DNA of 64,000 bases from contig NZ_CP058579.1 in assembly GCF_013402875.1 (NCBI RefSeq), positions 2,294,001 to 2,358,000 of the forward strand, in the 5' to 3' direction. Below are positions 1 through 64,000 of this stretch, in pieces. Made by a program: the position numbers and the translations under genes. The notes under the pieces are model-generated. The model saw only the letters and a list, made by a program, of their open reading frames with translations. It had not been told where the DNA came from and made no database searches. Numbering within the stretch: the stretch's first letter is position 1; each line of letters opens with the position of its first letter. Source of the stretch: Halorarum salinum. Lineage in GTDB: Archaea; Halobacteriota; Halobacteria; Halobacteriales; Haloferacaceae.

Positions 1-1
1 C

Positions 2-727
2 GTGATCCCGGTCGCGATCGGAATGCTGTGGTTCCCGTACATCCGGTCGATGAGCGACCGCGCGTTGCACGCCGTCCTCCTGTTCGCCGCCGGCGTGCTC
101 GGCTTCCTGGCGGTCGACGCCGGGTTCGAGGCGTTCGAACTCGTCGAACGGATCCCCGGCGCCTACGAGGGCGAACTGCTGGTCGTCTCCGGCGTCCTCG
201 GGGCGCTGCTCCTCGTGCAGTCGATCAGCGCCTGGCGCGAGGGACGCGTCGGAGACGGTGACGGGCGGGCGGGAAGCGGGCTCCAGGTCGCGTACCTGGT
301 CGCGCTCGGGATCGGCCTCCACAACCTGGCCGAGGGGCTGGCGATCGGGAGCTCGTTCGCGCTCGGGCGGGCGTCCCTCGGCGCGTTCCTCGTCGTCGGG
401 TTCATGCTCCACAACGTCACCGAGGGCCCGGCGGTGGTCGCCCCGGTCGCCCGCGAGGAGCGCCCGGCGCTGTGGCACTTCGTGGCGCTCGGTCTCCTCG
501 CGGGCGCGCCAGTCGTCCTCGGGGGGTGGATCGGCGGCCTCGCGTACTCGCCGACGATCGGCGCGTTCTTCCTCGCGATCGGCGTCGGCGCGATCCTCCA
601 GGTCGGCCTGGAGATTGCGAGGATGGTCCGTGCCGCGGGCGGCCGCGTCGCGAGCGCGACGAACCTGCTCGCATTCCTCGCCGGCTTCGGCGTCATGTAC
701 GCGACCGACCTCCTCGTGGTCCTCTAG
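2..727 (+). CDS. ZIP-family metal transporter, 5' partial
   Basis: Inner-membrane carrier of the ZIP family, expected to import zinc or a similar divalent metal. The visible part is almost entirely hydrophobic helices. Two metal-site helices are clear: HNLAEG at about residues 107-112 and HNVTEG at 137-142, the paired His/Glu signatures of ZIP TM4 and TM5. A short acidic loop at about 83-92 separates the two halves. The frame is open to the window edge and the first ZIP helix is missing, so the GTG at base 2 is probably internal and the true start lies outside. The halocyanin-like gene follows 27 bases downstream on the same strand. The metal cannot be told from sequence. Confidence 0.85.
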   Translation: MIPVAIGMLWFPYIRSMSDRALHAVLLFAAGVLGFLAVDAGFEAFELVERIPGAYEGELLVVSGVLGALLLVQSISAWREGRVGDGDGRAGSGLQVAYLVALGIGLHNLAEGLAIGSSFALGRASLGAFLVVGFMLHNVTEGPAVVAPVAREERPALWHFVALGLLAGAPVVLGGWIGGLAYSPTIGAFFLAIGVGAILQVGLEIARMVRAAGGRVASATNLLAFLAGFGVMYATDLLVVL

Positions 728-754
728 CCCGGGCCGTTCGTCGCCACCCCTGCC

Positions 755-1177
755 ATGCCATCCGGCTCCTGCGATCGCCGGTCGTTCGTACGCCTCGGCG
801 GCGCGGCGCTGTCGGCGGTGCCGACCGTCGGGTGTCTGCGCCGCCGGCCGACGGCCGCCCGCCGCGTCACGATGACCGACGCGTTCGCGTTCGATCCGCG
901 GACGGCGACGGTCGGGGCCGGCCGGACCGTCCGCTGGGAGAACGAGAGCGACGTCGGTCACACGGTCACCGCCTACGGGGACGCGGTCCCGTCCGACGCC
1001 CGGTACTTCGCGAGCGGCGGCTTCGACTCCGAGCGAGCCGCGAGGGCCGGCGTGACCGAGGGACTCGTCCCTCCCGGCGGCGAGTACGAGCACGCGTTCG
1101 AGGAACCCGGGACGTACGGGTACTTCTGTATCCCACACGAGAGCTCCGGGATGGTCGGGACGGTCCGGGTGGAGTAG
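755..1177 (+). CDS. Halocyanin-like type I copper lipoprotein
   Basis: Small blue-copper (plastocyanin/halocyanin) protein of 140 residues, expected to carry electrons on the outer face of the membrane. The N-terminus has a Tat-like DRRSF stretch, a short hydrophobic segment and a lipobox-type Cys at residue 27. The cupredoxin ligands are in the usual order: His69 (VGHTV), then Cys125, His128 and Met133 in the C-terminal loop (YFCIPHE then SSGM). It follows the ZIP gene closely on the same strand, so co-transcription is possible. Its redox partner is not evident in the window. Confidence 0.88.
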   Translation: MPSGSCDRRSFVRLGGAALSAVPTVGCLRRRPTAARRVTMTDAFAFDPRTATVGAGRTVRWENESDVGHTVTAYGDAVPSDARYFASGGFDSERAARAGVTEGLVPPGGEYEHAFEEPGTYGYFCIPHESSGMVGTVRVE

Positions 1178-1428
1178 ACCGAACGAGACCCCCCGGGCGC
1201 CCGATCGTCGCGACGGGAAGTCGTGGCGGCGACCCTGTCGCGCCTTCCGAACCCGCCTCCCCCCGCGGTCGGACGTCGATCCGCCGGATCCGAGTCAGTC
1301 CGCGGCGCCGTGGGCGATCGGAGGCGGAACCGCGAGGACACAGTTATCGGTGGGGCCGACGAACTTCACCCGGTGACGACGCGTGATCCACGGCGAAACC
1401 TGGCCCGACGTCGACGGGGTGCGGCGGG

Positions 1429-1818
1429 ATGGCTGACCGAATCGTGTACGTCGACCGATCCGCCGTGCGCGACGGGAAGCTGGCGGAACTCGAGGCGGCG
1501 ATGTCCGAACTGGTGGAGTTCGTCGGGGCGAACGTGCCCGGGATGCTGTCGTACGACGTCTACTTCAGCGACGACGGCGCGCGGATGACGGTGGTGCACA
1601 CACACGCCGATCCGGCGTCGCTGGCGACCCACATGGACGTCGCGGGGCCGAAGTTCCCCCCGATCGGGGAGTTCGTCGACCTCGAGGCCATCGACGTGTA
1701 CGGTCGGCCGGGCGAGGAGCTCGTCCAGCGGCTGAGGGGGAAGGCTACGGAGCTAGGGAGCGGGACCGTGTCGGTTCACGACCGCCACGACGGCTTCGAT
1801 CGCAATTCGGTCCCCTGA
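1429..1818 (+). CDS. ABM-like dimeric alpha-beta barrel protein
   Basis: A 129-residue protein with the pattern of the antibiotic-biosynthesis-monooxygenase (ABM) / dimeric alpha-beta barrel superfamily: an N-terminal strand (RIVYVDRSAV), a helix with a conserved position for 'KLAELEAAMSELVEFV', then 'GMLSYDVYFSDDG' and 'MTVVHTHADPASL'. Members include quinol monooxygenases and heme-degrading enzymes, but many are uncharacterised and no catalytic residue can be assigned here. The last 30 residues are polar and look disordered. Substrate and role are unknown; the family call rests on strand/helix pattern and typical phrases. Confidence 0.6.
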   Translation: MADRIVYVDRSAVRDGKLAELEAAMSELVEFVGANVPGMLSYDVYFSDDGARMTVVHTHADPASLATHMDVAGPKFPPIGEFVDLEAIDVYGRPGEELVQRLRGKATELGSGTVSVHDRHDGFDRNSVP

Positions 1819-2190
1819 CCCGCGGCGGGTTCCTCCCTGCCCGGCGACGGTCCGTCCGACCGCCGGTCGGGCGGTCCTCGGTCCCCGAGCCGCCGCGTCG
1901 TCCGATCCGTCCCGTGTAACGACGCTCCGCCGCTTCGCCGTACGACCCTGCCGACGGACACGAACGACGGGACCCGTCCCGGGGTCGACCGCTTTCGGCA
2001 ACTGACTCTCCCGCTGGTCCACCCCGTTCGGGTAGCTCGAATCCGGCCCGGCTCCTCTCGAGATCCGGGAGGTACCCTCCATCAGATGCCGTTAAAATCG
2101 GGGGCTGAGGTCCCGCCGCTACGTCGCATAGAAATGAACGATCGGGTGACGGCACGACGAACGTATCCCGTGTTACCACGCACCGTGGGA
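1819..2190. other. Intergenic stretch, no supported gene
   Basis: Between the ABM-like gene and the likely regulator start. Short open frames on both strands have no recognisable family pattern. The ATG codons at 2086 and 2134 are in frame with the downstream regulator, but the residues they would add do not resemble the family N-terminus. Confidence 0.5.
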
Positions 2191-3014
2191 GTGAACGCGC
2201 CTCTCGACGAGATCGAGTTTCCCGCACGCTCGGACCACCGCGTCGAGGTAATCGACGCGTTAGCCCGGCAACCCTCCGATCGCAACGACCGACGCGCCGC
2301 CACGGGTGCGTCCTCGCCGACCGTGGGGCGGATCCTCGACGCCTTCGGAGACCGACGCTGGATAGTCCGAGACGGACGAACCTACGAACTCACTCGGTCG
2401 GGCGAGTTCGTCGCGGAGCGGTTCACGGATCTCCGCGAGGCGATGGAGATGGAACGAAGATTGCGCGACGTCTGGCGGTGGCTTCCGCGCGAAACGGTGG
2501 GGTTCACCGTCGATCTGTTCGCCGATGCGGTGGTCTCCTATCCCGGACCGGGGTACCCGTACGAACCCGTCGAACGACTCACTCGGCTCATCGGGGACAC
2601 CGGTCGGTTGCGTGGGTTCGACAGCATCATGTTCAAGTCGATCAACAACGAGACGGTCTGTCGGGCCGTCCTGGACGGCATGGAGCTCGAGTACGTGTAC
2701 TCGCCGATCGGCCTGGAGGCGACCGTCACCTGGGACCCCGAACGAGTCGTGGAAGCCGCCGCTCGCGAGAACTGTACCGTCCTCGTCCACGACGATCTCC
2801 CGACGGGGACCGGTGCGGGTTCGGAATCATCGATGACCGCGTCGGCATCTGCTGTCACGACGCTGATACCGGTGCGCTGACCGCGGTCATCGATACGGGC
2901 GCCCCGGAGGCCCGGGAGTGGGCCGTCCCCGTCTTCGAGCGCTACCGCCGAGAGGCGAGCCCGGTCGAGTCAGACGCGTTAGACGCTCTCGTCTCGTCGG
3001 AGCCCGCCACGTAA
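2191..3014 (+). pseudogene. Winged-helix regulator broken by a frameshift
   Basis: Transcriptional regulator of the common haloarchaeal type with an N-terminal winged helix and a C-terminal FilR1-like ligand domain. Family features: 'LDEIEFPARSDHRVEV' at the start, 'ATGASSPTVGRIL' as recognition helix, 'YELTRSGEFVAERF' as wing. The reading frame is intact to about base 2800, then the typical C-terminal part (FGIIDDRVGICCHD, TGALTAVIDTG, WAVPVFERYRRE) continues in another frame to the stop at 3012-3014. The break lies around 2795-2815, next to 'ctcccgacggggaccgg', and equals a -1 or +2 shift. The GTG at 2191 is chosen as start because it gives the usual family N-terminus; ATG at 2134 or 2086 is possible. 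Either a decayed gene or a sequence error. Confidence 0.7.
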
Positions 3015-3217
3015 GGAACTTCCCCGGCGAGAGTACCGATGTTTCGGTTCCCAACCCTCCAGCCATCGGCGTTGTCGTATCTAAAAGTTCGCCCGTGCAA
3101 CCCCGGCAGGCCAGTTCCCGCACCTCGTGACACGGACCCGAAAGCGGGTTTCACGCGGTGAAACGTTTCACCAGACATCTACACGTCTCCGGCGAGCGTA
3201 GCCACATCCGAGGGAGA

Positions 3218-4048
3218 ATGACCACACGAGAACTACGCCAAACGCCGGAGGCATGGAACGAGATCGCGGCGGGGTACGACGAGTTCGTTACCCCCACGCA
3301 CGCGCACGTTTCGGAGGCTGCCCTGAACGTCGCAGATCTTCGACCGGGAACGCGGTTCTTGGACGTTGCGGCGGGCACCGGCTCCCTCAGCCTCCCCGCG
3401 GCACGTCTCGGCGCGGAGGTGGTAGCGACGGACATCTCCCCCGCCATGGTTGAGCACCTCGCGACACACGCGAAAGAGGAGGGGCTCTCCAACGTCGAGG
3501 CGCGGGTCATGGACGGCCACGCCCTCGAACTGGAGGACGACGCGTTCGACGTCTCCGGGTCGCAGTACGGGGTCATGCTCTTCTCCGACCTTCCTCGAGC
3601 GCTCGGGGAGATGGTGCGCGTCACCAAGCCCGGCGGTCGCGTCCTCGTCGTCGTATACGGCAACCCGGAGGAGATGGAGTTCCTCGGGTTCTTCACGCGC
3701 GCCGTGCGCTCCGTCATCCCCGACTTCGAAGGGCTCCCGCGTGATCCCACGCCGCTACCGTTTCAGGTGGCGGACCCCGCGAAGCTCCGCCAGCGGCTGG
3801 AGGAAGCGGGACTGGAGGACGTGCGCGTGGAAACGGTCGCCGAGGAACTCGAGTTCGGTTCCGGGCGACAGCTGTGGGATTGGCTGATGAACAGCAATCC
3901 CATCCCGGGAACGCTGGTAGCCGACACCACCGAGGAGCAGCGTGCCGCCGCCCGCGAGGTACTAGACGAGCTAGTGCGCGAGCGCGCCGAAGAGACCGGG
4001 GTCGCCGTCCTCACCAGCCCGGTGCACGTCGGCATCGGAACGAAGTGA
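3218..4048 (+). CDS. Class I SAM-dependent methyltransferase
   Basis: A 276-residue class I methyltransferase of the UbiE/Methyltransf_11 type. Motif I is FLDVAAGTGS at about residues 47-56, followed by the acidic end of strand 2 (VVATDISPAM) and motif II/III-like 'DGHALELEDDAFDV' and 'VTKPGGRVLVVVYG'. The start at 3218 is preferred over an in-frame ATG at 3158 because GGGAG sits five bases upstream and the family N-terminus (TPEAWNEIAAGYDEF) follows directly. A C-terminal helical extension of about 80 residues is typical of paralogues acting on small molecules or quinones. It precedes the broken hydrolase by 13 bases, so the two were probably one transcript. Substrate unknown. Confidence 0.85.
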   Translation: MTTRELRQTPEAWNEIAAGYDEFVTPTHAHVSEAALNVADLRPGTRFLDVAAGTGSLSLPAARLGAEVVATDISPAMVEHLATHAKEEGLSNVEARVMDGHALELEDDAFDVSGSQYGVMLFSDLPRALGEMVRVTKPGGRVLVVVYGNPEEMEFLGFFTRAVRSVIPDFEGLPRDPTPLPFQVADPAKLRQRLEEAGLEDVRVETVAEELEFGSGRQLWDWLMNSNPIPGTLVADTTEEQRAAAREVLDELVRERAEETGVAVLTSPVHVGIGTK

Positions 4049-4061
4049 TCCACGACAGCCG

Positions 4062-4960
4062 ATGGAAACCATGACCACTCAGAAACGACGACGAGCGCAA
4101 ACCGACCGAGAGCGGTTGTTGGCCACGATCCCCGTCACGGAGCGGCGAGCGGAGATCGCTGGCGTCTCCACCGCGGTGCTGGAGGGCGGTGACGGTCCGC
4201 CGATCGTCCTGCTACATGGCCCCGGAGAGTCCTCGCTCTGGTGGATGCGTGTGGTTCCGGACCTGGTGGCGACGCATCGCGTTATCGCCCCCGACCTGCC
4301 GGGGCACGGGGACTCGGAGGTGACGGATGACCGCTTGGACGCCGATGGGGTACTCGCGTGGCTCGATGCTTTGATCGAGCAAACGTGCCGGGAGCCGCCC
4401 GCCCTGGTGGGCCACCTTCTCGGTGGAGCCATCGCGGCCCGTTTCGCTGCCGACCACGGTGACCGGCTCGGCCAGGTGGTACTCGTGGACTCCCTCGGAT
4501 TGGGCCGGTTCAGACCGTCCCCGAAGTTCGCGTACGGGTTGATCCGCTTCTTCGTGCGACCCACCGAGCGCGCGTACGACGGCTTCCTCGACCAGTGCAC
4601 GTGCGATCGGGAAGCGCTGATCGAGCGGATGGGTGAGGACTGGGAACCGTTCTTGGCGTGTTACCTCGACCGGGTCCGCACGCCCGGCGTGAAAGCCGCC
4701 GTGCGGACCCTGATGAAGGAGGTCGGTGTGCCGACGATTCCGCCGGAGGAACTCGAACGGATCACCGTTCCCACGACCCTCATCTGGGGGCGGCACGACC
4801 GCGCTGTACGGCTCGGAACCGCCGAGGACGCGAGCGGACGCTACGGATGGCCGCTGCACGTGATCGAGAACGCTGCGACGATCCCAAGTTGGAACGGCCA
4901 GAAGCGTTCCTGTCTACGCTCCATACCGCGCTCGAAACCGCGGCCGATCGCCGCTCCTAG
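4062..4960 (+). pseudogene. Alpha/beta hydrolase, nucleophile lost and frameshifted
   Basis: Alpha/beta-hydrolase fold protein: HGPGESS oxyanion region near residue 52, 'PDLPGHGDS' near 78-85, and the nucleophile elbow at 117-121. The elbow reads G-H-L-L-G where the family has G-H-S-x-G, so the catalytic Ser is Leu119. The acid-strand region (PTTLIWGRHDRAV) is present. Just before the catalytic His the frame breaks near 4874: upstream ends IENAA, and the expected 'DPKLERPEAFLSTLHTALE' continues in a second frame to the stop at 4960. Inserting one C would restore GCG-CAC-GAT, giving back the catalytic His. Loss of nucleophile and frame argues for real decay. Without correction the reading frame runs on to 5234, over the neighbouring pseudogene. 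Confidence 0.75.
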
Positions 4961-4987
4961 CCGGCTCCCGACGTACGCCCCCGTCGT

Positions 4988-6197
4988 TCACGATCTACTT
5001 CGTGCGATCGCGTCGGCAGGTATCGGCGCTCCCACGAGGGTCCCAAGGGTCACGTCGGCTAGCCAGCGCGTCGCGTCCGTTACCGCGAGGGCGTTCGCCA
5101 GCGCGATACCGCCACCCAAGAGAACGAGCGTGCCCCAGTCTATGTTGGCGATGTCGTCCCAATCGATGGTGCCCGCGACGACCAGCGCTGGTACCGCGAG
5201 AAGACCGACGAACACGAAGTACAACACTCCCTGATGCGGGACGCCGAAGACGCTCACTTGCCCACCGAACAAGGTGGCGTGCCAGCGGATAGCGACGAGA
5301 CCCTCGAATAGGAACCCGAGACCGCCGAGCAACCATAGCACCGCTGTGGCGGCGGTTATTACGATGACGCGACGTCCACCAGAAGTTAGCGTTCCCATTT
5401 CGGTGAGTGCCGTTGTCGCGTGGTGACGTGCGACCGTCGTGCTTTCCACCTCGGGCGGATACAGTCGAACGTCAGTAGATACCAGGCGAGCGGTAAGCCG
5501 ACCACGACTAACGGCAGTCCGATGACGAGCCACTGGGCGAACCCGAACCGGTAGCCGAGTTGCGAGGCGAGCTGTGCGACGACGATGGCGTTCGGTGGCG
5601 TGCCGATGGGCGTCCCGACGCCCCCGATGCTCGCCGCGTAGGCGGTCCCGAGAAGCATTGACACTTCGAGGTTCGACGGCGGTGAACCCATACCCTCAGC
5701 GGCGGACACCCGTCGCCGACGGTGTCGGTGTGGACCTGTCGAGCAATGCCAAGTGCGACGGGCACCATCATCGCCGTAGTCGCAGAGTTAGAAATGAGCA
5801 TCGAGAGTGACGCGGTCGCAACCATCACTGCAAGGACGAGCCGGCGTGGCGAAGTGCCGAGGGATTCGACCAGTCGGTACGCTATCCGCCGGTCGATATC
5901 GTACTTCCGGAGCGCCTCGGCGAGCACGAACCCCCCGAGCAGGAGGAAAATCACCGGATCGGCGAAGGCAGCGAGCGCACCGGTCATCGTCGGAAAGACC
6001 CCAAAGGCGGTCAGCAATAGCGGAATGGAGAGTGCGGTCACCGGAAGAGGGATGGCTCCAGTCACCCAGAGGACGGCGGCAAAGGCCATGGTCGCGAGCG
6101 CATACTGGCCGGTGGCTGACAGTGCGGGGAGCGGGAGGACGGCCACTACGCCCGTCACGACGAGCGCACCGGTGACGGTGAGGTATCGACGGCTCAT
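4988..6197 (-). pseudogene. DASS/SLC13-type anion transporter remnant
   Basis: Remnant of a divalent anion:sodium symporter (DASS/SLC13, ArsB/CitT superfamily). Three minus-strand frames read as one protein: N-terminal helices and 'SLSMLISNSATTAMMVPVA' (6197 to about 5715); 'YAASIGGVGTPIGTPPNAIV' (about 5709 to 5470); then 'VIVITAATAVLWLLGG' and 'DWGTLVLLGGGIALANAL' (about 5465 to 4988). Both joins are repaired by one base: GACGGGTG to GACGGGGTG near 5705, and GTTCGACTG to GTTCCGACTG near 5467. The protein also stops roughly 100 residues short of the usual family end, losing the second SNT-type motif region. It starts two bases after the VIT gene stop, so it was the second gene of that operon. 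Confidence 0.75.
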
Positions 6198-6198
6198 C

Positions 6199-6732
6199 TT
6201 ACGCGAACCCTTCGAGGAGAGCGCCGACGTTGTACGCGACCGCCGCCGCGACCATCCCGATGGCGAACATCTCGAACCCGGCCCGATACCAGGACCGGCG
6301 GGTGACGAACGTTCGACTCGCTCCGACGACGAAGAATGCCGAACCGGTGACGACGACCGAGACTTCGAAGAAGGGTCGGATCGGGATGGCGTACGGAATG
6401 AGCGGCATCCACCCGGCGACGACGAAGGCGAGAAACGTCACGAACGCCGTCTTCACCGGTGATTTTTCGGTCGTGCTCCGCTGTGCGTTCGTCACGGCCT
6501 GATAGTCGAGTTCCGACCGTCGACTGAGGTAGTTACTCATTCCCATCGAGAACCCGTCGGCAAGAAGGTTCGCCACGCCGAGGATGAGCACGATCGATGG
6601 ATCTAGCGCCGCCCCAGCAACGCCGGCCACGACCGCAAATGTCGTGACGATACCGTCGTTCGCTCCGTAGATGATCTCCGCAATATACTCTCCCGAAGAA
6701 GCGAGCTCGTCCCCAAGGAGGCGTTCAATCAC
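6199..6732 (-). CDS. VIT1/CCC1-type Fe/Mn transporter
   Basis: A 177-residue membrane protein of the VIT/CCC1 family, which moves Fe2+ or Mn2+ out of the cytosol. The family N-terminal signature is clear: '[23 protein letters not shown]' pattern around residues 18-40, followed by '[21 protein letters not shown]'. Five hydrophobic segments are visible, as expected. There is only a short hydrophilic stretch ([18 protein letters not shown]) between TM2 and TM3, so the long cytoplasmic metal-binding domain of plant VIT1 is absent or reduced, as in many archaeal homologues. The stop (TAA at 6199-6201) is followed within two bases by the start of the broken transporter. Confidence 0.85.
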
Positions 6733-6885
6733 GTGAGTCGTCGCCTTCGGCCCATGTTCTCGGTGAGCTGCATATTTTCACTTCGTGGCACGTTCCGTCG
6801 TTCTCTTCCCACTCACAAGGCACATTCAATGGGTTTCAGCAAATGATTAGTGGTGGCACACTGTTCTCAGAGAACTCTTAGCGGC

Positions 6886-7488
6886 CTACGAGACGACAAT
6901 GGCGCTTGGCTTGTTCATATATGGATGTCCGTAGCCGCAGTAGACCGTACAGAGGAGCGAAAACTCGCCTCGCACGGTCGCCGACCGCGTCACTTCGACG
7001 GGAGCCCCGGCGTCCGCCGGAAGACCGACGGGGTGCAGCATCATCCCGCTCATCATTCCCGGTCCGTGTGTCGCAGGCATAACCGCCAAACCGTGATGGG
7101 GATTGCGTTCATTGGCTACTTCGAGCAGTTCATGGAGATCGCCGCCCGAAGGCTCCGGGATGGCCCCCTCGTTTCGTTCCTCGAGCGCTTCGTGCTCGGG
7201 TAGCGCATCTCTGATGGACCGGGGGAGACGTTCGGTGGCTGCCGCGTTGACGTTGAATGCCACGAGCCGAACCGTGGTTCCCCGGTTGAGGCGGAGTTGC
7301 TCGATCTCCTGCCCGTCTTCGCGTAGCAAAACGAATCCCCAGTGGAACGACCCGATGTAGACGGTCCTTTGTACACCGATCGGAGTTCCCGGGAAGCGAA
7401 CGGACGTACAGCCGGCGAGTCCCGCCAGAGAGGCGGCTCCAACCGAAGCAAGAAACGATCGCCGGGTTTCGTTGGCAGTCGAGACCAT
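6886..7488 (-). CDS. CuA-domain Tat lipoprotein
   Basis: Secreted 200-residue protein with a Tat motif (TRRSFLAS, residues 8-15) and lipobox Cys27. The C-terminus has the complete binuclear CuA signature C-x3-C-x3-H-x2-M: Cys180, Cys184, His188, Met191. An upstream His at 131 or 132 in 'HHGLAVMP' fits the first CuA His ligand of cytochrome oxidase subunit II (usually H-x-F-x-x-P). There is no transmembrane hairpin and no oxidase or NosZ gene nearby, so this is a free-standing CuA electron carrier or copper protein. A Met/His-rich piece 'MPATHGPGMMSGMM' between the ligands is unusual and may bind extra copper. It lies 17 bases behind the SHOCT protein gene, probably co-transcribed. Function inferred. 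Confidence 0.75.
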   Translation of the reverse strand: MVSTANETRRSFLASVGAASLAGLAGCTSVRFPGTPIGVQRTVYIGSFHWGFVLLREDGQEIEQLRLNRGTTVRLVAFNVNAAATERLPRSIRDALPEHEALEERNEGAIPEPSGGDLHELLEVANERNPHHGLAVMPATHGPGMMSGMMLHPVGLPADAGAPVEVTRSATVRGEFSLLCTVYCGYGHPYMNKPSAIVVS

Positions 7489-7505
7489 GGTTCGGTCCGC
7501 GTCCG

Positions 7506-7859
7506 CTACTCCGAGCGTTCGAGGCGTTCTCGCCGGCGTTCGAACTCCTCGTCGGAGAGGTCACCGCGAGCGTAAGCGTGGCGGAGTTCCTCGAGCGCCC
7601 GGTCCCGATTTGTGACGGGCCCGTGGGCGACGGCGCGATAGATGAGGTAGCCGATAGCGAGGAGGACGGCGAGCCAGACGAGCATCATGCCGACGCCCCA
7701 CCACGGCGAGAAGCCGCCGCCGAACTGCCCCATCCCCCACCAGCCCATCCCCATCATGGGCATCGCGAACGCCATCATCAACAGTGGGAGCAGGATGATG
7801 ATTCCGAGGACGAGGAACACGACCCGGACGAGTGAGTCGTCGCTTCTGTAGGTTGCCAT
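7506..7859 (-). CDS. Two-helix membrane protein with SHOCT domain
   Basis: A 117-residue protein with two transmembrane helices (about residues 10-32 and 53-75) separated by a Met/Gly/Trp-rich loop (MGMGWWGMGQFGGG). The C-terminus is a SHOCT domain, a short helical module typical of oligomerisation: 'ALEELRHAYARGDLSDEEFERRRERLE'. Such proteins are common in haloarchaea, frequently next to copper or stress genes; the Met-rich loop would suit copper binding, but that is inference. First gene of a likely operon with the CuA lipoprotein. Confidence 0.8.
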   Translation of the reverse strand: MATYRSDDSLVRVVFLVLGIIILLPLLMMAFAMPMMGMGWWGMGQFGGGFSPWWGVGMMLVWLAVLLAIGYLIYRAVAHGPVTNRDRALEELRHAYARGDLSDEEFERRRERLERSE

Positions 7860-8079
7860 AGGTGTATACCTACGTCGAACAATCCCTTAAGGAGTACGTC
7901 TAACGTATGACCAGTACGGGAACTGGCTCAGATGGTCTTGATTCGCGATTCGTGGGGTGAGTATACGCGAAGAACACACCCGATCGATCGGAGGTACTTA
8001 TGCATGGAAATACAGTTTGTACAACCCATTCCACATCTAGGAATCGGGATCCGTACTCCATGACCAACGGAGGTAACCC

Positions 8080-9141
8080 ATGACCAGGAAGACGTCACAG
8101 TTGATCGAAATCGGCGAGAGGACCGTCTCTCCGGGTGAGAAGTCCCAGTTCCGGTACGACGCTGCGACGACGTATCACGGTGACGCCGTCGAAATCCCGG
8201 TTACAGTCATTAATGGTGACAAAGCGGGTCCCACGGTCTTTCTGAGCGCCGCAGTGCACGGCGACGAACTCAACGGTATCAAGGTCATTCAGGAAGTAGC
8301 TGACACGTACGAACCCGCCGACGTCCACGGCGCGCTCGTCTGCCTCCACGTATTGAACGTGCCTGGTTTTCTCGCCCAGCAGCGTTATGTTCCGATCTCC
8401 GACGAGGACCTCAACCGGTCGTTCCCCGGAAACGCACGGGGCACGACCGCGAAACGGCTCGCGAACACGATCTACGAGGAGTTCGTCGTCAAATGCGACC
8501 TCGGCCTCGACTTCCACACCTCAACCCGGAACCGGACGACGATGTACCACGTCCGGGCCGACATGCGCGATCCGGCCGTCGAACGGCTCGCTCGCGCGTT
8601 CGGAATGAGCGTGATCCTCGACGGGGAGGGCTCGGAGGGGACGCTTCGGAACGTCGCGTGCAGGAACGGCGTTCCGACGGTCACGGTGGAGATGGGCCGC
8701 GCACACCAGTTCCAGATGGAGCATCTCGACCGAGCGTTGCACTGCGTCGCGAGCGTGCTCGCGGAATACGAGGTGCTGCCGGACCGACCGGTCTCATGGC
8801 CGGGTTGGACTCACGTCGTCGCTCGTGGCGGCGAGAAGACCTGGATACGCGCCGACACCGGTGGCCTCGTCGAAAGGGAGTGGGGCCCGCACCTACTCGT
8901 CGAAGAAGGAGAACCGTTGTTCACGATCTCAAACCACTTTAAGGACGACGTGGAGGTCGTTCGTGCTCCGTTCACGGGCCTCGTCATCGGTGTTCTTGAG
9001 AGTGCGATCGTGTATCCTGGCCATCCCCTCTGTCACTTCGTACGCGTCGACGAGTCGACCGCCGACATCATTCGAGACGACATCCAGCGGGGCGCGGTCG
9101 ACGTCTACCGGGAGGGTGGCTTCCAGTGGCAAGGGCCCTGA
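8080..9141 (+). CDS. Succinylglutamate desuccinylase/aspartoacylase-family hydrolase
   Basis: Zinc carboxypeptidase-like (M14) protein of 353 residues in the AstE/AspA family, which cleaves amide bonds of acylated amino acids. The zinc site is present: HGDE with His60 and Glu63, then His146 in 'DFHTS'. 'ISDEDLNRSFPG' at about 106-117 is the substrate-binding Arg region of the family. The C-terminal third is a beta-rich domain with 'GGLVEREWGP' and 'VVRAPFTGLVIG', typical of the family. A ribosome-binding site GGAGGT lies nine bases before the ATG at 8080. Neighbours do not reveal the substrate. Confidence 0.85.
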   Translation: MTRKTSQLIEIGERTVSPGEKSQFRYDAATTYHGDAVEIPVTVINGDKAGPTVFLSAAVHGDELNGIKVIQEVADTYEPADVHGALVCLHVLNVPGFLAQQRYVPISDEDLNRSFPGNARGTTAKRLANTIYEEFVVKCDLGLDFHTSTRNRTTMYHVRADMRDPAVERLARAFGMSVILDGEGSEGTLRNVACRNGVPTVTVEMGRAHQFQMEHLDRALHCVASVLAEYEVLPDRPVSWPGWTHVVARGGEKTWIRADTGGLVEREWGPHLLVEEGEPLFTISNHFKDDVEVVRAPFTGLVIGVLESAIVYPGHPLCHFVRVDESTADIIRDDIQRGAVDVYREGGFQWQGP

Positions 9142-9228
9142 AGACCACCCTTCCATCTCGGTCAGCATCGAGCGTGCCTCCGCCAGATTCGGTCGAGCAT
9201 TCGTAGTCAACGTCGTCAAATTGGTCTA

Positions 9229-9498
9229 CTAGCCCGCCGGCTCCGTCAGACGTCGGTTTGCGAGTCGGTACAACGCGTACAGGAACAGGACGACGAACCC
9301 GAGGGCGATGGTGTACGCGCGGAACGTCGGGCTGATTGAGGTGTGGATGACGACGTCTCCGAGACTGCCGTTCGGCTCCAACGCGTGTTCGGTGAAGAAC
9401 GACTCGATGATTCCGCTGACCGTGGTCCCGAGGAGGATTAACCCGCCGCCGAGGATCATCGCGATCTTGTCCGCCGTATCAGTCGTGTCTATGGCCAT
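9229..9498 (-). CDS. Small two-helix membrane protein
   Basis: An 89-residue protein with two hydrophobic helices (about 11-31 and 58-78) and a charged C-terminal tail (RLANRRLTE). I do not recognise a named domain. It is the second gene of a pair: its start lies 14 bases behind the stop of the DoxX-family gene, so the two are likely one transcript, and a role as accessory subunit is possible but only inferred. Confidence 0.65.
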   Translation of the reverse strand: MAIDTTDTADKIAMILGGGLILLGTTVSGIIESFFTEHALEPNGSLGDVVIHTSISPTFRAYTIALGFVVLFLYALYRLANRRLTEPAG

Positions 9499-9512
9499 GT
9501 GTGGTCACCAGG

Positions 9513-10037
9513 TTATCCGAGGAAGTACCGCAGCCACGAGTTCTCTTGCACAGTCACGGTCCGTTCGAGATATGCGTCGAAGCCCCAGACGCGTCCTGCC
9601 CCGAACACGATGAGCGTGATGAACAGAACCAGCGTCAACAGATCCCCGTTGACGAATCCGTGTTCCCACTCGGCGTTCCCGAAGTAGAAAAAGAACATCA
9701 GGACCGCCCCGAAGAACGACGCGAGGCGCGTCAACGCGCCGACGATGAGGCCGAGGCCGATGAGCAACTCGCCCAAGGGGATCATGACGTTCACGATCCA
9801 CGGAGCGTTCTGCCCGAACCAGACCATCACGGGCCCGATGATACCCTCGCTCGCGGGACCGGTTAGCCACCACCCAGCGTCGAATGGTTGGTCCGCGAGG
9901 AACTTGTCCATCCCGGCGTGGAGGAACAGCGTACCGACGAGCACTCGGAGGAACGCGATCCAGTACGCTGCCCACGGCCACGACAGAGACAACGACGCAT
10001 CTTCACCGAACAGTCGAGTTTCGATCGCGGTCGACAT
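9513..10037 (-). CDS. DoxX-family membrane protein
   Basis: A 174-residue DoxX-family protein with four helices. The family pattern is seen in 'AAYWIAFLRVLVGTLFLHAGMDKF' (TM1) and 'PLGELLIGLGLIVGALTRLASFFGAVL' (TM2/3). A 'NAEWEHGFVNGDLLTLV' loop precedes TM4. DoxX is the small subunit of the thiosulfate:quinone oxidoreductase of Acidianus, but most homologues are of unknown redox role. The ATG at 10037 is chosen because upstream in-frame sequence (to 10247) does not look coding. No DoxA partner is seen; the small 2-TM protein follows. Confidence 0.8.
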   Translation of the reverse strand: MSTAIETRLFGEDASLSLSWPWAAYWIAFLRVLVGTLFLHAGMDKFLADQPFDAGWWLTGPASEGIIGPVMVWFGQNAPWIVNVMIPLGELLIGLGLIVGALTRLASFFGAVLMFFFYFGNAEWEHGFVNGDLLTLVLFITLIVFGAGRVWGFDAYLERTVTVQENSWLRYFLG

Positions 10038-10602
10038 GGTACATCGTGGGTATACTGTCTGTAACGCCAAATGTTGAGTGGGGACGCTCCCAGCGACGAT
10101 CGCGTCCGTTCGATCAGCGCGATGCATGGGATAGCACCCACGACCGGTCCCGTCACGAACGCCGTGTCGCGGACGGGAACAACCGTCGCCAAACTGGGCA
10201 GTTGGAATCAGCGAGACACCGAGGAAAACGTGCTGTATGCCGACCATCCAAGCGACGGAGTTTGCTGGAAGATGTCGCTACGCGGTGGATACGAGTTCGG
10301 AGGACGAGCCACTGGGCACCGCTAGGGCGACTACCGGCAGCCTGACCGAGTAGCGCCACGAATCTCCGAATGAGGAGTGACGGGGGTTCGCCCCCAGCCG
10401 GGATGGAGGGGATACTTACGAGCAACGTACTCGGGAGCATTCCGAGCGTCTAGGCGACGAACCTACGGCGAAGAAACGAGATCCGCGGCCAGTATGTCCC
10501 TCGTCGGTCTACTAGCCGGGACCGACTAACCCCGTGTGCTATCCAGTGTAATCTACGGTAGTATGGTGCAATCGTAGGACGATTATACAAGGCTCCCGTA
10601 GG
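10038..10602. other. Intergenic stretch, no supported gene
   Basis: About 560 bases between the DoxX gene and the DUF2270 gene. It contains short open frames on both strands, none with a recognisable pattern or a convincing start signal. A TATA-like 'gattatacaagg' around 10579-10590 lies at a suitable distance from the start of the DUF2270 gene. Confidence 0.5.
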
Positions 10603-11313
10603 GTGAGTACCATGAGCGAAAGTTCGAGCAAAGAAACCGATCCGACCGACCCCGAGCACCGGGAGGTCGGGCAAGGCCTTCTTGACGAGGAGATGGGGCC
10701 AAGCGGATCGATGGCTCATCTGTACCGCGGGGAAATCCACCGGATGCGCTTCTGGCGTGAGCGCCTCGATCGTACGACCAACTGGGCCATCATCGTGATA
10801 GCGGCGATTTTGACGTGGGCATTCTCGAGCGAGTCGAATCCCCATTACGTGTTGCTCGTCGGCGCGATGATACTCGGTACCATCTTGGTCATTGAGGCGC
10901 GCCGATATCGAGGATACGACATCTGGCGGTCGCGGTATCGGACGTTACAGAAAAACGTCTTCGCGTACGGCCTCGATCCCTCACAAGGGTTAGAAGAGAC
11001 GGACTGGCGAGCCGAACTGAGTAGGGACTACCGACAACCACGACTCAAAATCTCGATGGAGGAAGCGATCGCTCACCGTCTCCGGCGGGTGTATCTCCCA
11101 TTGCTAACCATCGTACTCGGTGCGTGGGTCATTCGCACCACCGCCTTTACAGACGTCCTGTGGCCAGCCAGTGCGGCAATCGGTACTGTTCCGGGAGTCC
11201 TCGTGATGGGCGTTGTCGCCCTCAGTTACGGCACCATGGTCTTCATCGCGGTTCGACCACGGACCTGGCATGCCGAAACCGAAATGATGACTGAAGACAT
11301 CCGAGAAAAGTAG
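10603..11313 (+). CDS. DUF2270 membrane protein
   Basis: A 236-residue integral membrane protein matching the DUF2270 family of haloarchaea and some bacteria. The core begins 'MAHLYRGEIHRMRFWRERLDRTTNWA' pattern near residue 37, then two helices, an amphipathic cytosolic stretch with 'RRYRGYDIWRSRYRTLQKNVFA', and two further helices before a short polar tail. The acidic N-terminal 35 residues are typically haloarchaeal. ATG at 10612 is an equally possible start. Function is unknown; no partner in the neighbourhood explains it. Confidence 0.75.
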   Translation: MSTMSESSSKETDPTDPEHREVGQGLLDEEMGPSGSMAHLYRGEIHRMRFWRERLDRTTNWAIIVIAAILTWAFSSESNPHYVLLVGAMILGTILVIEARRYRGYDIWRSRYRTLQKNVFAYGLDPSQGLEETDWRAELSRDYRQPRLKISMEEAIAHRLRRVYLPLLTIVLGAWVIRTTAFTDVLWPASAAIGTVPGVLVMGVVALSYGTMVFIAVRPRTWHAETEMMTEDIREK

Positions 11314-11347
11314 CTGAAAACCCAAGTCGATCGCTGTCGTCGAACAC

Positions 11348-11740
11348 CTACCCCTCTACTTCGTCGAGGACCCGCTCGAAACTCCGGTGTACGTCTGTAG
11401 CCATTTCATTGAGAGCGTCGTTACCAGTGATCGAGACGAGCTGTTGAGGATCGACTGCGCTTACACCGATGGCTCCAGTATCCGTTTCATAGACGATGAC
11501 GTTGCACGGCAGTAATGCCCCAAGCAGAATCTCCTCTTGGAGTCCTTTGTGAGCCTGTTCAGGATTGCAGGCTCCGAGAATACGGTATTGACGGAAGTCC
11601 GCGTCCAGTTTCTTTTTGAGCGTTGCCCGAACGTCGATATCGCAGAGAACACCAAAGCCTTCGTCCTCTAGTGCCGTTACCGTCTCCTCGACGATCTCCT
11701 CAAAACCACCGGAGACGGTTCGGTCGAGAGTATAACTCAC
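11348..11740 (-). CDS. DUF302 protein
   Basis: A 130-residue DUF302-family protein, a small alpha/beta fold found widely beside sulfur and redox genes. The family pattern is seen in 'FEEIVEETVTALEDEGFGVLCDIDVRATLKKKL', 'YRILGACNPEQAHKGLQ', and 'LLPCNVIVYE', where the last Cys (about residue 79) is typical. It is the last gene of the minus-strand sulfur locus, 93 bases behind the winged-helix regulator gene. It may bind a small sulfur compound or heme, but no biochemical role is established to my knowledge. Confidence 0.85.
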   Translation of the reverse strand: MSYTLDRTVSGGFEEIVEETVTALEDEGFGVLCDIDVRATLKKKLDADFRQYRILGACNPEQAHKGLQEEILLGALLPCNVIVYETDTGAIGVSAVDPQQLVSITGNDALNEMATDVHRSFERVLDEVEG

Positions 11741-11833
11741 AAGATCATAAAACGGTTTGGGCGAGCATTCGCCATGGTTACCTGAACAGACGTAGTAGAG
11801 TTCGACAGGAATGTGGAGAGCGATAGTGGAGAA

Positions 11834-12238
11834 TTAGGCTTCAGTGGGGGGTTGCTGAGGGCCGTGGTGACCGTACTTGTCTTCGAACTCTTGGATGAGC
11901 TGTCCCATCTGTGCATACCAATCGTTGAGCATCCGCTGCATGTCGTCGGTGATCTTGCTCGGGTCCGTCGGGCGGTAGACGTGGTAGTAGCCACCTTGGT
12001 CGTAGTTGACCTGCTCCTTCTGGATGAAGCCGGCCTGGAGTAGTCGCTGGACGGCGCGGTATGCTGTCGACCGCTCTCGATCCACACGCTCCGCAATGTC
12101 ATCAACCGTTAGAGGCTTCGAAGCCTCTACAAGCATGCGAAAGACCTGTTTATCGAGCTCTTTGAGGCCGTGGAAACACTCAAGAAGGCCTTCACATTCC
12201 ATGTCCTTTTGGAGGAGTTCTGCCATCGAATCGGTCAT
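11834..12238 (-). CDS. Winged-helix regulator of the sulfur locus
   Basis: A 134-residue DNA-binding protein with a winged helix at about residues 25-90: 'LDKQVFRMLVEASKPLTVDDIAERV', recognition helix 'STAYRAVQRLLQAG', wing 'QVNYDQGGYYHVYRP'. It resembles TrmB/MarR-like haloarchaeal regulators. Two N-terminal cysteines, Cys15 and Cys21, flank an otherwise hydrophobic stretch and could form a disulfide or polysulfide bridge. It sits inside the TauE-YeeE-rhodanese gene group, the position BigR (ArsR family) takes in bacterial sulfide operons, so control of the locus by reactive sulfur is inferred. It has its own promoter with a palindrome (12253-12262) before the ATG. Confidence 0.8.
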   Translation of the reverse strand: MTDSMAELLQKDMECEGLLECFHGLKELDKQVFRMLVEASKPLTVDDIAERVDRERSTAYRAVQRLLQAGFIQKEQVNYDQGGYYHVYRPTDPSKITDDMQRMLNDWYAQMGQLIQEFEDKYGHHGPQQPPTEA

Positions 12239-12252
12239 ATCATCCTATATTA

Positions 12253-12262
12253 GGCGATCGCC
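12253..12262. promoter_or_regulatory. Palindrome in the regulator promoter
   Basis: GGCGATCGCC is a perfect 10-bp palindrome 15-24 bases before the regulator ATG at 12238. A TATA-like stretch (minus strand CTTTTAGTGGG, about 12263-12273) lies directly upstream, about 29 bases from the ATG. The palindrome therefore falls between TATA and the predicted leaderless start, where a repressor would act. Autoregulation is inferred. Confidence 0.4.
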
Positions 12263-12337
12263 CACTAAAAGAGTTTTGTGGGGTTGGGGCAACACCGCAC
12301 AGTTAGTACATTCAAAGAGGGAACCCGGAGAACGAAT

Positions 12338-13333
12338 CTATGAGGTCGCTAGCCGGCACGAGGTCTCACCTCGTTCGTGCCGAAGTTTGTAGACGGCAGC
12401 GATCACCACCGCCGCGCTCACTACGATCGCTGCACCGAAGATGAGGACCATACTTACCGTGTTGAGAACCCCTATACCCAGGGGAGCACTCAGATTCTTC
12501 GCGGCAACAGCGAGACCCCCTGCAAGGAGCATCACTGCGAAGTAACCCTTGATCTCGCCCTCATCGACGAGCGTCGATGCTCCCGCACCGATGCGAGCGC
12601 CAAGGGCGCTCCCAGCGAGTAGCGAACCAACAACGGGGAGTGCAACCGCGCCAGCACGCGCGTAGACGAACGCACCGAACGCGCCAGAAATGGTGATTTG
12701 AAGGATGTCCGTCCCGACAGCGATTCCAGCAGGAACGCCAAGTCCGTACATCATCGCAGGCATCAGTAGAAATCCACCACCAACGCCAAGAAACCCGGAG
12801 AGAACGCCGATCACTCCGCCAATGGCTAATACGATCCACAGTGAAATCGTGGCGCCGCATTTCAGCGAGACCATTGGCGGGACCTCAACTGCTTGTACCC
12901 GGTCGGCTAGTCCGAGTTCGATGCATTCATCGCCTTCGCAACGCGCATCGCGAAGAGTGAACAGTCCGACGAGGGCAAGGAGACCGACGTACGCAGTACT
13001 GATTACGATGTCAGCTGACCCGAGTTCCTCAAGTTGCAGAACGACCCGTTTACCACCCTCAATACCGGCGGTCATAGCCACGGTCATCAGCGCGGCAAGC
13101 TTGTAATCAACTTGTCCGTGATCGCGATGGCGGAGCGCACCGATAACGCTCGTCCCAAATACGAACGCAAGCCCGCTTCCAACTGCCACTTTCGCTGGAT
13201 AGTCCAGCATGAGCAACGCCGGTGTGACGAGGAACGACCCGCCCATTCCGAAGAATCCGAAGAGGATTCCGATCAACAGACCAAACCCGGCGAAGATGGC
13301 AATCATCGCAACGCTCAGTCCGAGTACCTCCAC
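12338..13333 (-). CDS. TauE/SafE-family sulfur anion permease
   Basis: A 331-residue sulfite exporter TauE/SafE family protein. Two halves each carry the family glycine-rich helix: 'GFFGMGGSFLVTPALLMLDYPAKVAVGSGLAF' near the start and 'GFLGVGGGFLLMPAMMYGLGVPAGIAVGTDILQ' in the second half. About eight to nine helices are visible. A cytosolic loop with 'DARCEGDECIELG' carries two cysteines and is unlike generic members. The start is a GTG at 13333, five bases after the stop of the 49-aa gene, with GGGGGTGAG as likely ribosome-binding site. In this context it probably moves sulfite, thiosulfate or sulfide-derived anions; direction cannot be told. Confidence 0.88.
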   Translation of the reverse strand: MEVLGLSVAMIAIFAGFGLLIGILFGFFGMGGSFLVTPALLMLDYPAKVAVGSGLAFVFGTSVIGALRHRDHGQVDYKLAALMTVAMTAGIEGGKRVVLQLEELGSADIVISTAYVGLLALVGLFTLRDARCEGDECIELGLADRVQAVEVPPMVSLKCGATISLWIVLAIGGVIGVLSGFLGVGGGFLLMPAMMYGLGVPAGIAVGTDILQITISGAFGAFVYARAGAVALPVVGSLLAGSALGARIGAGASTLVDEGEIKGYFAVMLLAGGLAVAAKNLSAPLGIGVLNTVSMVLIFGAAIVVSAAVVIAAVYKLRHERGETSCRLATS

Positions 13334-13335
13334 GG

Positions 13336-13485
13336 TTACTCACCCCCGAGCCATTCATGGACTGTCGGACCGGAAATCTGTGTGAGCGCACCGTATCCAA
13401 CATACAGTACGATGGCCTCAGCGAGGACAATTCCGACAGTCGCCGTCGCTTGGGCAGGTCCGCTTAGCAGTTCGAGTCCAAACAT
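13336..13485 (-). CDS. 49-aa single-helix microprotein (DUF7512-like)
   Basis: A 49-residue protein beginning MFGLELLSGPAQATAT, with one transmembrane helix (about 15-35, VGIVLAEAIVLYVGYGAL) and ending in HEWLGGE. It matches a small haloarchaeal family (DUF7512 as I recall it). It sits between the YeeE/YedE pair and TauE/SafE, two bases before the GTG of the permease, so it is translationally coupled to it. A role as a small subunit or stabiliser of the permease is likely but inferred. Confidence 0.8.
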   Translation of the reverse strand: MFGLELLSGPAQATATVGIVLAEAIVLYVGYGALTQISGPTVHEWLGGE

Positions 13486-13579
13486 CTTCACTCACCGCCC
13501 CCGATATCGGATAGCAATCCGTCTTCTCTACCATACTGAAGCCACGCATGTGGCTGTGAGTGTTGTAGAAACATGGTAC

Positions 13580-14044
13580 TTAGTTGGAAGTCGCGTCTGT
13601 CATGCTCTCGGTAGCTGGACGGAGCGCACGCCAGTAGCCCTGAGCGTATGCGCCGATGAACATCCCAGCGATAGCCCAGAGGATCTTGTAGTTCCCAATC
13701 CCGAGGCTCGCATAGCCAGCACCAGGGCAGATGCCCGAAAGACCCCACCCGACGCCGAAGACGAGGCCGCCGACGATGACGTTCCTATCGAAGGACTTCT
13801 CGCGGCGTTGGTAACGGGTACCCGTGAACGGGGCAGTTTCGAGGAGGCGGGACCCGATCTGAATCGCGATTCCTGCGACCAGCGCAGCACCGCCCATCAC
13901 GAACAACAGCCCGAGGTCCTCCAACTGGAGGAAGTTGAGCACGACTTCCGGACGAGCCATCTGGCTGTACGCCAAACCGAACCCTTGGATGAGTCCAGCG
14001 ACGACGATGAGCGCCGTAAACAGCGGATGGCGGCTCGTACTCAT
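13580..14044 (-). CDS. YeeE/YedE half-protein (DUF6691 type)
   Basis: A 154-residue membrane protein forming one half of a YeeE/YedE (sulphur transport, TsuA-like) permease. Four helices are visible. The signature GICPGAG with Cys106 corresponds to the conserved cysteine loop that relays thiosulfate in TsuA. The start ATG at 14044 overlaps the stop of the upstream half (TAATG), so the two halves are co-translated and probably assemble as a heterodimer. Substrate is expected to be thiosulfate or a related sulfane sulfur compound, from the family and context. Confidence 0.85.
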   Translation of the reverse strand: MSTSRHPLFTALIVVAGLIQGFGLAYSQMARPEVVLNFLQLEDLGLLFVMGGAALVAGIAIQIGSRLLETAPFTGTRYQRREKSFDRNVIVGGLVFGVGWGLSGICPGAGYASLGIGNYKILWAIAGMFIGAYAQGYWRALRPATESMTDATSN

Positions 14045-14535
14045 TACGGATTCACCCCTAGTGCGGCGACAGCAAGCGCGGTCACGATAGCGACACCGAC
14101 GAACAACCCAACGTTCACGAATGACGTTCGGGATAGCGAGGCGATGCCGGAGACGCCGTGCCCCGCCGTACAGCCTTTGCCGAGCCTGGTTCCGACGCCA
14201 ACGAGGACACCACCGCCCAGCAACCGCCACCACTGGACATCGGTCACGAAGATCCCCGGGGTGAGGACGAGCCCGTAGAGGGCCGCACCAGCAACGATGC
14301 TGAGCGCGAATACGACGCGCCAGTCACGCGAGTCAACGTATTTCTTACGTTGGAACCGGGGGAGATCCGATACGTACGACAGCGTCGTCTCGAGGAACGT
14401 GCTGTTGCCCGCAATGATCCCCGTCCCGAGGTAAAAAACGGCGATACTGAGGCCGACGAATAATCCACCCACGAGGTAATGGGTAATCCCACGTGGGAAC
14501 GACTCGGTCGCGATGGAGAGTAGCATCGTGTCCAT
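14044..14535 (-). CDS. YeeE/YedE half-protein
   Basis: A 163-residue membrane protein, the other half of the split YeeE/YedE permease. The conserved motif GCTAGHG with Cys122 is the second cysteine loop of the family. Four helices are seen, with a charged cytosolic stretch 'RFQRKKYVDSRDWR' in the middle. Gene order and TAATG overlap with the following half match the DUF395 gene pair in bacterial BigR operons. It starts five bases after the stop of the rhodanese-MBL gene, so uptake and oxidation are on one transcript. Confidence 0.85.
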   Translation of the reverse strand: MDTMLLSIATESFPRGITHYLVGGLFVGLSIAVFYLGTGIIAGNSTFLETTLSYVSDLPRFQRKKYVDSRDWRVVFALSIVAGAALYGLVLTPGIFVTDVQWWRLLGGGVLVGVGTRLGKGCTAGHGVSGIASLSRTSFVNVGLFVGVAIVTALAVAALGVNP

Positions 14536-14540
14536 GGATC

Positions 14541-15725
14541 TCAGTCGCCGGTGAGTGCGTCTTGGCTGGCCGCGCAGTTGTTCGGCCCGAGTTCGAGTTT
14601 GAACGCCTCTTCGTCACCGGTCCTCTTCTGGCCGAGATTCGTCGCGATGATGTCCTCGTAGTTAGCCGGTCGAGGCGGCATATCCGAGAGGATGAATTCG
14701 ACGAATTCCTCGCGCTCCGTCGAAAGGACGTCCATCGACTCGGTGAGGTCGCCGAGTCGGGCTGTGTGGGTCCCATCCTCGGCGAGCGTTGCTGAGTCAC
14801 TGAAGTGAGCCGGCGCAATCGCCGTCTCAGCAGGTAGCGGAAGGATCGTCTCGTTAAGCGTATCGTACAGGGTCCGAGCCGCCTCGCGCGCGGCGTCTTC
14901 GTCTTCAAGGTCAGGACGGGCGACACTCTCAGTGAAAAGACCGTCACCAGTGAACAGGACCTCTCCGACCTGATAACTCGCCATACCGGACGTATGCCCA
15001 GGCGTGTGAACGACCTCGATGGTCGTGTTTCCGACTGAGAGTTCATCACCGTGTTCAACGGTCGTGTACGCTTGTTCGTACTCAATTCCGCGCTCGTCAG
15101 CAGGTGCAGGGAGCACGATTTCGGCCCCAGGGTTGGCTGCGAGGCTTCGGACACCGCTGATGTGATCGGCGTGGATGTGCGTGTCGATCGCGTGGGTAAT
15201 CTCCGCGCCGAGCGCCTGCGCATCCCGGATGTATTCGTCGACGAACGCGCGTAGTGGGTCGATGACCGCAGCTTCGTCGTCGTCGATGATGAGGTAGGTG
15301 AGACAGCCGCTCGAGGGGCGCTGGTACTGAGCGATGGTCGTGTCCGTGGCCACGTCCAACTCGTGGTACTCGTGGATACGCGCCCAGCCGTTCATCCCCC
15401 TTGCAAGGTGACTGACGTCATATCCCTCCTCCTCGAGGAGCTCAGCGACCATCTCGCTGGAACCGCCCTTCGCACAGAGCACTGTGATCCTTTGGTCCCT
15501 CGGAAGGTCAACGAGCAAGTCCTCGGGAATCCCGTCGAGCAGCTGGAAATAGGGATAGTTCACGATTCCGACGTTCTCACCGTCGATATGCCATTCGTCG
15601 AAGTCACCTTCCGAGCGTGCATCGAGGATGAAGATATCCTCGCCGCTGTCGATGCACTCTTTCAGTTCCTCGGGCGCGATTGATTCGACCTCTTCTTCGG
15701 CGTCAAGAGGGGTTCCTTCGGTCAT
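14541..15725 (-). CDS. Rhodanese-MBL fusion (Blh/ETHE1-like persulfide dioxygenase)
   Basis: A 394-residue fusion of an N-terminal rhodanese (about 10-115) and a metallo-beta-lactamase domain (about 125-370) of the ETHE1/Blh persulfide dioxygenase group. The rhodanese loop is VLCAKGGSS with catalytic Cys84. MBL metal ligands are seen in 'THIHADHISG', 'HTPGHTSGM', 'FTGDGLF' and 'PAHFSD'. The protein ends in LELGPNNCAA plus a short tail, shared with the second fusion at 17 kb. The start at 15725 (MTEGTP) is preferred to the ATG at 15737 because a TATA-like AAATAAGG lies about 30 bases upstream. Expected to take persulfide sulfur and oxidise it to sulfite. Confidence 0.87.
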   Translation of the reverse strand: MTEGTPLDAEEEVESIAPEELKECIDSGEDIFILDARSEGDFDEWHIDGENVGIVNYPYFQLLDGIPEDLLVDLPRDQRITVLCAKGGSSEMVAELLEEEGYDVSHLARGMNGWARIHEYHELDVATDTTIAQYQRPSSGCLTYLIIDDDEAAVIDPLRAFVDEYIRDAQALGAEITHAIDTHIHADHISGVRSLAANPGAEIVLPAPADERGIEYEQAYTTVEHGDELSVGNTTIEVVHTPGHTSGMASYQVGEVLFTGDGLFTESVARPDLEDEDAAREAARTLYDTLNETILPLPAETAIAPAHFSDSATLAEDGTHTARLGDLTESMDVLSTEREEFVEFILSDMPPRPANYEDIIATNLGQKRTGDEEAFKLELGPNNCAASQDALTGD

Positions 15726-15786
15726 CGTCACTCCCATCTAACGGTGCGTTCCAAATAAGGCTTTGCATAGTAGACTACCAATTGCA

Positions 15787-15801
15787 CAATACCATTTGGG
15801 G
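15787..15801 (-). promoter_or_regulatory. Candidate operator upstream of rhodanese-MBL gene 1
   Basis: The minus strand reads CCCCAAATGGTATTG, resembling CCCCATAGTATTGGG in the palindrome just before the second rhodanese-MBL gene (17004-17022). It lies about 30 bases upstream of the TATA-like element of the minus-strand gene. The shared half-site suggests one regulator for both genes. Inference from two or three sites only. Confidence 0.35.
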
Positions 15802-15901
15802 CGGCAGTACTCTACGCCCTGTACACGCTACTCGTCCAGTATTCCGGAAATCGGTTGTGTTGGGGGAGTGAATTTCCACCGGTACTCTTTTACAGCCGGC
15901 T

Positions 15902-15911
15902 CCAATATTGG
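15902..15911. promoter_or_regulatory. Palindrome in the tusA-like promoter
   Basis: CCAATATTGG is a perfect 10-bp palindrome between a TATA-like 'tcttttacag' (about 15886-15895) and the ATG at 15929. It shares CCAATA / TATTGG with the site at 17004-17022. Its position overlaps the expected transcription start, suiting a repressor. Confidence 0.35.
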
Positions 15912-15928
15912 GCAGTGAAGTCAATATC

Positions 15929-16171
15929 ATGACGCAGTACGAAGTCACCGAAACGTCGGACGTGAAAGGAGAGAACTGCCCGATGCCGGTCGTCAAGACC
16001 AAGCAGACCATCGACCAACTCGCCGAGGACGACGTGCTCGAAGTTCTCGCGACCGACTCGGGAAGCGTGAGCGACATCGCCGGTTGGGCAGACACGACTG
16101 AGGGCGTCGAACTCGTCGACCAAGAAGGGGACGGCGACGTCTACAAACACTACGTGCGGAAGACCGAGTAA
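15929..16171 (+). CDS. TusA-family sulfur carrier
   Basis: An 80-residue TusA-like sulfurtransferase. The catalytic motif CPMPVVKTKQ begins at Cys17, and the C-terminal strand carries 'GDVYKHYVRK'. TusA proteins carry a persulfide on this Cys between sulfurtransferases. The in-frame ATG at 15908 is rejected because TusA homologues begin close to the first strand. The DsrE2-like gene starts three bases after the stop, so carrier and DsrE2 are one unit; in bacteria such TusA-DsrE2 pairs deliver sulfane sulfur to oxidising enzymes. Confidence 0.88.
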   Translation: MTQYEVTETSDVKGENCPMPVVKTKQTIDQLAEDDVLEVLATDSGSVSDIAGWADTTEGVELVDQEGDGDVYKHYVRKTE

Positions 16172-16174
16172 TCG

Positions 16175-16777
16175 ATGAGCTCTGATGCTGACCAGGCACC
16201 CGAGACGACGGCTTCTCCGACCCAGGGTAAAGAGTCTCTCAGTCGTGCAGAGCTGGAGGCTCGTATCGATGAGCTCGAGGACCGCCTCGCGGACGTCGAG
16301 GCCGAGTCGGACGACAGTACACCGAAGATGTCGATCATCGCGACGAAGGGTACCCTCGACATGGCGTATCCGCCGCTCATCCTCGCGAGCACTGCTGCCG
16401 CGTTCGGTTGGGAGGTCACGGTCTTCCACACTTTCTGGGGACTCGACATCCTTCACGAGAAGCGCTCAAAGAACCTCAAACTAAGTTCAGTCGGCAACCC
16501 GAACATGCCGGTTCCGAACGCAATCGGTGCGCTCCCCGGGATGGATCGGGTGACGACAAAGATGATGGAAAAACAGATCAGGGACAACGACACCGCTACC
16601 ATAGAGGAACTCCTCGAGACGTCGCTGGATATGGGCGTCGAGTTTCAGGCCTGCCAGATGACCATTGACCTGATGGACTACGACGAGGACGGCTTTTACG
16701 ACGGCGTCACCACTGACGTCGGTGCCGCCACGGCGATTCAGGACATGGCCGACGCGGATATCCAGCTGCTCATCTGA
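16175..16777 (+). CDS. DsrE2-like sulfur-relay protein
   Basis: A 200-residue DsrE/DsrF/DrsH-like protein (DsrE2). Residues 20-46 form a short acidic coiled coil (RAELEARIDELEDRLADVEAE region). The DsrE-like core starts at about 51: 'MSIIATKGTLDMAYPPLILASTAAAFG', 'VTVFHTFWGLDIL', and ends 'ATAIQDMADADIQLLI'. The conserved sulfur-binding cysteine is Cys160 in 'GVEFQACQMT'. DsrE2 is typically membrane-associated through a hydrophobic segment. It is expected to exchange persulfide with the TusA protein encoded immediately upstream. Confidence 0.85.
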   Translation: MSSDADQAPETTASPTQGKESLSRAELEARIDELEDRLADVEAESDDSTPKMSIIATKGTLDMAYPPLILASTAAAFGWEVTVFHTFWGLDILHEKRSKNLKLSSVGNPNMPVPNAIGALPGMDRVTTKMMEKQIRDNDTATIEELLETSLDMGVEFQACQMTIDLMDYDEDGFYDGVTTDVGAATAIQDMADADIQLLI

Positions 16778-16990
16778 TGGGGTTCCACACCTTCGGCTTA
16801 TTTCCCGTATTCAGCTGAGCCACTCTACGGTAGGGTGTGCAATTCATCCACGAGACAGTAATGGATAGTATTCGATAGAGCGTACATTAATTCTCCAGCA
16901 ACGACACACCTTCAATGGACGGATACAGAGCGTCTAATAGCGGGAATACGCGAGGAAAACGCTAAAATTCCTTTGCCGAGTCGCCAACAG

Positions 16991-17022
16991 CTTTTTACAC
17001 AAGCACCCCATAGTATTGGGTG
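16991..17022 (+). promoter_or_regulatory. TATA element plus near-perfect palindrome before rhodanese-MBL gene 2
   Basis: CTTTTTACAC (16991-17000) is a TATA-like element about 27 bases before 17022. It is followed by CACCCCATAGTATTGGGTG (17004-17022), a 19-bp imperfect palindrome ending two bases before the ATG at 17025. The transcript is therefore expected to be leaderless, with the palindrome covering the start site. Related half-sites occur at 15787-15801 and 15902-15911. Confidence 0.5.
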
Positions 17023-17024
17023 TA

Positions 17025-18140
17025 ATGAGCAATACCAAACATGCCGACCACACGATGAGTCCCGAGGAAGTGGCGGCCCGTCGCGACGATGGGGACCTGT
17101 TCGTCCTCGATGTCCGTAACCGGGACGACTACGAGGAGTGGCAGATCGAGGGCAGCTACAACGTCCCGATATACGACGAACTACTCGACGAGGATTTCAC
17201 CGGTCTCAAGGCTTCCCTCGACGAAGTTCCGAAAGATACGGAGATCGCCGCCGTGTGCGTTGGTGGTGTCACGTCGGCCCGCGCCGCATCGTTCCTCCGG
17301 GATCGAGGGTACGACGCTAAGTCGATGGAAGATGGCATGGGCGGCTGGGGACGCGTGCACGTGACCTACGAGATCGAGGACATCGACGGCGTGACCCAGA
17401 TCGTTCGCCCCGGGACGGGTTGTGTCTCCTATCTCGTCCACGACGGCGGTGAGGGCGTAATCGTTGACCCGAGCATCTACCTAGACGAGTACCTCGACGT
17501 CGCGGACCGGCATGATGTCGAAATCATCGCTGCGATCGACACGCACGCCCATGCCGACCACGTCAGTGGCGGTCGTCCCCTCGCCGACGAACTTGATGTC
17601 CCGTACTACCTCGATCCGATCGACGCTGGCGAACTTGACGATTACGCGGCGATGGAAGACGGTGACACCATCACCGTCGGCGACCGCGCCCTCGAAGTGA
17701 TTCACACGCCCGGCCACACGCCCGGCAGCGTTTCGCTCAAATGGGGTACCGCCCTCCTCTCGGGCGACACCCTGTTCATCCGTAGCGTCGGTCGACCCGA
17801 CCTCGAAGGGAGCGACGAGACCGATGTCAGAGAGGGCGCAGACGAACTCTTCGAGAGTCTGGCCACACTCGCCGAACTCCCTGACGAAACAGTCGTCCTC
17901 CCGGGTCACTTCAGCGATGAGGAGATCCGTCCACTGGCGACTACGCTTGGTGACCTTGAGAAGAACAACGAACTGGTTCGCATGGAGAGTCGTGAGAAGT
18001 TCATCGAGACAATCGTCGAAGGTCTCTCCGACGAGCCTGCCAACTATAACCGGATTAAAGCCATCAACTGGGGCAAGGAACCGCTGACTGACGAGGCAGC
18101 AGACCTCGAATTGGGCCCTAACAACTGCGCTGCAAATTAA
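17025..18140 (+). CDS. Second rhodanese-MBL fusion (persulfide dioxygenase-like)
   Basis: A 371-residue paralogue of the fusion at 14.5 kb with the same order: rhodanese (about 10-105, loop AAVCVGGVTSA with Cys78) then MBL domain with 'THAHADHVSG' (about 173-182), 'HTPGHTPGS', 'LSGDTLF' and 'PGHFSDE'. The C-terminus again reads LELGPNNCAA. The rhodanese loop CVGGVTS differs from CAKGGSS of the first copy, which suggests different sulfur donors. The start at 17025 follows the operator-like palindrome. A monocistronic or two-gene unit with the MFS transporter is likely. Confidence 0.87.
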   Translation: MSNTKHADHTMSPEEVAARRDDGDLFVLDVRNRDDYEEWQIEGSYNVPIYDELLDEDFTGLKASLDEVPKDTEIAAVCVGGVTSARAASFLRDRGYDAKSMEDGMGGWGRVHVTYEIEDIDGVTQIVRPGTGCVSYLVHDGGEGVIVDPSIYLDEYLDVADRHDVEIIAAIDTHAHADHVSGGRPLADELDVPYYLDPIDAGELDDYAAMEDGDTITVGDRALEVIHTPGHTPGSVSLKWGTALLSGDTLFIRSVGRPDLEGSDETDVREGADELFESLATLAELPDETVVLPGHFSDEEIRPLATTLGDLEKNNELVRMESREKFIETIVEGLSDEPANYNRIKAINWGKEPLTDEAADLELGPNNCAAN

Positions 18141-18207
18141 CTGGAACTGAAACGGGCAGGAGTTGGCTGACCTCGGACTGGGTTTTCAGCCTCCGTGTTC
18201 CGAGTAA

Positions 18208-19500
18208 ATGATGAGTAAGGAAACGGGATTCAAACAGGGAATCCGCGAGCATCTCGGGCAGTTCTCGCTGCACGTCTTGCTCGTGTTCGCGACTGGACTA
18301 ACCATTGGGTCCGAGCGTGCCGTCGTCCCCGTTTTGGGCCGCGACGTGCTCGGCGTTGAGTCGTTGTTCGTTATCGGCTCTTTCGTCGTCTCGTTCGGCT
18401 TCGTCAAAGCGTTGCTCAACCTCTACGCTGGCAAGTGGGGCGAGGAACACGGTCGCAAGCCGGTACTTGTCCTCGGGTGGGCGACCGCACTGCCACTCCC
18501 GATCATCCTCATCTTCGCCCCGAGCTGGGGCTGGATCACCGTGGGGAACATCCTGCTGGGCATCAACCAGGCGCTGACCTGGAGTATGGCTATCAACGCC
18601 AAGATCGACCTTGCAGGTCCCGAGCAGCGGGGTCTAGCCGTCGGTATCGACGAGGCGTTCGGATACACCGGTGTTGCTGTCGGTGCGTGGATTACCGGCG
18701 TCATAGCTGCCCAGACGAGTTTGCGACCCGAGCCGTTCTACTTCCTCGGCGTCGTCGTCGTGCTAGCGTTCCTCATCTCGATCTTCCTGGTCAAGGAGAC
18801 GGTACAGTACGCACACGGGGAGGCCGACGACGACCGCTACGATGCGAACCTCCCGTTCGGTGAGGTCCTGAAGCGCGCGACTTACGGTGACCGGACGTTG
18901 TTCGCTGCCGCTCAAGCGGGCCACATCGAGAATTTCGTTGACACGCTGTTCTGGATCGCAGTTCCCCTGTATCTCACGAGTCAAGGGATTGGAATCGCAT
19001 CTGTAGGTTTTATCGTTGGCGTCCACAGTGCGATGTACTTCCTACAGATCGGTACTGGCGGGCTCGCGGATCGAATCGGTCGGCGTCCACCCGTCGTTGT
19101 TGGGATGTTCATCGCCGGTGCAGGGGTCCTCGGGATGGTGCTCGTCGAGGGGTATCTGCTGTGGGCCGTCCTAGCCGGTATCTCTGGACTGGGGATGGCG
19201 CTGCTCTACCCGAATCTGATGACGGTCCCGGGTGATGCGTGTCATCCGTCGTGGCGTGCAACCGGGATGGGCGTCTACCGGATGTGGCGCGACTCGGGCT
19301 ACGGCGTCGGCGCGATCCTGATCGGCCTCTCGATGGAGTTCGTGAACCTTGAGGCGGCGTTCATCGTGACTGCGGTATTGATGTTCCTCTCCGGTGCGGT
19401 CGTCTATCTGTGGATGGAGGAGACCCATCCGGAGTTCGGAACACACGAACCGCCAGCACCTGCTCCCGAATCGCCTGATCGGACAGCCTCCGATGATTGA
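18208..19500 (+). CDS. MFS transporter of the sulfur locus
   Basis: A 430-residue major facilitator with about 12 helices. MFS-type loops are present: 'GKWGEEHGRKPVLVLGW' between TM2 and TM3 and the matching 'GGLADRIGRRPPVVVGM' in the second half. The helix 'WSMAINAKIDLAGPEQRGLAVGIDEAFGY' resembles a group of uncharacterised transporters. An in-frame ATG one codon later (18211) is equally possible. The C-terminal tail is Pro/Glu-rich. It lies 67 bases after the rhodanese-MBL gene, so export of an oxidised sulfur product or uptake of a sulfur compound is likely by context only. Confidence 0.8.
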   Translation: MMSKETGFKQGIREHLGQFSLHVLLVFATGLTIGSERAVVPVLGRDVLGVESLFVIGSFVVSFGFVKALLNLYAGKWGEEHGRKPVLVLGWATALPLPIILIFAPSWGWITVGNILLGINQALTWSMAINAKIDLAGPEQRGLAVGIDEAFGYTGVAVGAWITGVIAAQTSLRPEPFYFLGVVVVLAFLISIFLVKETVQYAHGEADDDRYDANLPFGEVLKRATYGDRTLFAAAQAGHIENFVDTLFWIAVPLYLTSQGIGIASVGFIVGVHSAMYFLQIGTGGLADRIGRRPPVVVGMFIAGAGVLGMVLVEGYLLWAVLAGISGLGMALLYPNLMTVPGDACHPSWRATGMGVYRMWRDSGYGVGAILIGLSMEFVNLEAAFIVTAVLMFLSGAVVYLWMEETHPEFGTHEPPAPAPESPDRTASDD

Positions 19501-20363
19501 GGGACGTCCGTTCTGAACTCAAATCGACGATCTACTCGTAGACCCCTAAACTGTGGTAGCTGCCGAGGTTCGCAATCTGCGACTACACTCGAACCGGTGA
19601 GTGGGCTGATTTGGCTCTGTCGAAACCCTCCGGACGTGATAGGAATAGCGTGTTGAATACAGAGTATACATTCAGCACCACACAATCGGTCGTGGTAGTC
19701 GATTCGCTACTAAACGACTTACTCGGTAGACGTGTAAATATCTCGAATCTGCGCGGTTTATTCCGATGGATTGGAGGATACATCGTAACGAAGGGCTTGA
19801 TAGAGCACGTCATACCCTTTTCTTGATTTGCGTGGAGTATCTCCAGGTTTGGTCCCTACAGGCTTCCAGTTGTTCCAGTTTGTTTCCCAGTTGATAGCCC
19901 CCATCGCAGTCTTCGCGCTTGCGATGGCCGCATTTCCTCGCCAGACGACCCAATGCCAGATGCGTGGCCCCGACGACACTACACAAATCGAACCGAGTCG
20001 GATGCGGCTTCTCATGACGTGTTTCATGGTATCTCTGTCGCGGCTATTGCCCTCCACGTGGCGTTTGGGAGTCGCGTGATACTCCTCTGAGAGACCCCTC
20101 GAAGAGATAACTAGGCCGGCTGTCGGATCGGCTCTATTGACGGTTTGGAGCTGTATGCGCGAGTGGCGAGCGAGAATGGCCGCCTACGATCTGGGGGAGG
20201 GCGGACCGCGGTCGCTTATTGAAGGGCTGTAGAGACGGATTGCTGCGATTGATCGGCCTAACGAGGAACCCCTTTCAAGTCAATCCAAGATCGATACCGC
20301 CGACTTAGGAGCTCGGGCATGTAAATTCGACCGTCAAAACGACCCCCAGTTTTCTATAACTGC
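19501..20363. other. Gap with possible mobile-element scar, no supported gene
   Basis: About 860 bases with no convincing gene. Near 19613 the sequence GGCTCTGTCGAAACC resembles the terminal repeats of IS6-family elements (GGCTCTGTTGCAAA type), but no partner end or transposase was found. A 99-residue minus-strand frame (19758-20057) containing 'WHWVVWRGNAA' and 'WETNWNNWKPVG' is unusually Trp-rich and could be a small gene or the remains of one; I do not recognise it. Confidence 0.3.
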
Positions 20364-21209
20364 CTAGTTTGCTGACTCTACCCGAACTCGAACCTCAATG
20401 CTATCCGGGTCCGTGACTACGATACCGTCGTCCAACTCGGTAACTGGAATCTCACCGGCTGCGAACCGCTCTCGAACTGCATCAAGTACACCCGGATCCG
20501 GGACAATCACCTCGAACCACGACAGCCCTCGTCCGTCGCTTGGTGTCGTCCGGTGGTGCCACGTGTTTGCTGCGATATGATGGTGATACCCACCCGCCGA
20601 CACGAAGGACGCAGCTGGCACGGTTGTTTCCACCTCGAATCCGAGGGTGTCCACGTAGAAGTCCCTGAACTCGTCCAGCGAGGAAACCTCGAGATGGATA
20701 TGCCCGACGTCCGTTCCAGGCGGTGCCTGACTTCCACCTGCGGAAGCAGCTTCGATGCTGGCGAGGTCAAGCGGTTCAGTGCTGATCCGAACGCTGCCAT
20801 CGTCGGCGAAGGGCCACTCGCCGCGGGAGTAGTCGCGGTAGACTTCGATTCCGTTCCCTTCCGGGTCGGTGAGATACAGTGCCTCGCTGACGCCATGGTC
20901 AGAAGCACCACCGAGCTGCCAGTGATCTCGTATCCGACCGAGCGCGTCACCGAGCGCCTCACGTGAGGGCACTCTGAATGCATTGTGGTAGAGCCCGGTG
21001 CCCGACACGCGTCGTGCGAGTGCGTCCGCATCCTCCTCGAGGACGAGGAGGGGCGTTTCGTCTACTCCGAGAACTGCGGTGGTATCGGATCGGTGTAGCA
21101 CACTGAGACCGACGATATTCCGATAGAACCCAGTTAGCTCCTCGAGGTCCGAGATTCGGAGCGCTGTCCGTCCGATACGTGTTCCTTGCGGGAGTACGTC
21201 TGTATTCAT
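20364..21209 (-). CDS. CatE-like extradiol dioxygenase (two VOC domains)
   Basis: A 281-residue protein with two vicinal-oxygen-chelate domains, the size and layout of Bacillus CatE catechol-2,3-dioxygenase. Domain 1: 'RIGRTALRISDLEELTGFYRNIVGL' to 'GIEVYRDY'. Domain 2: 'VGHIHLEVSSLDEFRDFYVDTLGFEV', then 'SAGGYHHHIAANTWH', the CatE hallmark. Metal ligands are expected at the His of GHIHLEV, a His of YHHH and a Glu near the end of domain 2. Third gene of an operon with the SDR and DoxX genes and divergent from an HxlR regulator, so it likely opens catechols or detoxifies quinones. Confidence 0.85.
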   Translation of the reverse strand: MNTDVLPQGTRIGRTALRISDLEELTGFYRNIVGLSVLHRSDTTAVLGVDETPLLVLEEDADALARRVSGTGLYHNAFRVPSREALGDALGRIRDHWQLGGASDHGVSEALYLTDPEGNGIEVYRDYSRGEWPFADDGSVRISTEPLDLASIEAASAGGSQAPPGTDVGHIHLEVSSLDEFRDFYVDTLGFEVETTVPAASFVSAGGYHHHIAANTWHHRTTPSDGRGLSWFEVIVPDPGVLDAVRERFAAGEIPVTELDDGIVVTDPDSIEVRVRVESAN

Positions 21210-21239
21210 TGAGGCCGTTAAAATAAACGCGAGCGCTGC

Positions 21240-21731
21240 TTATCCGTCTGTGGCCCTCGACTGAGACGAGTCAGGGGAGCGGTCCTCTTGGTCGAACAGT
21301 GCATGTTCGATTGAGAACGCTCCAGGGCCACTCAGGACAAGCGCTACTGCGATCACGGTTAGCGTGAGCGTCAATTCGATACCGTTACTCGTGACCGGAT
21401 ACCCATTGGGAAGGTGGTACAGGACTGTCGCGACGAGCATGTCGATGGCGATCACCGCGCTTGCGAGTCGAACGGCCAAGCCGACTAGCAACAAGATGCC
21501 GCCGACAAGTTCGACGAGACCGACTCCCCACGCAGCAATCGTGGGAAGTGGAACGCCAAGGCTCGCCAAGAAGCCTGAGAAGCCCGAGATACCCATCGGT
21601 TTCGGCCCGACTGCGAAGACTTTCCCGACGCCTGCGATAAGCATCGGAATCCCAAGGGCGAGTCGAACGAGGGTCGTGCTCCAGAGCGCAGCCGTCTCGG
21701 ATGACAGTTGACGTGATACGGTCTGGGCCAT
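21240..21731 (-). CDS. CatD-like DoxX-family membrane protein
   Basis: A 163-residue DoxX-family protein with four helices: 'LVRLALGIPMLIAGVGKVF' (TM1) with a short Gly/Pro-rich loop, 'GVGLVELVGGILLLVGLAVRLASAVIAIDMLVAT' (TM2/3) and 'IELTLTLTVIAVALVLSGPG' (TM4). In Bacillus the DoxX protein CatD is encoded next to CatE and is needed for quinone resistance. Here the ATG overlaps the SDR stop (TAATG) and the CatE-like gene follows within 31 bases, so all three are one transcript. Confidence 0.83.
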   Translation of the reverse strand: MAQTVSRQLSSETAALWSTTLVRLALGIPMLIAGVGKVFAVGPKPMGISGFSGFLASLGVPLPTIAAWGVGLVELVGGILLLVGLAVRLASAVIAIDMLVATVLYHLPNGYPVTSNGIELTLTLTVIAVALVLSGPGAFSIEHALFDQEDRSPDSSQSRATDG

Positions 21732-22432
21732 TATTCCTCCGGCTCCGGCTGACCCCCAGTCATCTGGATGATCTGGCCCGTCACGCCTTCGTTCGAGAGC
21801 AGGTGGACCACTTCATCGACGACAGCCGCGGGGGCCGTCCACTCGGAGAAGTCGGCGTCGGGCATCGCCTCGCGGTTCCCCGGCACGTCGATGAGGAACG
21901 GGGCGATCGCGTTGACGCGAGCATCGAGTTCGACGTCGAGCGACTCGGTCAACGTCCTGACCGCGCCCTTGCCCACGTTGTAGGCCAGCGTGCCCGGCAC
22001 CGGATCGATCGCCCGGTCAGAGCTGAACAGGACGATACCGCTGCGTTCACTGAGCTGGTCCGCGAACGCCTTGACGGTCAGGAACGCCGTCGTCGCGTGG
22101 AGGCTGAGTGCGGATTCGAATGCGTCTCCATCGGTTTCGTTGACGCCACCCATCGAGAATCCGCCAGCGAGGCCGACGATGTGATCGACCGAGCCGTGTT
22201 CCTCGGTGACGGCCTCGGCGAAGGCCTCAACCGCCGGTTGGTCGGTGAGATCGACTTGGTGGTATGACACCGCGTCGGCGAACTCAGCACGGGTTTCGAT
22301 ACCGTCTCTTTCGGTTTCGGTAACGTAGGTGCCGATCACATCGGCGCCCTGGTCAACGAGCTGGTCCGTCACGTACGGGCCTATGTTGCCGGTGGCACCG
22401 GTCACAAGCACCGTCGAGTTTTGTAGTTCCAT
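21731..22432 (-). CDS. Short-chain dehydrogenase/reductase
   Basis: A 233-residue SDR. The nucleotide motif TGATGNIG is at residues 11-18, the catalytic Ser is near 138 and Tyr151-x3-Lys155 is in 'LAYNVGKGA'. The second structural motif reads 'IVGLAGG' in place of NNAG. No Arg or Asp that would firmly decide NAD versus NADP stands out. The ATG at 22432 is chosen because it begins with the first Rossmann strand; upstream frame is non-coding and contains the shared promoter. First gene of the SDR-DoxX-CatE operon; a quinone or aldehyde reductase role is inferred. Confidence 0.87.
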   Translation of the reverse strand: MELQNSTVLVTGATGNIGPYVTDQLVDQGADVIGTYVTETERDGIETRAEFADAVSYHQVDLTDQPAVEAFAEAVTEEHGSVDHIVGLAGGFSMGGVNETDGDAFESALSLHATTAFLTVKAFADQLSERSGIVLFSSDRAIDPVPGTLAYNVGKGAVRTLTESLDVELDARVNAIAPFLIDVPGNREAMPDADFSEWTAPAAVVDEVVHLLSNEGVTGQIIQMTGGQPEPEE

Positions 22433-22459
22433 TGCATTACCTGGTTGGCTCCCAAACCT

Positions 22460-22467
22460 CATATAGC
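22460..22467. promoter_or_regulatory. Single TATA box serving two divergent genes
   Basis: CATATAGC lies 30 bases before the HxlR gene start (22494) and 32 bases before the SDR start (22432). Both distances suit leaderless haloarchaeal transcripts, so one TATA element may drive both directions. An imperfect inverted repeat GGTTGGCTCCCAAACC (about 22443-22458) sits beside it and could be the HxlR operator. Confidence 0.5.
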
Positions 22468-22493
22468 TCAGGCAACAACAGTGTGACCAAGTA

Positions 22494-22850
22494 ATGGCGA
22501 CCCAACCACCGACGTCTGAATCCGATACAGAATCGGACATCGAGCAACGGAATGCGGATGTTTGCAATGTAGTGGGGTCGATCGAGGAGATCGGTTCGAA
22601 GTGGAAGCTCATCGTCCTCAACGATCTGCGAGACGGCGAAAAGCGGTTCAACGAGCTCAAGCGATCGACGGGCGCGAGTTCGTACACGCTCTCGCGCGTG
22701 CTTGACGACTTGGAGGATGAAGGGCTCATCGAGAACCGCAAGGAGTTCGAATCGCCGGTCGCGAGCTATTACAGGCTGACTGAGAAAGGCAGTGCGCTTT
22801 GCCCAGTCTTCGACGTATTAGACGAGTGGGGTGAAGACTGGCTCAAATAG
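22494..22850 (+). CDS. HxlR/DUF24-family regulator (CatR/YodB-like)
   Basis: A 118-residue HxlR-family winged-helix repressor: 'IEEIGSKWKLIVLNDLRDGEKRFNELKR', recognition helix 'SSYTLSRVLDDLEDEGLI', wing 'ESPVASYYRLTEKG'. Cys24 in 'ADVCNVVGSI' occupies the conserved N-terminal cysteine position through which YodB and CatR of Bacillus sense quinones and oxidants. A second Cys is near residue 102 (SALCPVF). The first 20 residues are an acidic extension. It is divergent from the SDR-DoxX-CatE operon, which it probably represses. Confidence 0.87.
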   Translation: MATQPPTSESDTESDIEQRNADVCNVVGSIEEIGSKWKLIVLNDLRDGEKRFNELKRSTGASSYTLSRVLDDLEDEGLIENRKEFESPVASYYRLTEKGSALCPVFDVLDEWGEDWLK

Positions 22851-22959
22851 CCTAGCTGTTGATTTTGGCGTGTCGAGATACTGAATACGCCTCCGAGGGC
22901 GCTCGATTGCCTACCCACAGAACAAGTGAAAGCGACCGATTCGCGTCGCCACGGTCTGA

Positions 22960-23477
22960 AACCACTATTCGATGTGGTTCGCTTGGTGTAGTTGGGCTGA
23001 CCGCTCAATCTTCGACGTGTAGGCAGTCAGGTAGTCGGCGGTATCGACGAGGAACTCGGTGCTACGGAGACCGTGAATCCGAAGGAGGTAGACGACGTAG
23101 TCGACAGGATTCGGGAACTCACTGGGGGTGTTGACTACGCACTGGAGACGACCGGCGTGCCAGCTGTCGCCGAGCAGGCAACCGATACCCTCACGCAGTT
23201 CGGTACGCTCGGCATCATTGGCGCCCCACCGCTTGGGACGAGGGCCAGTTACGACGTGAACGACCACATCTCCGGCGGGCGGAGCATCACCGGTATCGTG
23301 CAAGGTGATCCTGACCCCCAGCAGTTCACCCCCGACCTTATCGAACTGTATCGGCAAGGGAAGTTCCCGTTCGACGAACTCGTCACCTACTGCGGCTTCG
23401 AGGACATCGAACAAGCCGTTGAAGATTCAGAGAGCGGTGAGACGATCAAACCAGTTCTGCGCGTGGGAGACGCCTGA
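22960..23477 (+). pseudogene. Zinc alcohol dehydrogenase remnant, 5' part lost
   Basis: C-terminal part of a medium-chain Zn alcohol dehydrogenase. 'GSLGVVGLTA' near 22984 looks like a damaged Rossmann GxGxVGL; then after one or more frame breaks 'EELGATETVNPKEVDDVV' (from about 23044) leads into 'GVDYALETTGVPAVAEQA', 'TLGIIGAPP', and 'FEDIEQAVEDSESGETIKPVLRV', the typical ADH C-terminus. The zinc-binding N-terminal half is absent. The intact stretch from 23073 could be translated but would not make an enzyme. It follows the HxlR gene by about 100 bases. Confidence 0.75.
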
Positions 23478-23837
23478 GAGTGCACGGATGATTAGATTTG
23501 TCGAATCAAAGAGCGTGGAGTCGGAATCGGACCAATTCACACGTACTACGATGACGTTGAGAAGGAGTACCGTGCCGGGATTTTCAAGCTCGGTCTCTAA
23601 CTGCTCGATCCTGTTGTAGTGGTGTCTCGTTGAGATAAACCCTACCTAAACAGCTTCTGCTCAAAGTCGTCATCCCCACGCTGTCAATCTGTTTCCGCGG
23701 TACGTCTTTGCTCCACCTCGTTCAGGTAGCTCAGATCCGTAACACATCCGAACGTAATTAACTCGTCTTTGAGGATTCAGGCGCTTAAAACGAGCGATAG
23801 AGGCGCTTTAACGAGCCCACATATAAAAGAGGGTGCG
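23478..23837. other. Gap with gene scraps
   Basis: No intact gene. At about 23521-23604 the plus strand reads RVGIGPIHTYYDD, VEKEYRAGIF, KLGL and a stop, which looks like the last 25-30 residues of an unrecognised protein. At about 23707-23724 TTTGCTCCACCTCGTTCA nearly repeats the 3' end of the chorismate mutase gene at 25 kb (TTTGCTCCACCTTGTTCA, 17 of 18 bases). Confidence 0.35.
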
Positions 23838-24200
23838 TCAACGGCGATGAAGCCGCGTCAGTCGGCGAGATACTGCCCGGTAGTGCTGAGTACAAAGAGC
23901 GTATCGCTCGCGCGTTGTCGTAATTACGTCGTGGACAGTCTCTGCCAACTGGGCAGGTAACTGTGGAAGCGCTCGTTGCCAGCACAGCAGGTTGAACACG
24001 TCTCCTCCGGCGACCGTCTCACTCCCTGCGATGTTCTCTCGCGCTCGCTCGGTCGCCTGGCGAAGAAAATCCTCCGAGACGTGATTCGAGAAATGATGGA
24101 GGTACCCCACAGGTTCCGCGCTCGGATTCGGCCATTCCTCCTCGGTGGGTGGTTCGACCGTCTCGACGTGCCACCACGGAGCATGTGGCGCGTCGTTCAC
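23838..24200 (-). CDS. Hypothetical protein, 120 aa
   Basis: I do not recognise this protein. It is hydrophilic, with an acidic Pro-rich N-terminus (ETVEPPTEEEWPNP) and a helical middle (SEDFLRQATERAREN, AQLAETVHDVITTTRERYALC). It starts at a GTG 33 bases behind the stop of a 66-residue frame on the same strand, with GAGGGGGAG between them as a plausible ribosome-binding site. The basic C-terminal end (SRRLTRLHRR) is unlike haloarchaeal proteins in general, so it may be a decayed or foreign gene. Confidence 0.4.
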   Translation of the reverse strand: MNDAPHAPWWHVETVEPPTEEEWPNPSAEPVGYLHHFSNHVSEDFLRQATERARENIAGSETVAGGDVFNLLCWQRALPQLPAQLAETVHDVITTTRERYALCTQHYRAVSRRLTRLHRR

Positions 24201-24233
24201 TTCCGGTGGCGTCGAGGGCCAGTACTCCCCCTC

Positions 24234-24434
24234 TTACTCGTACGCGTCGACCAAGTATTCGACTGTTCCTCGAACGACGGGGCGGTTCTCGTCGGCATCG
24301 ACCCCGGTGCAGTATTGAAGTCCAGTTGACGTCACCATCGGGGACGATGCACTGAGTCTGATTTCAGGTCCGCCGCGGAGTCGGATGGTGCCATCACATT
24401 CCCGGAGCTCTTCCACGATATTAACACTATTCAA
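24234..24434 (-). CDS. Small hypothetical protein, 66 aa
   Basis: A short frame starting at a TTG (24434), reading NIVEELRECDGTIRL then 'GGPEIRLSASSPMVTS' and 'VVRGTVEYLVDAYE'. The regular hydrophobic pattern suggests a small folded beta-rich domain. It may form a unit with the 120-aa frame downstream. No family recognised; the weak start codon lowers confidence. Confidence 0.35.
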   Translation of the reverse strand: MNSVNIVEELRECDGTIRLRGGPEIRLSASSPMVTSTGLQYCTGVDADENRPVVRGTVEYLVDAYE

Positions 24435-24541
24435 ACACTTTCGTGGGGGAGGGGTGTGTTCTTTCGGCGGAACTCGGGGAGTCGTGAATCATATAGCCGT
24501 CAATAGCAATAGCTATAGACGAACACATTTCGTATAAAAAT

Positions 24542-24955
24542 ATGGACATCGAGTCGTCTTCAACGCTTACCTTCACCCATACACGATTACTAGTCACGGG
24601 TTATCAGGAGTGTTTTCGCTTCTACCGGGACGTGCTGGGGTTCGAGGTCGGGTGGGGTGACGAAGAGAGCTATTATGCCGACTTTGAGGCCGGAGATGCG
24701 ACCCTCGCTCTGTTCGGCAGGGAGGCGATGGCGGATGCGGTCGGCGTGACCGAAAAGCGGTCTGAAACCCCTCGTCAGGACGAAGTCGCGCTGATTTTCC
24801 GGGTTGAAAGCGTAAACGAGACCTATCAGGAACTGCGGGAGAAAATCGAGTTCGTCACCGAACCCCACGACCGGCCCGACTGGGGCATCAGAGTCGCACA
24901 CTTCCGCGACCCCGATGAGAACCTCATCGAAATCAACCGTTCGTTGGAAGCGTAG
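24542..24955 (+). CDS. Single-domain VOC (glyoxalase-like) protein
   Basis: A 137-residue vicinal-oxygen-chelate protein: 'TFTHTRLLVTGYQECFRFYRDVLGFEVGW', 'YYADFEAGDATLALFGREAMADAVG', and the closing 'VAHFRDPDENLIEINRSL', where the Glu is the usual metal ligand. Such proteins include glyoxalases, fosfomycin-type resistance enzymes and bleomycin-binding proteins; the substrate is unknown. A TATA-like 'catatagcc' at about 24490 lies upstream, with AT-rich sequence before the ATG. It is the last accessory gene before the G+C-rich core half. Confidence 0.82.
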   Translation: MDIESSSTLTFTHTRLLVTGYQECFRFYRDVLGFEVGWGDEESYYADFEAGDATLALFGREAMADAVGVTEKRSETPRQDEVALIFRVESVNETYQELREKIEFVTEPHDRPDWGIRVAHFRDPDENLIEINRSLEA

Positions 24956-25046
24956 TTCGGTTCATTACTGCTCCGCTGAATAAGAGGATTGAACGATAAC
25001 CGGAAGATAGTCCTTCAGGACTTCATAGTGCCGAAAACGGTGCTTC

Positions 25047-25340
25047 TCAGCGGGACTCCCTTTGCTCCACCTTGTTCAACTCGATGAGCAGGCGGAAGAT
25101 CGCCTTCACCAGGTTCGCGTCCACGTCGAACCGCTCGGCGTTCTCGCCCGCGCGGTCCATCACGCGCTGCTCCTGCTCCTCGTCGGTCGTCGGCAGGTCC
25201 CGGTGGGACTTCACCCCGGCGATGGTGTCGGCGACGTACGTCCGCCGGGCGATGAGTTCGACCAGTTCGCGGTCGATGTCCTCGATCTCCGCGCGCAGTT
25301 CGTCCAGTTCCATCTCGTCTGGGTCGGGTGTGTCGGTCAT
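25047..25340 (-). CDS. Chorismate mutase (AroQ type)
   Basis: A 97-residue AroQ-class chorismate mutase, making prephenate for Phe and Tyr synthesis. The helical fold is clear: 'LDELRAEIEDIDRELVELIARRTYVADTIAGVKSH' with Arg and Lys active-site residues, 'DLPTTDEEQEQRVMDRAGE', and 'VDANLVKAIFRLLIELNKVEQ'. The start ATG overlaps the shikimate kinase stop (ATGA), so the two shikimate-pathway genes are translationally coupled. Confidence 0.93.
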   Translation of the reverse strand: MTDTPDPDEMELDELRAEIEDIDRELVELIARRTYVADTIAGVKSHRDLPTTDEEQEQRVMDRAGENAERFDVDANLVKAIFRLLIELNKVEQRESR

Positions 25341-26209
25341 GTGATTCGTGCTCCCGCGTTCCTGGTTCGCGTCTCGATCGTCTCTCCCTCGCGCTCGGCC
25401 CACCGCTCGCGGACGCGTTCGAGGCCCGACGCGTCCCCGACGGCGACGACGCTCGGGCCGGTGCCGGACAGCGACACGCCGGCGCAGTCGGGCATCGCTT
25501 CGACCGCCGGGTCCGCCGTGAAACCGAGCGCGGCCGAGAACGCGAGGCCGTTGACGGTCATCGCGCGGACGTGGTCGCCGTCCAGTGCCAGTTCCGCGGC
25601 GAGGTCGGCCATCGGCGCGACCCGCTCGCAGCGGCCCACGTCGGCGTCGGCGCTGTACGCCCGGGCCGGCGGGGTCCACACCAGCGCGTCGTGCTCGAAC
25701 GGGTCGCGGGCGAGCAGTTCGTCCGCCGAGTTGTCCGTCACCGTGACGCCGCCGAGCATGCTCGCGGAGGCGTCGTCGAACGCGCCGGTGACGGTGACGC
25801 CGGCGTCGCGGGCCGCGGCGACGCCGATCCGACACGCCTCGGTCCTGGTCACGTCGGCGTCGGGGTCGTCGGCCACCTCCCAGCCGAGTGCTTCGAGCGT
25901 CGCCAGCACCGTCGCGTTCGCCGCGGCGCTCGAGGACTTCAGGCCGGCGGCCGTCGGCACCTCGCTCTCGGTCCTGACGACGCCGCCCTCGTCGCCGCCG
26001 TACCCGTCGACGACGCGCTCGACGCACCGCTCGATCAGCGTCGTGTCGCCGTCGGGGTCGCCCGCGATCTCGCCGGTCACGGCGTCGGCATCGGGGTCGA
26101 GGCGGACCTCCGCGACCGTCTCGATGTCCAGCGCGAACGCCGAACCGACGCCGGTGGCGAGCGCGTTGACGACCGTCCCCGCGCCCGGCGCGACTGCGCG
26201 ACCCTCCAT
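25337..26209 (-). CDS. Shikimate kinase, archaeal GHMP type
   Basis: A 290-residue GHMP-family shikimate kinase, the archaeal non-homologous replacement of bacterial AroK. The ATP loop 'PTAAGLKSSSAAANA' is at about 99-113 of the chosen product, preceded by 'EGRAVAPGAGTVVNALATG', the usual archaeal N-terminus. The C-terminal GHMP motif is 'SLSGTGPSVVAVG'. The ATG at 26209 is chosen because it yields the family start; an in-frame GTG-like extension to 26254 adds unrelated residues. Coupled to chorismate mutase downstream. Confidence 0.92.
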   Translation of the reverse strand: MEGRAVAPGAGTVVNALATGVGSAFALDIETVAEVRLDPDADAVTGEIAGDPDGDTTLIERCVERVVDGYGGDEGGVVRTESEVPTAAGLKSSSAAANATVLATLEALGWEVADDPDADVTRTEACRIGVAAARDAGVTVTGAFDDASASMLGGVTVTDNSADELLARDPFEHDALVWTPPARAYSADADVGRCERVAPMADLAAELALDGDHVRAMTVNGLAFSAALGFTADPAVEAMPDCAGVSLSGTGPSVVAVGDASGLERVRERWAEREGETIETRTRNAGARIT

Positions 26210-26266
26210 GGCGGGAGGGGCGCACGCCCCGGATTTGAGTGTGGCGGTACTCACACCGTTCGCCGC

Positions 26267-26911
26267 CTAGCGGTAGGCGACGCGGCGGTACGCGAACTCG
26301 ACGTCGAAGCGCTCGTCGTCGGTCGAGCGCTCCGCGCGACCGTCCCGGTCGAACTCAATCGCGGCCCGGACCGTCCCGGTCTCGCCCGGCGCGAAGCCCC
26401 CGTCCCGTTCGTCCCGAAAGCCGGCGGTGCCGTAGGCGGTCGCCACGCGCGTACGGTCGCCGTCGACGGCCGTGTAGAGGAGGTCGAACCGGAGTTCCAG
26501 CACCTCGTACGTCACCGGGGTCGGCCCTCCCACGTTCCGGAGTCGAACGAACGCGTCGCCCTCGGTGCTGCCGCCCCCGGCCGAGACGCTGACGCCCGAG
26601 TCGACCAGTCGGAGCGACCCGTTCGGCGGAACCGCCGCGGCGACCGGGGTCGCCGTGGGCTCCCGCGTGGCCGTGGGTGTCGCCGTGGCCGTCACGGTTC
26701 GCTCCCGGGCCGCGGTCGTCCCGTCGTGCTCCGTCCGGGTGGAGGGGGAGGACGTCGCCCCGTCGCCCGCGACCGGTTCGCCGCCGCCGGAGCTACAGCC
26801 GGCGGTCACAGCCAGTCCGGCGACCCCGGCGAGCGACGCCAACACCCCTCGACGGCTCCGCGGCGCGTCGTCGCGACGCCCGCCGGCCGGAACGTCGGCG
26901 TCCGCCGTCAT
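26267..26911 (-). CDS. Tat lipoprotein of a three-gene operon
   Basis: A 214-residue secreted protein with a twin-Arg stretch (SRRGVLAS), hydrophobic segment and lipobox Cys39 followed by Ser/Gly. A long Thr/Ala/Pro-rich linker (about 52-92) leads to a beta-rich domain with 'GSLRLVDSGVSVSAGG', 'DAFVRLRNVGGPTPVTYEVLELRFDL' and 'FAPGETGTVRAAIEFD', which reads like an FxLYD/immunoglobulin-like fold. Its ATG overlaps the upstream membrane-protein stop (ATGA). The role is unknown; a surface-anchored partner of the two upstream gene products is likely. Confidence 0.7.
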   Translation of the reverse strand: MTADADVPAGGRRDDAPRSRRGVLASLAGVAGLAVTAGCSSGGGEPVAGDGATSSPSTRTEHDGTTAARERTVTATATPTATREPTATPVAAAVPPNGSLRLVDSGVSVSAGGGSTEGDAFVRLRNVGGPTPVTYEVLELRFDLLYTAVDGDRTRVATAYGTAGFRDERDGGFAPGETGTVRAAIEFDRDGRAERSTDDERFDVEFAYRRVAYR

Positions 26912-27387
26912 CTCACCACCTCGGCGGCGAGCGCGCCGCAGGCGCCCGCGGCCAGCGCCGCGCCGAACGCGCTCGCGAGCAGCGGCACGACGGCCGACCC
27001 CGCCGCGTAGACCTGCGTCGCCCCGTCGCCGCCGACGCCGACGAGCACGCCCGCCACGGCGAGCAGCCCCGCGAGCGTCGCGCCGACGAACGCCCCGCCG
27101 CCGGTCACCGCTCCGGCCCGCTCCGGGACCGCGTACTGCGACCCGACGAGCGAGCCGAGAACGCCGCCCAGCACGACCGCGGAGAGCATCGCCGCGCGGG
27201 TGGTCGAGAGGGCGGCGGCGGCCAGGAACACCGGGCCGAACGTCTCGACCGGGCCTCCCGTCGCGCCGGCGACGAACTGTCCGCGCGCCCAGGTCGCGGC
27301 CGCGAACCCGGCGACGGCGAGGCCGACGCCGACCGCGCCGTACGACCCGACGACGACCCCCGCCGCGCGGGCGTCCTCGGCGTTCAC
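26908..27387 (-). CDS. Four-helix membrane protein
   Basis: A 159-residue, very Ala/Gly/Val-rich membrane protein with about four helices (for example 'GVVVGSYGAVGVGLAVAGFAAAT', 'LAAAALSTTRAAMLSAVVLGGVLGSLVG', 'FVGATLAGLLAVAGVLVGVG', 'LLASAFGAALAAGACGALA'). It starts at a GTG (27387) that overlaps the stop of the lipoprotein gene upstream (GTGA); the longer frame to 27549 lies inside that gene and is rejected. Family not recognised. Operon position between two lipoproteins suggests a shared envelope function. Confidence 0.65.
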   Translation of the reverse strand: MNAEDARAAGVVVGSYGAVGVGLAVAGFAAATWARGQFVAGATGGPVETFGPVFLAAAALSTTRAAMLSAVVLGGVLGSLVGSQYAVPERAGAVTGGGAFVGATLAGLLAVAGVLVGVGGDGATQVYAAGSAVVPLLASAFGAALAAGACGALAAEVVR

Positions 27388-28613
27388 GCGCCCACCCCCG
27401 AGAGCCAGGTTCGGCGGTGGACCCGGTCCCAGTCCACCCGCTCCTCCCAGGCGGTCTCCCCGGCGCCGGTGGCGAGCAGAAACTCCCCCGCGCGACAGCA
27501 GAGCGCGTAGGCGACGTCGCCGGCCCGCCGGTAGTACACCCGCCGCCACGTCCCGTCGCCCATCGCGTACTCGCCCTCCCGGGTGACGCGGGAGGCGACC
27601 TCCGAGAGCGCTCGTGCGGCGGCCCGTTCGTCGGCGTACCGCTGGAGCACCACCGTCCGCGTCGGCGTCGCCTCGGGTCGCCGGGTCGGGAACGGTCGCC
27701 CGCCGGAGCGGTCGACCTCATGGACCGAGAGGGTCGCCGCGGCGGTCCTGTCCGCGGGTTCGTGGAGCGGCCCGTACCAGTCCGCCATCGCGCGGGAATC
27801 CCCGTCGGTCACCGGCGGTCGGAGGAGGTCCCCCCGCTCGGCCCGGTAGGCGTACGCCTCGAAGCGCTCCCCCCCGGCCGACGTCCGGGCGAGTTGCCAG
27901 AGCAGCGTCCGTTCCGGGTCGTACTCGTCCGCACGGAGGAAGGCCGTCAGCCGGTTCTCGATCGGGTTCCGGGAGAGCGACCGGTCGGCGTAGACGTCGG
28001 TGGCGAACCCGCCGGCGAACGCCGCGAGCCGGCCGAGTTCCTCGTCGGTCCGGTCGCGGTCGCCGCGCCCGGCGAACTTGCGGACCACGGCGAGGTGGTA
28101 CTCCACCCGGTCCTCGATGCCGTCGACGACGCGGAAGCGGCCGTCCAGCGCGTCCCTCGCCCGCTCGAAGGCGTCGTCGTACGTCGCGGCCAGTTCGTCC
28201 ACGTCGGCGACGCCGACCGTCCCGGCGTCCTTCAGGTCGCGCGTCGCCCGGGTCGACCGCCGCATCGCCGTCCGGAACTCCGCGATGGCCTCGGGGTACG
28301 TCTCGGCGAACCACCGGAGTTCGTCCGCGACCCGCCGGGTCCGTTCGGCCAGCGCTGGGTTCGCGGGGTCCGGCGCCGCGTCGGTCTCGGGCGGCGCGTC
28401 GGTCGGCGATCCCTCGGTCGAGCCGTCGCCGGCCGCGTCCCCGCCGTCGGTCGCGCCGTCCCGGTCGTCGGCCGTTCCCGCTTCCGTGTGCCGGTCGGTG
28501 GACGTCTCGACCGACGGGTACCGGACGTTCGACCCCCTCGCGAGACACCCGCCGGTGAGGCCCGCCAGCCCGGCCCCGACCCCCCGGAGGAGTGCACGTC
28601 GTCCGCGTGTCAT
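27384..28613 (-). CDS. Haloarchaeal Tat lipoprotein, 409 aa
   Basis: Secreted lipoprotein with twin-Arg (GRRALLRG), a hydrophobic stretch and lipobox Cys23. An acidic low-complexity linker (about 37-85) separates the anchor from a folded part: a helical bundle ('RTRRVADELRWFAETYPEAIAEFRTAMR', 'VDELAATYDDAFERARDAL') and a C-terminal alpha/beta part with 'VVLQRYADERAAARALSEVASRVT' and 'RRVYYRRAGDVAYALCCRAGEFLLATGAGE'. The latter resembles haloarchaeal surface proteins of unknown function. First gene of the lipoprotein-membrane-lipoprotein operon. Confidence 0.7.
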   Translation of the reverse strand: MTRGRRALLRGVGAGLAGLTGGCLARGSNVRYPSVETSTDRHTEAGTADDRDGATDGGDAAGDGSTEGSPTDAPPETDAAPDPANPALAERTRRVADELRWFAETYPEAIAEFRTAMRRSTRATRDLKDAGTVGVADVDELAATYDDAFERARDALDGRFRVVDGIEDRVEYHLAVVRKFAGRGDRDRTDEELGRLAAFAGGFATDVYADRSLSRNPIENRLTAFLRADEYDPERTLLWQLARTSAGGERFEAYAYRAERGDLLRPPVTDGDSRAMADWYGPLHEPADRTAAATLSVHEVDRSGGRPFPTRRPEATPTRTVVLQRYADERAAARALSEVASRVTREGEYAMGDGTWRRVYYRRAGDVAYALCCRAGEFLLATGAGETAWEERVDWDRVHRRTWLSGVGA

Positions 28614-28713
28614 GTCAACTGGCTACTTCCTGCGGGGATAAATATCGGGGGGACGCCCGCGAGGCGGGGCGTCCGTCGCGGGGCTTATTCCCCCGCCGCG
28701 AGTACCGCCGTCC

Positions 28714-29214
28714 ATGAGCGCGCCGAACCGGAGCGACGTCGCCCCCGCGACGGTCTCGGTCGCCCTCCGCGAGGAGGGGATCGAGGTCGAGTACCTGGAC
28801 GGCAGGGTCACGTTCTACCACGGCGTCCCCGAGGCGGTCGAGGGGTCGCTCACGACCCCGCCGGGCAAGGAGACCCACGTCCTCGTCACCGACCCCACGG
28901 AGACGGAGGGCGTCCTCGTGTACGTGAACGACCTGAAGACCCACGACGACATCCTCCGGGACACCGGCGTCGGCCGGGTCATGCTCGGCGAGGGCGAGGA
29001 GGAGGAACTGTTCCCGGGCGTCACGGCCCGCCGTCCCGGCGGCCAGCGCACGGAACTGGAGGCGGACCCCGAGGTCGCCCGCGGCCGCGTGTTCGTCTTC
29101 GCCGAGGACGACTGGGGCGAGCACAGTTACGAGTTCGTCGAGGGGACGGACGCGGAGTCGGCCGAGGCCACCGACGCCGTGGAGCCGTCGACGCCGGACG
29201 GGGGGGAGGAGTGA
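28714..29214 (+). CDS. DUF5796 protein
   Basis: A 166-residue haloarchaeal conserved protein that I recognise as DUF5796: 'VSVALREEGIEVEYLDGRVTFYHGVP', 'ETHVLVTDPTETEGVLVYVNDLKTHDDILRDTGVGRVML' and 'ELFPGVTARRPGG'. It is beta-rich, cytosolic, with an acidic C-terminal tail. The function is unknown. It diverges from the lipoprotein operon and its stop overlaps the GTG of the next small gene (GTGA), so the pair is co-translated. Confidence 0.8.
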   Translation: MSAPNRSDVAPATVSVALREEGIEVEYLDGRVTFYHGVPEAVEGSLTTPPGKETHVLVTDPTETEGVLVYVNDLKTHDDILRDTGVGRVMLGEGEEEELFPGVTARRPGGQRTELEADPEVARGRVFVFAEDDWGEHSYEFVEGTDAESAEATDAVEPSTPDGGEE

Positions 29215-29444
29215 GCCTCCGTCGGCGGTGGCGGGAGTTCGACCGGGGCGCCGTGGGGGCGGCGCCCGAACGGTACGGGGTGTACGAACTCGGCGACGCC
29301 GAGGGGGAGTCGCTGGGCTACGGCGTCGGCGTGCTGCGGGACGAACTGAAGGAGGAACTGGCGTACGGCGAGGCCGCGAAGGTCCGGTGGGTGGCCGCGG
29401 AGTCGCGCGAGCACGCGGAGCGCATCGCCGAGGAGCAGTTCTGA
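29211..29444 (+). CDS. Small GIY-YIG-like haloarchaeal protein (DUF7508-like)
   Basis: A 77-residue protein starting at a GTG overlapping the DUF5796 stop. The core 'ERYGVYELGDAEGESLGYGVGVLRDELKE' resembles the first strands of a GIY-YIG domain, where 'GVYELG' and 'GYGVG' stand for the two signature parts, followed by '[21 protein letters not shown]'. The catalytic residues of GIY-YIG nucleases are not all present, so activity is doubtful. DUF7508 is the family name I recall, with moderate certainty. Confidence 0.7.
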   Translation: MSLRRRWREFDRGAVGAAPERYGVYELGDAEGESLGYGVGVLRDELKEELAYGEAAKVRWVAAESREHAERIAEEQF

Positions 29445-29557
29445 GTCGGTCCGGACGGCGCGGTTCCGGGTCCGCTCGGCCGGCGCAGTTCCGAGTCCGT
29501 CCGGATCCCTACTGCTGGCCAGCAGGTCGAAGTAGCCACCATCCGTATCCTCCGCAC

Positions 29558-29989
29558 ATGTACGACGACGTTCTGCTCCCGGTCGACGGCAGCGACGGGA
29601 CGGGGGCCGCGCTCGCGCACGCCGAGTCGCTCGGGACGACGTACGGCGCGACCGTCCACGTCCTCCACGTCGCCGACACGAACCGCGACAGCGTAACCAC
29701 CCTCGCCGCCGGGAACACCGTGGACGTGCTCTCCGAGAAGGGGACCGAACTCGTCGAGGAGGTCTCGGCCGCGCTCGACCCGGCGGTGAGCAGGCGGACG
29801 GAGGTGTTGCAGGGGGACCCCCACGACACCATCGTGGACTACGCGAACGAGTACGGGATCGACCTGATCGTGATGGCGACGCACGGCCGGCGGGGGCTCG
29901 AGCGGTTCCTGCTCGGGAGCGTCACCGACCGGGTCGTCCGGACCGCGGACGTGCCCGTCCTGACCGTCAGGCTGGACGAGGCGGCGTAG
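29558..29989 (+). CDS. Universal stress protein (UspA family)
   Basis: A 143-residue USP: '[15 protein letters not shown]' at the start, '[26 protein letters not shown]' as the ATP-binding G-x2-G-x9-G-S/T loop and 'ADVPVLTVR' as the last strand. These residues match ATP-binding USPs. The longer frame reaching back to 29228 crosses the preceding gene and is rejected. Likely a single-gene unit with a general stress role. Confidence 0.92.
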
Positions 29990-29998
29990 GGGACGGGG

Positions 29999-30133
29999 TC
30001 ACTGCAGGTACGACGGCTCCTCCGCGTCGCAGTTCTGCTCGTGTTGACGGGCGTCCTCGCGGTCGTCCAGCATGAGCCCGCACCGCTCACACCGGTACCA
30101 CGTCATGTCGTCCCGCTCCGTCTCCGTGACCAT
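29999..30133 (-). CDS. 44-aa zinc-finger protein
   Basis: A very short gene encoding [15 protein letters not shown] then CERC and 'HEQNC', ending in EPSYLQ. The Cys-x2-Cys and His-x4-Cys spacing fits a C2HC zinc finger. Many haloarchaeal genomes carry such 40-60-residue zinc-finger proteins (DUF7128-like as I recall). It is convergent with the USP gene and lies 41 bases downstream of the next minus-strand gene's stop. A nucleic-acid or protein contact role is inferred. Confidence 0.75.
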
Positions 30134-30174
30134 GCTCGAACGTTGGACTGCTCCGGTAAATCGCTACCGGCGGC

Positions 30175-30627
30175 TCAGAAGTCGGGCAGGTCCTCGGGTT
30201 CCTCGAACTCGCTCTCCCACTCGACGTACTCCTCCTTCAGCACGTCACAGACGATCTGGCCGAGTTCGGTGAGGGTCGCGTTGATGGCCGACACCTGCGA
30301 CCACGAGTCCAGCCAGTCGTGGAGGTCGCGCTCCTTCCAGTCCTCGGGGATGCCGGGCGCGTGATAGCCGACGCGGTCCGCGAAGTCGTCCCAGAAGAAG
30401 TCGAACCGGCTCACGAGGTCGAGGTCCTCGACGACCGTCCACTCCCCCTCGTCGAGGTCAGTGTGGGCGGCCCACTGGTCGAACGCGTCCGCCCAGGCGC
30501 CGTCCTCGAGGTACTCGGACAGTTCGTCCCGACGGTAGTCGTCGCCCCCCACCTCGGTGTCGTCGTACGTGCTCGGGTCGACGGTGCGGAGCGCCGGCGG
30601 GTCTGGCCGGTCCACGTCGAGGCTCAT
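30175..30627 (-). CDS. Conserved acidic haloarchaeal protein, 150 aa
   Basis: I do not recognise a domain name. The protein is very acidic and Trp-rich: 'DDYRRDELSEYLEDGAWADAFDQWA', 'SRFDFFWDDFADRVGYHAPGIPEDWKERDLHDWLDSW', then a helical 'VSAINATLTELGQIVCDVLKEEYVEWE'. It looks like a folded all-helical cytosolic protein. The ATG at 30627 is chosen because the nine upstream residues are Arg-rich and atypical. Neighbours give no clue. Confidence 0.7.
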   Translation of the reverse strand: MSLDVDRPDPPALRTVDPSTYDDTEVGGDDYRRDELSEYLEDGAWADAFDQWAAHTDLDEGEWTVVEDLDLVSRFDFFWDDFADRVGYHAPGIPEDWKERDLHDWLDSWSQVSAINATLTELGQIVCDVLKEEYVEWESEFEEPEDLPDF

Positions 30628-30766
30628 GCGGTGACGTTCCCCCCGCCCGGGCAAAGACTTGCCGACGGGACCGGCCGGGGCGGCTTCGCTCGGTCCGGAC
30701 CTCCGTCGGGGCGGAACCTGCCCCGCCGGGCGCCGGAATTAACAGGGATCCCACGAACCCGTGGCT

Positions 30767-31834
30767 ATGCCGACTCGACGCGACGTCCTCGCGTGCGCCG
30801 GGGCCTCGACCCTCGCCGGCGTCGCCGGCTGCGTACAGGTCGGGAGCTCCGGGCCGCCGCAGAACGGACCCGACGGCACGACCGCGACCGACGTCTACGA
30901 GGCGGTCCTCCCCTCGGTCGTCGGCGTGCAGGTCTACGGGCGTTCCGGACCCTCCCGGCAGGGCTCCGGCTTCGTCGGCCCCGGTGGCCGGGTGATCACG
31001 AACGAGCACGTCGTCGCGGGCGCCGACGAGGTGAGACTCCGCTTCGACGGCAACGAGTGGCGCGGCGCCGAGGCGCTCGGGACGGACACGTACAGCGACC
31101 TGGCCGTCCTCGACGCGACTGACCCCCCGGCGTCGGCGACGTCGCTCCCGTTCGTCGACGCGGACCCGGAGCCGCCGGTCGGGACGCCTGTGCTCGCCAT
31201 CGGCTCGCCGTACGGGTTCGCCGGCTCCGCCTCGGAGGGCATCGTCAGCGGCGTCGACCGCCTGCTCCCCGCGCCGAACCAGTTCCGCATCGCCGACGCG
31301 GTCCAGACGGACGCCGCGCTCAACCCCGGAAACAGCGGGGGTCCCCTCGTCACCTTCGACGGCGAGGTGGTCGGCGTCGTCAGCTCCGCCGGCGGGGAGA
31401 ACGTCGGGTTCGCCATCTCGGCGGCGCTCGCCGGGCGCGTCGTCCCTGCGCTGGCCGAGGGCGGGGAGTACGAGCACCCGTACCTGGGCGCGAGGCTCCT
31501 CGAGGTCACGCCCGCGGTGGCCGAGGCGTACGACCTCGACTCCGTCGGCGGCGTCGTCGTCGTGGACGCCGTCGCCGACGGCCCCGCGGAGGGCGTCCTC
31601 GACCCCGCCACGGGGACGACGACGGTTCGGGGGACGGAGGTCCCGACCGGCGGCGACGTGATCGTCGCGATCGCGGGCGTCCCCGTGGGTACCCAGGCGG
31701 ACCTCTCGACGACGCTGGCCCTGGAGACGAGTCCCGACGAGACGGTCACCGTCACCGTCCGCCGCGGGGGCGAGGAGCGGACCGTCGAACTGACGCTCGG
31801 CGCTCGACCGGAGCCGTCCGAAACCGACCGCTGA
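30767..31834 (+). CDS. HtrA/DegP-like secreted serine protease
   Basis: A 355-residue S1C-type protease with Tat-like signal (TRRDVLACAGAS), lipobox Cys22 and a PDZ domain. The catalytic triad is His81 (ITNEHVV), Asp111 (YSDLAVL) and Ser190 (PGNSGGP). The PDZ domain spans about 230-345 ('YLGARLLEVTPAVAEAYDLD', 'GGDVIVAIAGVPVGT', 'VTVTVRRGGEERTVEL'). It should degrade or chaperone misfolded proteins on the cell surface. ATG at 30767 is preferred to the GTG at 30761 since the twin-Arg region follows it directly. Confidence 0.9.
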   Translation: MPTRRDVLACAGASTLAGVAGCVQVGSSGPPQNGPDGTTATDVYEAVLPSVVGVQVYGRSGPSRQGSGFVGPGGRVITNEHVVAGADEVRLRFDGNEWRGAEALGTDTYSDLAVLDATDPPASATSLPFVDADPEPPVGTPVLAIGSPYGFAGSASEGIVSGVDRLLPAPNQFRIADAVQTDAALNPGNSGGPLVTFDGEVVGVVSSAGGENVGFAISAALAGRVVPALAEGGEYEHPYLGARLLEVTPAVAEAYDLDSVGGVVVVDAVADGPAEGVLDPATGTTTVRGTEVPTGGDVIVAIAGVPVGTQADLSTTLALETSPDETVTVTVRRGGEERTVELTLGARPEPSETDR

Positions 31835-31917
31835 CGGGGCTCCGTCCGCGCTCCGATACCCGACCCTCCGATCCTCGACCCGATCTGCACCGCCCGGTCC
31901 GTCCCGGTTCGGGCCGG

Positions 31918-32409
31918 TCAGGTCCCGAGCCGGTCCGCGACGTCCTCCAGTTGCTCGCGCCGCTCCGCGACGGCGCCGTCCCGCAGTTCCTCCTCCTCCC
32001 CGGTCGGACAGACGAGGTCCGGGACCGGCGTGGGCCGGCCGTCCCCGTCGAGCGCGACGAACGTGAAAAAGGAGGTCGTCGTCCGCCGCTCCTCGCCCGA
32101 TCGGGGGTTCTCGGCCCGCACGTCGACTTTCACGTCCACGCTCGTCCGGCCGGTGTTGAACACGTACGCCTCGACGACGGCCACCTCGCCGAGGTCGATG
32201 GGGGAGATGAAGTCGACGTGGTCCATCGAGGCGGTCACGACCTGCTCGGAGGCGAAGCGCATCCCCGCGATGGCCCCGCAGATGTCCATCCAGTGGAGCA
32301 CCGTCCCCCCGAGCGCGCGGCCGAGGTAGTTCGTGTCGTTCGGCAACAGCAGTTCGGTCATCTCGGTGTACGACTCGGCCAGCGGTACCTGGTCGGGGTC
32401 GCCGGTCAT
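31918..32409 (-). CDS. Acyl-CoA thioesterase, hotdog fold
   Basis: A 163-residue hotdog thioesterase of the YciA/BACH type: 'SYTEMTELLLPNDTNYLGRALGGTVLHWMDICGAIAGMRFA' holds the catalytic Asn/Asp region, followed by 'TASMDHVDFISPIDLGEVAVVEAYV' and 'TGRTSVDVKVDVRAENP'. It hydrolyses acyl-CoA to free acid and CoA; chain length cannot be inferred. Single gene between the protease and the transducer. Confidence 0.9.
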   Translation of the reverse strand: MTGDPDQVPLAESYTEMTELLLPNDTNYLGRALGGTVLHWMDICGAIAGMRFASEQVVTASMDHVDFISPIDLGEVAVVEAYVFNTGRTSVDVKVDVRAENPRSGEERRTTTSFFTFVALDGDGRPTPVPDLVCPTGEEEELRDGAVAERREQLEDVADRLGT

Positions 32410-32473
32410 GCCAGTCCGTTCGGCCCGCCCCGTATCAAATCCCGTCCCTCGCGACGGACGGCCGCCGGCCCGA

Positions 32474-33898
32474 TCACTCCTCCCGCAGCTCGTCGACGCT
32501 GGCCTCGACCTCGCGGACCTGCCGGCGGCCCTCGGCCGCCGTCTCCGCGACCGCCTCCAGGCGGCCCTCCAGCGTCTCGATCGCCTCGACCGACGACTCG
32601 ACCATCGCGGCGACCTCCTCGGCGGAGGCGGCCTGGTCGTCGGTCGCGTCCGCGACCCCCGCGGCGCCGTCGGCCGTCTCCTCGACGGCCGCCGATACGT
32701 CCGACAGCGACTCGGTCACCCCCTCTATGCGCTCGATGGCGGCGGCCACTTCCCCGGTCGTCGCGTCGAGCAGGCGCGCCGTCTCGTGGGTCCGGTCCTG
32801 CATGTCGCCGACGAGCGTCTCGATGCGCTCGGCGTGCTCGCGGCTCTCCTCGGCGAGCGACTTCACCTCGTCGGCGACGACCGCGAACCCCTCGCCCGCC
32901 TCGCCCGCGCGGGCCGCCTCGATGCTCGCGTTGAGCGCCAGCATGTTCGTCTGCTCGGCGATGCCGTCGATGAGCTCCACCACCTCGCCGACCTCGTCGG
33001 CCCGGTCGGTCAGGTCGTCGACGGCACCGGCGACCTCCTCGGCGGCGCCCTCGACGCTCCCCATCGCCTCGGTGGCCTCGGTCGCGGCCTCGTCCCCGTC
33101 CTCGACGAGCGACCGCGTCCTGTCGCTCGCGACCGTCACCTGCTCGGCGCTTGCCGCGATCTCCTGGACGGTCGCGCTCTGTTCGGTCATTTCGTCGGCG
33201 ACCTCGCGCATCCGTTCGGCCTGCTCGGCGGCGAACTGGTCGGCGTCGTCGGTGAACTCGGCGACCTCCTCGACCGCGTCGGCGAGGTCGGCGGTCCGCT
33301 CCCGGACCGCGCCGCTCACGCGCGACTGGAGCCGTTCGAGGTCGCGCTGGCGCCGCACGTGGTCGGTCACGTCGGCCGCCACCGAGAACGCCCCGACCGG
33401 TTCGCCGTCCGGCGCGTCGAGCGGGACGGCGTACACCTGGAGCGCCTTGTCGCTGGCCGGGATCTCGCGGATCGCGTCCTCGGCGATCGTCTCGCCGACG
33501 CGCACGACCTCCTCGGCCAGCGTCTCCTCGGCCCCCTCGGTGCCGAGCACCTCGTGGGCGTTGTTGCCGACTGCCTCGGCCTCGGCGATGCCGACCATCT
33601 CGGAGTGGGCCTCGTTCCAGTGGGTGATCGTCCCCCCGTCGTCGACGACGAGCGCGCTCTCCGGGAGGGCGGCGACCAGCCCGTCGAACAGTTCCCGCCA
33701 GAACGCCGCCTCGGCCCGGTCCCGCTCCGCGCGGTCGTCGGGTTCGATCCGGTCGAGGTACGCCTCCGCGAGGCGCTCGGCCCCGCCGACCCCCTCGGCT
33801 CCGCCGGCGTCCCCTGCTGGCTCGTCGTGCTCGCCGTGAACGCCCTCGGCGCCGTCCACGGGTCCCCGCTCGGCGGGCGCGTCGTCCGTCTCGCTCAT
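32474..33898 (-). CDS. Soluble PAS-containing methyl-accepting transducer
   Basis: A 474-residue haloarchaeal transducer with no transmembrane helix. After an acidic low-complexity N-terminus (about 1-55), a PAS domain covers roughly 70-185 ('[24 protein letters not shown]', '[19 protein letters not shown]'). The rest is the coiled-coil signalling domain with the highly conserved tip '[43 protein letters not shown]' pattern. It should sense a cytosolic or redox signal and control CheA. No che genes are in the window. Confidence 0.92.
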
Positions 33899-33997
33899 CC
33901 TGCCGGCGGATGCGCGCGCCCCCTGTTATAGCTTCCCCGACGATTATTCGTCGTGATTCTCGGCGCCCCGCCCGGCCGGCACCCCACCTCGCCGCCC

Positions 33998-34468
33998 CTA
34001 GAGCCCCGGGTCGTCGTCGCCAAACTCCTCAGGGCCGTTCATCTCCACCGACTCGGGCGACTGGCCGGCGGCGTCGATCACCTCGTCGCTCACGAGGATG
34101 GGGCACTCGAACCGCGTCGCCAGCGCGATGGCGTCGCTGGGGCGCGCGTCGAAGACGAACTTCTCCGGTTCGCCGTCCTCGTACCGTTCGGCGTCGATCT
34201 TGCCGTAGAAGGTCCCGTCGGTGATGTCGTCGATCCGAACCGCGTCCACGGCGCCGCCGAACTCGGTGAGCATCTCCACGAACAGGTCGTGGGTGAGGGG
34301 GCGCTCGAACACGCTCCCGTCCATCGCGAGCCGGATCGACTGCGCCTGGTCGCGCGTCACGAAGATGGGCAGCAGCTCCTCGCGCACGCGGAGCACGACC
34401 GCGGGGACCTCCTCGCCGTCGGGGCCGACACCCACGCCGATGCCGGCGACCTCCGCCTCGTGATCCAT
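33998..34468 (-). CDS. Bifunctional nuclease domain protein (DUF151)
   Basis: A 156-residue DUF151 (bifunctional nuclease, BFN) protein: 'PAVVLRVREELLPIFVTRDQAQSIRLAMDG', 'RPLTHDLFVEMLTEFGGAVDAVRIDDITDGTFYGKI' and the signature 'FDARPSDAIALATRFECPILVSDEVID'. Plant BFN has DNase and RNase activity; archaeal members are uncharacterised. Acidic C-terminal tail. It lies between the transducer and glycerate kinase genes on the same strand but with a gap that suggests its own promoter. Confidence 0.9.
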   Translation of the reverse strand: MDHEAEVAGIGVGVGPDGEEVPAVVLRVREELLPIFVTRDQAQSIRLAMDGSVFERPLTHDLFVEMLTEFGGAVDAVRIDDITDGTFYGKIDAERYEDGEPEKFVFDARPSDAIALATRFECPILVSDEVIDAAGQSPESVEMNGPEEFGDDDPGL

Positions 34469-34555
34469 ACGTACACGTTCGTGAGGCGGGTAGGAATACC
34501 TACCGCGTGTTCGGTCGGCGAACGGCGACTCCGCTTCGCGTTCCCCGACCCCGCG

Positions 34556-35956
34556 TCAGCGCCCCCGTCCCCCCTCGACGACCCACGCCCGGAGATCGTT
34601 CACGTTCGTCCCGGTCGGCCCGGTCCGCAGGGCACCCCGCCCCTCGAGAAAGCCCAGCGCGTCGTTGCGCGCGAGCGCCTCCCGGGCCTCGTCCGGGTCC
34701 TCGACGGTCGTCCCGTCGACGACCGCGCCGGCCGCGTCCGTCGAGCCGTCGAGGCCGTCCGTGTCGACCGCCGCGAGCGCGGCCCCCTCGCCGACTGCCT
34801 CCCCGTCGCCGTGAGCGCCGTCTCCGGGGTCCTCCCCGCTACCATCGTCGCCGTCGTCGCCGTCGCCGAGGTCGCCCCCGGCGAGGGCGATTCCGGCGGC
34901 GAGCGCGTACTCGCAGTTGGGGCCGCCCCGGCCGTCGCCGCGGACCGTCACGGTCGTCTCGCCGCCCGAGAGGAGGACGGTCGGCGCGTCCCCGCAGTCG
35001 CGAGCGGTCCGGGCCAGCGCCGCGGCGGACCTCCCCCGGTCGCGCGCCTCGCCGGTCACGCCGGTGGAGACCACCCGGGCGTCGTAGCCCCGGTCGGCCG
35101 CGGCCTCCCGCGCTGCGTCGAGGGCGGTCGACGCGTCCGCGAGCACGACCGTCCGGACGCGGTCGAACGTCGGGTCGTCCGACGTGGGTCCGGGGTCGGC
35201 GTCCGCCAGGAACGCCCGGATCTCGTCGGCCGTGACGTCGTACTCGTCCAGCACGGCCAGGGCCGCCCCAGGCGTCGACCCCGCGGGCACGGTCGGGCCG
35301 CTGGCGACGACGGCGGGGTCGTCCCCGACCACGTCGCTCAGGAGGAGGCCGACCACGGTCGCGGGGGTGGCCGCGGCGGCGAGCCGTCCCCCCTTCACCG
35401 CGGAGACGGCGGTCCGCACCGCGTTGATCTCGTCGATGGCGGCGCCGGCGTCGAGCAGGTCGCGGGTGACCGCCGTGACCGCCGACAGCGACACGCCGTC
35501 GGCGGGGGCCGCGAACAGCGCGCTCCCGCCGCCGGTCACGGCCGCGAGCACGAGCGTCCGCTCGTCGGACCCGCGCGCGAGTTCCAGCGCGCGCCGGGTC
35601 GCCTCGACCCCCTCGTCGGTCGGCGTGGGGTGGCCGCCGGGGGCGAGCGTCACCGGTCCTGCCTCGCCCGCGTCGGACTCGGGGACGAGCACGACCCCGT
35701 CGTCGACGCGGTCGCCGAGCAGGCCGACGAGCGCCCGGGCGAGTCGCGCCGACGCCTTCCCGCCGCCCACGACGAGGACGCGGTCGTAGGCGTCGAGGTC
35801 GTACGTCTCCCCCCGGACGGCGAGCGTCCCGCCCGAGAGCGAGAGGGCGCGCTCGACGGCCCGGTCGGGCATCGCGGCCTCGATTCCGGCCTCGACGCAG
35901 GCGAGTGCCGTCTCGCGCGCCGGGGTGGTCGCCAGCGCCTCGCGGTTTCGGATCAT
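34556..35956 (-). CDS. Glycerate 2-kinase (GckA/MOFRL type)
   Basis: A 466-residue glycerate 2-kinase: N-terminal 'VLVVGGGKASARLARAL', 'LAPGGHPTPTDEGVEATRRALELA' and 'AAVTGGGSALFAAP', and a C-terminal MOFRL part with 'LLSGGETTVTVRGDGRGGPNCEYAL' and 'DTDGLDGSTDAAGAVVDG'. It phosphorylates glycerate to 2-phosphoglycerate, linking the semi-phosphorylative Entner-Doudoroff pathway and serine or glycerol breakdown to glycolysis. A low-complexity acidic insert (GDLGDGDDGDDGSGEDPGD) interrupts the MOFRL domain, between a helix and the DTDG motif, as a surface loop. ATG at 35956 preferred; the 120 upstream residues run through a repeat element. Confidence 0.9.
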   Translation of the reverse strand: MIRNREALATTPARETALACVEAGIEAAMPDRAVERALSLSGGTLAVRGETYDLDAYDRVLVVGGGKASARLARALVGLLGDRVDDGVVLVPESDAGEAGPVTLAPGGHPTPTDEGVEATRRALELARGSDERTLVLAAVTGGGSALFAAPADGVSLSAVTAVTRDLLDAGAAIDEINAVRTAVSAVKGGRLAAAATPATVVGLLLSDVVGDDPAVVASGPTVPAGSTPGAALAVLDEYDVTADEIRAFLADADPGPTSDDPTFDRVRTVVLADASTALDAAREAAADRGYDARVVSTGVTGEARDRGRSAAALARTARDCGDAPTVLLSGGETTVTVRGDGRGGPNCEYALAAGIALAGGDLGDGDDGDDGSGEDPGDGAHGDGEAVGEGAALAAVDTDGLDGSTDAAGAVVDGTTVEDPDEAREALARNDALGFLEGRGALRTGPTGTNVNDLRAWVVEGGRGR

Positions 35957-36070
35957 CGAGTTGGCCGAGGTGTGGAGCGCTTCCCCATAAGCGAATCGCC
36001 GATTCGTCGTGGGTGGCCGTCGATCGTCCTCCGCATCCGAACGTCCCAGGACGGCGACTGCCGAGGTGGC

Positions 36071-36205
36071 GACGACCGCGAAAGCCCCCGCGGGTCTCGG
36101 GTCGCGTGGCACACGCTGTGCTCCTCGGGCGCTCGCTTCGCTCGCGCCCCGTGGTGCTTGCGGTACCAGGCTTCCCCGAGACCCGCGGCCCCTTTCAGTC
36201 CCACC
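36071..36205 (-). repeat. Intergenic hairpin element, copy A
   Basis: Reading on the minus strand: GGGACTGAAAGGGG, a 14-bp stem arm, a loop of about 73 bases rich in GAGCGAAGCGAG-type sequence, the complementary arm, then GGGCTTTCGCGGTCGTC. The plus-strand arms are CCGCGGGTCTCGGG (36088-36101) and CCCGAGACCCGCGG (36175-36188), perfectly complementary. The flanks match copies B and C, while the stem sequence differs. Confidence 0.75.
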
Positions 36206-36397
36206 CGGGCCAGGTCGGGCAAGCGTCGTGGTCGGACTGCCGACCGGTGGCTCGTCGGGCAGTCGGTCGTGCGTCGCTGAGCCATTGCTCCGGCGGACGC
36301 GCGGCGGTCGACCCACTGCCGACGCCGACTGGCGGACTACCGATCACGGCCGTGAAGGGGTAGTCGGGCCAGCGTCGTCCGGCCGAACGTCCGGCGG

Positions 36398-36524
36398 GTG
36401 GGACTGAAAGGGGCCGGGCGCTGGGCTCGGTGCGGCCGCCGCGCTCCTCGCACTCGCTCCCTTCGGTCGCTCGCGCTGCGGTGCTCGTCGGTCCGCGCCT
36501 TCGCCCAGCGCCCGGGGGCTTTCG
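36398..36524 (+). repeat. Intergenic hairpin element, copy B
   Basis: GTGGGACTGAAAGGGG, then arm CCGGGCGCTGGGC (36414-36426), a loop of 76 bases, arm GCCCAGCGCCCGG (36503-36515), then GGGCTTTCG. The 13-bp arms pair perfectly. The orientation is opposite to copy A, 190 bases away. Confidence 0.75.
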
Positions 36525-36648
36525 AGGTGTTCCGCTCGCTTACCATGTCGTCCTTCCAAACGCCCAACTGCGTCGAATCACACCCACACCAGCACCACGA
36601 CGAACGACTCCGACACACGTAAACGGGGTCGGGAGATACTGACCGCCA

Positions 36649-38364
36649 ATGAACGACGACCCCGCAGACGCCGCTCCGACCCCTCCGCGGCCCTCCAGGG
36701 CGGCGGGCGAGGGGAGCGTCCGCATCGTCGGCACCGCCCACGTCTCCGCCGAGTCCGTCGAGGAGGTCGAGGCGGTCGTCGACGAGGAGCGGCCCGACGT
36801 CGTCGCGGTCGAACTCGACGAGGGGCGCTACCGGCAGATGAAGGGGGAGACGCCCGACGACCTCGACCCGGGCGACCTCCTGCAGGGGAACACCGTCTTC
36901 CAGTTTCTCGCCTACTGGATGCTCTCGTACGTCCAGAACCGGCTGGGCGACCGCTTCGACGTCGAACCCGGCGCGGACATGCTCGCGGCCGTCGAGACGG
37001 CAGAGCGGCTGGGGCTCGACGTGGCGCTCGTCGACCGGGACATCCAGACCACCATCCAGCGGTTCTGGGCCCGGATGTCGCTCGTGGAGAAGGCCCGGAT
37101 GGTCGGCGCGCTCGCGTTCGGGGTCACCGACCCCCGCATCGCCGGGGTCGCCTTCGGCCTGCTCGTCGGCGTCCTGCTCGGCCCCGTCTTCGGGCTGTTC
37201 GGCGGCGCGCTCGGCCTGACCGACGCGCTGCTGGCCCGGGTCACGACCGGCGCGTGGGCCGGCGTCGTCGCGGCGATGCTGGCGAACTTCCTCGCGGCGG
37301 AGTTCGAGTTGCGCTCGGTCCCCGGGGTGTTCGCCTCCCTCGCGGTCGGCGCGCTCGTCGGCGTCGCGGCGTTCCTCACCGGCGCGGGCGTCGACGCCGT
37401 CACCGGCCTGCTCTCGCCGTTCGTCGTCGGCGCGATGGGGAGCATCGTGCTGGGGCTGCTCGTCGGCTTCGGCGTCGGGCTCCTCGCCGCGGTCGTCATG
37501 AGCGTCACCGGCGTCGGACTCGCCGCCGAGGAGGACCTGGACGACTTCGAGGGGTTCGACCCCGCGGAGTTGACCGACGCCGACGTGGTGACCGCGATGA
37601 TGGAGGAGTTCCGCCAGTTCTCCCCCGGCGGCGCGGCGGCGCTCATCGACGAGCGGGACGCCTACATCGCCCACCGGCTCGTGAGGCTCCGGGAGTCGGG
37701 GTTCTCGGTCGTCGCCATCGTCGGCGCCGGCCACCGCGAGGGGATCGAACGGTACCTCGAGTCCCCGGGGACGCTTCCGCCGATGGAGTCGCTCACGGGC
37801 ACCGCCGAACCCGGGGGCGTTCCGTGGGGCAAGGTCGTCGGCTACGGCGTCTCGGTCGCGTTCCTGGCCTTCTTCCTCCTGCTCGCCATGGCCGGCGTTC
37901 GAAACGAGCGGCTCCTCACCCTGTTCGGCGCCTGGTTCCTCATCAACGGGGCGTTCGCGGCGGGGCTGGCCAAGGCCGCGGGCGCCCGCTGGTCCTCCGC
38001 GAGCGTCGGCGGGCTGGTCGCGTGGATGACCTCCATCAACCCGCTGCTCGCGCCGGGCTGGTTCACCGGCTACATGGAACTGCGCCACCTCACCGTCAAC
38101 GTCGCCGACATCGGCCGGCTGAACGACCTCCTCTCGGACGAGACGCGCCCGCTCGGCGAGGTGATCGCGGACATGTTCGACGTGCCGCTGTTCCGGCTGA
38201 TCATGATCGTCGCGGCCACGAACGTCGGGAGTATCGTCGCGAGCGCGCTGTTCGCGCTCTACGTCGTCCCGCAGTTCTTCGGCGCCGCGGACGTGAACGT
38301 CACGCAACTGATGCTTGAGGGCGCCCGCGAGAGCGCCCGCGTCGTCTGGGGTGTGCTGGCGTGA
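36649..38364 (+). CDS. TraB-family membrane protein
   Basis: A 571-residue TraB/PrgY-family protein. The N-terminal half holds the TIKI/TraB fold: 'VRIVGTAHVSAESVEEVEAVV' with the conserved GTxH, 'PDVVAVELDEGRYRQM', 'DMLAAVETAERLGLDVALVDRDIQTTIQRFW' and later 'VVAIVGAGHREGIERYL'. Several transmembrane helices follow in the middle and C-terminal thirds. Relatives are metal-dependent proteases or pheromone shutdown proteins, but archaeal roles are unknown. The next gene (M50 protease) starts inside its stop (GTGA), so a joint membrane-proteolysis role is plausible. Confidence 0.88.
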   Translation: MNDDPADAAPTPPRPSRAAGEGSVRIVGTAHVSAESVEEVEAVVDEERPDVVAVELDEGRYRQMKGETPDDLDPGDLLQGNTVFQFLAYWMLSYVQNRLGDRFDVEPGADMLAAVETAERLGLDVALVDRDIQTTIQRFWARMSLVEKARMVGALAFGVTDPRIAGVAFGLLVGVLLGPVFGLFGGALGLTDALLARVTTGAWAGVVAAMLANFLAAEFELRSVPGVFASLAVGALVGVAAFLTGAGVDAVTGLLSPFVVGAMGSIVLGLLVGFGVGLLAAVVMSVTGVGLAAEEDLDDFEGFDPAELTDADVVTAMMEEFRQFSPGGAAALIDERDAYIAHRLVRLRESGFSVVAIVGAGHREGIERYLESPGTLPPMESLTGTAEPGGVPWGKVVGYGVSVAFLAFFLLLAMAGVRNERLLTLFGAWFLINGAFAAGLAKAAGARWSSASVGGLVAWMTSINPLLAPGWFTGYMELRHLTVNVADIGRLNDLLSDETRPLGEVIADMFDVPLFRLIMIVAATNVGSIVASALFALYVVPQFFGAADVNVTQLMLEGARESARVVWGVLA

Positions 38365-38993
38365 ACGGCCTCTCCTTCTCCGCGGCCGAGCGGCGCGACC
38401 TGCTCGTCGCGTGGCTGGCGCTCGGCGTCGCGTTCGCGCTGTTCTTCCTCGGCGGCGGCCCGGCGCTGACGAACGCGCTCTCGGCCGGCGAGGTCGGGGC
38501 GCTCACGTCCGCGTTCGTCGTGAGCCTGCTCACCGCCGGCGTCGCGTTCCTCCTGCACGAACTCGCCCACAAGGTCGTCGCGGTCAGGTTCGGCCAGCAG
38601 GCGGCGTTCCGCGCCGACTACGGAATGCTGTTCCTCGCGGTCGTCTCCGCGCTGGCCGGCTTCCTCTTCGCCGCGCCGGGTGCGGTCCACCATCGGGGGC
38701 ACATCACCCCGCGCCAGCACGGCCTCATCGCGCTCGCCGGCCCCGCGACGAACGTCGTGCTCGGCGCGCTGTTCCTCCCGCTGTGGGTGGTCGGAACCCG
38801 GATCGGCCTCGGGCCGCTCGGGCTCGTCGGCTCCTACGGCGTCGCCGTGAACTTCTTCCTCGCGGCGTTCAACCTGATCCCGTTCGGCCCGCTCGACGGC
38901 GCGACCGTCCGGAAGTGGAGCACGCCGATCTGGCTCGTCAGCTTCCTCGTCAGCGCCGTGCTGGCGGTGATCCTCGGGCTCAGCGTCCTGTGA
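38361..38993 (+). CDS. Site-2-protease-like M50 metalloprotease
   Basis: A 210-residue integral membrane protease. The zinc motif HELAHK gives His66, Glu67 and His70; the third ligand region is 'FNLIPFGPLDGATV' near the C-terminal helix. About five helices are visible, with the cytosolic loop carrying 'HHRGHITPRQHGLIALAGPATNV'. It should cleave substrates inside the membrane. Translation starts at a GTG overlapping the TraB stop. Confidence 0.9.
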   Translation: MNGLSFSAAERRDLLVAWLALGVAFALFFLGGGPALTNALSAGEVGALTSAFVVSLLTAGVAFLLHELAHKVVAVRFGQQAAFRADYGMLFLAVVSALAGFLFAAPGAVHHRGHITPRQHGLIALAGPATNVVLGALFLPLWVVGTRIGLGPLGLVGSYGVAVNFFLAAFNLIPFGPLDGATVRKWSTPIWLVSFLVSAVLAVILGLSVL

Positions 38994-39139
38994 CGGCTCC
39001 ACGTTTCCGATCCCGTCTTGACCGGTCGTGATTCGCAGTCGCGCCGTCGTTGTCCGGTTCCCCACCAGGTGGTCGACACCCGAACACGACCGCGTTACCA
39101 CGGGCCACACCTTTGCCGCTGGTCGACGTACACCGTTCC

Positions 39140-40540
39140 ATGGAGAGCGTGAACCCGGCGACCGGCGAGACGCTGGAGACGTACGAGGAACACACCGATG
39201 CCGAGGTGGACGAGGCGCTCGACGCGGCGACGGCGGCGTTCGAGGAGTGGAGCGACGAGTCGTTCGCGCACCGCCGGACGCTGCTGACCGAGGTCGCCGA
39301 CCTGCTCCGCGACCGGGTCGACGAGTACGCCGAACTGATGGTCGCCGAGATGGGGAAACCGATCTCGCAGGCCCGGGCGGAGGTGGAAAAGTGCGCGACC
39401 GGCTGTGACTACTACGCCGAACACGCGGAGGAGCACCTGGCCGACGAGGTGATCGGCACGGAGGCCGACGCGCACACGCTCGTCTCCTACGAACCGCTCG
39501 GGCCGGTGCTGTCGGTGATGCCGTGGAACTTCCCGTTCTGGCAGATGTTCCGCTTCGCCGCGCCGAACCTCGCCGCCGGCAACGTGAGCCTGCTGAAACA
39601 CGCCTCGAACGTCCCGGGCTGTGCGGTCGCCATCGAGGAACTGTTCCGGGACGCGGGCTTCCCGGAGGGGGCGTTGCAGTCGCTGCTCGTCGGGTCGGAC
39701 GAGGTCGACGATGTCATCGAGGACGAGCGGATCCGCGCGGTCACGCTCACCGGCAGCGTGGGGGCGGGCCGCTCGGTCGGCGAGACCGCCGGGGCCGAAC
39801 TGAAGCCCTCCGTGCTCGAACTGGGCGGGAGCGACCCGTTCGTGGTGCTCGAGGACGCCCCGATCGACCGGACCGTCCGGAGCGCGGTGTACGGCCGCTG
39901 TCAGAACAACGGCGAGTCCTGCATCGCGGCCAAGCGGTTCGTCGTCGTCGACGACGTGTACGAGGAGTTCCTCGACCGGCTCGTCGAGGGGATGGAGGGG
40001 TTGACGATCGGCGACCCGACGGACGAGGGGACGGAGCTCGGACCGATGGCACAGGAGGGGCTCATGGATGGACTCCACGAGCAGGTGGAGGCGACCGCCG
40101 ACGCGGGCGCGACGGTCCACGTCGGCGGCGAGCCGATGGACCGCGAGGGGAACTACTACCCGCCGACGGTGCTCTCGGAGATCCCGGACGGGTCGCCCGC
40201 GGACGACGAGGAGCTCTTCGGGCCGGTCGCGTCCGTCTGGCGGGTCGACGACGAGGCGGAGGCGATCGAGAGGGCGAACGACACGCAGTTCGGCCTCGGG
40301 GCGAGCGTGTGGACCGGCGACCCGGAGCGGGGCGAACGGGTCGCCCGCGAGTTCGAGGCGGGCTGCTGTTTCGTCAACGAGATCGTCAAGTCCGACCCGC
40401 GGCTCCCGTTCGGCGGCGTCAAACACTCGGGGTACGGCCGCGAACTCTCCCGACACGGCATCAGGGAGTTCGTGAACCGCAAGACTGTGTGGGTCCAGCA
40501 CGGCGACTCGCCCACGGGGCTGGACTCCCTGTCGGAATGA
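39140..40540 (+). CDS. NAD(P)-dependent aldehyde dehydrogenase, SSADH-like
   Basis: A 466-residue aldehyde dehydrogenase: Asn130 in 'VMPWNFPFWQ', 'TGSVGAGRSVGE', Glu227 in 'LELGGSDPFVVL' and the nucleophile Cys261 in 'NNGESCIAAKRF'. The N-terminus (ESVNPATGETLETY) and the length match bacterial and cyanobacterial succinate semialdehyde dehydrogenases. The ATG at 39140 gives this start; the frame from 39050 is upstream padding. Its stop overlaps the ATG of an IlvB-like enzyme (ATGA). Together they could turn 2-oxoglutarate into succinate through succinate semialdehyde. Confidence 0.87.
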   Translation: MESVNPATGETLETYEEHTDAEVDEALDAATAAFEEWSDESFAHRRTLLTEVADLLRDRVDEYAELMVAEMGKPISQARAEVEKCATGCDYYAEHAEEHLADEVIGTEADAHTLVSYEPLGPVLSVMPWNFPFWQMFRFAAPNLAAGNVSLLKHASNVPGCAVAIEELFRDAGFPEGALQSLLVGSDEVDDVIEDERIRAVTLTGSVGAGRSVGETAGAELKPSVLELGGSDPFVVLEDAPIDRTVRSAVYGRCQNNGESCIAAKRFVVVDDVYEEFLDRLVEGMEGLTIGDPTDEGTELGPMAQEGLMDGLHEQVEATADAGATVHVGGEPMDREGNYYPPTVLSEIPDGSPADDEELFGPVASVWRVDDEAEAIERANDTQFGLGASVWTGDPERGERVAREFEAGCCFVNEIVKSDPRLPFGGVKHSGYGRELSRHGIREFVNRKTVWVQHGDSPTGLDSLSE

Positions 40541-42129
40541 CCGTCTCCGATCTCGTCGTCCGCTGTCTGGAGGCCGAGGGCGTCGAGTACGTGTTCGGCC
40601 TCCCCGGGGAGGAACTGGAGGACCTCCTGTTCTCGCTGCGGGACTCCGAGGTGACGTTCGTCCCGACCCGCCACGAACAGGGCGCCGCGTTCATGGCGAA
40701 CGTCCACGGCCGGCTGACCGGCGAGGCGGGGGTGTGTCTCGCCACGCTCGGCCCCGGCGCGACGAACCTCATCACGGGCGTCGCGGACGCCCAGCTCGAC
40801 AAGGCGCCGCTGGTCGCCATCACGGGCCAGGGCGGGCGCGAGCGGCTCCACAAGGAGAGCCACCAGCGGCTCGACGTCGTCCACGCGTTCGAGCCGCTCG
40901 TGAAGTGGAACGCGCAGCTCTCGGACGCGGCGGCGACCGCCGAGACGGTCCGGAAGGCGTTCAAGGTCGCCGAGTACGAGAAGCCCGGCGCCACCCACGT
41001 CGAGGTCCCCGAGGACGTCGCGGCCGAGTCGACCGGCGCCGAGCCGCTGCCGACGCGGGACGCGGTGACCAGACCCGCCCCCGCGGAGGGGGCGATCTCG
41101 GCGGCGGTCGAGACGCTGGAGGCCGCCGAACGCCCCCTCGTGCTCGCCGGCAACGGCGCGGTCCGAACGGACGCGGCGGACGCGCTCCGCTCGTTCGTGG
41201 ACTCGACGGGGATCCCCGTCGTCGCGACCTACATGGGGAAGGGGGCGCTGTCGGACCGGGACGAGCGCTCGCTGATGACGATCGACTCGGGGCCCGACGG
41301 GGAGGCGGCCGGCGCGGTCGAGCGCGCCGACTGCGTGCTCGCGGTCGGCTACGACATCGCGGAGCACGACCCGGCCGGCTGGAACCCCGACCGCGACAAG
41401 CGGGTGGTCCACCTCGACTCCGAGCCGGCGGAGGTGTACGCCCACTACGTCCCCGACGTCGAGATCGTGGCGGACCCCTCGACGGGCCTCTCGCGGCTCG
41501 CCGAGTCGATGGGGAGCCGGTGGGACGCGTGGTGCGTCGACGCCCACGAACGGGTGTACGAGCACGCGACCGAGCGCCCGCAGGCGGCCGACCCGGTGAC
41601 GGTGACCAACACGCTCCCGTTCCTCCGCGAGGCGATGGCCGACGGGGACGTGCTGATCTCGGACGTCGGGAGCCACAAGCTGGCCATCGCCCGCGACTTC
41701 CCGACGTACGAGCCGGGCCGCTGCGTCATCTCGAACGGGCTGGCGAGCATGGGCATCGCGGTCCCGGGCGGTCTCGCGGCGGACCTCGCGCTGGAGGACG
41801 ACGTGGTCGTGGCGACCGGCGACGGCGGCTTCCTGATGAACGCCGCGGAACTGGAGACGGCGACGCGGCTCGGCTGCTCGTTCACGGTCGTCGTCTACCG
41901 CGACGGCGAGTACGGGGTCGTCGCGGAACACCAGCAACAGCACCGCGGCGAGTCGGTCGGGACCCGGTTCGGGAACCCGGACCTCGTCGCGTTCGCCGAG
42001 AGCTTCGGCGTCTCGGCCACGCGAGCGGAGACGCTCGGGGGGTTCGCGGACGCGCTCGACGCGGTCGAGGCGGACGAACTGTCCCTGGTCGAGGTCGTCC
42101 TCTCGGAACCGCCGGACCGGCGCGCGTGA
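40537..42129 (+). CDS. IlvB-like ThDP enzyme, candidate 2-oxoglutarate decarboxylase
   Basis: A 530-residue thiamin-diphosphate enzyme of the acetolactate synthase large-subunit family. N-terminal PYR domain: 'EGVEYVFGLPGEELEDLLF', with cofactor-activating Glu47 in 'RHEQGAAFMA'; then 'TLGPGATNLITGVADAQLDKAPLVAITGQ', 'KESHQRLDVVHAFEPLVKWN'. The PP domain has 'SNGLASMGIAVPGGLAADL' and GDGGFLMNAAE (about 428-438). No regulatory small subunit is encoded nearby, unlike biosynthetic IlvBN. It overlaps the aldehyde dehydrogenase gene by four bases. The same gene pair in Synechococcus was shown to be 2-oxoglutarate decarboxylase plus SSADH, so that role, or another 2-oxoacid decarboxylation, is proposed. 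Confidence 0.8.
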   Translation: MTVSDLVVRCLEAEGVEYVFGLPGEELEDLLFSLRDSEVTFVPTRHEQGAAFMANVHGRLTGEAGVCLATLGPGATNLITGVADAQLDKAPLVAITGQGGRERLHKESHQRLDVVHAFEPLVKWNAQLSDAAATAETVRKAFKVAEYEKPGATHVEVPEDVAAESTGAEPLPTRDAVTRPAPAEGAISAAVETLEAAERPLVLAGNGAVRTDAADALRSFVDSTGIPVVATYMGKGALSDRDERSLMTIDSGPDGEAAGAVERADCVLAVGYDIAEHDPAGWNPDRDKRVVHLDSEPAEVYAHYVPDVEIVADPSTGLSRLAESMGSRWDAWCVDAHERVYEHATERPQAADPVTVTNTLPFLREAMADGDVLISDVGSHKLAIARDFPTYEPGRCVISNGLASMGIAVPGGLAADLALEDDVVVATGDGGFLMNAAELETATRLGCSFTVVVYRDGEYGVVAEHQQQHRGESVGTRFGNPDLVAFAESFGVSATRAETLGGFADALDAVEADELSLVEVVLSEPPDRRA

Positions 42130-42131
42130 CG

Positions 42132-42323
42132 GCGAGCCCCTCGTGGGGGTCTCGTGAGTGAAGCGAACGAGAGCACGCGGGTCGAGCGCAGCGAGTCCCG
42201 CGAAGCGAGCACGCGCGCGGGACGAGCACCGCAGGCGAGCGACCGCAGGGAGCGAGCCGAGGAGCGCAGGAGGCTGGTCACGCGAGCGAGCCCGTGAGCG
42301 AGGGTGAGTTCCGAGGGGCTCGC
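42132..42323. repeat. GAGCGA-rich element between 12-bp inverted repeats
   Basis: GCGAGCCCCTCG (42132-42143) and CGAGGGGCTCGC (42312-42323) are perfect inverted repeats. The interior is made of variations on GCGAGC, GAGCGA and CGCGGGxCGAGCGCAGCGAGTCCCGCG, giving nested small hairpins. The first inverted repeat begins two bases after the IlvB-like stop codon. Confidence 0.6.
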
Positions 42324-42360
42324 TCCGAGGTAAGGGGGGGTGAGGTGCGGTGCTGTCGGG

Positions 42361-42488
42361 CGGGACTGAAAGGGGACGCGGCTGTCGGCGAACGCGGACG
42401 AAGTAAGCACCGTAGGCGGGCGAACGAAATGAGCGAGCCGAGGAGCGCAGCGAGGCCCCGGAGCCGACAGCCGCGGGGGCTTTCGCGG
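42361..42488 (+). repeat. Intergenic hairpin element, copy C
   Basis: CGGGACTGAAAGGGGA, then arm CGCGGCTGTCGGC (42377-42389), a loop of 73 bases, arm GCCGACAGCCGCG (42463-42475), then GGGGCTTTCGCGGTCGTC. The arms pair over 13 bp. The last 18 bases match the corresponding flank of copy A (GACGACCGCGAAAGCCC on the other strand). Confidence 0.75.
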
Positions 42489-42621
42489 TCGTCACTGCGG
42501 TGGGGGCTGAGGGACTCAACGAGACGAGCCATCGGGCTGGGAGCCCTCGAACGAGTGCGGTTCTCTCTACTGTCGAACCCGGGTCGGAGGGCTTTTGCCC
42601 CGCCGCCCCGCCCCCGCGAGC

Positions 42622-43656
42622 ATGGGAGACGACGGCGGGAACGGGGACGCTGGGAGGACCACCGAGCGCGCCGACGGGGACGCCGAGGAACTCACCTACG
42701 CCGACGCGGGCGTGGACATCGACGCGAGCGAGGCGGCGACGGCGGCGCTCGTCGGCGCCGCCGCGGGCGGCGACCTGGGCGCCGACGGAAGCGACTACGC
42801 CGGCCTGCTGGACATCGGCGACCGCTACCTCGCGCTCGCGACCGACGGCGTCGGCACGAAACTGCTCGTCGCGGAGGCGCTCGGGGACTACTCGACGGTC
42901 GGGATCGACTGCATCGCGATGAACGCGAACGACCTCGTCGCGGCGGGCGTCCGTCCGGTCGCGTTCGTCGACTACCTCGCGGTCGAGGAGCCCGACGAGA
43001 CGTTCGCCGAGCAGGTCGGCGAGGGGCTCCGCACGGGCGCGGAGGCGGCCGACGTCGCGCTCGTCGGCGGCGAGACGGCGGTGATGCCCGAGGTCGTCCG
43101 GGGGCTCGACCTCGCCGGGACCTGCGCGGGGCTCGCACCGAAGGACGCCGTGTTCGACGGGACCGCGGAGCCGGGGGACGCGCTCGTCGGCTGGGAGTCC
43201 TCGGGGATCCACTCGAACGGGCTCACCCTGGCCCGGGAGGCCGTCACGCGCGAGGGCACCTACGCGGACCCCTGCCCGCTCGAGGGATACGACACGCTGG
43301 GGGAGGCGCTGCTGGAGCCGACGCGGCTCTACACCGACCTCCTCGACCCGATGCGCGAGCACGGCGTCCGCGCGGCCGCACACGTCACCGGCGGCGGGTG
43401 GACCAACCTCGAGCGCATGGGCGGGCTTCAGTACGAGATCGAGGACCCGTGGCCGGCCCAGCCCGTGTTCGAGTTCGTGCGGTCGGCGGGGAACGTGAGC
43501 GAGGAGGAGATGCACCGGACGTTCAACGTGGGGACCGGGTTCGTCGCGGCGCTCGCCCCCGCGGACGCGGAGGCGCTCGCGGCCGAGACCGGCGGTCGGG
43601 TCGTGGGCCGCGTCGAGGCGGGCGAGGGCGTGGCGATCCGCGGGCTTGAACTGTAA
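42622..43656 (+). CDS. purM: Phosphoribosylformylglycinamidine cyclo-ligase (AIR synthetase)
   Basis: A 344-residue PurM, catalysing ATP-dependent ring closure of FGAM to AIR in purine synthesis. Signature parts: 'LTYADAGVDIDASEAATAAL', 'LATDGVGTKLLVAEAL', 'GIDCIAMNANDLVAAGVRPVAFVDYLA', 'ALVGGETAVMPEV', 'GDALVGWESSGIHSNGLTLAREAV' and 'HVTGGGWTNLERM'. The ATG at 42622 is chosen over one at 42595 because the extra nine residues are basic and Pro-rich. An acidic 22-residue extension precedes the domain. It stands alone, after the repeat region. Confidence 0.94.
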   Translation: MGDDGGNGDAGRTTERADGDAEELTYADAGVDIDASEAATAALVGAAAGGDLGADGSDYAGLLDIGDRYLALATDGVGTKLLVAEALGDYSTVGIDCIAMNANDLVAAGVRPVAFVDYLAVEEPDETFAEQVGEGLRTGAEAADVALVGGETAVMPEVVRGLDLAGTCAGLAPKDAVFDGTAEPGDALVGWESSGIHSNGLTLAREAVTREGTYADPCPLEGYDTLGEALLEPTRLYTDLLDPMREHGVRAAAHVTGGGWTNLERMGGLQYEIEDPWPAQPVFEFVRSAGNVSEEEMHRTFNVGTGFVAALAPADAEALAAETGGRVVGRVEAGEGVAIRGLEL

Positions 43657-43792
43657 CGCGGTTCGCTGCCCGACGAAGCGTGGTCGAGGGAGCTTCCGGT
43701 CCACTTGGTCACAGTACGATCAGTTCCCGGACGTCACCGCGGAACTGCGTTGATGGCCCTGCGAGGCGAACGTGCGGACGCTCCGTACGAAC

Positions 43793-44047
43793 ATGTCACG
43801 AACGATGACGCCGGGACGGGCCGTTACGCTCCTCGTCGCGATACTGGTGGCGGTACTGCTGACGATCGTCTACACGCTCCTGTCGACGATGGCGGAGGCC
43901 GGGACCCCACCGTTCGTCGTCGGCAGCGTACTCGTGCTCGCGCTCGCGCTCCTGTGGTACGGCAGGCGGTCGTCCCCGAACTCGGCGGGGACGGTTCGGT
44001 CGACGTTGGACGCCCCCCGTCCCGAGACGAAGGACGACCTCGAGTGA
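43793..44047 (+). CDS. Small two-helix membrane protein
   Basis: An 84-residue protein with two helices (about 11-35 'AVTLLVAILVAVLLTIVYTLLST' and 42-62 'PPFVVGSVLVLALALLWYG') and a polar C-terminal tail. Starts at ATG 43793 or at an in-frame ATG 43772. I recognise no family. It is convergent with the PPOX gene. Confidence 0.55.
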   Translation: MSRTMTPGRAVTLLVAILVAVLLTIVYTLLSTMAEAGTPPFVVGSVLVLALALLWYGRRSSPNSAGTVRSTLDAPRPETKDDLE

Positions 44048-44071
44048 CGTCACCGCCGGCCGATCCGGGGA

Positions 44072-44464
44072 TCACTCGTACGTGCGGTGGGTCGCGGAGC
44101 CGACGTGGATGCGGACGAGTTCGTTCCCGGACCAGGCGTCCTCCTCGACGCCGTACTTCCGGTTGAGCCGCCGGTTCGCCTCCCTGGCGGCGTCCTCGTC
44201 CTCGACGATCGTCGCCGTCCCGCGGAGGGTGACCGTCCACCGCGGGAGCCCGCCCTCGTCCTCCTGGACCGAGAGGGCGACCCGGGGGTTGTTCCGGACG
44301 TTCTCCAGCTTTCGCCCCGTGGTCATGATTTCGACGACGCCGTCGTCGTATCGGAACCAGAGGGGCGCGACGTGCGGTCTGCCGTCACGGCAGGTGGCGA
44401 GGTGTGCGACGAGCCGTTCGTCGACGAGTCGCTCCTCGATATCCGGCGGGATTCCGGCGGACAT
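44072..44464 (-). CDS. Pyridoxamine 5'-phosphate oxidase-family protein
   Basis: A 130-residue FMN-binding split-barrel protein: 'LVDERLVAHLATCRDGRPHVAPLWFRYDDGVVEIMTTGRKLENVRNNPRVALSVQE' pattern and 'RWTVTLRGTATIVEDEDAARE'. Archaeal members bind FMN, F420 or heme; the cofactor is not obvious here. Upstream of the CBS-HTH gene, opposite to the small membrane protein. Likely a redox enzyme acting on a small substrate. Confidence 0.87.
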   Translation of the reverse strand: MSAGIPPDIEERLVDERLVAHLATCRDGRPHVAPLWFRYDDGVVEIMTTGRKLENVRNNPRVALSVQEDEGGLPRWTVTLRGTATIVEDEDAAREANRRLNRKYGVEEDAWSGNELVRIHVGSATHRTYE

Positions 44465-44548
44465 ACCGGTGCCAGTGGCCCGATCCGCAAAAGCGGGCTC
44501 CCTGCAGGGGAAACGTCCGGTCCGCCCCCGACCGTCGTCGATCGGCGC

Positions 44549-45088
44549 CTACGACAGCTGTGCGGCCAGGTCCGCCTCGGTGATGATGCCGATCGCCTCC
44601 CCGCCGTCGGTCACCATCACGGCCTTGTAGTGGTCGAGGAGGTTGCGGATCTCGTCGACGGTCGCGTCGGGGCCGACCGTCGGGAACGACTCGGACATCA
44701 CCTCGCTCACGGGGAGGTCGCCCGCGTCCTCGCCGGCGTGGATGACGTCGGATTGGGAGATGGAGCCGACCGGGATGCCACCCTCCAGCACCGGGAGCTG
44801 GGAGTACGCCTCCGCGTCCATCTCGTCGACGGCGGCGCGGACGCTGTCGTCGGGCGCGACGCTGATGATCTCCTCGTGCATGAGGTCGCGGGCGCGGACG
44901 ACGTCGCCCTCCACCCGGTCGAGCGCCTCCACGATGCCCCGCAGCGTCGAGAGCCGGGGGTCGACGTCCCCGCCCTCGATGCGGGCGATGAGCGGCTGGG
45001 AGACGCCCGCCCGCTCGGCCAGCGCCGCCTGCGTCAGATCGAGGGCCGTGCGCCGTTCGCGCAGGTCCTGTGGCGTGGGCAGTTCCAT
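44549..45088 (-). CDS. XRE-type HTH regulator with two CBS domains
   Basis: A 179-residue protein with an N-terminal Cro/C1-type HTH ('LRERRTALDLTQAALAERAGVSQPLIARIEGGDVDP', about 9-45) and a C-terminal CBS pair (about 66-178; 'DLMHEEIISVAPDDSVRAAVDEM', 'VSEVMSESFPTVGPDATVDEIRNLL'). CBS pairs bind adenine nucleotides such as AMP or SAM, so it probably senses energy or methyl status. This architecture is common and conserved in archaea. The frame upstream to 45601 is rejected as shadow. Confidence 0.9.
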   Translation of the reverse strand: MELPTPQDLRERRTALDLTQAALAERAGVSQPLIARIEGGDVDPRLSTLRGIVEALDRVEGDVVRARDLMHEEIISVAPDDSVRAAVDEMDAEAYSQLPVLEGGIPVGSISQSDVIHAGEDAGDLPVSEVMSESFPTVGPDATVDEIRNLLDHYKAVMVTDGGEAIGIITEADLAAQLS

Positions 45089-45165
45089 ACCCGCGGGATA
45101 ACCTCGGGTAATTAAAAAGTGTTCGGTCGACGCGCGGTCGCGTTCGGAGTCGTCTCCCCGGCTCC

Positions 45166-45528
45166 CTACTCGTCCTCGTCGCCCTCCTCGGTCTCGATGA
45201 CTTCGACGACGTCGAGCGGGACGTCCCGCAGGGCGCCGCCGACCTCGCTCTTTGCGATGCGGCTGGCGTGTTCCTCGCCGTCCGCGTTGAAGATCTCGAT
45301 CTCCAGCATCAGGCCGACCAGCGAGGTGCTCGCCGCGATGAACGCCGAGTCGAACGGCTCGCCGCAGGCGGGACAGCCCGTGGCGCCGACGTCGACCTCG
45401 ACGTACTCCTTGTCCTGCTGGTTCAGCCGCTTGCCGGCCTCGCTGACCGCGACGCCGATGGCGTCGTCGATGTCCTCCACGTCCCGGACCAACCATGCCG
45501 CCTCGAGCACGACGAGGTAGTTGCTCAT
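45166..45528 (-). CDS. DUF555 (UPF0212) protein
   Basis: A 120-residue protein of the archaeal UPF0212/DUF555 family: 'MSNYLVVLEAAWLVRDVEDIDDAIGVAVSEAGKRLN', the CPACGEPFDSAF motif (Cys-x2-Cys near 52-55), and 'LVGLMLEIEIFNADGEEHASRIAKSEVGGALRDVPLDVVEV'. The function is unknown. The CxxC suggests zinc or redox chemistry. Acidic C-terminal tail. Confidence 0.9.
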   Translation of the reverse strand: MSNYLVVLEAAWLVRDVEDIDDAIGVAVSEAGKRLNQQDKEYVEVDVGATGCPACGEPFDSAFIAASTSLVGLMLEIEIFNADGEEHASRIAKSEVGGALRDVPLDVVEVIETEEGDEDE

Positions 45529-45875
45529 ACGTCCGGGAGGGCGGGCAGGGTTTCGACTCTTGTGGTTCTGCCGTCGCGTCCGGCCTGCTACCCCGGCGCA
45601 CGTCCGGTCGTCCGCGGACGCACGATTACCGCCGCTCCGGGGCCGTCATCCCCCCCGTTCGGAGCGACGTGGGAACGCGGACCCGACCCGGGGCTTTCCC
45701 ATAAGTTACGCCGATGACTCCCGTTGGCGTCAGGAATGGCCCGGTTCTCGCGAGCGAGAGCGCGAGGACGCGCCGTTTCGGGGGGACTCGGAAAACCGGC
45801 TGACTGCGGCGGTGTCCGATCTATACGTTGGCCGAAACTGTTTTATACACGCCCCGGCTGGGAGTCGAGCACGCA
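45529..45875. other. Intergenic stretch with promoter for the 61-aa gene
   Basis: About 350 bases without a gene. TTTTATACAC at 45841-45850 is a clear TATA element about 30 bases before the ATG at 45876. A small inverted repeat CTCGCGAGCGAGAGCGCGAG sits near 45755. Confidence 0.6.
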
Positions 45876-46061
45876 ATGACCGCGACCGATTCAGTCCGCC
45901 GTGCCGGGCTGTTCACCCTGCATCAGTTCACCGTCCTCACGGGCATCCTCCTGTTCCCGCTCGTGCTCACCACGCGTCGCGTGGGGGTTCGACTCGGGTT
46001 CGACCGCGCGGTGGCCCGCGTCTCGCGGGCCTACGCGGAACAGCGCGAGGCCGACGAGTAA
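45876..46061 (+). CDS. 61-aa single-helix membrane protein
   Basis: A 61-residue protein with an N-terminal polar part (MTATDSVRRAGLF), one hydrophobic stretch 'TLHQFTVLTGILLFPLVLTTR' and a basic to acidic tail. The start at 45876 fits a leaderless transcript from the TATA element 30 bases upstream. Likely a haloarchaeal conserved microprotein; function unknown. It precedes psmB by about 150 bases, on the same strand. Confidence 0.6.
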   Translation: MTATDSVRRAGLFTLHQFTVLTGILLFPLVLTTRRVGVRLGFDRAVARVSRAYAEQREADE

Positions 46062-46209
46062 CCGAGACCGACGAGTAGTCCTACCTTACCGCTCCACGAT
46101 ACCGGCGAGCAGCCAGCACCACCGGGGGCAGGACCTCCTCCCGGTTCGGACGCGGGGAGCCCTTCCCGAAGGAATGACTTTATCAGCGGCCGACCCGTAC
46201 CGAGGTCCA

Positions 46210-46944
46210 ATGCGACCATCCCGCGACATCGGCGACCTCGACCCGCTTGGTGGCGACGAGACCGTCTTCGGTCCGGAACTCGGCGAGTTCCCGAACGCGG
46301 ACGACCGCGCCCGGGCGGTGGACGAGGGGGAGGCGATGAAGACCGGCACGACGACGGTCGGCCTCCGGACGGAGGGCGGCGTCGTGCTCGCGACGGACAT
46401 GCGGGCCTCGCTCGGCCACATGGTCTCCTCGAAGGACGTCCAGAAGGTCGAACAGATCCACCCGCGGGGTGCGCTCACCATCGCCGGCTCGGTGTCGGCC
46501 GCCCAGAACCTCATCCAGACGCTGAAGGCCGAGACGAACCTCTACGAGGCGCGTCGCGGCAAGGAGATGAGCATGCGCGCGCTCTCGACGCTCACGGGGA
46601 ACCTCCTGCGCTCGGGCGCCTTCTACATCGTCCAGCCGATCCTCGGCGGCATCGACGAGGAGGGCGCACACGTCTTCTCCATCGACCCCGCCGGCGGCAT
46701 GACCGAGGAGGAGTACACGGTCACCGGTTCGGGCTCCCAGTACGCGCTCGGCGTGCTCGAACAGGAGTACGACGAGGACATGTCCGTCGAGGAGGCCAAG
46801 ACCGTCGCCGCCCGCGCCATCAAGTCGGCCGTGGAACGCGACCTCGCCTCCGGTAACGGCATCAACGTCGCCGTCGTCACGGAGGAGGGCGTCGAGATCA
46901 CCCGCCACAAGGAGATCGACGAGCTGCTCGCCGCCGAGGCGTAA
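46210..46944 (+). CDS. psmB: Proteasome beta subunit
   Basis: A 244-residue proteasome beta subunit with an acidic propeptide of 46 residues. The catalytic Thr is Thr47 after GTTTVG cleavage (KTG then TTTVG). Conserved parts: 'GGVVLATDMRASLGHMVSSKDVQKVEQIHPR' and 'GGMTEEEYTVTGSGSQYALGVLE', with the Lys of the S1 pocket region. It forms the catalytic chamber of the 20S core with alpha subunits encoded elsewhere. A TATA-like 'ctttatcag' lies about 30 bases upstream. Confidence 0.95.
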   Translation: MRPSRDIGDLDPLGGDETVFGPELGEFPNADDRARAVDEGEAMKTGTTTVGLRTEGGVVLATDMRASLGHMVSSKDVQKVEQIHPRGALTIAGSVSAAQNLIQTLKAETNLYEARRGKEMSMRALSTLTGNLLRSGAFYIVQPILGGIDEEGAHVFSIDPAGGMTEEEYTVTGSGSQYALGVLEQEYDEDMSVEEAKTVAARAIKSAVERDLASGNGINVAVVTEEGVEITRHKEIDELLAAEA

Positions 46945-47068
46945 CGGACCACGAGGAGGACGGGTTTCACGGGAAGGGGAGGAGCGATCGGTGCGGTCCG
47001 CGTCCGCGCCTCCGATCCCCTCACTCCGTTCGTTTTTCCGTTCCGGCGTCCCGCCGGCATCCCCACCG

Positions 47069-48055
47069 TCAGAAGTCGCCGAGCGTCGCCTGGTTCTTCC
47101 GTAATGCGGTCGCCGGGAACCCGCGGGCGGTCAACTCGGTCGCCAGTTCGTCGGTGAACCCGTGGGTCGTGTACGCCCGATCGGGGTCGGCGGCCTCGAC
47201 CAGTTCACACAGCTCGCGGAAGTCGCAGTGGTCCGAGAGCGCGAACGTCGCGTCGTAGTCGCCCCGATAGCGGAACGACTCGTCCACCGCCCAGCCGGAG
47301 AAGCCGGCGACGAGCGCGTCCCGTCGGCTCCGCAGGCGGTCGGCGAGCCCCCGGTTCCGCTTCCCGCCCGGTAACACGAGCGCATCGCCGGGCCCGAGTT
47401 CGACGTCCGAGTCGTACGTCGGCGCGTCCAGCGGCGCGTCGACGTGGGGCGCCATCGCCTCGTTCACGCTCGCGACCGGGTCGGTCACGAACACCCGCTC
47501 CCTCCGGGCCCACGACGCAAGCACCTGGAGCTTCTGGGCCCGACCCAGCGAGTAGCCGAACAACAACACCGGCCGGTCCATCGTCTCCTCCAGCCAGTCG
47601 CCGATCTCCGCCTCCACCTCCGCCTGCGGCGGGAGGACGTACTCGGGGGTCCCGTACGTGGCCTCGACGACGAGCACGTCGACGTCCGGCGGCTCGAACC
47701 CGTCGAGGTAGAGCCGGTCCCGCGTCGAGACGTCGCCGGTGTAGCAGTAGGTGGTGCCGTCGGGGTCGGTCACGACGGCGGCCCGCGACCCGGCGACGTG
47801 GCCCGCGTTCACGAGTTCGACCCGCGGGTCGCTCGCCCGCTCGACGGTCGCGCTCGACCGGCGGCACCGCGCGATGTCGGCGGTGGCGGCCGAGCAGACC
47901 ACTGGGCCGGGGTTCCCGCGGAACAGGTGGTCGCCGTGCGCGTGAGTGAGGACGTTCACGTCGCCGGCGGGAGAGCCGGCGTCGGCGACGACGGTCGTCC
48001 CGTCCGAGAGGCCGACGTGGACGCCGTCGTGGAGGGAGACGCCAGTTCCGGTCAC
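47069..48055 (-). CDS. MBL-fold beta-CASP-like nuclease
   Basis: A 328-residue metallo-beta-lactamase protein resembling mRNA 3'-end processing / DNA cross-link repair nucleases. Motif 2 is 'THAHGDHLF' with His38, His40, Asp42 and His43; motif 3 in 'VNAGHVAGSRA'; motif 4 in 'YCYTGDVS'. The beta-CASP-like part has 'VLLFGYSLGRAQKLQVLA', 'FSGWAVDESFRYRGDYDATFALSDHCDFREL' and 'YTTHGFTDEL'. It likely cuts RNA or DNA; no partner gene is nearby. Confidence 0.85.
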   Translation of the reverse strand: MTGTGVSLHDGVHVGLSDGTTVVADAGSPAGDVNVLTHAHGDHLFRGNPGPVVCSAATADIARCRRSSATVERASDPRVELVNAGHVAGSRAAVVTDPDGTTYCYTGDVSTRDRLYLDGFEPPDVDVLVVEATYGTPEYVLPPQAEVEAEIGDWLEETMDRPVLLFGYSLGRAQKLQVLASWARRERVFVTDPVASVNEAMAPHVDAPLDAPTYDSDVELGPGDALVLPGGKRNRGLADRLRSRRDALVAGFSGWAVDESFRYRGDYDATFALSDHCDFRELCELVEAADPDRAYTTHGFTDELATELTARGFPATALRKNQATLGDF

Positions 48056-48145
48056 GGTTCGGATAGGGGGTCGAGGGGTATGACGGTTACCGTCCGGGGG
48101 TGACGACGCTCGGAAGGAGGCGTGAACGGTCGATCGCCCCGGCAG

Positions 48146-48198
48146 CCGCGGTCCCTTTCAGTCCCGCTCCGTGGGACGGTCGGGCGAGTGTCGTGGTC
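48146..48198 (-). repeat. Half copy (D) of the intergenic hairpin element
   Basis: Plus strand CCGCGGTCCCTTTCAGTCCCGC (48146-48167) matches one end of the element: arm end plus the reverse complement of GGGACTGAAAGGG. The partner arm and the GGGCTTTCG flank are missing. It is followed by GGTCGGGCGAGTGTCGTGGTC (48178-48198), which repeats 36213-36233 with two differences. Confidence 0.6.
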
Positions 48199-48258
48199 TG
48201 TCCCCGGGCGATTGGCTCCCCACCACTCGCCCCGACTCCTCGAAAACGCCGTCCCGAC

Positions 48259-49806
48259 CTACCACTCCGCGAAGCTCCCGTCGAGCAGCGTCTCCGACTG
48301 CGTCGAGATGTACTCCCGCTGCATCCCTCGCACGGCCTCCGGGAAGGGGTCGCCGTCGTCGAGTCGCTCGCGGACCTCGCGTCGCTTCCACCCGGCGGGG
48401 GTCACGCCCGCCTCCGCGCGGTGGCGCAGCGGCGCGAGGTGGCGTTTGGCGGTCTCCTCGCTACACCCCGCGTCCTCCAGGCCCGCCTCGGCGTGCGAGA
48501 GCAGGTCGTCGAACGCGACGTCCGAGTGGGTCGTCTCGGCCGCGTCGGTGGTGAACCACGTCAGGTCGGCGTCGATGCCGTCCCGCATCGCGGCGTAGAA
48601 GTTCTCCTCCGCGGTCTCCCACGGGAGGTCCGCCACGGGGTGGCGACGCCGGGGCAGGCTCTCCATCAGGCCCGCGAACGCCGCGAGGAAGGCGACCGAG
48701 TCCCGGACGGTCGGCTGTGCCGCGATCGGGCGGAACTCGATGCGGGCGTTGGCCGCCGAGCGGGTCGCGCCGTCGAACACCGGGCGGACCCACCGCCAGT
48801 ACGTGCCGTGCTTGCGCCGGAGCGTCGCGAAGGCGTCGTCGAAGCGGTCGCCGTCGCCGACGTCCATCGGGACGACGGTCGCGTCCGCGGCGATGCGGTC
48901 GACGGCCTCCTCGACGCTCCCGAGGTCGTCGGGGAACCGGACCTTCTCGGCGCCGACGCCGGCGTTCATCACCGACTCGAAGACGGCGATGCGGTTCTCG
49001 TGCCAGCCGTCCGCGAGGACCGCCTCGGGCGTCGTCCCGGCCGCGTACAGGTCCGGCGGGAAGAACGGGGAGTTGACGCCGAGCGCGAGCAGCGGGCCGG
49101 CGACCCTGAGCGCCAGGTTGTGGTACGTCGGCAGGTCCTCGGCGTTCGGTACCTGGTAGTGGGGCTGGATGGAGGTGATGAGGCTCTCGGGCATCACGGT
49201 GTCGGCCGCGAGGTCGACGTGCGGGGCGTCGACCGTGAACGTGTCCTCGACGGTGGGGCCGTTCGCCATCGCGTGGTACCGGACGGAGTCGCTCATGTTC
49301 GTGGCGATCCGGACGCCGTCGTCGACGATGGAGTCGGTCAGGTACTCCCTCGCCGTCTCGCCCGCCGGCGGGATGGTCCACATCCCGTCGCTCACGAGCC
49401 GCATCCCCTCCGCGCTCGTCGTCTCCTCGGCGGCCGACAGGCGGGCGCGGACCTCGGCGTTCTGCGCCCGGAGGCCGGCGGCGTTGAGCGGCTGGGGGCT
49501 CGTCGTCATCTCGGCGTTGTGGAGCCCCAGCTCCTTCTCGAAGCCGATGAGGCCCAGCAGGCGTCGGGGGACCCGGCTCAGCCCGTACGTGTCGCCCGGT
49601 CCCTCCTCGCCGCGCCAGCGCCCCTCCGTGACGGCGTAGAACTCGTACTCGAGGCCGACGATGGACTGGTGGTTGTCGAACGCTCCCTCGGCGAGCAGCG
49701 CCTTCACCGTCTCGGCGTCGGCCTCGGCCCGCTCCCCGAACGCCCCGGCGTCCACGTCGAGCACGTCCTCCACCCGCGGGGCCATGTCGGCGTCGCCGTC
49801 TGCCAT
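48259..49806 (-). CDS. gshA: Glutamate-cysteine ligase homologue (GCS2 family)
   Basis: A 515-residue protein of the GCS2-type glutamate-cysteine ligase family. Haloarchaea use gamma-glutamylcysteine as their main thiol, made by such a ligase. Recognisable parts: 'QSIVGLEYEFYAVTEG' (Glu metal ligands), 'TTSPQPLNAAGLRAQNAEVRARL', 'VDAPHVDLAADTVMPESLITSIQPHYQVP' and 'TRSAANARIEFRPIAAQPTVRDSVAFLAAFAGL'. The ATG at 49806 is selected because GGAGGGGAGGGC directly precedes it. Exact substrate is taken from family knowledge. Confidence 0.8.
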   Translation of the reverse strand: MADGDADMAPRVEDVLDVDAGAFGERAEADAETVKALLAEGAFDNHQSIVGLEYEFYAVTEGRWRGEEGPGDTYGLSRVPRRLLGLIGFEKELGLHNAEMTTSPQPLNAAGLRAQNAEVRARLSAAEETTSAEGMRLVSDGMWTIPPAGETAREYLTDSIVDDGVRIATNMSDSVRYHAMANGPTVEDTFTVDAPHVDLAADTVMPESLITSIQPHYQVPNAEDLPTYHNLALRVAGPLLALGVNSPFFPPDLYAAGTTPEAVLADGWHENRIAVFESVMNAGVGAEKVRFPDDLGSVEEAVDRIAADATVVPMDVGDGDRFDDAFATLRRKHGTYWRWVRPVFDGATRSAANARIEFRPIAAQPTVRDSVAFLAAFAGLMESLPRRRHPVADLPWETAEENFYAAMRDGIDADLTWFTTDAAETTHSDVAFDDLLSHAEAGLEDAGCSEETAKRHLAPLRHRAEAGVTPAGWKRREVRERLDDGDPFPEAVRGMQREYISTQSETLLDGSFAEW

Positions 49807-49901
49807 GCCCTCCCCTCCGCCCGCACCGCCCTTCAACTCGTCGGCGGGGGCCGCGTCCGTAGTGAGAACCGTTATGTTCCTCCGTTCGAAACCGCAATGA
49901 A

Positions 49902-50369
49902 ATGGTGTCACTCGGGCTCGTGCAGGCCGGCCCGGAACCGGCCCGGACCTGGACGCCGGCCGCGGAGGCGTACGACACCGAGTTCTTCCGCCTGAAGCGG
50001 GAGTTCGCCCGGAGGAGCTACGACGAGTGGCTGGTGCTCTCGGCGGCACACGGGCTCGTCGAGCCCGACGAGGTGATAGAGCGTGACGAGGTCGATTTCG
50101 CGGACGTGAAGCCGGCCGAGGGGGCCAGGTGGGCGATGGAGACGGTGTCGGAACTCGCGGCCCTCGTCAGGCGCAACGAGTTCGAGGAGGTCGCCGTGCT
50201 GGCGAGCAGGCCGGTCCGCGAGACGCTGGTGGAGCGGGGCGGGCTGGAGAGCAGGATGGCCGCCGCGGGAGCACGGACGGTCGAACCGCTCGCGGGGCTC
50301 GGCGACGAGGACCGGCAGCGCAACTGGCTCGCCGAACAGCTCGAGATCCGCCGGGACGCCGGGGAGTGA
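49902..50369 (+). CDS. DUF6884-like protein
   Basis: A 155-residue protein similar to the DUF6884 family: 'YDTEFFRLKREFARRSYDEWLVLSAAHGLVEPDEVIERDEVDF' with the SA-HGL motif, and a C-terminal 'VAVLASRPVRETLVER'. These proteins occur widely in archaea and bacteria, function unknown. Divergent from the gshA-like gene with 95 bases between; a promoter for both lies in that gap. Confidence 0.7.
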   Translation: MVSLGLVQAGPEPARTWTPAAEAYDTEFFRLKREFARRSYDEWLVLSAAHGLVEPDEVIERDEVDFADVKPAEGARWAMETVSELAALVRRNEFEEVAVLASRPVRETLVERGGLESRMAAAGARTVEPLAGLGDEDRQRNWLAEQLEIRRDAGE

Positions 50370-50456
50370 GCACGGCGAGCGGGCCGGGGTCCGCCCCCGT
50401 CGGCCGGGAAGCCGCGGAGTCGGCGGGTTTATTCGCGGCGGGCGGCGACCGACGGT

Positions 50457-52262
50457 ATGGACTTCGCGGCCTTCGCCGAGCGGGCGGACGAACTCGAAGC
50501 CGAGGAGGCCGACCTCGCGACCGTCGGCCTGGTCGCGGGCGCGCTCGCCGACGCGGACGGGGACCTGGACGTCGTCGCGCGGTTCCTCCAGGGCCGGGTG
50601 TTCCCCGGCTGGGACACCCGGAAGCTCGCGGTCGGGCCGTCGCTCTGTCACGAGGCGATCGCCCGGGCGGCGGGCACGAACGTGACCGCCGACGACGTGG
50701 AGGACAGGCTGGCGGACACCGGCGAGATCGGCGCGGTCGCCGCGAGCTACGACTTCGGCGGGCAGACCGGGCTCGCCGCGTTCGGCGCCGGCGGTGCCGA
50801 AGGAAACGGCGGTATCCCCGCCGGAGCCGACGGGGCCGACGACGCGACCGGCGGGACGGACCTGACGGTCCGCGAGGTGTTCGAGTCGTTCGAGCGCGTC
50901 GCGGCCGCGGAGGGCGCCGGGAGCGAAGACGTCCGCCGGGACGTCCTGTTCGGCCTGTTCAACCGCGCGTCCCCCGCGGAGGCGAAGTACCTCGCGCGGC
51001 TCGTGCTCGGCGAGATGCGGGTCGGCGTCGGCGGCGGGACCGTCCGCGACGCGGTCGCCGAGGCGTTCCTCGGCGCGGACGTCACCACCCCCGTCGAGGA
51101 CCGCCCGGAGGGCGACGATGCGGACGAACTGGTCGCCGCGGTCGAGGCGGCCCTCCAGGTGACCAACAACTTCGGTCGGGTCGCGGAACTCGCCCGGGAG
51201 GAGGGCGTCGACGGCCTGCGCGACGTCTCGCTGGAGGTCGGCCGGCCGGTCCGCGCCATGCTCGCGCAGGCGGGGACGGTCACCGGCGCGCTCGCGGAGT
51301 GGGACGAGGCGGCCGTCGAGACCAAGTACGACGGCGCCCGCGTCCAGTTGCACTACGACGGCGAGGAGGCGTCGGTGTACTCCCGGAACATGGAGGACGT
51401 GACCGACGCGCTGCCGGAACTGGTCGAACACGCCGAGACGCACCTCGCCGTCCCGGCCATCGTCGACGGCGAGGCCGTCGCGGTCGGGGAGGACGGCGAG
51501 CCGCTCCCGTTCCAGGAGATCCTCCGGCGCTTCCGCCGGAAGCACGACGTGGACCGCCTCCGCGAGGAGGTGACCGTCGAGCTCCGGGCGTTCGACTGCC
51601 TGCACGCCGACGGCGAGGACCTCCTCGACGCCCCGCTCACGGAGCGGTACGCGCGGCTCTCGGACGCCCTCGCCGAGGGCGTCTCGGAGCTGCTCGTCAC
51701 GACGGACCCGGAACGGATCGAGGCGGTCGAGGCGAAGGCGCTGGCGGCGGGCCACGAGGGCATCATGCTCAAGAACCCCGACTCGACGTACTCGCCGGGC
51801 AAACGGGGGAGGAACTGGCTCAAGCGGAAGCCGGACGTGGAGACGCTCGATCTCGTCGTCACGGGCGCCGAGTGGGGCGAGGGGCGGCGCGCGAACTACC
51901 TCGGGACGTTCCTCCTGTCGGCGCGGAACGGCGACGCCTCGGGACGGAGCCCCGATGCACGCGAGACCGGGTCCCGCAAGGGGTTCGAGACCATCGGCAA
52001 GGTCGCGACGGGCATCACCGACGAACAGCTCGCGGAGCTGACCGAGCTCCTCGAACCGCACGTCGTCCGGGAGGAGGGGACCGACGTGGAGATTCGCCCC
52101 GAGGTCGTCTTCGAGGTGGGGTACGAGGAGATCCAGGCGTCGCCCACCTACTCGTCGGGCTACGCCCTCCGCTTCCCGCGGTTCGTCGAGGTCCGGACCG
52201 ACAAGGACCCCGCGGACGCCGACTCGCTGGAGCGCGTCGAACGGCTCGCGGACGCGCAGTGA
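50457..52262 (+). CDS. ligA: ATP-dependent DNA ligase
   Basis: A 601-residue archaeal replicative DNA ligase. N-terminal DNA-binding helical domain; motif I lysine is Lys290 in KYDGAR; 'YSRNMEDVTD' (motif III), 'FDCLHADGEDLL', 'GIMLKNPDSTYSPGKRGRNWLKRK' (motifs IV-V), and a C-terminal OB domain ending 'RFPRFVEVRTDKDP'. A Gly/Ala-rich insert (about 109-134) interrupts the N-terminal domain as a haloarchaeal loop. The symbol ligA is used for the archaeal ATP-dependent enzyme. Confidence 0.93.
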   Translation: MDFAAFAERADELEAEEADLATVGLVAGALADADGDLDVVARFLQGRVFPGWDTRKLAVGPSLCHEAIARAAGTNVTADDVEDRLADTGEIGAVAASYDFGGQTGLAAFGAGGAEGNGGIPAGADGADDATGGTDLTVREVFESFERVAAAEGAGSEDVRRDVLFGLFNRASPAEAKYLARLVLGEMRVGVGGGTVRDAVAEAFLGADVTTPVEDRPEGDDADELVAAVEAALQVTNNFGRVAELAREEGVDGLRDVSLEVGRPVRAMLAQAGTVTGALAEWDEAAVETKYDGARVQLHYDGEEASVYSRNMEDVTDALPELVEHAETHLAVPAIVDGEAVAVGEDGEPLPFQEILRRFRRKHDVDRLREEVTVELRAFDCLHADGEDLLDAPLTERYARLSDALAEGVSELLVTTDPERIEAVEAKALAAGHEGIMLKNPDSTYSPGKRGRNWLKRKPDVETLDLVVTGAEWGEGRRANYLGTFLLSARNGDASGRSPDARETGSRKGFETIGKVATGITDEQLAELTELLEPHVVREEGTDVEIRPEVVFEVGYEEIQASPTYSSGYALRFPRFVEVRTDKDPADADSLERVERLADAQ

Positions 52263-52330
52263 CGTCGGAACGGGTTCCGACGCCCGGACGGGACGACAAG
52301 ACACTTCACCCGACCGCACCGACCCCGACC

Positions 52331-52534
52331 ATGACCATCCGCGCCGTCGTCGCGGACAACCCGCTCCCGACGACGTTCTCGCTCGCGTTCGTGCTCGCGC
52401 TGCTCGCCACGGCGGTCCACGCGTCGACGGCCGACTCGTTCGCGACGACGCTCCGGCTGGCCGCGCTCACCGCGGTCCTGTTCCTGTTCGCGGCGGGGTT
52501 CTGGGTCGGCCCGGTCGGGGAGCGGTACCTGTAA
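52331..52534 (+). CDS. Small two-helix membrane protein
   Basis: A 67-residue protein with two helices (about 13-31 'PTTFSLAFVLALLATAVHA' and 41-62 'TTLRLAALTAVLFLFAAGFWVG'). It starts 68 bases after the ligase stop and is followed 25 bases later by the MBL gene. Conserved in haloarchaea by appearance, function unknown. Confidence 0.6.
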   Translation: MTIRAVVADNPLPTTFSLAFVLALLATAVHASTADSFATTLRLAALTAVLFLFAAGFWVGPVGERYL

Positions 52535-52559
52535 ACGGTCCCGAACCGCACCACCGTCC

Positions 52560-53270
52560 ATGACGGTTCGCCACGACTCGCTCCGGGTGGAGTGGCTCGG
52601 CTACGCGACGGTGCGCATCGAGACGGAGTCGGGGTTCGTCGTCTACCTGGACCCCGGCCGGTACGGCGTGCTCTCCGACTACCCGAAGGACGGCGACCTG
52701 GTCTGTGTGACCCACGACCACCACTACGACGGCGACGGCATCGAGCGCGTCGCGGCGCGGGACGCCACCGTCGTCGCCTTCGAGGGCGTCGACGCCTCGC
52801 GGATCGGCCGGGACGTCGTTCCCGTGGGGGAGCTCGACCGGGAGGTCGTCCGCGTCGGCGAGGAGGATCACCTGTCCGTCGGGGGGGTCGACCTGTGGAC
52901 GGTCCCGGCGTACAACGACCCCGAGGGACCACACGCCCGCGCGGACGGCTCCGTCTCGCACCCCCGCGGGCTGGGCGTCGGCTACCGGCTCGCTATCGAC
53001 GGCGTCTCCGTCTTCTGGCCCGGCGACGGCGACGCGCACGACGCGTACGCCGAACTCGACGTCTCGCTGTTCCTGGCGAACGTCGGCGGCGGCCCGGTGT
53101 CGGACAGACACGAGGCCGCCGACCTCGCCGAGCGGATGGACCCGGACCTCGTGCTCCCTGTCCACTACGACACCATCGAGATGCTGGAGGCGGACTCCGC
53201 CGCGTTCGCGGCGGACGTCGCCGGTCGCGGGATTCCGGTCGTGCTCGACGAGCGCGGCGTGGGCCAGTAG
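52560..53270 (+). CDS. MBL-fold hydrolase (UPF0173/UlaG-like)
   Basis: A 236-residue metallo-beta-lactamase superfamily protein of the UlaG/UPF0173 type: 'VEWLGYATVRIETESGFVVYLDPG', 'VCVTHDHHYDGDGIERV' (metal ligands HDHHYD), 'FWPGDGDAHDAYAEL', 'LVLPVHYDTIEM'. No partner helps assign a substrate. Co-directional with the preceding small membrane protein. Confidence 0.85.
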   Translation: MTVRHDSLRVEWLGYATVRIETESGFVVYLDPGRYGVLSDYPKDGDLVCVTHDHHYDGDGIERVAARDATVVAFEGVDASRIGRDVVPVGELDREVVRVGEEDHLSVGGVDLWTVPAYNDPEGPHARADGSVSHPRGLGVGYRLAIDGVSVFWPGDGDAHDAYAELDVSLFLANVGGGPVSDRHEAADLAERMDPDLVLPVHYDTIEMLEADSAAFAADVAGRGIPVVLDERGVGQ

Positions 53271-53344
53271 GGACGGGTGTGACGGGGGCGCCCCGGTGAG
53301 GTTCGCGTAAGGTTCTTCGCCCCGGCTGTTCGAGTGCTGGTAGC

Positions 53345-54196
53345 GTGCCCTCCGACGATCGGTTCTGTTCGGCCTGCGGCGCACGGCTCTCGCCCGGCGA
53401 CCGGTTCTGCTCGCAGTGTGGGGACCCGGTCGCGGCGGCGGACCCGGGGAGCGTCGCGGAGGCCTCGTCGTCGCCGGGCGACGCCGACCGGGCGTGGCTC
53501 CGCCGTCGCGTGGCCGACTTCCGGGTGCGCGGCTGGACGGTCGAGCACGACCACGGCGACCGCGTGGTGCTCGCCGACAGGGGGTTCGGCTCGCTTCCGG
53601 TCCACGTCCTCCTGCTGGTGCTCACGGGCGGGGTCGGGAACGTCCTGTACGCGTGGTACCGCCACACCTCCGGGGCGCCGCGCCGGGAGATCCGCGCGGA
53701 CGGCACCGAGCGGTCCTCCCCCGACGACGCGGGCCTCGGCGTGGACCACTGGACCGCCGCGGGCGCCACGTTCGGCTTCCTGCTCGTCGTCGCGGCCGCG
53801 GTCGTGCTCGCGGCCGGCGCTACCTCCGCCGCGTCGGGTCCGCTCGTGCCGGTCGCGGGGCTGCTGTTCGTCGCGATCGCGCTGGGGGTGACGTACTTCC
53901 CGCTCGCCGCGCGGCAGGGGGACGTGCCGCTCACGACTGTCGGCCGGAAGCGGACGGTCTCGACCGACCGACTGCGGAACCCGCCGGAGCCGTGTGCGGC
54001 CTGCGGCGACCGGATTCGGTCGGGCGTTCGTCGCGGTTACGCCGACCGGTGGTACCTCGCGGGGCTCCCGCTGCGGACCTACGAGTCGGGCGAGAACGTG
54101 TACTGTCGGGCGTGTTTCGAGGGCGGGAACGCCGGGGGCGACGTGGCTACCCCCGACGTCGACGCCGACGTGGACGGGGCGACCGAGCGCGCCTAG
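53345..54196 (+). CDS. Zinc-ribbon membrane protein
   Basis: A 283-residue protein with an N-terminal double zinc ribbon (Cys8, Cys11, Cys22 and Cys25: CSAC and CSQC), two or three transmembrane helices in the middle ('[20 protein letters not shown]', '[20 protein letters not shown]', '[16 protein letters not shown]') and a second C-terminal zinc ribbon (PCAACGDRI with CRACFEGG). Starts at a GTG. A membrane-anchored metal-binding scaffold or regulator; function unknown. Convergent with top6A. Confidence 0.75.
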
Positions 54197-55311
54197 AGCA
54201 CGCCCATCTCCTCGAGCCGGTCGGGGAGGTAGGTGTCGGTCACGAAGTCGAGCCCGCGGGAGGCGAGCGCCTGCTGTTCGGACTTCTTCCCGATGTCGAG
54301 CTGGAGCTCGATCTGCTCCTCCCAGAAGTCGGTCTGGAAGCGCGGGTCCTCGAGTTCGGACTCCAGCGCGTTCACGTCCGAGTCGGAGAGCGGGTCGGTC
54401 GGGAGGTCGTAGTCGACGATGTCCTGCGGGCGGATGCCGACGTACTCGGCCTCCGGGGTCGCGAGGTACTCCGAGAGGTGCGCGGACTTGATGGAGCCGT
54501 ACGCGACCGAGCCGAAGATGCGGTAGGACCACGGGTCGCCGTCAGTGAACACCAGCACCGGGAGGTCGAGTTCGTCGTGGAGCCGCTTGGTGATGCGGCG
54601 GGTCGCCCGCGCCGGCTGGCCCTTCAGGTGGACGACGAGGCAGTTGTACTCGTCGTCGAAGCCGTTCTCGACGAGCCGGTCCCGCATCCCGCCGGTCTCG
54701 ACGCACATGACGAAGTCGATGTCGTGGTCGAGAAAGTCGATGGTGTCCGGGTTGTTGGGGATCTGGTAGCCGCCCTCGCCGACGTCCTCCTGACAGTGGA
54801 TCTCGCGCTCGCCGCGCCGGGTCTGTTCGCGGAGCTCCAGCGGGCCCATCAGCGTCGCGCCCGACTCCTCGGGCCGCATGTGGAAGTCCTCGCGGGTGAC
54901 CTCCGAGACGATCTCGAGGTCCTCGACGAGCTGGTTCGACTCGTCCTGGTCGCTGAACTGCGCCTCCTTCGAGTCCCACGACTCGCTGAGGTAGTACAGC
55001 TCACGCAGGGTGGACGAGCGGTCCTCCTCCAGTTGCTGGGCGAGGAAGTCGACGGTGTAGATCGCCTTGAGGAGCTTCCTGGCCCCGCGGACGGAGTTGG
55101 CCGTCCGCGAGGAGGTGCGGTCGCCGTACACCCAGACGTCGCTGTCCTCGTCGAAGACGATGTTGCTCTTCGTCCGGGTGGGAAGCGTCATCCGCGGGAC
55201 GTCCCCCTGGTCGAACTGGTCGTAGAACTCCGCGGCCAGCTCGACGAGCTGTTCGCGGGCCCGTTCCTCGTTCAGTCGCGCGTCCGTCTCGGAATCGGAA
55301 TCAGTGCTCAT
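54193..55311 (-). CDS. top6A: DNA topoisomerase VI subunit A
   Basis: A 372-residue Spo11/Top6A protein. The active-site Tyr pair is in '[12 protein letters not shown]' (about 106-107), and the TOPRIM acidic motif is '[15 protein letters not shown]'. It forms the cleaving subunit of type IIB topoisomerase VI, relaxing supercoils and decatenating chromosomes. The ATG follows the TAG of the top6B gene directly, so the two are made together. The last bases overlap the neighbouring zinc-ribbon gene on the opposite strand. Confidence 0.95.
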
Positions 55312-57720
55312 CTATGCGTTCACCGTGAGTTTCTCCGCCTCGACGCCGTCGACGTTCACGTCGAACTCGGCGTCGTCGGTCACCGTGTACTCGAGGGTCG
55401 CCTCCTCGCCGCCGGGGACGCTGGGCGACCACTTCACGAACCACTCCCCGTCGAGGTCGACGACCTCGGCGCCGTCGGACACGTTCGCCGGTTCGGCGGA
55501 GACGATGTCGGTCACGTCGGGCTCCTCCGTCCGGTCGGAGTGGTTCTCGACGACGAGCTTGACGGTGTCGCCGTCGCGCTCGCGCTCGACGCTGACGTTG
55601 TTCATGATCCGGGCCATCGCGCCGTCGATGTTCGGGCGCTCGCGGTCGACGACGTCGGCGACCTTGTCGGCCATCTCGGGGAGGATGCGCCCGAGGACGT
55701 CCTGCTTCTGCCGGCGCTTCTGGAGCGAGCGGCGCTTGTTGAGGTACGACTTCAGTTCGCGGGCTGCCTCCCTGACCGCGAGTTCGATCTCGTCCTCGAT
55801 GGCCGGGATGTTCGCGAGCGCGTCCTTCGACTCGCTCGTGAACGGGACGTTCGTGGAGGCGACGTGGATGGAGATGACGGCCGGCCCGCTCGGCATCCCG
55901 GAGCCGCCCGGCTGGTCGAGCCCGTAGTTGCGCCAGCCGATGGACTTCACCACGTCGGTCGTCGCACACGCGCCCCGCTGGTAGACGAGCGGGACGCGGT
56001 TGGCGAACCGGAGCAGGTCGACCGACCCCTCGGCCTCCAGGTCGCCGCCGTAGGCGATGCCGGCCTCGACGATGAACGGGTCGCCGCCGTGGACGTCCGC
56101 GTCGCGGGTCGCCGCGGCGTAGAAGTCGGCGTCGAACTCCTTCTTCAGCCCCGCCTCCACCAGTTCCGAGGTGATGGGGGCGAGACAGTCCGTCGGCGGC
56201 GCGAGGATGTCCGTTTCGCGCATCCCCTCCAGCAGCGCGGAGGCGGCGTCGCGGTCCCCGGCCACGTCCCGGACCTTCGGGAGGTCGTCGGGGACCGTCG
56301 CCATCCGGCTCCACAGCGCCTCGACGACGTTCTCGCGGGCGGTCCCGCCGAACGTGGCGTCGTCGTACTCCTCCGTGTCGGCGGCCGCCTCGTCGACCCA
56401 GGCCCGGAGGGTCCGCCTCGTCGCGCGGTGTCGGTCGCCGTCGGCGGCGACGCGGCGGGCCAGTCGCTCGGCGACCCCGTGTTTCGTCGCGTCGTCCTTC
56501 CGGGTCGAGGTGGCCTCCTCGACGACCGCGTAGAGGTCCGGGGTGAGCCGATCGACGTCCTCGTCCGGGTCGTAGGCGGTCAGTTCCGTCCACGCGGCCT
56601 CGACGGCGTTTTCCCTGACCGTGCTCCCGAACGTGACGCCGTGCTCCTCCTCGGTCGCGTCCGCGACGTTGTCCACGACCTCGACGAGTTCGTGGTGGGC
56701 GGTGTGCTCGCGGGACGTGAGCGTCCCGGCCGCCTCCTCGGCGAAGAAGTCGGTCGCGCTCGCGCCCTTGTTCGTCACGGCCTCGACCAGCGCGGCCTCG
56801 AGGTCGGCGTCGACCCCGGCGCTCCAGCACATCCCGCGGCCGAAGTGGCGGTCGCGGAAGCCGGCACACACCTTGTCGGCGGTCTTCTTCCCGACCCGGG
56901 TGAACTCCTCCTGGAGGAAGCCGGAGACGCTGTACGACTCCGTGGCCTCCAGCATCTTGATGAGCGTCCCGAGCTCGACGCCGTGGGGGTGCGGGCGGAT
57001 CTCCTCGGTCTCGGCCGGGAGCCGGTCCGTCCCGCGCTCGAACTTCATCGGCTCGTCGCTCCCGGGTTCGCGGAGTTCGAGGCGCGCGTGGGGGTTGACG
57101 ACCGCCGTGTGCTTGATGTAGTCGTGGAGCTGGGTCCGGGCGCGCATGTTCGCCTCCATCTCGACCTCGATGCGCGTCCCGTGCGGGCGGTCCCAGGAGG
57201 TCGGCTCGTCGGCCTTGATCTCCGGCTCGTTCGTGTCCGTGTCGATGATGAGCTCGAAGTACTGCGCCTGGGCGTCTCCCTTGGGCCGGCTGGTGATCTT
57301 CGCGGGCTTTCCGGAGGTGAGCTGGGAGTAGAGGACGGCGGCGGAGATGCCGATCCCCTGCTGGCCCCGGGACTGCTCGCGGGCGTGGAACCGGGAGCCG
57401 TACAGGAGCTTCCCGAACACCTTCGGGAGCTGTTCCTTCGTGATCCCGGGCCCGTTGTCCTCGACGATCAGCCGGTAGTAGTCGCCGACCTCCCGGATCT
57501 CGACGTAGATGTCGGGCCGGATGCCGGCCTCCTCGCAGGCGTCGAGGGCGTTGTCGACCGCCTCCTTGACGGCGGTGACGAGCCCGCGGGCCCCCGAATC
57601 GAAGCCCAGCATGTGCTTGTTCTTCTCGAAGAACTCGGCGATGGAGATCTCCCGCTGGCTCTCGGCCAGCTCGTCGGCGATCCCCTCCTCCTCGCCGAGC
57701 TGCGACTGGAACGACGTCAT
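55312..57720 (-). CDS. top6B: DNA topoisomerase VI subunit B
   Basis: An 802-residue Top6B with the GHKL ATPase: '[23 protein letters not shown]', 'DNGPGI', '[18 protein letters not shown]', then H2TH and transducer domains and a C-terminal beta-rich domain ('[28 protein letters not shown]'). It drives strand passage. The gene diverges from gyrB, so the two type II topoisomerases share one intergenic region (57721-58034). Confidence 0.95.
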
Positions 57721-59969
<2,249 letters not shown>

Positions 59970-59976
59970 GGAAGAC

Positions 59977-62544
59977 ATGAGTTCAGAACCACCAGTCGAT
60001 CCGAGCGACGTCAGAGCCGCGCAGGTCGAACACGTCCGCATCGAGGAGGAGATGGAGCAGTCGTACATCGACTACGCGATGTCCGTCATCGCCGGCCGGG
60101 CGCTCCCGGACGTCCGCGACGGCCTCAAGCCGGTCCACCGGCGCATCCTCTACGCGATGCACGAGATGGGACTCACCGCGGGCTCGGGCCACCGGAAGTC
60201 CTCCTCCATCGTCGGCGAGACGATGGGCGACTTCCACCCGCACGGGGACGCGGCCATCTACGACACGCTCGTCGGCATGGCCCAGGAGTTCTCCATGCGG
60301 TACCCGCTCGTCGACGGGCAGGGGAACTTCGGCTCGATGGACGGCGACCCGGCCGCGGCGCCCCGGTACACGGAGGCCCGGATGGCCCCCATCGCCGAGG
60401 AACTGCTCGCGGACATCGAGCGCGACACAGTCGACTTCTCCCCGAACTACGACGACCGCCTCGAGGAGCCGGACGTGCTCCCCGCGGCGTACCCGAACCT
60501 GCTCGTCAACGGCTCGACGGGCATCGCGGTCGGGATGTCCACGAAGGTCCCGCCGCACAACCTCGGCGAGGTGATCGACGCGACCGTCGAACTCATCGAG
60601 AACCCCGACGCGACCGTCGCCGACCTCATGAGACACGTCAAGGGGCCGGACTTCCCGACCGGCGCGAACATCGTCGGCCGGAACGCGGTCCGCAAGGCGT
60701 ACGAGACGGGCCGCGGTCGGGTCCGCGTCCGCGCCGAGTTCGAGACCGAGGAGTTCGACGGCGACCGGCAGCGCATCGTCGTCACCGAACTCCCCTACCA
60801 GGAGAACAAGGCACGCCTCGTCGAGCGCATCGCGGAGGACGTGAACGAGGGCGTCATCGAGGGCATCTCCGACCTGCGCGACGAGTCCGACCGCGACGGC
60901 GTCCGCGTCGTGGTCGAGCTGAAGCGCGGCGCCAACGTCGAGGTCGTGAAGAACCAGCTCGTCGAGCACCACCTCGAGACGACGTTCGGCGTGATCAACC
61001 TCGCGCTCGTGGACGGCCAGCCGCGTGTGCTCTCCCTGAAGGAGACGCTCGAGGAGTACGTCGAGCACCGAAAGGACGTCGTCACCCGTCGGACCGAGCA
61101 CGAACTCGGCGAGGCCGAGGACCGCGCCCACATCCTCGAGGGCCGGCTCAAGGCGCTCGACAACGTCGAGGACGTCGTCGAGACCATCCGGAAGAGCGAG
61201 GACCGCGACGAGGCGCGCGCCGCGCTCCGCGAGACGTTCGACTTCTCGGAGGCGCAGGCCCAGCACATCGTCCGGATGCAGCTCGGCTCGCTCACGTCGC
61301 TCGAGTCCGCGGAGATCGAGGAGGAGTACGAGGAGGTCACCGCCCGCATCGAGCGCCTCGAGGAGATCCTCGCCTCCGAGTCGGAGCTCATGTCGGTCAT
61401 CAAGACGGAGCTGGGCGAGATCAAGGAGGAGTACGACGACGACCGCCGGACCGGGTTCGTCGAGGACACCGGGACGGTCACCCACGAGGACCTCATCCCC
61501 GAGGAGGAGTCGGTCGTCGTCGTCAGCGAGGACGACTACATCAAGCGCATGCCGGCCGCGGAGTTCCGCGCGCAGAACCGCGGCGGGAAGGGAATCATCG
61601 GCGCGGACCTCAAGGAGGGCGACCGAGTCTCCTCGGTGTTCCTCGCGTCCACGCACGACTACCTGCTCTGTTTCACCACCCACGGGCAGGTGTACCAACT
61701 GAAAACGTACCAGGTGCCCGAGATGGGCCGGACCGCTCGCGGGAAGTCCGCTGTGAACGTCCTCGACCTGGACGAGGGCGAGGAGATCACGGCCGTCGTC
61801 AACTGCGACGACATCGGCGCGGGGACCGACGGCGAGGACGTAGCCGGCGGGGACGGGGTCGGCGCGGACGGAGCGGACCCGGCGGACCCGGCGGCCGAGG
61901 CCGGCGAGCAGTACCTCACGATGGTCACCCGCGACGGCTACGTGAAGCGGACTGCCGGCGAGGAGTTCGAGAACATCCTCTCGACCGGCATCCGGGCGAT
62001 CAGGCTCGAGGACGGCGACGAACTCGCCGACGTGGAGGTCACCCACGGCGACCACGACCTCGTCGTCGGGACCCGCGGCGGGATGGCCATCCGGTTCGAC
62101 GAGTCCGAGGTGCGGGCGATGGGCCGCTCGGCCCGCGGCGTCCGCGGCATCGAACTGACCGGGGACGACACCGTCGCCGGTCTCGCTGCCATCGACGGGA
62201 CCCAGCACGACTGGGTGCTCACCGTCACGGCGAACGGATACGGCAAGCGGACCGACCTCGACGAGTACCGGACCCAGAGCAGGAACGGGAAGGGGCTCAT
62301 CGACATCAAGACGAACGAGCGAAACGGCCCCTCGTGCGCGGTCGAGGCCGTCTCGTCGGGCGACCACCTCTTCGCCATGAGCGCCGGGGGCCAGATCATG
62401 CGGACCCGCGTCGAGGACGTCTCGACCATCGGTCGGAACACGATGGGCGTGAAGGTGATGGATCTCGACCCCGACGACCTGGTCGCGTCCGTGGACGTGC
62501 TCCCCGCCGCGCGCGTCGAGGACGGGGACGAGTCCGGGGCGTAA
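59977..62544 (+). CDS. gyrA: DNA gyrase subunit A
   Basis: An 855-residue GyrA. The catalytic Tyr131 is in '[10 protein letters not shown]'. The GyrA box is 'QNRGGKG', the feature that lets gyrase wrap DNA and introduce negative supercoils. A quinolone region motif reads [12 protein letters not shown], with Ala92 in place of the common Ser83 of E. coli. The C-terminal beta-pinwheel contains an acidic insert (about 610-645, [18 protein letters not shown]). Directly downstream of gyrB with a seven-base gap. Confidence 0.96.
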
Positions 62545-62563
62545 CCGCTCCCGCGGAACCGTT

Positions 62564-63058
62564 CTAGCGATCCGGCGGCCGCGACGGTCCGTCGGGGTTC
62601 GATCGCGACCCGACCTCGCGTCCGTCGGCGGTGCGGATCGTCACCTCGACCGACCAGTCGGGAACCGACGTGGACGGGAACGACAGCGTCCAGGTACCGG
62701 CCGGGTCGGCCAGGTCCTGCTCGGCGTAGGCGGCGAGGATCAGGTCCGAGAGCCCCGCCTCGAACGCGGCGCGGCGACCGGCCGGTTCGCCCGTCCCCGC
62801 GGCGGCCCGCTCGGCCGGTCCCGGCTCCCCCGCCCGTTCCGATTCCGCCGTCGGCTCCGCCTTCCCGGTCGACTCCGCCGCGTCCGTCGGTCCAGACCCG
62901 ATCGCGGTGATCACGACCTCCACGTCCGGGACCCCGGGATCCTCGTGCGTGAGCAGGCGTCGTCCGGCCACGTCGACGTCGTGGGCGAACGCTTCGAGAA
63001 CGGTCCGGCCGAGCCTGCCCTCGAAGTCGTCCTCGTACATCCGTTTCGGAGGCGTCAC
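62564..63058 (-). CDS. Unrecognised acidic protein, 164 aa
   Basis: A 164-residue protein starting at a GTG (63058) that overlaps the stop of the regulator gene upstream (GTGA). The N-terminal third reads 'YEDDFEGRLGRTVLEAFAHDVDVAGRRLLTHEDPGVPDVEVVITAIGSG'; then a low-complexity Glu/Ala/Pro stretch (about 60-95); then 'FEAGLSDLILAAYAEQDLADPAGTWTLSFPSTSVPDWSVEVTIRTADGR', which has a beta-rich ending. I do not recognise a family. Co-transcribed with the DUF7504-like gene; the role is unknown. Confidence 0.55.
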   Translation of the reverse strand: MTPPKRMYEDDFEGRLGRTVLEAFAHDVDVAGRRLLTHEDPGVPDVEVVITAIGSGPTDAAESTGKAEPTAESERAGEPGPAERAAAGTGEPAGRRAAFEAGLSDLILAAYAEQDLADPAGTWTLSFPSTSVPDWSVEVTIRTADGREVGSRSNPDGPSRPPDR

Positions 63059-63951
63059 GTCGGGTTCGCCCCGACGAGCGTCAGGAACGGTTCGACGGCC
63101 GCGATCCGGTCCCTCGGATCCACGACGGCACGGTCCGAGCCGACGGTGACGAACCCCAGCCGTTCGAGCGACGGGAGGTCGCTGTGAACGAGGCCGACGT
63201 GTCGCTTGCGGACGGCCTCCCCGTCGCCGTCGGCGTCCGCGAGCGCCCACGCCAGATCCGCGATCGCGGTCGGTTCGTCCCGGTGGGCAAGGAGATACCG
63301 GAGCACCTCCCTCCGTCGGCGGGTGCCCAACGCTTCGAACAGTTCACCCGCGGACGGGGACTCGCTCCCCCCCAACGGGCGGCTCTCGCGCGACCGAACG
63401 TCGACGACCACGTCGAACCGCGGTCGGAGCGCGGGAAACGCGGTCTCGTCCGGCGGGAGGCGGAACACCCCGACGGCCTCGCAGGCCGAGACGGCCCCCG
63501 TGAGCCGATCGACGAGCTCCGCGTACGAGGTCGCGTCGTACCGCTCGACCATCGCGTCCACGAACACCGCGTGACGGTCGCACCCCTCGTCCAGGTCGCG
63601 CAGCTGCTCCTCGACGCGGGAGACGAGTTCCGGTATCGTGACCGCGTCGTCGACGGGCCGGACCAGCCCGGGGTCCGGCCCGCCCTCGACGGTCGCGGCG
63701 GCCGATCGAACGTCGCTCCCGATCGCGACCAGCGACGCGTCGTGGAACCGTCCCCGATCGCGGCGACGCCAGCAGTCGACCATTGCGAGCGGGTCTCGAT
63801 CGGCCGTCACCGCCACCACCCCGACCGCCTGCCCGCCTCCGATCAGGAGGTCGGTACAGAGGCTCCCGACTGCGTCGTTCCCAGCTGCCGCGATCAGCGC
63901 GTTGTCCCCTCGATCCAATAGCGACGGATTCGCACCCATATTATTCGACAC
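63055..63951 (-). CDS. DUF7504-like signal domain with DUF7344 winged helix
   Basis: A 298-residue haloarchaeal regulator. The N-terminal half resembles the DUF7504 RecA-like fold ('LIAAAGNDAVGSLCTDLLIGGGQAVGVVAVTADRDPLAMVDCW', 'VTIPELVSRVEEQLRDLDEGCDRHAVFVDAMVERYD'), and the C-terminal part is a DUF7344-type winged helix ('ELFEALGTRRRREVLRYLLAHRDEPTAIADLAWALAD', 'VRKRHVGLVHSDLPSLERLGFVTV'). Probably a transcription regulator or response component. AT-rich promoter sequence follows at 63952-64000. Family names from memory, moderate certainty. Confidence 0.75.
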   Translation of the reverse strand: MSNNMGANPSLLDRGDNALIAAAGNDAVGSLCTDLLIGGGQAVGVVAVTADRDPLAMVDCWRRRDRGRFHDASLVAIGSDVRSAAATVEGGPDPGLVRPVDDAVTIPELVSRVEEQLRDLDEGCDRHAVFVDAMVERYDATSYAELVDRLTGAVSACEAVGVFRLPPDETAFPALRPRFDVVVDVRSRESRPLGGSESPSAGELFEALGTRRRREVLRYLLAHRDEPTAIADLAWALADADGDGEAVRKRHVGLVHSDLPSLERLGFVTVGSDRAVVDPRDRIAAVEPFLTLVGANPT

Positions 63952-64000
63952 CGGTTACGGGTAATAAACGACGTATAATAAATCACACTGGCGGTACTCG

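Follow-up and report, generated by a model that had tools for sequence, protein, structure and literature searches.

The 64,000-nucleotide stretch of the Halorarum salinum genome that was analysed (the window; contig NZ_CP058579.1, positions 2,294,001 to 2,358,000) contains two overlapping genes that quite probably make up a bicistronic operon encoding a CoA-independent, NADP-linked route from 2-oxoglutarate to succinate (Table 1). The ThDP-dependent enzyme would decarboxylate 2-oxoglutarate non-oxidatively to succinic semialdehyde and CO2, and the coupled succinic semialdehyde dehydrogenase (SSADH) would oxidize this product to succinate, NADP+ being the probable cofactor. The direct basis of this reading is gene structure, clade membership, conserved residues, co-occurrence and genomic context, from which we infer the substrate, the direction of flux, the cofactor and the biological role.

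Table 1. Features of the predicted operon, numbered from the first nucleotide of the window.
Feature	Position	Strand	Basis and remarks
SSADH gene (SsaD/GabD1-type, predicted NADP+-preferring)	39140..40540	+	466 aa; PDB relative 4it9 and kept motifs
ThDP-dependent 2-oxo-acid decarboxylase gene, predicted 2-oxoglutarate decarboxylase (OgdA/KGD-like)	40537..42129	+	530 aa; identity and superclade
ATGA stop/start overlap	40537..40540	+	read from sequence
Catalytic Glu47 (= MaKGD Glu50)	40675..40677	+	alignment; PMC10418658
Lys381 (= MaKGD Lys386)	41677..41679	+	alignment; invariant in superclade
His465 (= MaKGD Lys471)	41929..41931	+	alignment; Lys replaced in the window's genus

The junction of the dehydrogenase and ThDP genes reads ...GGAATGACC..., and the reading frames overlap by ATGA as originally predicted, an arrangement consistent with translational coupling of the two genes. 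Both ORFs are real, full-length family members. The dehydrogenase has a complete Aldedh domain (Pfam, E 1.8e-141), and the ThDP protein has complete TPP_enzyme_N, TPP_enzyme_M and TPP_enzyme_C domains (E 3e-37, 5e-31 and 1e-28, respectively), a three-domain architecture with the catalytic Glu47 and a GDG motif (Asp429), and the PYR domain motifs quoted earlier for it (VEYVFGLPGEE and RHEQGAAFMA, among others). An M50-type peptidase gene flanks the pair on the 5' side. No small-subunit (IlvN) gene lies downstream of the ThDP gene, in agreement with the original prediction; the next ORF (42595-43656) encodes an AIR-synthase-family protein.

When the dehydrogenase was compared with all PDB sequences, the top match was 4it9, the SSADH of Synechococcus PCC 7002 (507 bits, ~52% identity), followed by E. 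coli Sad. In the cyanobacterial SSADH, mutagenesis or structure has shown that Arg139, Trp135 and Ser419/420 hold succinic semialdehyde; the catalytic residues are Cys262, Glu228 and Asn131, and NADP+ preference is linked to Ser157 and Lys154 (PMC7510979). The window's dehydrogenase keeps the motifs carrying W130, N131, W135, R139, K154, S157, E228, C262 and S419 (cyanobacterial numbering), and retention of the NADP-preference motif LKHASNVP, which holds Ser157 and Lys154, points to NADP+ as the probable cofactor. Against the NCBIfam SSADH equivalog PRK09406, one narrow model and not the whole SSADH family, the protein scored 601.6 bits, below the curated cut-off of 730, and the assignment therefore leans on the conserved residues and the PDB match. 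With the PCC 7002 enzyme itself as the closest solved relative and the tested residues kept, the earlier identification of the dehydrogenase as an SSADH is supported.

The ThDP protein is 44% identical to a Picosynechococcus-type OgdA, taken from a close relative of PCC 7002 whose SSADH carries 5 substitutions relative to the PCC 7002 enzyme. Identity is 35% to AlsS, 31% to the host IlvB and 26% to E. coli IlvB and Gcl. At cyanobacterial SSADH loci a ThDP gene almost always lies directly 3' of the dehydrogenase gene where enough DNA is available, and most of the encoded proteins match in register all 17 published positions of MaKGD, the Microcystis enzyme, which accepts 2-oxoglutarate but none of the five other 2-oxo acids it was offered (PMC10418658). 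This match ties the SSADH-linked cyanobacterial proteins to an enzyme that acts on 2-oxoglutarate. In a tree with outgroups, the haloarchaeal, cyanobacterial, methanogen and Pseudomonadota proteins formed one clade (99/93), with AlsS, IlvB, Gcl, PoxB and Oxc all outside it; when the distant outgroups were left out, this superclade was split from AlsS at 100/100. The haloarchaeal proteins occupy their own long branch (100/100) in an unresolved multi-way split, and a single clade of haloarchaeal and cyanobacterial proteins was mildly rejected (AU p 0.03). Given the superclade support and the separate haloarchaeal branch, we group the window's protein with the 2-oxoglutarate decarboxylases, outside the cyanobacterial group proper. 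The original prediction had placed it nearest to the cyanobacterial 2-oxoglutarate decarboxylases, which stands for the shared superclade and the separation from AlsS and IlvB, but not for a position within or sister to the cyanobacterial clade.

Orthologues of the ThDP protein (E under 1e-110) are spread over many families: 113 of 293 haloarchaeal genomes have one, as do 93 of the 255 good-quality genomes. This SSADH is encoded by every one of the 42 ThDP-bearing genomes but by only 15 of the 57 others (Fisher p 1.3e-15; 99 genomes compared, kinship uncontrolled), and the difference persists in genomes at least 90% complete (39/39 versus 15/40, p 1.6e-10). In seven genera (g3, g5, g14, g21, g22, g34 and g36) a species has either both genes or neither, and the within-genus comparison of species never showed opposite presence and absence of the two. 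In 26 of these 42 genomes the SSADH gene lies directly upstream on the same strand, separated by -19 to 62 bp, a frequency that argues against a chance arrangement; in 6 others it is at most 3.5 kb away on that strand, and in the remaining 10 it is elsewhere. The pairing noticed at the single locus is supported. With the decarboxylase gene in ~40% of relatives, many haloarchaea probably have a second way round the 2-oxoglutarate step.

The neighbours of related ThDP genes fit an enzyme that makes succinic semialdehyde, as they should if the prediction is right. One methanogen group has the gene order SSADH, ThDP enzyme, SdhA, SdhB and a member of the fumarase/aspartase family, an order that would match the reactions leading from 2-oxoglutarate on to fumarate and further. 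A glutamate dehydrogenase gene is found near the ThDP gene in haloarchaeon G067 (locus L189) and in another methanogen (L184), where glutamine synthetase is also nearby, and one haloarchaeal genus carries an sdhB paralogue divergent from the ThDP gene. In a Pseudomonadota relative (L196), the ThDP gene is followed by genes for Fe-alcohol dehydrogenase, class III PHA synthase and CoA-transferase, the set expected for a conversion of succinic semialdehyde via 4-hydroxybutyrate into a polyester.

The active site shows both conservation and change. Glu50, His385, Lys386, Ala408, Met410, Asp435, Asp462 and Tyr465 (MaKGD numbering) are invariant in 51 haloarchaeal proteins, and Lys386 is also kept in 15/15 cyanobacterial and 19/19 other superclade sequences, whereas AlsS has A or Y and IlvB has Q at this position. 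In MaKGD, E50A is inactive, and docking predicted contacts of 2-oxoglutarate with Gln254, Lys386, Leu467 and Lys471, the last through a salt bridge; of these four, only Leu467 was mutated, L467A lowering kcat 2.9-fold with little change in KM (PMC10418658). The window's genus keeps Lys386 and has Gly, Val and His in place of Gln254, Leu467 and Lys471. Among the 51 haloarchaeal proteins, position 471 is occupied by K (33 proteins), H (6), Q (6), N (3) or E (3). Since only Leu467 was mutated and position 471 varies in related proteins, we did not take the docked contacts as defining. None of the haloarchaeal proteins retains the cyanobacterial Trp388 or Trp470, W388 being mostly A and W470 mostly E, and the altered pocket residues leave room for a changed substrate range. 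The ThDP enzyme might then take another dicarboxylic 2-oxo acid (e.g., 2-oxoadipate or a substituted 2-oxoglutarate), with the dehydrogenase oxidizing the matching semialdehyde in amino-acid or sugar-acid breakdown, and the different active-site entrance, the separate long branch and the patchy distribution (113/293), typical of catabolic genes, would all agree with such a function. We nevertheless regard it as unlikely, as the dehydrogenase retains all residues of the succinic semialdehyde site and is closest to true SSADHs, the relatives' neighbours are enzymes of 2-oxoglutarate or succinate (glutamate dehydrogenase, SdhAB, fumarase family), and 25 haloarchaeal neighbourhoods have no gene in common other than the pair.

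Database models could suggest a different enzyme, namely an acetolactate synthase (catabolic and AlsS-like, or an extra IlvB) that condenses two pyruvates, with the dehydrogenase being incidental. Among NCBIfam models PRK08322 ('acetolactate synthase large subunit') fits the ThDP protein best, at 577 bits against a cut-off of 509, the protein's best PDB matches are AlsS entries, and in one contrary case, G068, the pair is part of an ilvC-leuCD cluster, with leuD on one side and a leuB-type gene on the other (ilvC, leuC and leuD called by eye from sequence, the leuB-type gene by NCBIfam). The PRK08322 name was, however, rejected as proof of acetolactate synthase and is uninformative: cyanobacterial 2-oxoglutarate decarboxylases fall under this model too, with 874-883 bits for the ThDP genes of three cyanobacterial genomes, and its cut-off is also passed in B. 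subtilis, as well as in Methanosarcina acetivorans. In the laboratory haloarchaeon Haloferax volcanii, no PRK08322-type gene exceeded that cut-off. The AlsS models themselves place the ThDP protein below their cut-offs (409.9/510 and 378.3/551 bits), AlsS falls outside the clade with 100% support, IlvN is absent nearby and the linkage to SSADH is conserved. The host genome (4.26 Mb in two contigs, with seven TPP_enzyme_N loci) moreover encodes a biosynthetic-type IlvB apart from the pair, at C1:3540564-3542096. Acetolactate synthesis is accordingly a decidedly improbable function for the ThDP enzyme; the separate IlvB, the 26-31% identity to IlvB proteins and the separate clade also uphold the original statement that it is unlikely to be a biosynthetic acetolactate synthase. 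Least probable is a carboligase that decarboxylates 2-oxoglutarate and transfers the carbanion onto an acceptor, in the manner of M. tuberculosis KGD/HOAS or MenD, with SSADH clearing leaked semialdehyde, since the tight SSADH linkage and the plain decarboxylase activity of the cyanobacterial relatives speak against it, even though related ThDP enzymes act in this way (PMC10418658) and the pocket-side substitutions could admit an acceptor.

Haloarchaea use PorAB and KorAB, and their 2-oxoacid steps are described as ferredoxin-linked (PMC8305020). The host carries both alpha subunits, KorA and PorA, and the predicted decarboxylase and SSADH would consequently form a route parallel to the ferredoxin-dependent Kor and not a replacement, yielding NADPH instead of reduced ferredoxin and succinyl-CoA. 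We take the alpha type of 580-590 aa to be KorA and that of 640-650 aa to be PorA, from the lengths of the Halobacterium proteins; a beta subunit of ~288 aa adjoins the shorter type, which supports the KorA naming. KorA is absent from three genomes that have both pair genes, with the genes adjacent in G067 (two adjacent copies) and G068 and apart in G069. All three keep citrate synthase, isocitrate dehydrogenase (Icd), SdhA, SucC and fumarase, and as Kor is missing while these other tested genes of the cycle are kept, the pair could replace Kor in G067, G068 and G069. In these few lineages it may be the only oxidative-cycle link. Loss of Kor was dropped as a general driver of the pair: the absence of KorA showed no association with the ThDP gene in the 293 genomes, with the gene in 3 of 8 Kor-less genomes (completeness at least 85%) versus ~39% overall. 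Since the absence of Kor fails to predict the ThDP gene, the general role would be that of a parallel route. As to the original claim that a bypass of this normally ferredoxin-dependent step would be new to haloarchaea, the presence of Kor and Por means that it would replace nothing in the host, nor is the pair a rarity of the host genome.

Our search of the open-access literature found no report of an archaeal 2-oxoglutarate decarboxylase of the OgdA/KGD type, although such absence is not proof. The predicted route, a bypass of a type already known but, in our search, unreported for Archaea, is well supported by context and co-occurrence. If true, a second NADP-linked, CoA-free route in ~40% of haloarchaeal species would alter flux models, and would help explain the haloarchaeal lineages without Kor. 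It would also correct a misleading database name, as PRK08322 'acetolactate synthase large subunit' covers cyanobacterial 2-oxoglutarate decarboxylases. The clade as a whole yields testable predictions, including a methanogen operon leading from 2-oxoglutarate to fumarate and a bacterial 4-hydroxybutyrate/PHA cluster. It is quite possible, if short of likely, that archaea own a widespread CoA-free succinic-semialdehyde route besides Kor, which would be the sole closure of the cycle in some Kor-less haloarchaea (G067, G068 and G069) and have a methanogen version in a succinate-to-fumarate operon.

The SYNPCC7002_A2770/A2771 pair of Synechococcus sp. PCC 7002 reportedly converts 2-oxoglutarate to succinate, and the window's pair resembles this cyanobacterial OgdA/SsaD bypass, and that of MaKGD, in having the SSADH gene followed by the ThDP gene on the same strand, a dehydrogenase of the same family with all tested succinic semialdehyde and NADP residues kept, and a ThDP enzyme of the same superclade that keeps Glu50, Asp435, Asp462, Tyr465, Met410 and Lys386. 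It differs in that identity is only 44% (ThDP) and 52% (SSADH) and the window's protein belongs to the haloarchaeal clade. Compared with MaKGD, the C-terminal region around Tyr531 is shortened or unaligned, Trp388, Trp470 and Gln254 are lost and Lys471 is variable on the haloarchaeal side, and the host has Kor and Por. The methanogen ThDP-SSADH pairs (family f19) are similar in that SSADH adjoins the ThDP gene in several genomes and K386 is kept; unlike the window's pair, one f19 group lies in the operon with SdhA, SdhB and fumarase/aspartase and has a DNG-YK/FQ motif set, and another has a member with glutamate dehydrogenase and glutamine synthetase genes close by. Catabolic AlsS (B. subtilis 4rjj) shares the domain order, the fold family and ~35% identity with the ThDP protein, but is outside the superclade, lacks Lys386 and has Gln/Phe at 471/470. 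KorAB (2-oxoglutarate:ferredoxin oxidoreductase) would, if the prediction holds, act on the same metabolite at the same step of the cycle; it has an unrelated architecture, requires CoA and ferredoxin, and coexists with the pair in the same genome.

Neither the Por nor the Kor alpha subunit of the ferredoxin-dependent 2-oxoacid oxidoreductases was detectable in the whole of the haloarchaeal genome G069 (locus L186; 1.9 Mb, 120 contigs, 98% complete), which encodes both the predicted decarboxylase and succinate semialdehyde dehydrogenase (SSADH) as unlinked genes. In four other haloarchaeal genomes (G401, G436, G433 and G349; loci L208, L216, L218 and L220, respectively), a stand-alone sdhB paralogue is divergent from the decarboxylase gene, and no sdhA was found nearby at these loci.

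PRK08322, the 'acetolactate synthase large subunit' model that also covers cyanobacterial 2-oxoglutarate decarboxylases, includes a second type of protein with the motifs DNG-YK-WFAR and FQ in place of SHQ. This type was found in Pseudomonadota (L166-L179, L193 and L195) and Myxococcales (L158/L197), and several of the Pseudomonadota members are adjoined by a different aldehyde dehydrogenase, about 31% identical to that of the window.

The low-GC stretch of the window at 8001-24000 (58-59% against about 70%) looks like an acquired island for sulfur metabolism.

Gene sets and their coordinates
Genes	Location	Coordinates
Two rhodanese/metallo-beta-lactamase fusion proteins, TauE/SafE transporter, MFS transporter	Window	within 8001-24000
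ThDP decarboxylase, Fe-alcohol dehydrogenase, class III PHA synthase, CoA-transferase	L196, Pseudomonadota genome G983	993-7710

The L196 gene set is a candidate natural cluster for a 4-hydroxybutyrate polyester, for which 2-oxoglutarate would be the starting point. In two methanogen genomes (G309 and G243; loci L182 and L183), genes for SSADH, the ThDP enzyme, SdhA, SdhB and a member of the fumarase/aspartase family follow one another in that order, and the operon looks like a methanogen module leading from 2-oxoglutarate to fumarate.
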